Shown: positions 1-34,850 of the stretch, in pieces
Layout of the letters: every line of letters begins with the position of its first letter
Numbering within the stretch: the first letter of the stretch is position 1
IMG/VR virus record: IMGVR_UViG_3300027917_000104
Span: 1-34,850 of that record
Length of the DNA stretch: 34,850 nucleotides
Reading direction: 5' to 3' (one strand)
Source: a virus
Translations under genes and position numbers: made by a program
Notes under the pieces: model-generated
Databases searched by the model: none
What the model was told of the DNA's origin: nothing
Seen by the model: only the letters and a program-made list of their open reading frames with translations

Positions 1-1
1 A

Positions 2-3000
2 AATCAGCTGCAGGGTGTAGATAATAATCTGAGAAAAGCTTTAGGCCGTGACAATCTAATGGAAACTTTAGATCTTATTGATCAGTTTGAGGATAATGAA
101 AAAGCTTTAAAGAATGTCCATGACTATTTAGGTATTGCTAAAAAGAAAGTGTCTGAAAAACTAGATGCTTTAAATAAAAGCAATCAGCTTAGCATACCGT
201 TTGGAGAAACTACTACTGAGGTAGATCCATCTGAAGCATCTATAACTACAGAAGGATCTAAACTAAGAATAACAACCAGTGAATATGATAATGTTCCAGT
301 TAAGGTGATAAAAAATAGTGGTTATCAGCTATCTGGTGATTGGGGTAGTCATACTGTAAAATTAGAACGTTTAGACAATGGAGAATATATTACAGTTGAT
401 TTAGAATCTGCAAACCGTCCGCGTAATATCCAGCCTTTATCTAAAGAAGAAATAACTGAATTAGAAAATAGAGGTAAGACTCCACAACAAAAAAGAAAAA
501 GCACGGATGAAATCTTAGAAGAAGAAGCTGCTGAAAGACGTACTGGTATAGATGAGTGGACTGAACAGAGAAGAGAAGAATCTACTGCTGATGAAACTAA
601 ACTTTCAAAATCTGCTACTCCTGGAACAAAAGAATCTATAAGCGAACCTCGACCTGTGTATATAGTAGATGATGCTAATGAATTATCTGAACTTATTGGT
701 GATTCAATAATGCAAGATGTAAGTAGTGTAAATGACAGAATGGGTACTGCTAAATATGTAGATGAATTACAAAAAATAGGAGAAGCTTTAGATAAAGGTG
801 AGATTACTGCTACTATGGGTAACTTCCGTGCTGTTATAGCGGATAGAGCTGTTGTAGATTTTATTACATCTGATGGTAGAAGATTCTTTATGTATCAATC
901 AACTGGTAGAGGTACTACTGCAGATACTAAGGGACTTTGGGCACCAATTCCAGGATGGGCGCAAAACGGCTGGTTTATAAAAGCTCTTGATAAGAATGGT
1001 GTAGATCCTAAGAAAAGTAAGTACGGTATAAAAACTTTTTTTACTATAGAGGAGTATCTTAATAAAAACAAAGATGAGTTATTCAACCCTACTAAAAATC
1101 AAAATGCAGAAGGTCAGAAAAAAGAAACTCCTGTAGAAACTCCTATACAAAGTACACCGGTTAATCCTAAGAAGCCAAACGCTATTGCAAACCTTACTGA
1201 TAAATTAAGAAATGCAATTACTGAGTTTTGGGGCTTTAAAGCAAGAGTACCGTTTTTCTTTTCAACTAATGGAAAAGAAGCATCTTATACTGATATTAAA
1301 GACGCTGATTTTAGAATACCATATGAAGAAACAGCATTTGAATATGGTGTTCAAAGAAAACTAATTGAGCTTTTCTATGGAGATACAGAATCTATAACTA
1401 GTGAAACTTTAGTTTTAGATGGAGTTGCTAATGGTGTATTTGTAAAAGCAGTTAGAGCTAGTGAAAGTCAAAACAAAAAAGAAGGTTCTAATGTTGATAA
1501 AGATGCTGTTGTTTTACAAATTACAGATAGGTTTGGGCAACCCATAAAATTCACTAAAGATTTTACTGCTACTTTAGGAGATGGTAATATTGTAGAGTTT
1601 TATTTAAGAAGTCCTGAAAAATTAAAAGCTGGTGACATAAATAAGATGGCAGCGGCTCTTCATAATTATAAATATCCTAACCAAGGAATAGATAAAAAGT
1701 CTCAACAGTTTGCTGCTGTAAAAGAAGAAGTTAAAAATCAAATTAAGCAGGTAAATGATGTAAGAGAATACCTTGCAAAAAATCCTAATGAAAACTTACT
1801 ATTTACCATAGACGGTGGATCAATGGGATTCATACAACAGTCTAATGTAGCTACAACTAAAGTAAGTGAAGTAAATGAAACTTTAAAGTTTGAGATATTT
1901 GACATTACAGATCCTGTAACAGAAGTAACTGCTGGAACTACATATGTTACTGCTGAAGGTTTATACGGACAACAAATTCAACTAGAAAGACCCGGTGTAA
2001 AAGAATCAGGAGATTTAGAATTAATAAAGCAATTATTATTTGAAGAAGTCAATTACGCAACTGGTAATAAAGTATCTGTAGAAGATAGACAAAACATTCT
2101 TCAGAACTATATAGATGCAAAAGGAGAGAACACTACAGGTAATAACCCAAGAGTACAAGTAGTACCAGATGCAAATAATCCTATGGGTTATAAGCTTCTT
2201 ATGACTACTACTAATGCTGCTGGTCAAAAGACAACTGAGTTTTTTGATGTAAGTAACCCTCAACAAAAAGAAGCTGCACAAAAAGCATTTGACGCTTTAT
2301 TAGATGAAACTAAAAATTATGAAAAAAATATCTGGCCATATGAAGCTGAACTAGCAATTAAAAGAGGTGCAGTTACTGAAGCTACAGATGATAAGTCCGC
2401 TACTCCTAATCAAATTTATAAAAATAAAGAAAATGATAACTACACTAAAGTAGGATATGCATTTAAGAGCAACACTAATAAAGGTGCTATAAACAGCGGT
2501 ACAATAAATACAGCAACTATACAGAAAGCTGCTGATGGTAGTTTAATATTAACAAAAAAGAATGTACCGGTTCAAGATTTCATGGCTTCTCAGAAGTTTG
2601 AAATATCTACACCTGAATTAGCGGCAGACGGTAAACTAAGAAGAACTAACTCTTATTTTACTTTCCAATTAACAGATTCTGCTTCTGATAAGTTATCTGG
2701 TAAAACTCCTGCACAAGAAGCAGTAAAAGAACAAGAAATAAAAGAGCGTAATGATTCTGTTAATACAGATGCTGAAGAGCAGGGTCATGATTCTGAATCT
2801 AAACCAAAAAGTAAAACAGATAGATTTAATGACTTGTTTGATGATACAGATGAACTTATGAGAAGTCTGGATCAAGCAAAGATGACTAAGAAGCAGATTC
2901 AACAAAAAATAGATGAAGCTAGAGAGTGGTATGAGAAAAGTCCTTTAAACAAATACTTCCCTTTTGAAGTAATGTTTGATAAGATAAATAAAAAAGGTGT

Positions 3001-6000
3001 AGCACAATGGACTATGGCCGGTGTTACTTTATATAAAGGATCAGACTTTACAGATCTATATCATGAGGCTTGGCATGGCTTTACTCAAGGGTTCTTGACA
3101 ATGAACCAGAAAATAGAACTCTATAATGAAGTTAGAAATAAACGTGGTACGTTTACAGATTATAATGGTAAACAAACAACGTTTAATAATGCTTCTGATA
3201 GACAAATAGAAGAGTACTTAGCAGAAGAGTTTAGATCTTATATGCTAAATGGAGGTAAAGAAGGTAAGAAAAAATTAGCTCCAAAAACTAAATCATTCTT
3301 CCAAAAGATTCTTAATCTTTTAGAATACTTATTTACAGATTCTAGCTACAATGATATCTATTTAAATCCGCAAGCTGATACAAAAGTAAATGAGTTATTT
3401 GAAAAACTTAGATTAGGTAATCTGACTGAGTATACATTCTCCTATGAGAACGCAATGTTTGGTAAGCTTAATGCTGGTATTACTGCACTTAAAGATGTTA
3501 AAGGTGTTAATCAGCTTAACTACCAAGACTCTATGGACATCAATGAAATGATTGATTACTATATTGCGGACTATGCAATGCTAAGAAGCAGTACTAAAAA
3601 AGACCGTGAGGAGTTAGCTGAAATAGAAAGTGATCTTAGAAAACCAGATATTACTCAAAAAGAAAGAGCTGAGCTATTAGCTAGACAAGAAGCTTTAAGA
3701 AGTAATACACAATACTTAGGTGCAGTTACACAGTCTAAGGAAGAAATGCAAAGAGCATATCAGTGGGCTAAAAGTGAGTTGAGTGTACTTAAAGATGATA
3801 TAAATCAGCAGTATCTTGCTGAAACAAATGAGAATAAAAAAGCAAGACTGTTTAAGCAAAAGCAAACTTTAGAATTTGCTTTAGAACATTTTGGTGATAC
3901 AACAGATCTAAACAATAACATGAGTAAAGACAGTGATATTGTTAGAGGAGTTATTGGTTACCATATGAAGAAGACTGCATTGTTTGCAGCAGAAGATGTT
4001 ACTGAATCAACTGGTGACTTGTATAGTAAATCAGGTAATGAGTTATCATTGCAAGAAATGGCAAGACCAGAGATTATATTCTTGCTTAAATCTTTACCGG
4101 ATGTAAAAGATGGTGTAGAAGCTAAGAACAAATATGGTGTTACTAAGTTAGCTGCATTTAATGCTACCTGGAACAGACTGGCTAGAACCTTACAGAATAC
4201 AGACAGTATTGATGAAATGTATGCAAGGTTAAATGACTTAGCAAAAGACTATGAACCAATCAAGCATTTGCTAAGAAGGTTAGGGGATCCGCAGTCTGCT
4301 AAGCTTGTATCAGAAGTAAACTTACAGTCTACATTCTTCCAAACATTTGCTAAAACAAGAGTACCTCTTGTACAGATGACACTAGTAAAAGAAGGTGTGG
4401 GATACAACGCCCGTGTAGGAGAAGCATTTAATTCAGATTATGCTGTTGGTAGAAAATGGCAAAATGATTTAAGTACTGCAGTCCCTAATACAAATGACTA
4501 CATATTAACTGATGACAAAGGTCAGAACCATGTTAATATTAAAAAGATTCTTGCAGACTTTTCTGAAGCAGATGCTAGAGCTAACCGTATAAAGTTTTAC
4601 AATGCTTTAGGTTTTAGATTAACTGATACAAAAGAAATCAAGCGTGACATTAACCAGTCACAGTATGACCCGGTTTATTTCCACAGAGCTTTAGTAGAAT
4701 TAAATAAATCTAACAAAAGACTCTATGATTATAAAGATATCACTGAGGATGAAAGCGTGAAGTACAAAGCTTTGATGAACCTTGAAGCTAAGTACTCTGA
4801 TGTGTTCTCAAACTTTGCTGTAACAAACGCAGAGGGTAATATGCAATATGAGCATACGCTGAATAACTCTATGACCATTATGATCAACAGTATCAATAAT
4901 GCAAATAGTTACCAAGAATTGGTATCACAACCACACATGGAGCATTTAAGAATTGATGGTAATAATGCCAATCCTTTTGCTCAAGCTTCTGTCTGGATGA
5001 AATCTTTATATGACTTAGAAGGTAGTGCTGAAACTAATCCTAATTGGGGTCAACCAAGAGTTAATCCTAAGACCGGAGAAAGAGTTACTCTTAAACTAAT
5101 GAACCTAAGTGGTATATTAGTACAAGAAGATAGAAATGAAACAGGAGATGGTATCTCATCAGCTTCTGCAGATAAGGTTACTAAAATACTCATGGACTTA
5201 CACCTGGCTCAGGCTGGTGGTTTTGAGTTGATGCGTCATGCTGATAAAGGTACTTCTTATGCTGTTAAAATAGATGGGCCAATCTACGGTAACACAAATG
5301 CTTTAGATTCATACATTCCTATGAGTGCTTTTGCATATGAGTCTACTTATCACCAGTTAACATATGAGCGTGTACTACCTCATCTTATTGCAGAGATGAA
5401 ACGTATGCGTGAAATGTCACGTCTAGCTGATGCTGTTAATAAAGGAGAAGCTGTTGAATATGACTATAATTATATTAAGAAAGGTCAAGAGTTTGTAGCT
5501 TTTGATAATGTTCTTAAATCAGCAGGTACTCTTAAAGCAGATCTTAAAAAGATAATTGCTGGAACAGAAGATATACAAACGGCTATCCAAAACAATCCGG
5601 ATATACAAAGAGACATTAATAATAACTTTAAAGAGTATTTTAATAAGCAGTTTGAGCAAATGAACGCTGATGTTGCTAAGACAGAGTTTATAGCTGATAA
5701 CATGTTTAAGAATATCTCTGATAGAAATCCTCAGTTGAAAGGAAAAGAAAGAGAAGCTCTCATCAGATCTTTTGTACACAATAACTGGATACATAATATT
5801 GAATCAGTTGCTTTATTGTACGGTGACATTGCTCAATACAATATGGCTAAAGAAGAGTTCCATAAGCGTAATGCAGGTATAGGATCAACAGGTACTATAT
5901 ACCGTACAGATATAGGAATGCAAAACTATATTAACAATAACTTGTGGGCATCTAGTTACGCTAAGAAACTAGGTTTAGCTAAGCATGAGTTTAATGGACA

Positions 6001-9000
6001 GTTCAACACAGCTATTGTAGAAGACATGTCTATTAAGTCTGCTTACTTTGATGAGTATGTTAAACAATTAGGACCAGAAGCTGCTGCGGCATATGGTAAA
6101 GGTCAAAATGAAGCAGATGCTCAAGGTTTTATTACGTTTGATTCTTACCGTCAATTAAAAGTTGCAGAAGGTACTTGGAGTAATGCTCAAGAAAAACTGT
6201 ATAGAGATATAGTTAATGGAAAAAAAGTTACTCCAAATGACGTAAGTAAATTCTTCCCTGTAATTAAAGCACAGTATTGGGGACCTCTTGCGCAAAAAAC
6301 AAGTATACCTTTAACTGCATTTCATAAGTATTCATTATTTCCTTTAATACCAGGTATAGTAGAAGGCACAAATGCTGAAGCAATTCATCAAAAAATGATG
6401 AAAGAAGGTATTGATTATTTAACATTTAAATCAGGATCAAAAGTAGGTAACATTACTAAGTCTGGTAATGTTGAAACAGGTGAGCGTAATTTTGATAAAG
6501 CTTATTCTAATCAAACTACAAGAACTTTAGCAGAAGGTATTCTCACTGATCAAACGGATGAAAATGGCAAGTATATTCCATACTTTACAAAAAACACTAT
6601 TCATCTACAGTATTTAAAAAATCAATTACGGATTCATGAGGAACCAAAAGGGAAAGTTATTTTCTCAACTCAGTTAAGAAAATTAGTTGAAGATGGTCTA
6701 ATGAAGAACGGTGTACCTATTGACTATTTAAATGCAGGTGGAACTAAAGAAGAATGGGACTCTTTAAAGTCTGATAAAGCTAAAGAAGCTAAGTCTGACT
6801 ACTATAAGATGTTACGTACATATGAGCGTAATCTTACTAAGCTTACTAATATAGCTAAAGAAGATCTTTTACAAGAGATGGGTTGGAAGTCTAATGTAGT
6901 TGATGGTCAAGAACAATTAACCGGTGATATTAAATCACTTATTTCATTTGTTCAAAAAGAATTAACTAGACAAGATTTAGCACAGCATGAAATTGACTTC
7001 TTACAGTTTGATGAAAATGGTAAGTTAAAGCATGACTTATCACAGCATACTAGTGTAGAAAGAATAGAGAAGTTACTAAATGCTTTAATGGTTAAGAAAC
7101 TAGTTAAGCAAAAAGTAAACGGTGAGGGTCTTATTCAAGTAGCATCTACGTTCTTAGAAAAAGCAGGTCTTGATGAAGGTAGAAACTTTACTAATCCTAC
7201 TGCAGAAGATCTAGCTACATATGGATCTAATGACCTACCTTTCTATAGAAAAGGTAAAGGTCCTGATGGTAAAACTTCTGCAATGAAAGTTAAAGTATCA
7301 TTACAAGGTGACTTTGTAAATCTACTTAAACTTAAAGACAAAGAAGGAAAAACTATAGGAACTAGAGAAAGACTTAATGAGCTAATTAAAGATGAAGAAT
7401 GGCTAAACACTGGACGTAACCGCGAGATGCTCACTATGATTGCTGTACGTATTCCAGTACAGGGTCTGAACTCTATGGAGTTTATGGAAGTCTATGAGTT
7501 CCTAGATCCTTCTGCAGGTTCTGTTATTGTTCCACCAACTGAGATAGTTACTAAATCAGGAGCTGACTTTGACGTGGATAAAATGACTGTAATGATGCCT
7601 AACATACGTAAGGCTAAGTATAAGAAGAATGAGTTTGGAATTGCTGAGCAAGTTTCAGATCCGCAAATGTGGAACTGGACTGAAGAAGAATTAAAAGAAG
7701 AATATGATAGATATTTAGCTTTCCAACAAGAAAGTGTAGCATTAAAAGATAAAGAAGGACAAGAGGGTGTGATAAGTAAAGTTGATAATATTTTAGCTGC
7801 TTTATTCAGTAACCCAAAAAATAAGTTATCTGTAAATAAAGAAGATATTGAACAGATGGCTATAGAAGAGTTTGAAGAACTTATCAGAACAGGTGAGGTT
7901 ATGGATTTTCCAGCTTTTAAGAAAAAACGTATGGGAGCCAAAGCTGTTCAAAATGATATCATTAAGAATGTAACAGACATCCTTTCTTTATCTACTAACT
8001 TTAATGCACTCCTTACACCTAACAGTACAGATCTACTAGATCCAATATCTGATGAGTTTAGAGACTCTGCTATGGATTTCAATCCTAAAGAAAGACTGTA
8101 TGGAGAGGGAGTTAATAAAGAAATATCTGGTACAAGAGTATTAGAGTACAGATATAACTTATACAAGCATCAATCTAATAAAGTAGGTAAAGAAGCTCTT
8201 GGACTAGGTGCTGTAGATAATACGTACAATACTTTATTTAACCGTATTGGTGCATACATGAATGCAACTACAGTTCCTTTAGATGAATTTAATAGAGCAC
8301 AAAACTTATTAAATCAAAGAGCTGCTATTAAGGATGTAGTCAAAAGACAAGAATTTACTAAGAAAAATAAAGAAGCATTAGACGCTGCTCAAAAAACAGT
8401 AAATAAGTTTGAAAGACAAACAATACTATTAGATCATAATACTATGAAAGTAAATGGTGAAACAGTAATTTCACTTTCTCATACAACTAGTAAAGGAACT
8501 AATGTAAAAATATCAGACTTAATTAACCAGATGATTAATGGTTGGGTGGACGTTGCTAAAGATGCCTGGATATTTAATATCCAAGGTAATAAAGAAGTAG
8601 CACCTACTTTATTGTTTATGGTTCAAGCTGGTGTACCTATTAGAGATGCTGTAGCAATGGCTTCTTCTCCTCTAGTAAAAGAATACATTAAACAACAACA
8701 GCTTTTAAAATCTACGTTTGTTAATCCATTAGGAATGGATCTTGCTAATCCTGCTATGTACAGAGTTCAAGCAAAACAAAATATACTTAGCAAACCAGAG
8801 TTTGGATTTAATGTAGAACTTAATCAGTTTGGTAATATTTCTAACGCTACTGTAAAAGAGCTAACTCAAAATATGTTATCAGGAGTTAAGAAATTTGAAG
8901 CAGATAAGTTATTAGAAGGAACAAAAGCACATAGTAATGCTTTAAAAAAGAATACTCAGTATCAATATAGTGAATTAGATAAACAAGCATTCTTGCACTA

Positions 9001-12000
9001 TCTTCAATTAGAAGATATGGGTAAATCTGTAAGAGATGTTAAAATGAGAACTAATGTAGATACTAGTAGAGATGAGAGTTTATTTGCTGCTCAAGATAGA
9101 TTAGGAATGCTACAAGCTTTAAGAGAAGACGGAAGATTACCTGAAAGCATTGTAGATAAAATCATGACAGAATCTCCTATTAGTAGTTTCTTTATACAAG
9201 GTTTCCAAATTAATCTTTTGGGTAGATTATTTCCTTTACGTAATCATAAAGAAATAAATCAGTTTGCACGGGAAAATGTAGATAAAGATCTACAAGATGC
9301 AACTTATGGTGATAAAGAAACCACGGTGAGTAACTGGAAGAGTGATCTTATAAATTTTATATTCCAAAATGAGTTAAAGTATTTTGATATAAATAAGATC
9401 AGTAATTACAGAAGCATGTCTTTAAAACAAGACATCAAACTTGAACCAAGTAAACTTCAGTTTGGTGCCTATGTAAAAGAGGGTGTAATGTATATGGATA
9501 AAAACAGGCTCATTGAACAGTTTGATAACGGTGAATATGCTAAACTAGCTTACTTAAAAGAGTTAGGTCTAGCTCCAGTAACCGGTGCAAATGTATTCAA
9601 TGATGCCAATGAGTATATTCATTTTGTATTAGAAAGAGAATCTTTGAGAGCTCAAAGACCTATAAGTACAGTTAAGGATACGGTGATGTTTAATTACTAT
9701 ATAGATGAATATAAAAACTTCAGCCCGCAAACAGAAGATGAATCAGCTCCTGCTTATAACAAAAGAGTTTACAAAGCAGCATATGAGTTTTATCTAAGAG
9801 ATGAAGCTATGGCTAATATCCATAACTTTAACTACATGTTCAAACATACATCTGCTAACTTTGCAAATAAGTTCTTAAGAATTAAAAATGCATACCCAGA
9901 CTTAGCAAAAACATTTGACATAATGAACGCCTTATCTACTACTGATAAGCAGGGTATTAAAAACATTATGTTAAATGAAAGCAAATTGTCTGCAGATCAA
10001 AAGAATATTCTTAATGAGAACTTAGCAAAATTATCAGATGTAAATGAATTAAAAGAAGTTCTTCCTGATACATCTTTAGAACAAAGAGGTGAGATAGCAG
10101 ACTTCTTTAAAAGTTTCTCTACATATGCGTTCTTGCAATCTGGTTTAAATGTAAGAAGTAAATACTCTTTAAATCAGTTTGTATCACAAGATACTATGCT
10201 TGGTGTATTAAGTAAGCCAACAAAAGAAATGTTATCTAAATTAGATAATGATCCTGGCGCATTAACTGAATTTATGAATCTTTATACAGATTTGTTCAAA
10301 GAATTAAATAAATCTAAAGACCGTAATACTAGAATCCGTGGTAAAAACTACTTTAGAAATATAACATTGTCTGATTCAAGATCTATAGCAGAAGCTAAGA
10401 AAACTTTGAAACCGGCAATGCTTGAAGAAGGATTGGCTACTACTACTCAACCTACAGCACAAGCTACTCAACCACAAACTACAGAAAAGAAAACATATAC
10501 AGGAATGGTTACTAGTTTAGAGCCAAACCAAATATTTGTTTTTGGATCTAATCCAGAAGGCAGACATAGAGCAGGTGCTGCTAAATATGCAGCTGATAAC
10601 TTTGGAGCTGTTCTTGGTCAAGGTAAAGGATTACAAGGACAGAGCTATGCATTACCTACTAAAGACTTAAGAGTTAAAAAGAATAAAGGATTAAGATCTA
10701 TATCTAAAGAAGATATCATTAGTAACATCAAGGACATGTACCAAGTAGCACAAATGTTGGGACATAAAGAGTTCTTAGTTAGTGATTACTCAGGTAAAAA
10801 CTTAAATGGATATACAGGACAAGAAATGGCAGACATGTTCCACCAAGCAGGTCCAATACCAGCAAATGTTATATTTAATGAGAACTTCCAAAAGTTAATA
10901 CCAGATACTAAATTAAAAACAGTAGCTAAAAAAGGTGTTGACTTTGTGTTTGAACAAAACCCTCAGCTAGAACAAATAGGTACTGCAGAAGACTATACTG
11001 AATATCTAAATACAATATTCCCTAATAGTAAAATTAAAGATATAGTATATAGAGGTAGTACAAATCCAAACTTAATGGAAGCATCTGAGTTAGATCCTGA
11101 AAAAGGAACCGGTGCTAAAAATTTAGGTAAGGGTATCTATCTGGCTAAAAGTAAAGAAAAAGCAGATCAATATGCAGTTAAAGGTGGAATCACACAAGCT
11201 TATATTATAAATGCTAAAGACTTTTATATTACATCTATAGATAAAAACTGGTCTAGAGGTTATATTACGCCAAGTAATATGACTGTTAGAGAATTTACTG
11301 ATGGTAAAGATACTGTAGTAGATTTTGAGGGTTTAGATAGAGATAATTATTTAGACATTGAGAATAACAGAAATATAGGAAAGTATACTGGTCCTGTAGA
11401 TGTTAATGGATTTCCTACTTATCAAGAAGAAATAAATACAATGCCTGCTTGGAGAGAGTTAGCAGTTAACTCAAATGAGCAATTGCATGCATTAGGTTCT
11501 ATAAAGGATATTGGAATGTTCACTGAATATATGAAAGCTAGGGAACAAACTGCTAGTCAACAACAAGGCACTATTGAATACACAGCTAGAACATATTCCG
11601 CAAATAGATTAAAAAGTATTAACGCAGTAAAAGATCTAAACATTGCAGCTAATTCTGGAACTACATACATATACAATGGTCCTATAGAAAATATAGGTGC
11701 ACCGCGTGAAAAAGATGAGCTCTTGCACAATGCTGCACCTAATACTATAGGCTTACCTACTAAACAGATGTATAGTCAGCAGTCAACTGAGCAACCAGTA
11801 AGAGCAGATATAATTAGAGATGTAGATGGTAGAGTTAATCCTCAAGCAAAAGAAGCTATTGATAATGCTATACAAAACATAAAAGAACATATAGCTCAAG
11901 GTCAGGAGATTGCGTTTTCTGATCAAGGATATGGACAAGATATGTTAGAAGCAAATAAGGCAGGTAATCAATATGCTCCAGAAACTTTCTTATATTTGTC

Positions 12001-12178
12001 TGAGCAATTATATAATAACTTTGGCTACATAAACCCTGGATATTTATCTAATAATCCTAATAAACAAGTAGTTAAAGATACTTATGCTAAGATTCAAGGG
12101 AATCAAAACATATCAGATTTAGAGATTGCTGAAGCTCTAGATCAAGAAGTAATGGAATTTATGAAAAACTGTATATAA
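2..12178 (+). CDS. Giant virion RNA polymerase polyprotein with zincin, macro-like and ADP-ribosyltransferase-like domains (5' partial)
   Basis: The frame is open from base 2 with no stop before the Met codon at 59, so the gene probably begins outside the window; residues here are numbered from that Met. Domains seen in order: an N-terminal region of unknown function; a zincin-like motif HEAWH at 1002-1006, with a likely third ligand in EYLAEEF near 1052; a first beta-barrel region with Lys-rich blocks FHKYSLFPL and FKSGSKVG (about 2086-2131); and a second barrel ending in DFDVD at 2503-2507, matching the metal-binding DxDxD of single-chain crAss-like/QDE-1-type RNA polymerases. After a Thr/Gln-rich linker (about 3460-3480) come a macro-like domain (about 3480-3620, FVFGSN..G, SYALPTK) and an ADP-ribosyltransferase-like domain (about 3660-3826, YRGS, GKGIYLAKS). 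By analogy with phage phi14:2 gp66, it would be packaged and injected to transcribe early genes. The next giant gene starts one base after its TAA. The RNA polymerase call is firm; the enzymatic activity of the other domains is inferred. Confidence 0.88.
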   Translation, partial: NQLQGVDNNLRKALGRDNLMETLDLIDQFEDNEKALKNVHDYLGIAKKKVSEKLDALNKSNQLSIPFGETTTEVDPSEASITTEGSKLRITTSEYDNVPVKVIKNSGYQLSGDWGSHTVKLERLDNGEYITVDLESANRPRNIQPLSKEEITELENRGKTPQQKRKSTDEILEEEAAERRTGIDEWTEQRREESTADETKLSKSATPGTKESISEPRPVYIVDDANELSELIGDSIMQDVSSVNDRMGTAKYVDELQKIGEALDKGEITATMGNFRAVIADRAVVDFITSDGRRFFMYQSTGRGTTADTKGLWAPIPGWAQNGWFIKALDKNGVDPKKSKYGIKTFFTIEEYLNKNKDELFNPTKNQNAEGQKKETPVETPIQSTPVNPKKPNAIANLTDKLRNAITEFWGFKARVPFFFSTNGKEASYTDIKDADFRIPYEETAFEYGVQRKLIELFYGDTESITSETLVLDGVANGVFVKAVRASESQNKKEGSNVDKDAVVLQITDRFGQPIKFTKDFTATLGDGNIVEFYLRSPEKLKAGDINKMAAALHNYKYPNQGIDKKSQQFAAVKEEVKNQIKQVNDVREYLAKNPNENLLFTIDGGSMGFIQQSNVATTKVSEVNETLKFEIFDITDPVTEVTAGTTYVTAEGLYGQQIQLERPGVKESGDLELIKQLLFEEVNYATGNKVSVEDRQNILQNYIDAKGENTTGNNPRVQVVPDANNPMGYKLLMTTTNAAGQKTTEFFDVSNPQQKEAAQKAFDALLDETKNYEKNIWPYEAELAIKRGAVTEATDDKSATPNQIYKNKENDNYTKVGYAFKSNTNKGAINSGTINTATIQKAADGSLILTKKNVPVQDFMASQKFEISTPELAADGKLRRTNSYFTFQLTDSASDKLSGKTPAQEAVKEQEIKERNDSVNTDAEEQGHDSESKPKSKTDRFNDLFDDTDELMRSLDQAKMTKKQIQQKIDEAREWYEKSPLNKYFPFEVMFDKINKKGVAQWTMAGVTLYKGSDFTDLYHEAWHGFTQGFLTMNQKIELYNEVRNKRGTFTDYNGKQTTFNNASDRQIEEYLAEEFRSYMLNGGKEGKKKLAPKTKSFFQKILNLLEYLFTDSSYNDIYLNPQADTKVNELFEKLRLGNLTEYTFSYENAMFGKLNAGITALKDVKGVNQLNYQDSMDINEMIDYYIADYAMLRSSTKKDREELAEIESDLRKPDITQKERAELLARQEALRSNTQYLGAVTQSKEEMQRAYQWAKSELSVLKDDINQQYLAETNENKKARLFKQKQTLEFALEHFGDTTDLNNNMSKDSDIVRGVIGYHMKKTALFAAEDVTESTGDLYSKSGNELSLQEMARPEIIFLLKSLPDVKDGVEAKNKYGVTKLAAFNATWNRLARTLQNTDSIDEMYARLNDLAKDYEPIKHLLRRLGDPQSAKLVSEVNLQSTFFQTFAKTRVPLVQMTLVKEGVGYNARVGEAFNSDYAVGRKWQNDLSTAVPNTNDYILTDDKGQNHVNIKKILADFSEADARANRIKFYNALGFRLTDTKEIKRDINQSQYDPVYFHRALVELNKSNKRLYDYKDITEDESVKYKALMNLEAKYSDVFSNFAVTNAEGNMQYEHTLNNSMTIMINSINNANSYQELVSQPHMEHLRIDGNNANPFAQASVWMKSLYDLEGSAETNPNWGQPRVNPKTGERVTLKLMNLSGILVQEDRNETGDGISSASADKVTKILMDLHLAQAGGFELMRHADKGTSYAVKIDGPIYGNTNALDSYIPMSAFAYESTYHQLTYERVLPHLIAEMKRMREMSRLADAVNKGEAVEYDYNYIKKGQEFVAFDNVLKSAGTLKADLKKIIAGTEDIQTAIQNNPDIQRDINNNFKEYFNKQFEQMNADVAKTEFIADNMFKNISDRNPQLKGKEREALIRSFVHNNWIHNIESVALLYGDIAQYNMAKEEFHKRNAGIGSTGTIYRTDIGMQNYINNNLWASSYAKKLGLAKHEFNGQFNTAIVEDMSIKSAYFDEYVKQLGPEAAAAYGKGQNEADAQGFITFDSYRQLKVAEGTWSNAQEKLYRDIVNGKKVTPNDVSKFFPVIKAQYWGPLAQKTSIPLTAFHKYSLFPLIPGIVEGTNAEAIHQKMMKEGIDYLTFKSGSKVGNITKSGNVETGERNFDKAYSNQTTRTLAEGILTDQTDENGKYIPYFTKNTIHLQYLKNQLRIHEEPKGKVIFSTQLRKLVEDGLMKNGVPIDYLNAGGTKEEWDSLKSDKAKEAKSDYYKMLRTYERNLTKLTNIAKEDLLQEMGWKSNVVDGQEQLTGDIKSLISFVQKELTRQDLAQHEIDFLQFDENGKLKHDLSQHTSVERIEKLLNALMVKKLVKQKVNGEGLIQVASTFLEKAGLDEGRNFTNPTAEDLATYGSNDLPFYRKGKGPDGKTSAMKVKVSLQGDFVNLLKLKDKEGKTIGTRERLNELIKDEEWLNTGRNREMLTMIAVRIPVQGLNSMEFMEVYEFLDPSAGSVIVPPTEIVTKSGADFDVDKMTVMMPNIRKAKYKKNEFGIAEQVSDPQMWNWTEEELKEEYDRYLAFQQESVALKDKEGQEGVISKVDNILAALFSNPKNKLSVNKEDIEQMAIEEFEELIRTGEVMDFPAFKKKRMGAKAVQNDIIKNVTDILSLSTNFNALLTPNSTDLLDPISDEFRDSAMDFNPKERLYGEGVNKEISGTRVLEYRYNLYKHQSNKVGKEALGLGAVDNTYNTLFNRIGAYMNATTVPLDEFNRAQNLLNQRAAIKDVVKRQEFTKKNKEALDAAQKTVNKFERQTILLDHNTMKVNGETVISLSHTTSKGTNVKISDLINQMINGWVDVAKDAWIFNIQGNKEVAPTLLFMVQAGVPIRDAVAMASSPLVKEYIKQQQLLKSTFVNPLGMDLANPAMYRVQAKQNILSKPEFGFNVELNQFGNISNATVKELTQNMLSGVKKFEADKLLEGTKAHSNALKKNTQYQYSELDKQAFLHYLQLEDMGKSVRDVKMRTNVDTSRDESLFAAQDRLGMLQALREDGRLPESIVDKIMTESPISSFFIQGFQINLLGRLFPLRNHKEINQFARENVDKDLQDATYGDKETTVSNWKSDLINFIFQNELKYFDINKISNYRSMSLKQDIKLEPSKLQFGAYVKEGVMYMDKNRLIEQFDNGEYAKLAYLKELGLAPVTGANVFNDANEYIHFVLERESLRAQRPISTVKDTVMFNYYIDEYKNFSPQTEDESAPAYNKRVYKAAYEFYLRDEAMANIHNFNYMFKHTSANFANKFLRIKNAYPDLAKTFDIMNALSTTDKQGIKNIMLNESKLSADQKNILNENLAKLSDVNELKEVLPDTSLEQRGEIADFFKSFSTYAFLQSGLNVRSKYSLNQFVSQDTMLGVLSKPTKEMLSKLDNDPGALTEFMNLYTDLFKELNKSKDRNTRIRGKNYFRNITLSDSRSIAEAKKTLKPAMLEEGLATTTQPTAQATQPQTTEKKTYTGMVTSLEPNQIFVFGSNPEGRHRAGAAKYAADNFGAVLGQGKGLQGQSYALPTKDLRVKKNKGLRSISKEDIISNIKDMYQVAQMLGHKEFLVSDYSGKNLNGYTGQEMADMFHQAGPIPANVIFNENFQKLIPDTKLKTVAKKGVDFVFEQNPQLEQIGTAEDYTEYLNTIFPNSKIKDIVYRGSTNPNLMEASELDPEKGTGAKNLGKGIYLAKSKEKADQYAVKGGITQAYIINAKDFYITSIDKNWSRGYITPSNMTVREFTDGKDTVVDFEGLDRDNYLDIENNRNIGKYTGPVDVNGFPTYQEEINTMPAWRELAVNSNEQLHALGSIKDIGMFTEYMKAREQTASQQQGTIEYTARTYSANRLKSINAVKDLNIAANSGTTYIYNGPIENIGAPREKDELLHNAAPNTIGLPTKQMYSQQSTEQPVRADIIRDVDGRVNPQAKEAIDNAIQNIKEHIAQGQEIAFSDQGYGQDMLEANKAGNQYAPETFLYLSEQLYNNFGYINPGYLSNNPNKQVVKDTYAKIQGNQNISDLEIAEALDQEVMEFMKNCI

Positions 12179-12179
12179 G

Positions 12180-15100
12180 ATGGCAAGTTGTCCTAACATT
12201 AATTTAGAGGAGTGGAAAACATTAGAATCTGCTGTAGGTAAATTAGAAGCCTACAGAGATTACATTGAAACTAATGGACAAATCCGTACTCCTGAACAAG
12301 TTTTACAAAAATTAGAAGCACGTAAAAACAAACCAGTAGAGCCATCAGAGTTTACTGAGGATCCTTCATTAAGTGAGTTAGCAGAAAAGACTGTTAATGA
12401 ACCTCAAGTAGATGAAGCTATTGTTCTAGATACTATGAAAAGAACTAGAGCTGGAGAGTTGGCAGATAAAATGTCTAGAGCACTAGGTATAGAGTTTGAA
12501 TATGTAACACCAGAACAAGCAGCAGAGTTTACAAAAAATTCTAAAAACCCTTGGAATGGTGAAGCTGCTTTCTTTTTTGGAGGTAAAGTTTATTTTTTAG
12601 CAGGACGTTTAACAACTGATAATGTATTACATGAGTTTGCACATCCATTTGTTAGAGCCATTGCGCAAGAAAACAGTGAGCTTTTTAACAATTTATATGA
12701 ACAGATAGCTGCAACAGAAGAAGGTCAATCTATAATCCAGGAAGTAAGTGAAATGTATCCTGAGTTAGAACTGACAACAGAGAGTGAATTATTTAAAGAA
12801 GAAGTAATTGTAAAAGCCTTAGAAAAACATGGTAAAGACAAAGTTCAAAACATTAAAATACAAGGACCATTTGCACAAGCCATTAGTGAGTTCTTATATG
12901 CAATTAAACAAATACTACGGAAAGTGTTTGGTAAAAGCATCAAAATATCAAACCTTAATACAGATACTACAGTCAATGAATTAGCGGACATACTAACAGA
13001 AGGCAACCGTATTAAGATTAACACTGAGCTTGTTACTAATGATGAGATAGTAGCGTATAACAGAGATAACTTTGAGCAGATAGCTGAAAATCTAAACATG
13101 CTCAAAGCCCGTGAGATGCAGACTACTATTAATACTTTTTATGATACTATATCTAAACAGTTGAATCAGCTTTATAATAACAAAAATTATGAAGAGCTTA
13201 TTCCTATCTTAAGAGATCAATACTTACGTGGAGATTTACAAGAAATCTTATCTAATCTGAAGAAGTATCAGACCATGATTAAGAATGCTAAAGATAACAT
13301 GATTGATGACATAGAGAATACTAAAAGCCGTTCTCAAGCTATGACTGAAACTCTTTTGCGTTTAGATGATATCATGGCTAAGATGTATGAAAGCATGGCT
13401 GACATACGTGCTGAAGGAGATACCCAGGAGAATATGCATAAAGCTTACTACTATAGTAAGTTTATAGATCATTATACAGGACTTATCCAAGAATTAGAAA
13501 AAGGTTTGCGGGAAGCTAAGGTACCGGCTGGTGCATCAATTAGAACCGTGATCTCATCTATAAGAAACAACATAGATAACACTAATGATATTATTAATGA
13601 TATGAAAGCTGATGGAGCAAGAGATGCTCTATATGATCAGCTAGAACCAATATCAAGAAGTGTATCTGAAAGATATGAAGAGATACTTACTAATTTAAGA
13701 GCAAAAGGTGCTCCACAAGAAAGAATAGATAGAGTATATAAAGAGTACCATGGTATGACTCAACGTCAGTGGGAACGCTTTAATGAATTAGCTAGACTAA
13801 AGAAAGAAGGAAGTCTCAGTACAAATGAGCAGAATGAGTTTGATAACTTATTACTGATGAGTAGAGACGGTGTATCTATTACTAGAGAGAAGATAGAAGC
13901 ACAACTAAAAGGACAGATAGGTGATGCTAATGTATTTAGTAGTTACTTAGAAGGATACTTATATAACAATGACCCTATTATTGGTGGTTTGGCTTTGTAT
14001 ACAAAGAATGCGCTGAATGATGTGATGATAGTAGCACAACAGAAATACAACGCATTTGCAGAAGAGCTACGTGATCCGCTTAAGCGTGCAGGATATAACC
14101 CTTCTATGCTTGGTAGATTAGGTGAGAGAACTACCTTTAGGGATAAGATAGCTAGAATAGACCCGGAGACAGGTGAATTGAAAATGCAGGAAGTACACAC
14201 TTTCCTCAATCAGTTTAAAGACTACCGTTATGAAAAGGAATTTCTGAGACAGGCTGTATCTGAAGCACATGATAAATATCAACGTAGTAACTCAGAGGAA
14301 GATAGACAAGCTTTCATAGCTGCAGTTGACAAACAAAAACAATTCTTGAGAGATTACTTTCACCAGGAATATGTTGATGAGTTCTATGAGAAAGAACAAT
14401 TATTATCTCAAGATGAGATAGGTAAAGAAGCTTCTTATCTACGTGGTGAGTTGTTTGAAAGAATGAATGAGCTAACACGTACTGCAAGAACTCAGATGGA
14501 TGAGATTGCTGTAGCTGATGAGATAGATGCGTTATGGGCAGAGTATGCTCAGATGCACTCACGCTATGACTTAGCTGGTAAACTTAAAACTGGTAGAGAG
14601 GCTGCTATAGCTCAAAGACTACGTGAATATAGAGAAGAGTCACGTGAGTTCTATGAATGGAAGATTAGAAAAGGTGTATTTGAAAATGAATACTTTAACT
14701 TCTTACAAGAACTACGTAGTAAGAATATAGCTGAAGGAAGTCCTGAATGGAAAAAGGCTTTAGATGACTGGAAAAGAGTTAACACCCGTAAAGTAATTAA
14801 AGATGATTTCTACCAAAGACGTAATGATATTATCTATGAGATAAAACAAATTATGTCTAAGCTTTCTGATACGGAAAGAAAAGAAATAGATCAGTCTGCT
14901 ATATGGGAAGACATTATTGATAACACGGCTGGCTTTAGAGATTCTGATAATCAGTTGAATGGTACTGAGATGTCTGAGTCTGCTATTAGTAAAATAAAAG
15001 AACTGCAGGAGAAACTTGAAGTTATTAAAGAAAACAGTTTAAGAAGATCCGGTTTAACTAGAGAAGATGAAGCTAGGCTGAATGAGTTATATGCTAGATC

Positions 15101-18077
15101 TAAAACTGACAAGTCTGTCTGGCCGGAGATTAATGAGTTAAACGCTAAGAAAAAAGCTCAGGGTGGATTAAATCAGTTTGACATAGATAAGTTAAATACT
15201 CTGTATTCTGAATTAGCAGAACTTAGTAGTAAGGAAGCTACTAGTTATTACGCAGCTCAAGCTAACGCAGTAATAGCTACTATAGATCCACAGTTACTAA
15301 TGAAGACCAAGTTTCAAAAAGACTTTGGGAATATGAATATAGATCCACGCAGCGCACAGTATCTACTAAGTGCTGAGGTTGTTGAAGAACTATCTGCTAT
15401 TAGCCCAGAGTTTGCTGAATGGCATTCTAAAAACCACATTAAGAAAAGAAAGTGGAATGCTGAAACTAAGCAAGAAGAAGATGTTTATGAAAGACTTTAT
15501 GTATGGAGTGTGACTAAACCTTCTGACCCATCTATGATGGAAACGTATCAGATTAAGAATGCAGCTGGTAGAGTAATAGATACTGTACAAGGATTACCTG
15601 CTACAAAATTCTATACTAGAAGTGTTAAACTTAAGTATAAGAACCGTAAGATACGTGGTGTTACTGTAGATAATCAAGGACAGTGGATGCCTAAGTTGTT
15701 TGATGGTACAGCTAATGGTGCTAAAGATGACCGCTTTATAAATGAAAAGTATGAAGCGTTAAAGAATAGTACTGATCCAAAAGACCAAGCTTTATTTGAG
15801 GCATTAGAAATTATGAAGAAGTATCACCTGGATAATCAGGAAGGTCTTTCTTATAATAATAGATTAGGTTATGATGTACCACGTTATAGAAAGTCTAATT
15901 TAGAATTAGCTAGAGCTATTGCTAAAGATCCTATTGGTGCTGGAAAAGATAAAGTGTCTGGATTAAGTCTATTAATGAAACGTATCAGAGACTTCTTTAT
16001 TAAGACACAAGATCAGGCTGAAGATGGTATGTCATATCAAAATAACTTTAATCTAATTAGAGCAGATATCTTTGACAATGACATGACTGGTATTCCAATA
16101 TCTGGTTTATATGATATTGATGTAAATGATGTATCTATGGATGTTACTACAAGCTTGAATAGATACATGCTTTCTGGAGAGAATCAAAAGAAATTAGTTG
16201 AGATATCTCCTATAGTTAGATCTATCCAAGATACAGTTAACAACCCTAACAATCAGATTAATGATATCAATAAGGTGCATGAAAGAAACTTTAAAGCAAG
16301 TAATGTACTGAGATATTTTAAGAAGGATAAAAACGTCAGGGCCAATGCTGTAAACAACTGGATAGAAAAACACTTTGAAGGACAGACTCAAAAAGGTATG
16401 GGTGCAGACTCTCCCTTTTTACAAAACTTTAGTAACCTTCTGTTTAAAAGAGCGTCCTTTTCATTCTTTGCATTTAACATACCTTCAGCACTAAAGAACA
16501 GTTTAGGTATGAAGTTTCAGGCTATGCTTGAAGCCTCTGCTGGTAGGTATGTAAATCACGTCAATTTACAAAAAGGAAATGCTTGGGCTTATGCCACTAT
16601 GGGTGAATTAAGTTCTACTGAGTTATACAAAAGAGGTGCTAAGTCTCATAGACAACAGCTTGTAGAAATATTTGATGCAATACCGGATAAGTTTGAAACA
16701 GAGTTTGGTAAAACAATGTCACGTACTTTTGCTAAAGATGCTGCTGATTTACAGTTCTTTACGTCACACCGTAAATGGTTAGAGCAACAAGCTGGTCTAC
16801 AACTGTTTGCGGGAATGATGTATCACAAGACAATAACTATGCAAACAGCTGATGGGCCTAAGACAATCTCTTATCTAGATGCATTTGAAACTGTTGATGG
16901 ACAAATAAGATTAAAGGAAGGTATTGATGCACGTTACGGTATTGAACCAATATTCCATGCAATAAAACCAGGAGACACTGTTGAAAGTATAGCAGCTCAA
17001 TATAATATACCTGAGAGTGCTATTGAACAAGTATTTAAAAACTTAGACATAGATAAGAAGTTAGAGCAAGTAGAAGAACTTGAAGAACTCAGAGAAGATG
17101 ATCTTAGTGAAATAGATTTAGATTCTGCAGAAGATGACTTAGAAAGAACTAAGATGCAGGATCAGATAGATGCTATTAACAGAAAGTATGACCGTTTGAT
17201 ACAAGAGAAAGGTAGTGTTAAGATTGATAACACTGAATTTAAATTCTATAAAAACCGTATAAGACAAGTCACTAACAATATGGGTGGTGCTTATGCTAAG
17301 TTTGATCAACCTGAAGCACAGAGATATTTAGCTTTCCGTTGGGTATCTTTCTTGCGTAGATTCTTTACTACAATGGCCATAAACCGTTGGGGCTTTAGAG
17401 GATCTATACTTAATCCTAAAGGTAGACTAAATCCTGGAACAGGTGATATACAAATGGGATTTTATATACAGTTTGCTAAAACTGTTATGGATACTATTAG
17501 ATCAGGAGGTAGCAGTTTAAAGTATGCACAGAAAGAAGAGAAGGAAGCCGCTATAAGATTTGTTGCTGAAGTAGGTATGCTTATGTTATTGAACATGCTT
17601 ATGGGAGCACTCTTTGGTTGGGATCCAGAAGATGAAGATAGATTTGAAAAACTTAGAGCAATGTCAGGCCCTTTACCTGGACCTTTCACAGAGAAGAAAG
17701 AAGGAAGAGCTGACTTTGATTTAATGGGCTGGGCGCAACTTCATACACTACATCTAATGATGCAAGTACGTGGAGAGAATGAGCAGTTTAACTTACTGAC
17801 CGGTGGTAGTAAATTATACACAGAGCTATTAGATCTTAAAGGTATTGCACTAGGACCTACTGTTGACTCATATGAAAAAATATATAAAGAGTTAAAAGGT
17901 ATGTGGGGTGATGATCCTAAAGCATATTATAAAAGAGATGTTGGACCAATGTCATGGCAAAAGAAAGGTGACGCTAAGTTCTATAATACTTTTATGAAAA
18001 TGTGGGGTGTTACTGGTAAACAATATGACCCTGCAATGGCAATACAAAACTTCCAAAGCTTCTACGTAAGACCATAA
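12180..18077 (+). CDS. Giant putative virion cargo/ejection protein with zincin motif and LysM-like segment
   Basis: This 1,965-residue protein begins one base after the stop of the RNA polymerase gene, so the two are almost certainly co-transcribed. Near the N-terminus, HEFAH at 151-155 with a nearby KEEV (about 206-209) has the layout of a gluzincin-like metallopeptidase. Long charged helical stretches (about 300-520 and 680-1010) look like coiled coil. A LysM-like segment begins at His1593 (AIKPGDTVESIAAQYNIP), which suggests peptidoglycan contact. A 21-residue hydrophobic stretch at 1794-1814 (MLMLLNMLMGALF within it) could insert into a membrane. Crass-like phages carry several giant cargo proteins beside the polymerase in the capsid and tail; this gene's position and size fit that role. 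Protease activity, wall binding and membrane insertion are inferences. No complete enzyme family was recognised beyond the motifs. Confidence 0.85.
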   Translation: MASCPNINLEEWKTLESAVGKLEAYRDYIETNGQIRTPEQVLQKLEARKNKPVEPSEFTEDPSLSELAEKTVNEPQVDEAIVLDTMKRTRAGELADKMSRALGIEFEYVTPEQAAEFTKNSKNPWNGEAAFFFGGKVYFLAGRLTTDNVLHEFAHPFVRAIAQENSELFNNLYEQIAATEEGQSIIQEVSEMYPELELTTESELFKEEVIVKALEKHGKDKVQNIKIQGPFAQAISEFLYAIKQILRKVFGKSIKISNLNTDTTVNELADILTEGNRIKINTELVTNDEIVAYNRDNFEQIAENLNMLKAREMQTTINTFYDTISKQLNQLYNNKNYEELIPILRDQYLRGDLQEILSNLKKYQTMIKNAKDNMIDDIENTKSRSQAMTETLLRLDDIMAKMYESMADIRAEGDTQENMHKAYYYSKFIDHYTGLIQELEKGLREAKVPAGASIRTVISSIRNNIDNTNDIINDMKADGARDALYDQLEPISRSVSERYEEILTNLRAKGAPQERIDRVYKEYHGMTQRQWERFNELARLKKEGSLSTNEQNEFDNLLLMSRDGVSITREKIEAQLKGQIGDANVFSSYLEGYLYNNDPIIGGLALYTKNALNDVMIVAQQKYNAFAEELRDPLKRAGYNPSMLGRLGERTTFRDKIARIDPETGELKMQEVHTFLNQFKDYRYEKEFLRQAVSEAHDKYQRSNSEEDRQAFIAAVDKQKQFLRDYFHQEYVDEFYEKEQLLSQDEIGKEASYLRGELFERMNELTRTARTQMDEIAVADEIDALWAEYAQMHSRYDLAGKLKTGREAAIAQRLREYREESREFYEWKIRKGVFENEYFNFLQELRSKNIAEGSPEWKKALDDWKRVNTRKVIKDDFYQRRNDIIYEIKQIMSKLSDTERKEIDQSAIWEDIIDNTAGFRDSDNQLNGTEMSESAISKIKELQEKLEVIKENSLRRSGLTREDEARLNELYARSKTDKSVWPEINELNAKKKAQGGLNQFDIDKLNTLYSELAELSSKEATSYYAAQANAVIATIDPQLLMKTKFQKDFGNMNIDPRSAQYLLSAEVVEELSAISPEFAEWHSKNHIKKRKWNAETKQEEDVYERLYVWSVTKPSDPSMMETYQIKNAAGRVIDTVQGLPATKFYTRSVKLKYKNRKIRGVTVDNQGQWMPKLFDGTANGAKDDRFINEKYEALKNSTDPKDQALFEALEIMKKYHLDNQEGLSYNNRLGYDVPRYRKSNLELARAIAKDPIGAGKDKVSGLSLLMKRIRDFFIKTQDQAEDGMSYQNNFNLIRADIFDNDMTGIPISGLYDIDVNDVSMDVTTSLNRYMLSGENQKKLVEISPIVRSIQDTVNNPNNQINDINKVHERNFKASNVLRYFKKDKNVRANAVNNWIEKHFEGQTQKGMGADSPFLQNFSNLLFKRASFSFFAFNIPSALKNSLGMKFQAMLEASAGRYVNHVNLQKGNAWAYATMGELSSTELYKRGAKSHRQQLVEIFDAIPDKFETEFGKTMSRTFAKDAADLQFFTSHRKWLEQQAGLQLFAGMMYHKTITMQTADGPKTISYLDAFETVDGQIRLKEGIDARYGIEPIFHAIKPGDTVESIAAQYNIPESAIEQVFKNLDIDKKLEQVEELEELREDDLSEIDLDSAEDDLERTKMQDQIDAINRKYDRLIQEKGSVKIDNTEFKFYKNRIRQVTNNMGGAYAKFDQPEAQRYLAFRWVSFLRRFFTTMAINRWGFRGSILNPKGRLNPGTGDIQMGFYIQFAKTVMDTIRSGGSSLKYAQKEEKEAAIRFVAEVGMLMLLNMLMGALFGWDPEDEDRFEKLRAMSGPLPGPFTEKKEGRADFDLMGWAQLHTLHLMMQVRGENEQFNLLTGGSKLYTELLDLKGIALGPTVDSYEKIYKELKGMWGDDPKAYYKRDVGPMSWQKKGDAKFYNTFMKMWGVTGKQYDPAMAIQNFQSFYVRP

Positions 18078-18080
18078 AAA

Positions 18081-18105
18081 AAAGCCTCAGTCATTCTGAG
18101 GCTTT
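18081..18105. terminator. Bidirectional intrinsic terminator between convergent operons
   Basis: A perfect 10-bp inverted repeat (AAAGCCTCAG / CTGAGGCTTT) encloses the 5-nt loop TCATT and starts four bases after the stop of the second giant gene. Read on the minus strand the stem runs into eight T residues, a strong intrinsic terminator for the right-hand operon. On the plus strand the downstream tract (TTTATTG) is weaker but still usable. Its position between convergent genes supports use in both directions. Confidence 0.88.
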
Positions 18106-18108
18106 ATT

Positions 18109-18184
18109 GTTTCACGGAATCTTATGGTATTCCGGGCTTTAACCAGAGCAGCTTTACTCTCTACCTAGATTCTCCGCCTGAAAC
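18109..18184. other. Nested inverted repeats, possible structured RNA or 3'-UTR element
   Basis: This non-coding stretch contains four nested complementary pairs: GTTTCA (18109-18114) with TGAAAC (18179-18184), GGAATCT (18116-18122) with AGATTCT (18167-18173), GGTA (18126-18129) with TACC (18162-18165), and AGAG (18145-18148) with CTCT (18157-18160). A competing 6-bp hairpin, CGGAAT/ATTCCG (18115-18120 with 18129-18134), shares bases with the second pair, so two folds exclude each other. On the minus strand it forms the 3' UTR of the 107-aa gene, just before the terminator. GGCTTT at 18135-18140 is also complementary to AAAGCC in the terminator stem. It is too short and lacks a T-loop to be a tRNA. 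The function is unknown and no folding program was run. Confidence 0.45.
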
Positions 18185-18508
18185 TTAAGGTTGAGCTGTA
18201 GCTATCTTCTCAGCTAGAACTCTTTCTGTAGCGTTTAGGTCAGCTAATTCTCTTTTTTCAAAACCAAAGTGGAAGCTTTCAAGTTCTTTTACACGCTTAG
18301 CTAATGCATTAACATGAGCCATTAATGCTGGTTTACCATCACCATCTTCTACAATGATTTCTCTTAGAGAAAGATCTTTAAGGTCATCAGTATACTTACT
18401 TGCTAACCTCTGCTTCTCTTTAACTTCAGTTAATTTTTTAATCTCTAAGTTAATTTCTGCAATTTTCTTTAGTTTGTCTTCATTACTTAAATCTCCAAAT
18501 CTTGCCAT
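18185..18508 (-). CDS. Small charged coiled-coil protein of unknown function
   Basis: This is a 107-residue protein rich in Lys, Glu and Leu. Residues about 8-45 (KLKKIAEINLEIKKLTEVKE and following) and 65-103 both look like amphipathic helices that could pair as a coiled coil, separated by a short EDGDGKP turn. No signal peptide or membrane segment is seen. It forms its own small transcription unit: a strong terminator lies upstream of its leader and the convergent terminator lies downstream. The ATG at 18508 follows a very A/T-rich leader with no Shine-Dalgarno sequence. I do not recognise the family. Isolation from the replication operon suggests separate expression, perhaps of a structural, scaffold or regulatory factor, but nothing in the sequence decides between these. 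Confidence 0.75.
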   Translation of the reverse strand: MARFGDLSNEDKLKKIAEINLEIKKLTEVKEKQRLASKYTDDLKDLSLREIIVEDGDGKPALMAHVNALAKRVKELESFHFGFEKRELADLNATERVLAEKIATAQP

Positions 18509-18581
18509 GACATATAATTTTTTATTGTTAGTACTATATATAATATAAGAAAAAAAGTTTACATGTCATTGTAGTAGTAGC
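18509..18581 (-). promoter_or_regulatory. A/T-rich leader and probable promoter of the 107-aa gene
   Basis: The stretch between the upstream terminator and the start at 18508 is almost pure A/T on the minus strand. It includes a T7 run and TATATTATATATAG roughly 30-45 bases before the ATG. A gene placed just after a strong terminator needs its own promoter, and this is the only space for one. No clear Bacteroidota -33/-7 pair (TTTG / TAnnTTTG) can be fixed, so the exact elements are uncertain; a phage polymerase promoter is also possible. Confidence 0.35.
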
Positions 18582-18609
18582 AAAAAAAAGGGAGAGCCGA
18601 AGCTCCCCC
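18582..18609 (-). terminator. Intrinsic terminator with C(UUCG)G tetraloop
   Basis: On the minus strand GGGGGAGC pairs with GCTCTCCC (8 bp, one G-U) around a TTCG loop closed by C-G, the very stable C(UUCG)G tetraloop, followed by eight T residues. It begins six bases after the stop of the 194-aa gene and closes the long right-hand transcription unit. Confidence 0.92.
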
Positions 18610-18614
18610 TGTTC

Positions 18615-19199
18615 TTATAGATCATCAATATTTTCCATGAGATTACCTACGTAGTCATATAGACCATTAGTTCTGAAGTCATCACCATAGAATCCCCAGC
18701 AGCTGTCTTCTTCTTCACCGTCTTTATCCAAGACCCTGAATCCATAGACATCACCACTTACATACGAATTATATGTTTTAACTTCATTATCAAGATAACC
18801 TTCTAATCTATTCTTATAATCAACCCAAGTCTCATCATCATTCATAGTCACACCAAGACTATTAATAGCATCATGCGTTATGAATACATATCCGATTTGA
18901 CCTGAGTCCCATCTGCAACCAAACTCAGTAGTACTAATACTAATACCACTATGATCATACATATACAAAGGTTTGATTACAAGAGGATGTTCTCTCTTCA
19001 TAATATCTGCATAGAGTTCCTCCCACGAATCATACTCTTCCTTAACATAACTATCTGTATCATCACCCAAATAATAGTTACGATGAAAACAAACCATAGT
19101 AGTTAAGTTATCATCATGTCTTGGGTTATGAGGAGACTCATCATGAATTATCTCTAACTTCTTCTCCTGTTTTAGATTCAGTGTTTTCAGTACGTACAT
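18615..19199 (-). CDS. Conserved phage protein of unknown function, acidic
   Basis: This 194-residue acidic protein has blocks that I recognise as recurring in many phage and plasmid hypothetical proteins: a DES-PHNPRHDDNLTTMVCFH segment (about 20-39), YLGDD, LYMYDHSGISISTTEF (about 78-93), WDSGQIGYVFIT and a C-terminal SGDVYGFRVLD...SCWGFYG block. No catalytic motif is evident and the function is unknown. The start at 19199 overlaps the last 59 bases of a 54-codon ORF in another frame; a later start is not excluded, although the residues before the DESP block fit the family. It is the last gene of the long minus-strand unit and is followed at once by a strong terminator. Confidence 0.85.
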   Translation of the reverse strand: MYVLKTLNLKQEKKLEIIHDESPHNPRHDDNLTTMVCFHRNYYLGDDTDSYVKEEYDSWEELYADIMKREHPLVIKPLYMYDHSGISISTTEFGCRWDSGQIGYVFITHDAINSLGVTMNDDETWVDYKNRLEGYLDNEVKTYNSYVSGDVYGFRVLDKDGEEEDSCWGFYGDDFRTNGLYDYVGNLMENIDDL

Positions 19200-19305
19200 C
19201 CGATTGTTTTTTATCTAAATATTCTAAATACTTTTTAAGTGCGTCCGGGTCATCTTCAAGACCATTCTCTTGAACCCATAGCACTGCTCTTCCCATTCTA
19301 CTCAT
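19141..19305 (-). CDS. Small 54-aa hypothetical protein
   Basis: An ATG at 19305 opens a 54-codon frame ending in TGA at 19141. The product starts MSRMGRAVLWVQENGLEDDP and continues with a Lys/Glu-rich helical segment and a hydrophilic tail. It fills an otherwise empty gap between the acidic-tailed gene and the 194-aa gene, overlapping the latter by 59 bases. The ATG follows an A/T-rich leader (TTAAATTAATCTT) of the kind seen before other genes here. The family is not recognised. The high charge and plausible start favour a real gene, but the long overlap lowers confidence. Confidence 0.5.
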   Translation of the reverse strand: MSRMGRAVLWVQENGLEDDPDALKKYLEYLDKKQSDVRTENTESKTGEEVRDNS

Positions 19306-19331
19306 AAGATTAATTTAATTAGATCACATCA

Positions 19332-19353
19332 GGGGAGGATCTCAACTCTCCCC
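19332..19353 (-). terminator. Hairpin after the acidic-tailed gene, possible weak terminator
   Basis: GGGGAG (19332-19337) pairs with CTCCCC (19348-19353), a 6-bp all-strong stem with a 10-nt loop, starting 22 bases after the stop of the 525-aa gene. On the minus strand it is followed by TGATGTGATC and then TTAAATTAAT rather than a clean T run. It could be a leaky terminator or an mRNA 3'-end stabiliser. Confidence 0.4.
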
Positions 19354-19375
19354 ATCTGCGACTTTCTAGCTTACT

Positions 19376-20953
19376 CTAATTATTGACCATAGAGTTTATA
19401 TAATTTGCTGCTAATACGAAACTCTCACCAGATTCTAGTGTGACATCATAGACATCATCTTTCCGTACAAATGTAAATTCTGGATTGTATCCATAGAGTT
19501 CTTGGATCTCCTTTGCAATAATTACTTTTACACCTTCCTCAGAGTCATCTGTATGTGTAACGCTATTGCTTTCCTCCACAACAATTTCCTCCTCATCACT
19601 CTCCTCCATATCAAAAGGAGTATCTGTTGAAGCTATTGTATCACCTGTGTACATTTCAGGCGGGCCCACATGTTCCTCTTCAGACTGTGCAGGTTCTTCC
19701 TCCTCCATAGTAACAGCTTTGATACCAAAGTAATCATCACCTTCCATGTTTTCTATGTCAACTACTTCAAAGTACATACCGTCAATATCTACTAAATCCC
19801 CAATTTGTACACCGGGATATTCATCTACTGATATATAAGTTATGTCATCTTGTGTAATTATCTCATCTTCATCTGGAGTAGGAATAAATTGGAGATCTTT
19901 AACTTCATCTTCAACTGTGGTTACTTCTGTATTAGGATTAGGTAGTTCATCTACACCATCAATGTGATCTTCATCACCTCCTGATTCAATAGCTACCATA
20001 CCCATCTTATCCCAATCTTCATCTTCTTCAGCATCTAGATCTACTACTGCTTCTTCCTTTTCAGTTTCCAAATCATGAGCTGCACACGGTGACAACGGTT
20101 CAGGACATTGACTCATACCATCTTGAGGCAATAGTATATCACTATACTGCTCAATACGGTTGTCCATTTCCATGTCTTCTTCTTGAGTAGTCCCAGTTTC
20201 TTCACACACATTTGCAAGTGTTGCATCATCTTCATCAAACTGTGTCAAATCAAATTCTAAACACATATGTAAGTGAATAGCTGATTGATTGGCCAACCAT
20301 GTTCTTGGATTAGATTGACGCAATGCTACTAGTATGTGATTGTAACATGTCCACAAATTATCTTTGCTTGTAGTGTAACTATATGTAGGACTATTATACT
20401 CCTTAACTGCAGCACTAACCATGTCAATAGTTAACCAACCTTTCATTAAGAATTTACCCAATAGGCTACCAAACTTATCTGCGTCAATATCTATCTGCTG
20501 CATGGCTCTTTTATTCTGAGCTAACTCATCATAATAATCTTTTGCATTTGCCATCTGCTCAGATATCTTATCTGCAGTTTCTTGGTCAGCAGTACCTGTG
20601 TGTTTTCTCACCCAGTCTCCTAACTGTCCCACCATAAATGATTCACTTTCATGAACGTAAACACCAAAGGTTGCTCCAAACTTAATCATCTTATTGTATG
20701 AATTAACAAACGCATACATCATAGATAGATCAGGATCATCATTATAGTCTACAATGAATTTACCAATTGCTTCTTTAGCATCTGTTGTACACTTATATAG
20801 CTCATGCTTTATACCAAATCCGTTATTTGCTAACTCTTGTTGTATTGTATTAATAACAAACTGATGTGATATAACTGTGTACGTACTTGTTGCCACAGGC
20901 AACGGGGCGTTAACCAGGACAGACCTGGCAACGTTTCCTAATTTTCTAGGCAT
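19376..20953 (-). CDS. DUF932-like protein with long acidic C-terminal region
   Basis: This 525-residue protein has two parts. Residues 1 to about 235 are folded-looking and contain ISHQFVINTIQQEL, FVNSYNKMIKFGATFGVYV (about 86-104), LMKGWLTIDM and LWTCYNHILVALRQ. This pattern resembles the DUF932 phage/plasmid-like family; the match is from memory and moderate. Residues about 236-480 are dominated by Asp and Glu, with an embedded SH3/KOW-like stretch (VQIGDLVDIDGMYFEVVDIE, about 385-404), and a short mixed C-terminus follows. Such acidic tails can mimic DNA or bind basic partners. It begins 10 bases after the polymerase gene stop and ends in TAG, so it is probably co-transcribed with replication genes. 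Its function is unknown. Confidence 0.8.
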   Translation of the reverse strand: MPRKLGNVARSVLVNAPLPVATSTYTVISHQFVINTIQQELANNGFGIKHELYKCTTDAKEAIGKFIVDYNDDPDLSMMYAFVNSYNKMIKFGATFGVYVHESESFMVGQLGDWVRKHTGTADQETADKISEQMANAKDYYDELAQNKRAMQQIDIDADKFGSLLGKFLMKGWLTIDMVSAAVKEYNSPTYSYTTSKDNLWTCYNHILVALRQSNPRTWLANQSAIHLHMCLEFDLTQFDEDDATLANVCEETGTTQEEDMEMDNRIEQYSDILLPQDGMSQCPEPLSPCAAHDLETEKEEAVVDLDAEEDEDWDKMGMVAIESGGDEDHIDGVDELPNPNTEVTTVEDEVKDLQFIPTPDEDEIITQDDITYISVDEYPGVQIGDLVDIDGMYFEVVDIENMEGDDYFGIKAVTMEEEEPAQSEEEHVGPPEMYTGDTIASTDTPFDMEESDEEEIVVEESNSVTHTDDSEEGVKVIIAKEIQELYGYNPEFTFVRKDDVYDVTLESGESFVLAANYINSMVNN

Positions 20954-20963
20954 AACTTTAATT

Positions 20964-22952
20964 TTAAAATAAACTTAATTGAATTTTGAACAGCTCAGGT
21001 TGCATGGCTTTTATCTCTCTATTGATTTTATCTAGATAAAAGTTGTAATCTATATTGTATTCCTCCCAAGCTTTCTCTTCATATACATTGAATATGTGTT
21101 GTAACCATCTACCGGCTACCACATTTATTTCTCTGTCATCACCAAGGTTTCTCTTGATTATCTTATCACCTTCTTTAGACACTAGATATCTAAGGGTCTT
21201 TTGTAAAGGTTCCGTAATAACTATACCATCTTTAACATAAGTTTTCTGAAACTTCCAATTACCTCTGATCTTTGCTTGACCACAATAATCAAAAATGTTC
21301 TTGTTAGTTTTCAGGTACTCTTCAGGTTTAGTCCCGTGGACAAAGAAATCAAACAGTGCCTTAGCAACTACTGTGAAACTTTTGTTCTTATGTAAAGGTT
21401 TGTCTATTTCAAATCTACCTTTACACTTAGTTTTGGCATGATAAAATTTACCGTCTTCTTTTTTAAACGGATCTCTTGGATTTGTTTTCTGCAGTTCTAA
21501 GAAAGTATCACGGTCAACTTCTTTGTACTTAAATACACCAATGTAATTGTTTACATCAGGTACAATCAGTTTCTGATACTCATCATGCTCTAGCTGCAGG
21601 TTAGTTACTTCTTCCCATTCTTTACAAACTTCTAAATAGATGTCTTTGTATTTCTTAGGAATCATCATTTCTAGACCGTCCGTGTTCTGCATAATAGGAA
21701 TGCAACCTGGTACTTTTTCCGCCAGGTTCACATACAACATCATCAAACTAAGCTGACCATTAATAGTAATACGCATAGTGAGTTCAGGATCATACAAGAA
21801 ACTGTTCTCATCATTACTTAAACCGTATGTACTATTTAGGATAATTTTGTATACATAGTTTCTAGGATCTGTTTTAGGAATCTTTTTCCGCTCATCAAAG
21901 AACCATTCATACAGTTTACAAAATTCTTGCTTAGGTAAATGTGCAGGAGCCCAACCATTTCTAATAGCTAAGTTAGGATAGAAACTGGTAACATCTGATG
22001 ACATGATTGTCATATGTTCTTCAGGTTCATATATACCTCTCTTAGCACCGTGGACACCACCCAAACCAAAGTCTGTCTGAACTCCTCTATACTTAACTGA
22101 ATAAGAGAATGCACCTTTAGTATGCATACCATTAATCACTAGATCTTTAAACTTACTAAGCAGGTCTTCAAACTCAGGAACTCCATTGAAGTTTATGTAT
22201 GGAAGAATAATATCCCGCACATGTATTTCTCTTCTGTAAGTTCTTAGTTGTTTTAACTCATACTTAGATATACCAGTTTCTTTCTCTAGGAAGTATAAAA
22301 ATAGTTCTTTAGATATCCGTGGTTCAGATGCACTAAACAATGGTATGTTGTACTCTTCTGTAAGATCCCGTCTTAACCGGATCTCCTTAGCACAGAGAGT
22401 CATAATATGTTTAGTACTGCTAACATCATTCCTACAATACTTTGCTATTTCTTGTAGCTGTGGTACTGTTTCAATCTTAGTTGTATGTTCTATTGGCATG
22501 TCTTGTACATTATGCCAATCCATATTACATTGTATCCATTTCAGAGATGAACTCTTTGCAGGATTGTCCCAGTGATTTAGTTTAAATATATCTATCTGTT
22601 TTATTGATAGATTCTTTTCACTATACTCTTGGAACTCACCCTGAGTCATTCTGTTGATACAGTCCTGAGCTTTTGCATAAATCTTTTCAGCAGCTTTCTC
22701 TCCACTAACGTTCATTAACATGTCCCTATTACGTAGTATATACTCTGTAATCTGACTGTCAAATGCTAAACCATTAAAGGATATGTGCCACTGATTAAAT
22801 TGTATGTTCTCATCAAAAAAATCCAGGAGTTTATCTAAATCATTCCGCAACTTACCTACAGTAAATACCTTTACCTCATCTGTTTTGTAATGCTCAAACA
22901 CTCCAAGAAAACAGTTGGACAAAGTCTCATAGTCCATTACGTAATGATTCAT
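20964..22952 (-). CDS. Family B DNA polymerase with 3'-5' exonuclease domain
   Basis: At 662 residues this is a short family B polymerase. Exonuclease motifs are present: D7/E9 in MDYET, FNGLAFD at 59-65 and Y172...D176 in YCRNDV. Polymerase motif A is DVTSFYP at 320-326. Motif B is K369...NSTYG (373-377). Motif C is NTDG (423-426) in place of the usual DTD, keeping one clear Asp. GLGGVHG at about 296-302, between the exonuclease and polymerase parts, fits the family. This is the likely replicative polymerase, working with the helicase, primase and SSB-like protein encoded upstream. The ATG at 22952 follows directly on the TAG of a 41-codon ORF in the same frame. Identification as PolB is firm; whether it is protein-primed is not visible from the sequence. 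Confidence 0.95.
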   Translation of the reverse strand: MNHYVMDYETLSNCFLGVFEHYKTDEVKVFTVGKLRNDLDKLLDFFDENIQFNQWHISFNGLAFDSQITEYILRNRDMLMNVSGEKAAEKIYAKAQDCINRMTQGEFQEYSEKNLSIKQIDIFKLNHWDNPAKSSSLKWIQCNMDWHNVQDMPIEHTTKIETVPQLQEIAKYCRNDVSSTKHIMTLCAKEIRLRRDLTEEYNIPLFSASEPRISKELFLYFLEKETGISKYELKQLRTYRREIHVRDIILPYINFNGVPEFEDLLSKFKDLVINGMHTKGAFSYSVKYRGVQTDFGLGGVHGAKRGIYEPEEHMTIMSSDVTSFYPNLAIRNGWAPAHLPKQEFCKLYEWFFDERKKIPKTDPRNYVYKIILNSTYGLSNDENSFLYDPELTMRITINGQLSLMMLYVNLAEKVPGCIPIMQNTDGLEMMIPKKYKDIYLEVCKEWEEVTNLQLEHDEYQKLIVPDVNNYIGVFKYKEVDRDTFLELQKTNPRDPFKKEDGKFYHAKTKCKGRFEIDKPLHKNKSFTVVAKALFDFFVHGTKPEEYLKTNKNIFDYCGQAKIRGNWKFQKTYVKDGIVITEPLQKTLRYLVSKEGDKIIKRNLGDDREINVVAGRWLQHIFNVYEEKAWEEYNIDYNFYLDKINREIKAMQPELFKIQLSLF

Positions 22953-23078
22953 CTACTTAAGTTTTAAATTAGAAATTTCTTTTCTGACTAAGCCGCCAAA
23001 GGTGTAATCATTACCCTCTTGTTTAGAGAGTCTGATTATTCTTACGGCAAGCTTAATTAATTTAACTAGTCTTACCAT
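22953..23078 (-). CDS. 41-aa basic ORF abutting the DNA polymerase
   Basis: An ATG at 23078 opens 41 codons ending in TAG at 22953. The product is strongly basic with a hydrophobic/basic amphipathic N-terminus (MVRLVKLIKLAVRIIRLSKQ) followed by a short GNDYTFGGLVRKEI block. The polymerase ATG is the very next codon in the same frame. A terminator hairpin lies just upstream, so the ORF would sit in the leader of a polymerase transcript. It may be a small real gene, an upstream regulatory peptide or, if the TAG is read through, an extension of the polymerase. The family is not recognised. Confidence 0.5.
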   Translation of the reverse strand: MVRLVKLIKLAVRIIRLSKQEGNDYTFGGLVRKEISNLKLK

Positions 23079-23090
23079 AGTACAAAATAA

Positions 23091-23121
23091 AAGAGGAGCC
23101 TGTATAATACAAACTCCTCTT
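23091..23121 (-). terminator. Intrinsic terminator upstream of the polymerase unit
   Basis: AAGAGGAG pairs with CTCCTCTT (8 bp, perfect) around a 15-nt loop. On the minus strand it is followed by TTATTTTG. It lies 11 bases beyond the stop of the 145-aa gene and 13 bases before the 41-codon ORF, so polymerase expression must come from read-through or from a promoter inside this short gap. Confidence 0.75.
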
Positions 23122-23132
23122 AAGATTATTTA

Positions 23133-23570
23133 TTAAAGGGGCTTACCGTCTGCGCCTACTAATGAAGGTTGCTCAACAGCCATGATTGTAGGCTCTTTGT
23201 CAATCTCACGTAGGAACTTGCTGTAGTCATATGTATCTGCATTAACTGCAAACTGCTTGATGAAACTTTCCTGCTCATCTTTCTCTACAATGTAATACTC
23301 ATGTAAAACATTTAAGGTAGTACGCTGTTCTTTATATGATTTACCATTAGCTCTGACTTTCTTTGACGGCATTGGGTTACCATCTTCATCTAAGCGCGGT
23401 ACCATCTGAAAGTTTTCTTTAGATGTTTTACCTATAACAACTAGTAATGTTGTACTAGGATCATAAATTACCTCACTATAAGGACACTCATTATTTACTG
23501 GGATTAATTTAAATGTGTCTTTGTCAGACCAGTAGCTGGTAATCAGCAGCATGTTTTTACCGTATTCCAT
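23133..23570 (-). CDS. Conserved small protein of unknown function
   Basis: This 145-residue, mainly beta-strand-looking protein opens with MEYGKNMLLITSYW, followed by DTFKLIPV, a PYSEVIYDPSTTLLVVIGK block (about 30-48), MVPRLDEDGNP and a long helical C-terminus. The MLLITSYW/IYDP/PRLDEDG arrangement is one I associate with crAss-like phage replication clusters, where it has no assigned role. Met7 is an alternative start. It lies 5 bases after the preceding gene and is the last gene before a terminator, so it belongs to the nuclease-containing transcription unit. No catalytic residues or membrane segments are evident. Confidence 0.85.
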   Translation of the reverse strand: MEYGKNMLLITSYWSDKDTFKLIPVNNECPYSEVIYDPSTTLLVVIGKTSKENFQMVPRLDEDGNPMPSKKVRANGKSYKEQRTTLNVLHEYYIVEKDEQESFIKQFAVNADTYDYSKFLREIDKEPTIMAVEQPSLVGADGKPL

Positions 23571-23575
23571 ATTCT

Positions 23576-24142
23576 TTATAAATTATTAATAGATTCAAAG
23601 TTAACAACTTTAGATTTAATTTCAAGATCTTCTTTAGATAAATCTGGTAATGAACACAATTCACCTACCTGTTGTAACAATGATTTTTCCACGTCAAGTA
23701 TCTTAGCATAATCTCCATAATACTTCTCAGGGTATAGATAACTTTCTATATATGCATGATGCTTACTATGGTTTCTGAAGAATAAAAGAACTTTTCTTTT
23801 ATACTCATCATTAAGCATTGAATACTTACCGTTAATTATTTTCTTGTATTCTGATTTAAAACTGCTAAAGTCAAAGACATATGCACCATTATTATCTGCA
23901 AGTTCAAAGAACCCGTCAAATAAACTGTGGTTTATAAGTTTCTCCTCAAAGCTTTTAAATTCTTTGTCATCCCGTAAATGATATACTATAATAAACTTAT
24001 AATCATTTAGTGAATATACATCTTTCCAAGTCATATATGTTTGAACAGGAGTGACACTACTGCCACGTCTGATACCAAGAATAGGATACAAGAACAACCT
24101 ACTCTTTTGTATATAATTGGGATATATTGTATTTAACCGCAT
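23576..24142 (-). CDS. Conserved phage protein of unknown function
   Basis: This is a 188-residue protein with IQKSRLFLYPILGIRRG near the N-terminus, then TYMTWKDV, an aromatic, charged middle with VFDFSSF and GKYSMLNDEYKRKVL, and a C-terminal SYLYPEKYYGDYAKILDV...GELCSLPDLSKED block. This pattern is familiar from crAss-like genomes as an unassigned gene close to the replication module. No nuclease, ATPase or DNA-binding motif is visible. It sits 9 bases after the RecE-like nuclease gene and 5 bases before the 145-aa gene, so co-transcription is very likely. A DNA-metabolism role is inferred from position only. Confidence 0.83.
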   Translation of the reverse strand: MRLNTIYPNYIQKSRLFLYPILGIRRGSSVTPVQTYMTWKDVYSLNDYKFIIVYHLRDDKEFKSFEEKLINHSLFDGFFELADNNGAYVFDFSSFKSEYKKIINGKYSMLNDEYKRKVLLFFRNHSKHHAYIESYLYPEKYYGDYAKILDVEKSLLQQVGELCSLPDLSKEDLEIKSKVVNFESINNL

Positions 24143-24151
24143 TTTTACATT

Positions 24152-25183
24152 TTAAAGTTCTACATTTCCTTTAGCATACTCAGCTGGTAAAGTAAAATCT
24201 TTGAACTTTAAATGATATTCTGCGTCTAACATTACATCTTCAAATCTCTGTTGCCAAGACTGCCGTGTCTTGTCTGAAACTTTAAATGCATATAACTGAT
24301 CATACTTATCAAATACAATAAAACGGAACTCAATATTCCATTCATCCGGATCTACTTTTACCTGCTTACTTAAAAAGTTACGAATAAGTTTTAAATAAAC
24401 AATGGCTTGAAGCCAGTAATTCCAATGATCAACAGATTCTGAAAACTCCTTTAACGCTTTTGACGTTGTCTTAAAGTCATTTACGCGTACAGTTTTAGTA
24501 GGTACATCTATAACTACGTTATCTATAATACCTTTAAAACTGTAATCCTTTGACTCTGCATCACATTCTAATGCAAACTCATTGTATACAGCTCTCTTCT
24601 TTGGATCATACTCTAAGTCTAATCCAAGAAGCTCTCTGATTTCTGTGTTTGCTTTTACTACCTCAGCTCTTCTTGTACATTTATCTAACAATGCGGAGTC
24701 TATGATTGTTTTATCTCCTTTGTTTTTAAGGAAATTAAAATACTCTTCAGTTTTGGGTTCAATGATCTTTGCTATTCTTTTAGCAGGATCTTTGACATTT
24801 TGGTGTAAGTTCATATCAGTTAACACTTGGTCAACTTCTGCTTCAAAATCTGACAGGGTAAGAGTGTTGTCCCCCTTCTCCTGGTAAATCTTAAAGACTT
24901 CTTCTACAACGGCAATTGTATTTGCACTAGGTAAATTATCTGATGCCACAATGAAGTGATCATCAAAGCGTGCTTTATCTTCAAGCACTAGAAAATGTAT
25001 AAGAGTACCTTCTAATAAGTACTTCTTAAAATCATCTTCCTTTTGTTTTAATACATATTCCTGGTAAAATACGGCAGGAACTGTAATTAACTTATTAAGG
25101 CTGGAGTAACTAAAAGCAAATGGTTTGCTAAAGAACTCCGCCTCAAGTAAGTTTACATCTGTTTCTTTAATTGTCTGTATCAT
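24152..25183 (-). CDS. RecE-like PD-(D/E)XK exonuclease
   Basis: This 343-residue protein has the layout of the RecE C-terminal/PDDEXK exonuclease families. It has an N-terminal FSYSSLNKL helix and a YLLEGTLIHFLVLE stretch (about 55-68), which matches the usual 'G..lH.lvLE' block. The catalytic core is GIID at 218-221 and NDFKTT at 235-240, giving the D...(D)xK signature (Asp221, Asp236, Lys238). A downstream helix contains the conserved Gln-like position in WNYWLQAIVYLKL. Such enzymes resect double-stranded DNA ends for single-strand annealing recombination; here a Sak4-type ATPase and an SSB-like protein are encoded in the same strand block. Its start overlaps the end of the preceding gene by 17 bases, indicating translational coupling. 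The family call is confident; the recombination role is inferred from neighbours. Confidence 0.85.
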   Translation of the reverse strand: MIQTIKETDVNLLEAEFFSKPFAFSYSSLNKLITVPAVFYQEYVLKQKEDDFKKYLLEGTLIHFLVLEDKARFDDHFIVASDNLPSANTIAVVEEVFKIYQEKGDNTLTLSDFEAEVDQVLTDMNLHQNVKDPAKRIAKIIEPKTEEYFNFLKNKGDKTIIDSALLDKCTRRAEVVKANTEIRELLGLDLEYDPKKRAVYNEFALECDAESKDYSFKGIIDNVVIDVPTKTVRVNDFKTTSKALKEFSESVDHWNYWLQAIVYLKLIRNFLSKQVKVDPDEWNIEFRFIVFDKYDQLYAFKVSDKTRQSWQQRFEDVMLDAEYHLKFKDFTLPAEYAKGNVEL

Positions 25184-26225
25184 CTTGTAATAATTCTAAA
25201 CATTCTTTTTTTAATACCGGTCCTTGTGTCCAACAAAGATTATCTGAATTGCTATAGTTAATATAGTCTTCTGAACATAATGATGATACTAGTTGAGCAT
25301 TAGCACGGGTAAACTTTTTTTGTTTACGCAATGTAGCAGTAAGTTTATTAATATCCAAACTACTTAGCTCTTTTAAATCTAAATCTAGAAAAGTTAACAA
25401 ACTTCTGAAGTTTACATGCTGTGCTTCTTTTAAGTTACCTATGTCCTCACCAAACTCTTTTAACAAGAACAATAGATGAACAATACTTTTGTCATAATCA
25501 CAGTTACTCATAAGCTCCATCATAAGAACTAGATTCTCAGAGTCTTGACTATTACCAAAAGCTCTAAGCTCATTGTACTTAACGTCATCTATGACAAACT
25601 GATTCTCATTAAGAACTTTAAGAATATCAGATTCCATGTAGATATCACATGTCATAGCTCTCATCTCTGGTGAATTACTTAAACCAATAAGTTGATTCTC
25701 TTGCAGACTCATGCTGTCATACTTAAAAGTCCATCTGTTTTTTATATGCTGACTTAAACTTGTACCAGTACTAGTAAACTGACTAGTCCAATAATAGTCA
25801 CTCCAAAGTTTCTTACTTACAAAAATCTTTTCTATTGTATTGTTTTGGTAAAACATTTCAAATCTTTGAGGTATCTTATCATCAATTAACTGATTCATAA
25901 AGGGCCGCCATTCATTTATATCTACCGGCATACATTTAGGATAAAAGTCAAATGATGTATCTGAACCTTCAAGATTATCTGAAATAAAAGCGGCTGTTGC
26001 ATTACTAGGTTTATTAGTACAAGAAAAGTTTTCTCTTACTTTAAATCTAGGTACAGAACATCCAGGAAAGAAATATAACTTATCAGATCCTGTGGCTTGC
26101 CAACCTGTCTTTACATTGAGAGCACTTTTAATGTTATCTCTAGTAAAACCTTTTACAATTTTCATTTTGATACAACCTTGTACGCTGTCATCATAATCAA
26201 ATAATATGTAAGTTTTTAAATTCAT
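25167..26225 (-). CDS. 352-aa protein of unknown function
   Basis: I do not recognise this gene. The N-terminal 160 residues are rich in aromatic residues and beta-strand-like (YILFDYDDS, LYFFPGCSVPRFKV). The C-terminal half is helical and leucine-rich (MSLQENQLIGL, IVHLLFLLKEFGEDIG, LDLDLKELSSLDINKL). There are several Cys residues but no regular CxxC pairs, no Walker motif and no nuclease signature. It begins just after a terminator hairpin that follows the MoxR-type gene, with an A/T-only leader (TTTAATTTAAATTT) before the ATG. Its 3' end overlaps the RecE-like gene by 17 bases, so the two products are probably made together; a partner or regulator of the nuclease is one possible inference. 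Confidence 0.8.
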   Translation of the reverse strand: MNLKTYILFDYDDSVQGCIKMKIVKGFTRDNIKSALNVKTGWQATGSDKLYFFPGCSVPRFKVRENFSCTNKPSNATAAFISDNLEGSDTSFDFYPKCMPVDINEWRPFMNQLIDDKIPQRFEMFYQNNTIEKIFVSKKLWSDYYWTSQFTSTGTSLSQHIKNRWTFKYDSMSLQENQLIGLSNSPEMRAMTCDIYMESDILKVLNENQFVIDDVKYNELRAFGNSQDSENLVLMMELMSNCDYDKSIVHLLFLLKEFGEDIGNLKEAQHVNFRSLLTFLDLDLKELSSLDINKLTATLRKQKKFTRANAQLVSSLCSEDYINYSNSDNLCWTQGPVLKKECLELLQDDTDN

Positions 26226-26239
26226 AAATTTAAATTAAA

Positions 26240-26263
26240 CGGGGGACAGGCCACCATCCCCCG
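26240..26263 (-). terminator. Intrinsic terminator after the MoxR-type gene
   Basis: CGGGGGA pairs with TCCCCCG (7 bp) around a 10-nt loop. On the minus strand it is followed by TTTAATTTAAATTT and then the ATG of the 352-aa gene. It lies 7 bases beyond the stop of the MoxR-type gene. The T tract is interrupted, so partial read-through into the nuclease genes is plausible. Confidence 0.7.
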
Positions 26264-26270
26264 GTAATTA

Positions 26271-27551
26271 TTATTTAGTTGCTAACTCTTGTACTGTAGG
26301 ATCAAATAGCATCTTCTGGAACTTTTGTTTGTTACCATTCAAGATCTTCTTTACAATATGATACTTAAGATCATCTGTAAATACTTCATCATCCTTTACA
26401 AGATATGTAATACGCTGAATAATTTCAGGCGTGATTGGGTTCTTCTCTGCATACAATACAGTGTAGTTAATGAAACGTGTAGTTAAGATACTAGCAATAT
26501 CTGCTCTGTAATCTGTAGCTGCAGTTCCGCCATTACAAATTGCGCTCATGAGATTGTCCCTTACCGTCTTATCATCTTTACCAAGTAGCATTTCTTTTGG
26601 TGTAATGAGTTTATCTAAACGGTTGTTAATAAACGTGGTGAATAGAGTTGCTACTTCCCCGCCTACTGAACCTTCACCTACCATCTGAATCATAGGCAGT
26701 GAGTCTTCAAACTTTGGAATAGAACTAATACAGTTAAAGAATGTAGTAATAGATCTTGGATTCACGCGTGAGTTTACAATCTCTGGGTGCATCAAAACAA
26801 AGTTGATACATCTACCATCAATAGATTCTTTCTCTGCCCACTCTGCCCAACGTTCATGGTTCCACTTCATAACAACAGAAACAAATCTAGTTCTTTGTGC
26901 TACGTCAATAGCATTAACTAGATACTCTCCATCATCTGGATTAGCTGTCAATAAGATGTGCCAATCTTTAGGAAGCTTCCAAGAGATATACTCTTGTCTA
27001 TCTACTAGTTCCATAACGGCTTGAATGAATCTGATATCAGCACGGTTCCAGTCATCTAGAATAAGAATACCTCCACCAACTTTATCTGCTATCCATTCAG
27101 GTGGACAATAAGACATTCTTTTCTGACCAGTAAAAGTATAACCTTGTTTACTATACTGATCAATAGCATTCTCATCTATCCATAAACATTCACCTTCACC
27201 CTCTACAGTTTCAACAACTTTCTTAAGAACTTCTTTACCGTTAGGTAGAGTTATCTTTTTCATTACTTCTTTTTGTGTAGGTGCAGCACCTTCTTTACAC
27301 ATTTGAAACTGTCTAATAGGGAAACCTACTAAGTCACCAAGCTCCTCAATCTGAGCAAGATTTAATTTTACAAGATTCAATTTGTTTTCTTCCGCAATTT
27401 GTAGCGCAACACTAGTCTTACCCAAACCAGATTCACCAATAATTTCTGTAGCTACTGGTTTCTTACCTGCTTTTTGTATGTGTCTGTTATTGTCAATAAT
27501 GTGTTGCAGAAAGTTTTTCATTTCTGCTGAGTCTAAGCTTACTTGATTCAT
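26271..27551 (-). CDS. MoxR-type AAA+ ATPase
   Basis: This is a 426-residue single-domain AAA+ ATPase. Walker A is GESGLGKT at 39-46, Walker B is ILILDDWNRA at 162-171, the sensor-1 region is TANPDD at 202-207 and a likely arginine finger lies in AQRTRF at 218-223. The Asp-Asp-Trp-Asn Walker B variant and the 'mELVDrqe' strand after it fit the MoxR/AAA_5 group, whose members act as chaperone-like remodelers paired with von Willebrand factor A proteins. The partner is adjacent: the VWA/HExxH gene ends 6 bases before this one starts, so they form an operon pair. An insert of about 60 residues (about 90-150) between Walker A and B is longer than usual. The biological target is unknown. Confidence 0.9.
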   Translation of the reverse strand: MNQVSLDSAEMKNFLQHIIDNNRHIQKAGKKPVATEIIGESGLGKTSVALQIAEENKLNLVKLNLAQIEELGDLVGFPIRQFQMCKEGAAPTQKEVMKKITLPNGKEVLKKVVETVEGEGECLWIDENAIDQYSKQGYTFTGQKRMSYCPPEWIADKVGGGILILDDWNRADIRFIQAVMELVDRQEYISWKLPKDWHILLTANPDDGEYLVNAIDVAQRTRFVSVVMKWNHERWAEWAEKESIDGRCINFVLMHPEIVNSRVNPRSITTFFNCISSIPKFEDSLPMIQMVGEGSVGGEVATLFTTFINNRLDKLITPKEMLLGKDDKTVRDNLMSAICNGGTAATDYRADIASILTTRFINYTVLYAEKNPITPEIIQRITYLVKDDEVFTDDLKYHIVKKILNGNKQKFQKMLFDPTVQELATK

Positions 27552-27557
27552 CTTATT

Positions 27558-28751
27558 TTATAATTCTAATTTAATTACTTGTCCAGGGAGTTCCTCATAC
27601 GCATCCCCTCTTGATGATAATACCCATAGGATATTACCTTTTGCTCCTTCTGGTGCAGAACATTCACCATCAGTAAAGTAGAATAAACAACTGTATTCTT
27701 TCTGATGCTCATTATAATAATCTATAACAGGCTGAAAGTCAGTGCCTCCTCTACCGTGTATCTCTAAATCTTTCTTAGGATCAAACTTTCCTATGTAAGA
27801 TATAGCAGTATCACATTCTATAATAGTAACATCTGCACCGGTCTTCTTCATGTGATAAAGTTCATTTAGAAACTCTTTCAATTCATTAGTACTCACGGAG
27901 CCTGATGTATCTATGGCTGCTAGTATGTGCTTGTGTCTTCTAATCTTAAGACCAGGGTTTTCAGGTAACCTTTTATTGTATTTACGTCTAGACTTCTTTG
28001 TATAAGTCTTAACTGATTTACCTGCAAACCTGCGCATATAACCTTTCCAATCAAACTTAGGTGGGTCAATTTGTTTTAGACGTTCTAAAAGTTCTTCAAA
28101 CTCACCTGGTATTACACCTCTGCTTTTCTGTACTTGATCAGCAACTTGCTCTACTATATGTTTAGTTTGTGATTCTATTAGTTTTTTAGTAGCCTCATCT
28201 AACTGTTCTATTTCCTCCCAGTCATGATCAGGGATATTAATCTTCTGACCATTAGGAAGTTCACATTCAGACTCACCATTACTAATAGCATTCATTATGC
28301 ATTGCATAGTTTCTTCCTGCTCTTGTGCTAACTCCATTAACTTATCATAGTAATAGCGCGTACCTTTACGCTCTTCTAATTCAAGTTCTGGAAAAGTATC
28401 CAAGAACATTCCGTCTTCAGGCAGCATGGATCTCTCAATGTATTGATTGATTTCAAGATCCATAGCAATGTTTAGTACTTTCTTGTTTGCATACTTAGTA
28501 AAGTTTACAAGATGAAAGAAACCTATATGCAATAACTCATGTTTAAGAACACCTACTTTTTGTTCCATAGGTAAAGATTCCCAGAAGTCTGGATTAATTG
28601 CCAGCTCATAGTTAATCTTATTTAATCTAACGCCTGCTGTTGGAAGCTTGTTAGACCATATCTTGTTCAAAGACATCAGGAGTAAACCGTAGAACGGCTC
28701 CTTTAACATGAGTTCTTTAGACGCTTTAGCTAAAGATTCTACGTTTGTCAT
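27558..28751 (-). CDS. VWA-domain protein with N-terminal HExxH (DUF2201-type)
   Basis: This 397-residue protein combines an N-terminal metallopeptidase-like domain, HELLH at 71-75 followed by IGFFH (His80), with a C-terminal von Willebrand factor A domain. The VWA metal-ion-dependent adhesion site is visible as DTSGS at 281-285, GGTDF at 336-340 and FTDGE near the C-terminus. A basic linker (about 240-273) joins the two. This layout is that of the DUF2201/putative metallopeptidase family found beside MoxR ATPases, and the MoxR-type gene follows 6 bases downstream. Its start overlaps the upstream gene stop by 4 bases (ATGA). The pair probably remodels or inactivates a protein complex in an ATP- and metal-dependent way; the substrate and any proteolysis are not shown by sequence. 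Confidence 0.9.
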   Translation of the reverse strand: MTNVESLAKASKELMLKEPFYGLLLMSLNKIWSNKLPTAGVRLNKINYELAINPDFWESLPMEQKVGVLKHELLHIGFFHLVNFTKYANKKVLNIAMDLEINQYIERSMLPEDGMFLDTFPELELEERKGTRYYYDKLMELAQEQEETMQCIMNAISNGESECELPNGQKINIPDHDWEEIEQLDEATKKLIESQTKHIVEQVADQVQKSRGVIPGEFEELLERLKQIDPPKFDWKGYMRRFAGKSVKTYTKKSRRKYNKRLPENPGLKIRRHKHILAAIDTSGSVSTNELKEFLNELYHMKKTGADVTIIECDTAISYIGKFDPKKDLEIHGRGGTDFQPVIDYYNEHQKEYSCLFYFTDGECSAPEGAKGNILWVLSSRGDAYEELPGQVIKLEL

Positions 28752-29146
28752 TCTTCATTTTTTAATTTAATTTTCATATCAATACTCTCTATAAAATTGT
28801 AACCAAATCCTAAGCATTGATCTGTAAGAAACTTACTAAACTGATTTAAAAACAGTTCCATATTTTCTGTACTATACTTATTTATAAGGATAGCATCAAA
28901 GATCTGTTTAAAAGACAAGTTTAAATTCTTACTAGTCTTTGATATTTTTTGTACAAAAGCTAGAGCAAGTGGAGCATGTTCTTCCCATAAAGGAAGCTTT
29001 GCTTTACTAAACTTATAAGCAATTAATACAGCAGCCGGGTTATCCTTAACATCATTATTAATAATTGTCAAAGCTACCACCTGATCTTCTACAGTTGAGT
29101 CCATCATTTTAATTAAGTTCTCTAACTTATCTTCTGTTATAATCAT
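28748..29146 (-). CDS. 132-aa helical protein of unknown function
   Basis: A small, predominantly alpha-helical protein with no recognisable motif: an acidic N-terminus (MIITEDKLENLIKMM), a hydrophobic middle (PLALAFVQKI, FKQIFDAILI) and a basic C-terminus (KIKLKNEE). It overlaps both neighbours: its ATG shares the A of a TAATG with the upstream gene, and its stop overlaps the VWA gene start as ATGA. Such tight coupling suggests an accessory subunit of the MoxR/VWA pair, but this is inference from position only. Confidence 0.78.
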   Translation of the reverse strand: MIITEDKLENLIKMMDSTVEDQVVALTIINNDVKDNPAAVLIAYKFSKAKLPLWEEHAPLALAFVQKISKTSKNLNLSFKQIFDAILINKYSTENMELFLNQFSKFLTDQCLGFGYNFIESIDMKIKLKNEE

Positions 29147-29493
29147 TAGTCTTCTAATTTTTGAGTTCTAATCATCCATTCAGGCGGATGTGCAGAATTG
29201 ATATTATCTATCCATTCTTTTGCTGTTGGTATATAACCATAGCAATCTTCTTTTACATGTTGTTCTCCAATATATCTTACATATACCTCTTTACCATCAC
29301 AGTTGGTAATTGTCATACCAAATCTTTTCTCACATTCAAAGATACCTTCACTGTGATGTCTAAAAATTCTGTGTTTGCTATGTCCATACCAGGCTTTAGT
29401 TTCATCAAACCATCTATGAATATCTATATAATCCATTGCTGAACCACCAAACTTTTTAGCTGAGGATTTTGCATGTTGCCAAGGATGTGCCAT
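29146..29493 (-). CDS. DUF6915-like small protein
   Basis: This 115-residue, His- and Trp-rich protein contains HPWQHAKSSAKKFGG (3-17), DYIDIHRWFDETKAW, HRIFRHHSEGIF (about 42-53), RFGMTITN, VYVRYIGEQHVKEDC, PTAKEWID and a final PPEWM. I recognise this sequence of blocks as the DUF6915 family of phage and bacterial proteins with no known function; the dense conserved histidines could bind a metal. It is joined to both neighbours by TAATG junctions with a 1-base overlap. Placement is between a DUF6878-like gene and the VWA operon. The family call is from memory of its pattern and no enzymatic role is claimed. Confidence 0.83.
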   Translation of the reverse strand: MAHPWQHAKSSAKKFGGSAMDYIDIHRWFDETKAWYGHSKHRIFRHHSEGIFECEKRFGMTITNCDGKEVYVRYIGEQHVKEDCYGYIPTAKEWIDNINSAHPPEWMIRTQKLED

Positions 29494-29903
29494 TAGTCTA
29501 CTAATTCTTCTTTAAATGAACCTTCATGACCGTAGTATTCTGTCTGTGTATAGTAAGTGTTATTATCTATTATATAACTTAGATCTGATAATCTTAAAGC
29601 TATATAACCATAACCACCATCATTATTCCACCAGTCTTCTATATTATTAAGCTTGTCATAAAATAAATCTTCTAGAATTTCTTTTAGACCCGGTACGCAA
29701 TTATCTATATTTATATGTTCACAAGTCTGTGTTCCGTTATCAAGAGAACCTTCTTCAAAATGTGGCTCATAATCATCACCTAGATAACTATACTCTTCTA
29801 TTGCTCCAGAGTCACCTCCTCCACAATAATAAGCTACTACATATTCACATCCAGCGTCTTGTAAACTAACCTTTACTTTTAATAAATCATCTGTCTTACT
29901 CAT
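29493..29903 (-). CDS. DUF6878-like small acidic protein
   Basis: This 136-residue strongly acidic protein has an N-terminal YVVAYYCGGGDSGAIEEYSY block (21-40). This resembles the 'GSGDSGxIE' signature of the DUF6878 family, here with GGGDSGAIE. A tyrosine-rich C-terminal part with WWNNDGGYGYIAL and YTQTEYYGHEG follows; the 'YG..G' ending is also family-like. The function is unknown. It starts 5 bases after the GIY-YIG-like gene and ends in a TAATG overlap with the DUF6915-like gene. The leader (AAATTTAAACGTT) is A/T-rich with no Shine-Dalgarno sequence. Confidence 0.83.
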   Translation of the reverse strand: MSKTDDLLKVKVSLQDAGCEYVVAYYCGGGDSGAIEEYSYLGDDYEPHFEEGSLDNGTQTCEHINIDNCVPGLKEILEDLFYDKLNNIEDWWNNDGGYGYIALRLSDLSYIIDNNTYYTQTEYYGHEGSFKEELVD

Positions 29904-29908
29904 AACGT

Positions 29909-30334
29909 TTAAATTTGTTTATAAAATCTGCCAAGTATGTTGGCGTTTAAATACTCTTCTTTTTCTAGAACCTCTCTTACAAACTGGTATTTAGTTTCTT
30001 GATATGTTAACTCTGCTTTAGAATAACATATTTGTATCATATACCTTTTAATAGGGACTCCTGCTTTATGTGCATCCTGAAGAACTTTATTACTACTGTA
30101 ATAGTTTTCATAACTAGTTTTAGTAACCAGCTCATATTTTTTGGCCCGCTTATCTGTCATAGCAGCTAAAGCTTTTTTACCAAACTTCTTTTTTCTTACT
30201 GAATAAAAGTTCTTCTTACCAATATACCTAACAGATTTACCGTCAATGATTGCTTCCATTTCATATACAAATCCTACTGCACCTTCAGGAATCATATCAT
30301 CTGTAAACTGTTGTGCTTTATATAACCAACTCAT
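29909..30334 (-). CDS. GIY-YIG-like nuclease (Seg-like)
   Basis: I choose the ATG at 30334, giving 141 residues, because it overlaps the primase stop as ATGA; the frame stays open 30 codons further upstream, but only within primase coding sequence. From this Met, GFVYE (21-25) and RYIG (36-39) form the GIY-YIG core, followed by KKNFYSVRKKK, YYSSNKVL (78-85), a Glu-rich helix with candidate catalytic Glu113 (AELTYQETKYQF), and YLNANILGRFY (128-138). The same order occurs in T4 Seg-like and other small phage GIY-YIG endonucleases. It may cut branched DNA or act as a free-standing homing enzyme. It sits inside the replication operon between primase and small orphans. The catalytic metal ligand assignment is tentative. 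Confidence 0.8.
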   Translation of the reverse strand: MSWLYKAQQFTDDMIPEGAVGFVYEMEAIIDGKSVRYIGKKNFYSVRKKKFGKKALAAMTDKRAKKYELVTKTSYENYYSSNKVLQDAHKAGVPIKRYMIQICYSKAELTYQETKYQFVREVLEKEEYLNANILGRFYKQI

Positions 30335-31323
30335 GGTAGTTCTTTTATTGTACCTGTCAAAGCTTTGGTAAGTACTGGATAAACTGCAATGCGTGTGTTT
30401 GCTATACCGTGAGCCTCTATACAATCCGCTAGATCTTTTTCTAACTTAAGGTGTGCTCCAGGAATATCAAACAACTCTTTGTATGAGATCATGGCCCTAA
30501 GACCCGCTTCATCATTATCAAATAGTGTACATACAGCTTCATACTTTTCTTTAATGGTATCTATTACTGACATAGGCAGCTTGCTATTCTCACTGTCTGG
30601 TGCAATAGCTTCTGCATTTACAAACCCTAACTTCTTAAAAGCCATAAGATCTTTTAAAGAACTGCATATAACTAGGTAGGGCTTATCAAATTTAAGCTGA
30701 TCATAACCTTGTGTATAGTTGCATACTTTAAAGAACTTAAAGTCTGTTGAAGTGGGTTGATATATTTTATATAGTGTTCCGTCTTTTTTGAAGTATCCAT
30801 AAATTCTGACACCTCTGATTGTAACCTTCTTATTAACGCCTTCCTTACTCATAGTAAACTCTGATAAAGGGGACACGTTATACTCCTCCAGAAGCTTAGA
30901 TGATATTTTATATCTCATCCAATACTTCTTATCAATCTCTGTCCAGTTTCTAATCTTAAATGAATCAATCTGATACCGTGCTCTTTCTTCATAGATAGTT
31001 ACAGGATACTTACCATTAGATAGTATGTAATCATTGTAATCATTTATGATCTTCTGAGCAGCCTCCCAACGTTTACTATAACCAAAGAGTTCTTTAACAA
31101 GAGTTAAGGCATCACCACCTTTACCTGCTGAGAAATCTTTAAACATATACTTGTTATCTCTAAAGAAGATAAACATAGAAGGTTTAGAATCATCCGGATT
31201 AAATACTGATTTCAGTTTTACATCTTGTCCGTTTAGAGTTTCAGGTAGAGTTAAATAGTATTGAAAAGGCCACGCAGCTGGCACCTCTTCCAAAGTGGAA
31301 ACTATAGATGTTGTTTGTATCAT
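30331..31323 (-). CDS. DnaG-like Toprim primase lacking zinc-finger cysteines
   Basis: This is a 330-residue primase-like protein. Its N-terminus keeps the shape of a CHC2 zinc-finger region (FNPDDSKPSMFIFF at 41-54, YMFKDFSAGKGGDALTLV at 59-76) without the Cys/His ligands. The Toprim domain follows at about 215-300: CSSLKD at 220-225 at the position of the usual catalytic Glu motif, FDNDEAG at 268-274 with its metal-binding Asp residues, and KDLAD at 296-300. It would lay down primers for the family B polymerase and probably cooperates with the DnaB-type helicase encoded 2.1 kb upstream. It follows a terminator hairpin after the SSB-like gene, and its stop overlaps the next ATG. The role is well supported; activity depends on how the altered Toprim motif works. 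Confidence 0.87.
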   Translation of the reverse strand: MIQTTSIVSTLEEVPAAWPFQYYLTLPETLNGQDVKLKSVFNPDDSKPSMFIFFRDNKYMFKDFSAGKGGDALTLVKELFGYSKRWEAAQKIINDYNDYILSNGKYPVTIYEERARYQIDSFKIRNWTEIDKKYWMRYKISSKLLEEYNVSPLSEFTMSKEGVNKKVTIRGVRIYGYFKKDGTLYKIYQPTSTDFKFFKVCNYTQGYDQLKFDKPYLVICSSLKDLMAFKKLGFVNAEAIAPDSENSKLPMSVIDTIKEKYEAVCTLFDNDEAGLRAMISYKELFDIPGAHLKLEKDLADCIEAHGIANTRIAVYPVLTKALTGTIKELP

Positions 31324-31346
31324 AGTTAATAATTTGTGTAATAAAA

Positions 31347-31367
31347 AAGGGGACTTACAGCCCCCTT
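31347..31367 (-). terminator. Intrinsic terminator between SSB-like and primase genes
   Basis: AAGGGG pairs with CCCCTT around a 9-nt loop, and on the minus strand the stem runs into six T residues and then ATTAC. It lies 24 bases beyond the SSB-like stop. This placement would let the abundant SSB-like message end here while a minority of transcripts continue into primase. Confidence 0.78.
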
Positions 31368-31390
31368 AATTTACTACAGGTTTTTAAATA

Positions 31391-32095
31391 CTACAAATCA
31401 AAGTCTGTATTATTGTTTACATCAAAAGGCATTTCTTCTGCTGATACGTCATCACCAAATCCTGTTACCTCTTTAGGTTCAAGTTTAATAAAATGCTCAC
31501 CTGAATTAAAGCTGATAAGTCTAGAAGGCTTAGCTTCTTCTGCCTCAATGTTTACAAGACCCTTTGCTGTAAGCTTAGGAAAGTATAGGTCATATCCTGT
31601 ATAACCATTCTTCTTTTCATATTCTTTACCAGCAACAGTCATCTTAAACCACTTACCTTTGTAAACATCTGATTCATTAAAACCATCTATGAAGTCTTCA
31701 ATAGTCTTGTACTTATTGTCAACACTTTCATACCAGTCATATCTATTAGCAGCCATACAAACTTTTCTAATAGCTTTAGCAATTTCCATATCTCTAGAAA
31801 TTTCTACACCACTAGGAGTCTTGCCGTCTCTGTAATAGTATCTGTTAGTTTTAATCTCACCAATCTGTCCCTCATGTCTACCTTTAGACTCATCATTATC
31901 TATATAGAAACCTTCAAATCCTTCAATAGGTTTTGTTTCTACATTAAGCATTAGATAATAACCTGCATCAGCTTCCATAAAAGAAAATCTTTTTAAGCTA
32001 ACGCTGTTAATCTTTAACACATGTTCTCCTGGTTGAATGAGTTTAGGTAATCCACCTCCGGTGCTTTCTCCGCCCGCATCTTTTGTACTAATCAT
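31391..32095 (-). CDS. Single-stranded DNA-binding-like protein
   Basis: This 234-residue protein has a Gly-rich N-terminus (GGESTGGG), then LIQPGEHVLKINSVSL (20-35), YYLMLNVET and GRHEGQIGEIKTNRYYYRDG, consistent with a beta-barrel of the OB type. The C-terminus ends in an acidic stretch with a final hydrophobic pair (EEMPFDVNNNTDFDL), as SSB tails do for partner recruitment. Crass-like phages usually encode such an SSB next to a Sak4-type ATPase, and here that gene lies 15 bases upstream. It should coat single-stranded DNA during replication and recombination. The stop is TAG. The OB fold was not computed; the assignment rests on tail, context and recalled similarity. Confidence 0.75.
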   Translation of the reverse strand: MISTKDAGGESTGGGLPKLIQPGEHVLKINSVSLKRFSFMEADAGYYLMLNVETKPIEGFEGFYIDNDESKGRHEGQIGEIKTNRYYYRDGKTPSGVEISRDMEIAKAIRKVCMAANRYDWYESVDNKYKTIEDFIDGFNESDVYKGKWFKMTVAGKEYEKKNGYTGYDLYFPKLTAKGLVNIEAEEAKPSRLISFNSGEHFIKLEPKEVTGFGDDVSAEEMPFDVNNNTDFDL

Positions 32096-32110
32096 TTTTT
32101 ACTTTTTTTA

Positions 32111-32887
32111 TTAATCAATATAAACTTTATCCCATGAAGTAACTAAACCATTATCAGTCATTTCTGAAATGATTACTTCTTTATTTCTTAAATGGTCTGG
32201 TCTTGCTCCGCAAACAATAGAATCATTAGTTGCAAAACTAAGAATATTTTGGTTACCTTTTCTATATAGATAGCCAATAGCATCTGATTGAGATGTGATT
32301 ATTCTTTTCATTTTACCTGTAAGATCTAAGTCTCCAGAGGTAAACTCACCACCGGACTTTTCTAAAAGAACATCTTTAATATGTCCTACAAGAATGATTC
32401 TTGGTGCTAGAGTTTTAACATATTCTATAATCTTGGTCATAGCTTCTCTTAGATAAGAGTAACCTGCACCGTTAGGTAGATTAAGAATATTACCATACTG
32501 AGCTTTACCACTGTCTCTTGCTAAGCTACCATCAGGAGCTTGCTTAAACCAGCTTTTACCCATTGCCTTTTTAGAATAAAGAATTTCTGCATAAGGAATA
32601 CAGATATCTTCTAAAGCAGTTATTGTGTCAAGTGCAATATACTTGTAAGGATTACCAGCTTTCTTGATCTCCTCACCAATTGCTTTGATATCCTCAACAC
32701 AAGTTGCTTTAATTTTCAAAGCGTCTACGTAATCTGTACCACCTTCTAAATCTATGATCAAACAGTTATCAAGATCTGCAAGTAATGCAGTCTTACCAAC
32801 CTTTGGTTTAGAAAAGATAATAAGATTCTTAGGGCTTTGCGTTTCAGCTTTTACCTTTTTCATAGGTAATTTAATTTCTGACATCAT
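32111..32887 (-). CDS. Sak4-type RecA-like ATPase
   Basis: This 258-residue single-domain RecA-fold ATPase has Walker A FSKPKVGKT at 25-33, an LIIDLEGG strand at 43-50 and Walker B YIALDT at 83-88. A VGHIKD block later in the protein matches the 'liGH.k' motif of phage Sak4/AAA_24 proteins. Sak4 proteins promote single-strand annealing with a cognate SSB; the SSB-like gene follows directly. The start may be the ATG at 32887 or the next codon, also ATG, at 32884; both overlap the stop of the preceding gene (ATGATGA). The family is well supported; the annealing function follows from family knowledge. Confidence 0.88.
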   Translation of the reverse strand: MMSEIKLPMKKVKAETQSPKNLIIFSKPKVGKTALLADLDNCLIIDLEGGTDYVDALKIKATCVEDIKAIGEEIKKAGNPYKYIALDTITALEDICIPYAEILYSKKAMGKSWFKQAPDGSLARDSGKAQYGNILNLPNGAGYSYLREAMTKIIEYVKTLAPRIILVGHIKDVLLEKSGGEFTSGDLDLTGKMKRIITSQSDAIGYLYRKGNQNILSFATNDSIVCGARPDHLRNKEVIISEMTDNGLVTSWDKVYID

Positions 32888-33438
32888 TTGAAATTTTTGG
32901 TTATTAATTCATTTAACCACTTCTTGTGGCTTACAGGTTTTTTCCACTGTATAGCTGCAAAATCTCTTAGTGTCATAGAATCATATGGAACATCCGCGCT
33001 TACATCTACAAAATCTTCAAACATTTCTGTCTGTTTATTAGACTCCACACTTTTGTGTAATTCTTCTACATCTATAAGTTCATCTACAGGAATTAAATAC
33101 CTAACGTCACCAGTAGTAGGATGAGGTTCAGAAGCTTCATACTCTGTTTCATAATGTGGATTAAACACCCACTTATAAAGTTTTCTTTCTGGATCTTCTG
33201 GTTCATAATCTCTACTACAAAATTCTGTATAGATATCTTGTTCACCATACATTTCTTTTGGATAGAAACCTATAATTAATTCTCCATTATGTTTATACGC
33301 CATGCGGGGAATAAACTTTGGATTAGTAACACCTTCTTTTTCAAACAACGGCTTATGCTTCTCCATTAGAAAAATTACTTTTTCTCTTTTAGAGGGAGCG
33401 TTTTTGTCTTCATTATTACTTACTGTACTAATTGCCAT
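32884..33438 (-). CDS. Conserved 184-aa protein of unknown function
   Basis: This is a hydrophilic 184-residue protein. It has FIPRMAYKHNGELIIGFYPKEM (about 42-63, shown in part here) and WVFNPHYE, then a C-terminal block VPYDSMTLRDFAAIQWKKP (about 149-167) and SHKKWLNELI. The last block recurs in Bacteroidota phage proteins near Sak4 genes, with no function assigned. It lies 10 bases after the helicase gene and overlaps the Sak4-type start, so the three are co-translated or coupled. The conserved C-terminal peptide may bind a replication partner; that is inference only. Confidence 0.82.
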   Translation of the reverse strand: MAISTVSNNEDKNAPSKREKVIFLMEKHKPLFEKEGVTNPKFIPRMAYKHNGELIIGFYPKEMYGEQDIYTEFCSRDYEPEDPERKLYKWVFNPHYETEYEASEPHPTTGDVRYLIPVDELIDVEELHKSVESNKQTEMFEDFVDVSADVPYDSMTLRDFAAIQWKKPVSHKKWLNELITKNFK

Positions 33439-33448
33439 TATTAAAAAT

Positions 33449-34639
33449 TTAAGTTGTACTTACTCTTTTTTGCTGAATACCTGGGGTAGGCATCTCATGC
33501 ACTTCCATCTTGTCAAACTCTGCTTTAAAGAAAGTCATTCTTGTATCACCATTTCTACATTTAAGAAAATGAAATACAAGAACTGTATCATCTTGTATGA
33601 TGTACCTCTCTGGCCCATAATACTCAATGTACTTATTAGCAGGTCTGTTCACACCAATAACCATATCAGCGTGTTGGAACAATGCATCTCCACCTAGAAT
33701 GTCTGTTTCCAAAATGTAGTTACCGTATTTACCATTCTCATTTCTTTCAGGAGACTCAACATGTCTACCTAATTGTGAAAGAACAATGAATGCTATTGGA
33801 TAACGTCTTTTGAGTGCGGTTAATGCTTCACCTAAATTGTAAAGCATTTCTGTTTTGGATTCACCTTTGTCTTGTTTTAATAGATATGAGTGGTCTAAAG
33901 TGATTACCGTATTAGTATACACTTTAATTCCATCTACAACTTGTGAATGATCTTCCATATATTCTGCAACAATGGCTTTCATTCTTTCTACTGTACATGG
34001 ATTTTCTACAATGTCTACTGGACATTTGTCTATATCAACTGCTTTCTTTGCGTGCTGATATAAAACATTTAAATCTGTATCTGTTAATCTGTTGTTCTGA
34101 TATGCGCTACAAACGTACTTGTAGGGTTTACCTAACACTGAACAAAACTCTCTTACCTTAGATGCTCTAGCTACCATTTCAAACTGAAACTCTAGCACTC
34201 TAATGTTATGACCTTTGTTCTGTACAAAACCTTCTCTTATAATCTGATCTTTTATTAACGTTTTACCTGTACCTGGTCTACCACCTATAACTGTTAGTGA
34301 GTTCCATTCAAGCCCGTTTACACCTGCCTCATTTACTTTGGGCCATGGAGTTTTAAAACTTGTAATGGTACCTTCTTTTCTAGCATTAATGTATACTAAT
34401 GCTTCTTTATAGGCGGCATCGTCAATTGATTCGTAATATCCTTTAGACTGACTAGTTAAAGCTGTTGCCCCATATCTTCCTATTGCAGACTTTAAAGCTT
34501 CTTCTTTATTTAAGTCTGCTTTTTTTACTATAGGACCTTTTTTTAAAGCCTCTTCTCTTTCTTTTTTAGGATTACCTGTTGAAGTATCTATACCTTTTGG
34601 GTCTACAGGCTTATCGTAATTTAAATCATCGTTAGGCAT
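33449..34639 (-). CDS. DnaB-type replicative helicase (RecA core)
   Basis: This 396-residue protein has the RecA-like core of DnaB helicases after a short basic, disordered-looking N-terminus (1-60) rather than the full DnaB N-terminal domain. Walker A is GGRPGTGKT at 119-127 and Walker B lies in VITLDHSYLL. The later motifs are IVLSQLGRHVESPE, matching the DnaB 'SQLnR..E' block, then DILGGDALFQHADMVIGV, matching the DnaB 'sgaieqdAD.vi' block. It should unwind the phage genome ahead of the family B polymerase with the encoded primase. It is the first complete gene of the right-hand block seen here and lies 11 bases after an upstream partial gene. The absence of a conventional N-terminal domain may mean a different mode of primase contact. 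Confidence 0.92.
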   Translation of the reverse strand: MPNDDLNYDKPVDPKGIDTSTGNPKKEREEALKKGPIVKKADLNKEEALKSAIGRYGATALTSQSKGYYESIDDAAYKEALVYINARKEGTITSFKTPWPKVNEAGVNGLEWNSLTVIGGRPGTGKTLIKDQIIREGFVQNKGHNIRVLEFQFEMVARASKVREFCSVLGKPYKYVCSAYQNNRLTDTDLNVLYQHAKKAVDIDKCPVDIVENPCTVERMKAIVAEYMEDHSQVVDGIKVYTNTVITLDHSYLLKQDKGESKTEMLYNLGEALTALKRRYPIAFIVLSQLGRHVESPERNENGKYGNYILETDILGGDALFQHADMVIGVNRPANKYIEYYGPERYIIQDDTVLVFHFLKCRNGDTRMTFFKAEFDKMEVHEMPTPGIQQKRVSTT

Positions 34640-34650
34640 ATACTCTAAAT

Positions 34651-34850
34651 TTATTGTCCAGGAGTTTGATTTATATAGTCACCTGTTCTAATATCCATAA
34701 ACATAGGTACAATAGGGGCTTGTGTTATTGGATCTATTAGTACATCACTAGGATTTCCTACTCCATAAGTAATATCTACAGCTCTTAATGCTCCTGCACT
34801 AATATCATTGACATTTTCTGTTTTATAATGTTTTCTATCAGGAGTACTGT
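34651..34850 (-). CDS. C-terminal end of an unidentified protein (5' partial)
   Basis: A minus-strand frame is open from the right edge to a TAA at 34651 and encodes the last 65 or so residues of a protein (fragments: KTENVNDISAGALRAVDITY, GNPSDVLIDP, and a final INQTPGQ). It ends 11 bases before the helicase gene, matching the spacing of this operon. Too little is present to recognise a family, and no motif is visible. Confidence 0.7.
   Translation of the reverse strand, partial: STPDRKHYKTENVNDISAGALRAVDITYGVGNPSDVLIDPITQAPIVPMFMDIRTGDYINQTPGQ

What the first reader, a model, noticed from the sequence alone, without database searches (positions are those of the whole stretch)
2..12178. One chain joins a virion RNA polymerase to a protease-like, a macro-like and an ADP-ribosyltransferase-like domain
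Seen: HEAWH (residue 1002), two barrel signatures ending in DFDVD (2503-2507), FVFGSN/SYALPTK (about 3490-3540) and YRGS/GKGIYLAKS (about 3663-3700) in a single frame of more than 4,058 codons. Known: crAss-like RNA polymerases of the phi14:2 gp66 type are packaged and injected. Inference: the particle may deliver early transcription together with host-modifying NAD chemistry in one molecule, possibly cut apart by one of the encoded zincins.
Basis: partly seen in the sequence, partly recalled or inferred. Interest (0 to 1): 0.85.

Follow-up and report, generated by a model that had tools for sequence, protein, structure and literature searches.

The report
Cysteine-coupled train of injected phage proteins
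A crAss-like phage carries a giant injected RNA polymerase fused to swappable host-acting domains, and this polymerase and its neighbour proteins have almost no cysteines except one at each end that faces the next protein, as if several giant proteins were hooked end to end into a chain for delivery into the bacterium.

Summary
One frame (2-12178, 5'-open) encodes a crAss-like two-barrel virion RNA polymerase (phi14:2, PDB 6VR4, E 1.5e-18) fused to a zincin-motif domain, a macro-fold domain (TARG1/DarG-like, Z 10-11.6) and an ART-PolyVal domain. Relatives carry the same fusion, so it is not an assembly join. The NAD-chemistry reading is only partly supported: the ART has lost two of three expected catalytic residues. 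The region behind the polymerase is a variable payload bay (macro, ART, NADAR, AlkB-like, SLOG, helicase, zeta-toxin kinase in relatives); polyvalent proteins are known.

The unexpected result: the 4058-aa polymerase has exactly one cysteine, its second-last residue, and the next protein (1965 aa) exactly one, its fourth. Across Crassvirales, at all 30 junctions in 17 trains of giant cargo proteins both facing termini carry a Cys; 0 of 34 outer ends do. Gene fusion removes the pair; an extra link protein carries both. This holds for cultured phi14:2 and crAss001, where one partner gene lies on the other strand. Best explanation: head-to-tail, probably disulfide, coupling of ejected proteins. 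The pattern is near certain; the chemistry is inferred and testable by non-reducing mass spectrometry.

The parts
2..12178 (+). giant crAss-like virion RNA polymerase fusion, 4058 codons in frame, 5'-open (N-terminus off the contig)
   Evidence: one Cys only (aa 4057)
2879..3451 (+). zincin-motif domain (HEAWH at nt 3062-3076)
   Evidence: motif; HE[AGS][WF]H in all relatives that cover it; invariant H, E, H and EE..AE in 38-row alignment A8
5501..10303 (+). RNA polymerase core and following region; DFDVD catalytic loop nt 7565-7579
   Evidence: 6VR4 E 1.5e-18; profile hits phi14:2 gp77 at 1e-45
10478..10921 (+). A1S_2505-type macro-fold domain, in the payload bay
   Evidence: AF2 pLDDT 90.7; Foldseek TARG1 E 3.9e-4; VIA Z 11.6
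10940..11548 (+). ART-PolyVal-type ADP-ribosyltransferase domain, catalytic H and D replaced
11741..12142 (+). DUF7831 C-terminal cap, possibly a divergent macro-like copy
   Evidence: (E 2.6e-5); resemblance to the macro profile only suggestive
12170..12172 (+). C-terminal coupler cysteine codon (aa 4057 of 4058), the only Cys of the chain
12180..18077 (+). gene 2, last car: RNAP-associated protein, 1965 aa, homologue of crAss001 gp49, with HEFAH zincin motif (aa 151) and a weak LysM
   Evidence: one Cys only (aa 4)
12189..12191 (+). N-terminal coupler cysteine codon of gene 2 (MASCPN, aa 4), its only Cys

Best explanation
The chain is the middle unit ('car') of a train of giant proteins that crAss-like phages package and eject: an upstream car (1.6-2.3 kaa in close relatives), the virion RNA polymerase (this ORF) and an RNAP-associated last car (gene 2). 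Shown by sequence: these proteins are almost free of cysteine, except that at every junction the C-terminus of one car and the N-terminus of the next each carry one Cys, while the two outer ends carry none. When two cars are fused in one gene the pair is gone, and when a piece is split off as an extra car a new pair appears at the split. Inferred: the facing cysteines form an intermolecular bond, most likely a disulfide, that hooks the cars head to tail, so that they leave the capsid as one thread in fixed order and 1:1:1 ratio; internal cysteines are purged so that no wrong bond forms on the way through the oxidising envelope; the reducing cytoplasm then uncouples them and the polymerase starts early transcription. 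Shown: behind the polymerase lies a variable payload bay, which here holds a macro-fold domain (likely ADP-ribose binding or hydrolysis, e.g. against DarTG-type defence; inferred) and an ART-family domain of doubtful activity, closed by the DUF7831 cap and the terminal Cys.
For: Window: the 4058-aa vRNAP has one Cys (aa 4057), gene 2 (1965 aa) one (aa 4), against 1.28% Cys in the other window genes; P of one or fewer Cys is about 1e-21. 17 curated trains: 30/30 junctions have Cys on both sides, 0/34 outer ends; 8 trains have exactly 2(n-1) cysteines in 5,398-8,251 residues, so each Cys has one partner. 59 complete vRNAP ORFs: 217,211 residues, 117 terminal and 9 internal Cys, 2,780 expected. 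All 8 full-length upstream cars have one Cys, near the C-terminus; full gene-2 proteins have one, at 4-5. Cultured phi14:2, proteins MS-verified in virions: gp78 C1797; gp77 C3 and C2179; gp76 C3. crAss001: gp47 C2339, gp50 C5/C2404, gp49 C5, with gp47 on the opposite strand, so no gene-junction effect. Fusions lose the pair: cr118_1, cr55_1, cr50_1, cr11_1, crAss002. Split pieces (242-655 aa) carry Cys at residue 3 and at the last residue and match the C-termini of unsplit relatives. L100, where the giant ORF is the last gene, has no terminal Cys. Consecutive genes: table [[96,13],[17,186]], Fisher P 2e-47; most exceptions are small inserted genes or misplaced starts. Both TGT and TGC are used. 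crAss001 tails contain inter-subunit disulfides (PMC10172136). Payload bay.
Against: No bench evidence of a bond; virions assemble in a reducing cytoplasm and gut hosts are anaerobic, so the oxidant and moment of bond formation are unknown. Some gut members keep a few internal cysteines (cr106_1, cr116_1, cr11_1, crAss002), which weakens the purging argument there, though the terminal pairs persist. The upstream car was not detectably homologous to gp47/gp78 with my profile; its place in the train rests on position and Cys pattern. Cysteine-free ejected RNAPs without terminal Cys work in N4, so coupling is not needed for ejection as such. In this window only one junction is visible.
Confidence: 0.66

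Rival explanations
1. The paired terminal cysteines hold neighbouring cars together without a disulfide: they jointly bind a metal or form a docking contact of the assembled RNAP complex in the capsid or in the host, after separate ejection.
For: The same pairing rule would arise from any pairwise contact; the RNAP and its partners are thought to act together (crAss001 gp47, gp49, gp50 are all virion RNAP-associated proteins, PMC10172136).
Against: A single Cys per side is a poor metal site; purging of internal Cys points to redox chemistry; Cys is kept in very different tails, which a docking surface would not allow.
Confidence: 0.16
2. Each terminal Cys attaches its protein to something else (portal, major capsid protein, lipid, a small thiol) as a packaging tag; pairing of junction ends is incidental.
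For: Terminal tags are a common packaging device (general knowledge); middle cars carry two Cys.
Against: Outer ends never carry one (0/34), the last gene of a block lacks it (L100), and fusion removes both at once; a tag would not follow this rule.
Confidence: 0.06
3. The pattern is a remnant or by-product of gene junctions: a nucleotide motif near stop and start codons or a split ancestral polyprotein, with no protein function.
For: Most cars are adjacent genes with short or overlapping junctions.
Against: crAss001, cr112_1, cr106_1 and cr116_1 keep the pair although the gp47-type gene lies on the other strand; pairs persist across inserted ferritin genes; both Cys codons are used; other gene junctions lack it.
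Confidence: 0.03
4. Cysteine depletion is only the known need of ejected giant proteins to avoid disulfides, as in N4-like vRNAPs, and the terminal cysteines are unimportant leftovers.
For: N4 gp50, gp51 and gp52 have no Cys; Cys-free vRNAPs reported (PMC3715699, PMC3915230).
Against: Leftovers would not be conserved at 30/30 junction pairs and 0/34 outer ends in different families and unrelated tails.
Confidence: 0.05
5. One reading: one delivered molecule combines early transcription with host ADP-ribosylation and is cut apart by its own zincin after entry. (Not exclusive of the coupling model.)
For: Domains are present in one chain; zincin processing was proposed for polyvalent proteins (PMC5512222).
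Against: ART catalytic positions altered; the zincin target is unknown; the payload bay is empty or filled with other domains in most relatives.
Confidence: 0.2

Closest known systems
crAss-like virion RNA polymerase of Cellulophaga phage phi14:2 (PDB 6VR4) and crAss001 gp47/gp49/gp50 cargo proteins
   Same: Homologous RNAP core with DxDxD loop, packaged cargo; these phages obey the same terminal-Cys rule
   Different: The window protein has an N-terminal zincin-motif domain and a C-terminal payload bay with macro and ART domains; phi14:2 gp77 (2180 aa) is much shorter. The cysteine rule was not found described in the papers searched
Polyvalent proteins of phages and conjugative elements (Iyer et al. 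2017, PMC5512222)
   Same: Large, probably injected chains that join a polymerase, zincin and ART domains; same ART-PolyVal family
   Different: There the polymerase is N4-like; here it is of the crAss type. No cysteine coupling is described there (no occurrence of 'cysteine')
N4-like virion RNA polymerases (Schitoviridae)
   Same: Giant ejected RNAP, cysteine-depleted; some fused to zincin and ART
   Different: N4 gp50-gp52 have no cysteine at all; no terminal couplers
A1S_2505-family phage protein / TARG1- and DarG-type macrodomains
   Same: NCBIfam A1S_2505 E 2.5e-30; macro fold Z 10-11.6
   Different: Only about 14% identity to solved macrodomains; ADP-ribose activity untested

Membership tests
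crAss-like virion RNA polymerase | sequence homology to phi14:2 vRNAP (6VR4) and DxDxD loop | tested here: met
   E 1.5e-18; DFDVD at aa 2522
crAss-like virion RNA polymerase | next to an RNAP-associated partner gene and a replication block | tested here: met
   gene 2 homologous to crAss001 gp49, E 3e-20; DNA polymerase at 20964-22952
crAss-like virion RNA polymerase | two double-psi beta-barrels in one chain | not tested
   implied by profile alignment to phi14:2 gp77; no model made
crAss-like virion RNA polymerase | present in virions and active in early transcription | not testable with these tools
   needs a culture
macrodomain | macro fold | tested here: met
   pLDDT 90.7; TARG1 Z 11.6 over 128 residues, rmsd 2.8
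macrodomain | binds or hydrolyses ADP-ribose | not testable with these tools
   needs an assay
ART-PolyVal ADP-ribosyltransferase | family profile match | tested here: met
   window slice 7e-4, below Pfam's cut-off (20.7 against 31.2 bits); 25 of 30 aligned relatives match, best 2e-14
ART-PolyVal ADP-ribosyltransferase | ART fold | tested here: inconclusive
   model pLDDT 67; the structural matches listed are all PARP or Tpt1/KptA, but Z is only 5.9
ART-PolyVal ADP-ribosyltransferase | H-Y-D catalytic triad | tested here: not met
   H to R (aa 3684), Y kept (3713), Asp column not Asp
zincin-like metallopeptidase | HExxH plus downstream Glu | tested here: met
   invariant in alignment A8; fold not modelled, no Pfam match
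polyvalent protein | several enzymatic domains in one large phage chain with a zincin hub | tested here: met
polyvalent protein | delivered into the host on infection | not testable with these tools
   inferred from phi14:2 and crAss001 homologues
N4-like vRNAP | giant ejected chain without cysteine | tested here: not met
   one conserved terminal Cys; N4 itself has none

The most novel reading that the evidence does not exclude
Crassvirales eject a covalently coupled train of giant proteins: single cysteines at facing termini of consecutive cargo proteins form head-to-tail disulfides that make one thread of about 5,400-8,250 residues (17 trains examined), which is pulled through the tail in fixed order and uncoupled by the reducing cytoplasm; gene fusion and terminal-cysteine coupling are evolutionarily interchangeable ways to join the cars. 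As a way to deliver proteins this would be categorically new.
Probability: 0.62. Interest if true: 0.93.

Novelty: new variant of a known kind. Interest (0 to 1): 0.85.

Why it matters
How crAss-like phages, the most abundant viruses of the human gut, push megadaltons of cargo protein, including a multi-domain RNA polymerase, through a narrow tail in the right order is open. The terminal-cysteine rule gives a concrete, testable answer: cargo proteins hooked head to tail and released by reduction. It predicts the order of the cars and which ends are coupled, and even pointed to a misplaced start codon (crAss002 gp33). It could be tested with existing reduced and non-reduced virion mass-spectrometry data. 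It would also offer a natural design for delivering several proteins as one thread. The payload bay shows that the polymerase doubles as a carrier for exchangeable counter-defence domains.

Tried and rejected
A joint alignment for one structure job of macro, ART and cap (A4, A7) appeared to put the caps or ARTs on macro columns, so macro and ART were modelled separately. The single-protein scan with the macro-ART slice found nothing; alignment scans worked. Sequence searches of solved structures with the macro, ART and cap profiles gave only low-complexity or chance hits. The idea that DUF7831 is a second macro-like copy: register looks right, but hhalign probability is only 12%, with weak cross-hits; left open. 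Native chemical ligation or trans-splicing as the coupling chemistry: the Cys is at residue 3-6, not 1, and no intein was seen; not favoured. Intramolecular ring closure of the middle car: first and last cars would be left with unpaired Cys; rejected. Nucleotide-level junction motif: rejected by unlinked crAss001 genes. Assembly join: rejected. Literature searches for cysteine or disulfide in crAss cargo found nothing; the phi14:2 structure paper was not held, and the library lacks most subscription journals, so novelty of the pattern is not proven.

Full report
OBSERVATION. The frame 2-12178 is open for 4058 codons and runs off the left edge. All named motifs are there. The stop at 12178 is followed directly by a second giant ORF, 12180-18077 (1965 aa); the rest of the contig is a convergent block with a DNA polymerase.

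WHAT THE CHAIN IS. The core is a crAss-like virion RNA polymerase: the middle of the chain matches PDB 6VR4 (phi14:2) at E 1.5e-18, and a profile of its relatives matches phi14:2 gp77 at 1e-45. A scan of IMG/VR gave 80 loci with relatives. In these the backbone is constant: variable N-region, zincin-motif domain (HE[AGS][WF]H in every relative that covers it), RNAP with D[FY]D[IV]D, a conserved post-RNAP region, then a bay of about 40 to 2,000 residues, and often a DUF7831 cap. In relatives it holds NADAR, 2OG-Fe(II) (AlkB-like), cpYpsA SLOG, SF1 helicase, zeta-toxin-type kinase, ART-PolyVal, DUF7831 or nothing recognised. So the polymerase is a carrier with an exchangeable payload, in line with polyvalent proteins (PMC5512222), where N4-like vRNAPs fused to zincin and ART are already described.

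THE TWO C-TERMINAL DOMAINS. The FVFGSN domain belongs to the A1S_2505 family, and its AF2 model (pLDDT 90.7) is a macrodomain: TARG1 Z 11.6, DarG Z 10.3. The YRGS domain is an ART-PolyVal member by profile; its model is poor (pLDDT 67), and the best structural matches are all PARP- or Tpt1-type ARTs at Z up to 5.9. Of the H-Y-D catalytic set described for this family, only Y is kept, so activity is doubtful. DxDxD, macro and ART in one ORF recur in contig 3300032323_000670, so there is no assembly join.

THE UNEXPECTED FEATURE. The 4058-residue polymerase contains a single cysteine, its second-last residue, and the 1965-residue next protein a single cysteine, residue 4, while other genes of the contig have 1.28% Cys (Poisson P about 1e-21). 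In relatives the polymerase starts M-x(1-4)-C and ends with C within the last few residues even when the tails are unrelated; the upstream giant protein ends in C, and the downstream one starts with C. In 59 complete polymerase ORFs (217,211 residues) 117 of 126 Cys are terminal, where 2,780 Cys would be expected. Eight full-length upstream cars of 1,638-2,205 aa have exactly one Cys, near the C-terminus.

THE RULE. I curated 17 trains from Steigviridae, Intestiviridae, Suoliviridae and environmental contigs: 30 of 30 junctions have Cys on both facing termini, 0 of 34 outer ends have one, and 8 trains contain exactly 2(n-1) cysteines in total, so that each has one partner. phi14:2, whose proteins were detected in virions, follows it exactly: gp78 C1797 / gp77 C3, C2179 / gp76 C3. 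In crAss001 the first car (gp47) is encoded on the opposite strand from gp50 and gp49 and the rule still holds, so it is a protein property. Natural experiments agree. Where cars are fused (cr118_1, cr55_1, cr50_1, cr11_1, crAss002) the internal pair is absent. Where a C-terminal piece is a separate protein of 242-655 aa it has Cys at residue 3 and at its last residue, and it is homologous to the C-terminus of unsplit relatives. In L100 the giant ORF is the last gene and has no terminal Cys. A blind table of consecutive genes gives [[96,13],[17,186]], P 2e-47; most exceptions are inserted small genes between cars, misplaced starts, or crAss001-type genomes where the partner is elsewhere. The rows are related sequences, so this P overstates independence; the fusion, split and unlinked-gene cases carry more weight.

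MECHANISM. Shown: pairing rule, internal depletion, interchange with gene fusion. Inferred: facing cysteines bond, most likely as disulfides, making one thread; depletion avoids wrong bonds during passage; the cytoplasm reduces the couplers. Consistent facts: N4 ejection proteins have no Cys at all, explained in the literature by passage through tail and periplasm (PMC3715699, PMC3915230); crAss001 cargo is thought to unfold through the tail, and its tail barrel has inter-subunit disulfides. Against: no direct data, an unknown oxidant, and a few internal Cys in some gut members. Published crAss001 MS was run reduced and non-reduced, so a re-search could settle it.

NOVELTY. The polymerase fusion is a new variant of a known kind (polyvalent effector with a virion RNAP). 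I found no description of the terminal-cysteine rule, but the library lacks many journals and the phi14:2 paper. If the coupling is real, I know of no comparable way to deliver proteins.

Noticed in passing
L170:2468-2941, L180:6578-7084, L184:7279-7779: Ferritin-like genes (PF00210, E 2e-10 to 3e-24) are inserted between two cars of the train in several phages; the flanking Cys pair is kept. L196:6956-7465 looks like one too (sequence resemblance only).
   Followed up: partly
L162-L222 (ART loci): ART domains share nearly identical flanks (ELASIGTPEQYSQYLDTIFPDSKVKDIVYH ... FEPEQIHILGSKQDIEGFKKFV) around very divergent middles, like an exchangeable cassette; it occurs in the polymerase bay and near the N-terminus of gene 2.
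   Followed up: partly
window 11741-12142 and alignment A3: The DUF7831 cap has the strand and helix motifs of the A1S_2505 macro domain in order (FVYN, GLPTK, FS..GYG), perhaps a degenerate macro copy; profile support is weak.
   Followed up: partly
MN917146 (crAss002) gp33, N-terminus: The annotated start is probably 32 codons too early; the next Met gives MSCTPSNP, which fits the N-terminal Cys rule.
   Followed up: yes
L223, L226-L233, L235 against IMG/VR environmental loci: Several human-gut members have 1-8 internal cysteines in their cars, environmental ones almost none; possibly relaxed purging in anaerobic hosts.
   Followed up: no
L008, aa 2123: In L008 the C-terminal cap is replaced by a second HExxH (HEKAH) region, while the terminal Cys tail is kept.
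   Followed up: no
window 12180-18077, aa 1595-1616: Gene 2 has a marginal LysM match (E 9e-4, just below the Pfam cut-off), which would suit a protein crossing the cell wall.
   Followed up: no
L233:37651-37920 (cr108_1): A thioredoxin-domain gene is annotated in this crAss-like genome; a possible reductant for couplers, not examined.
   Followed up: no
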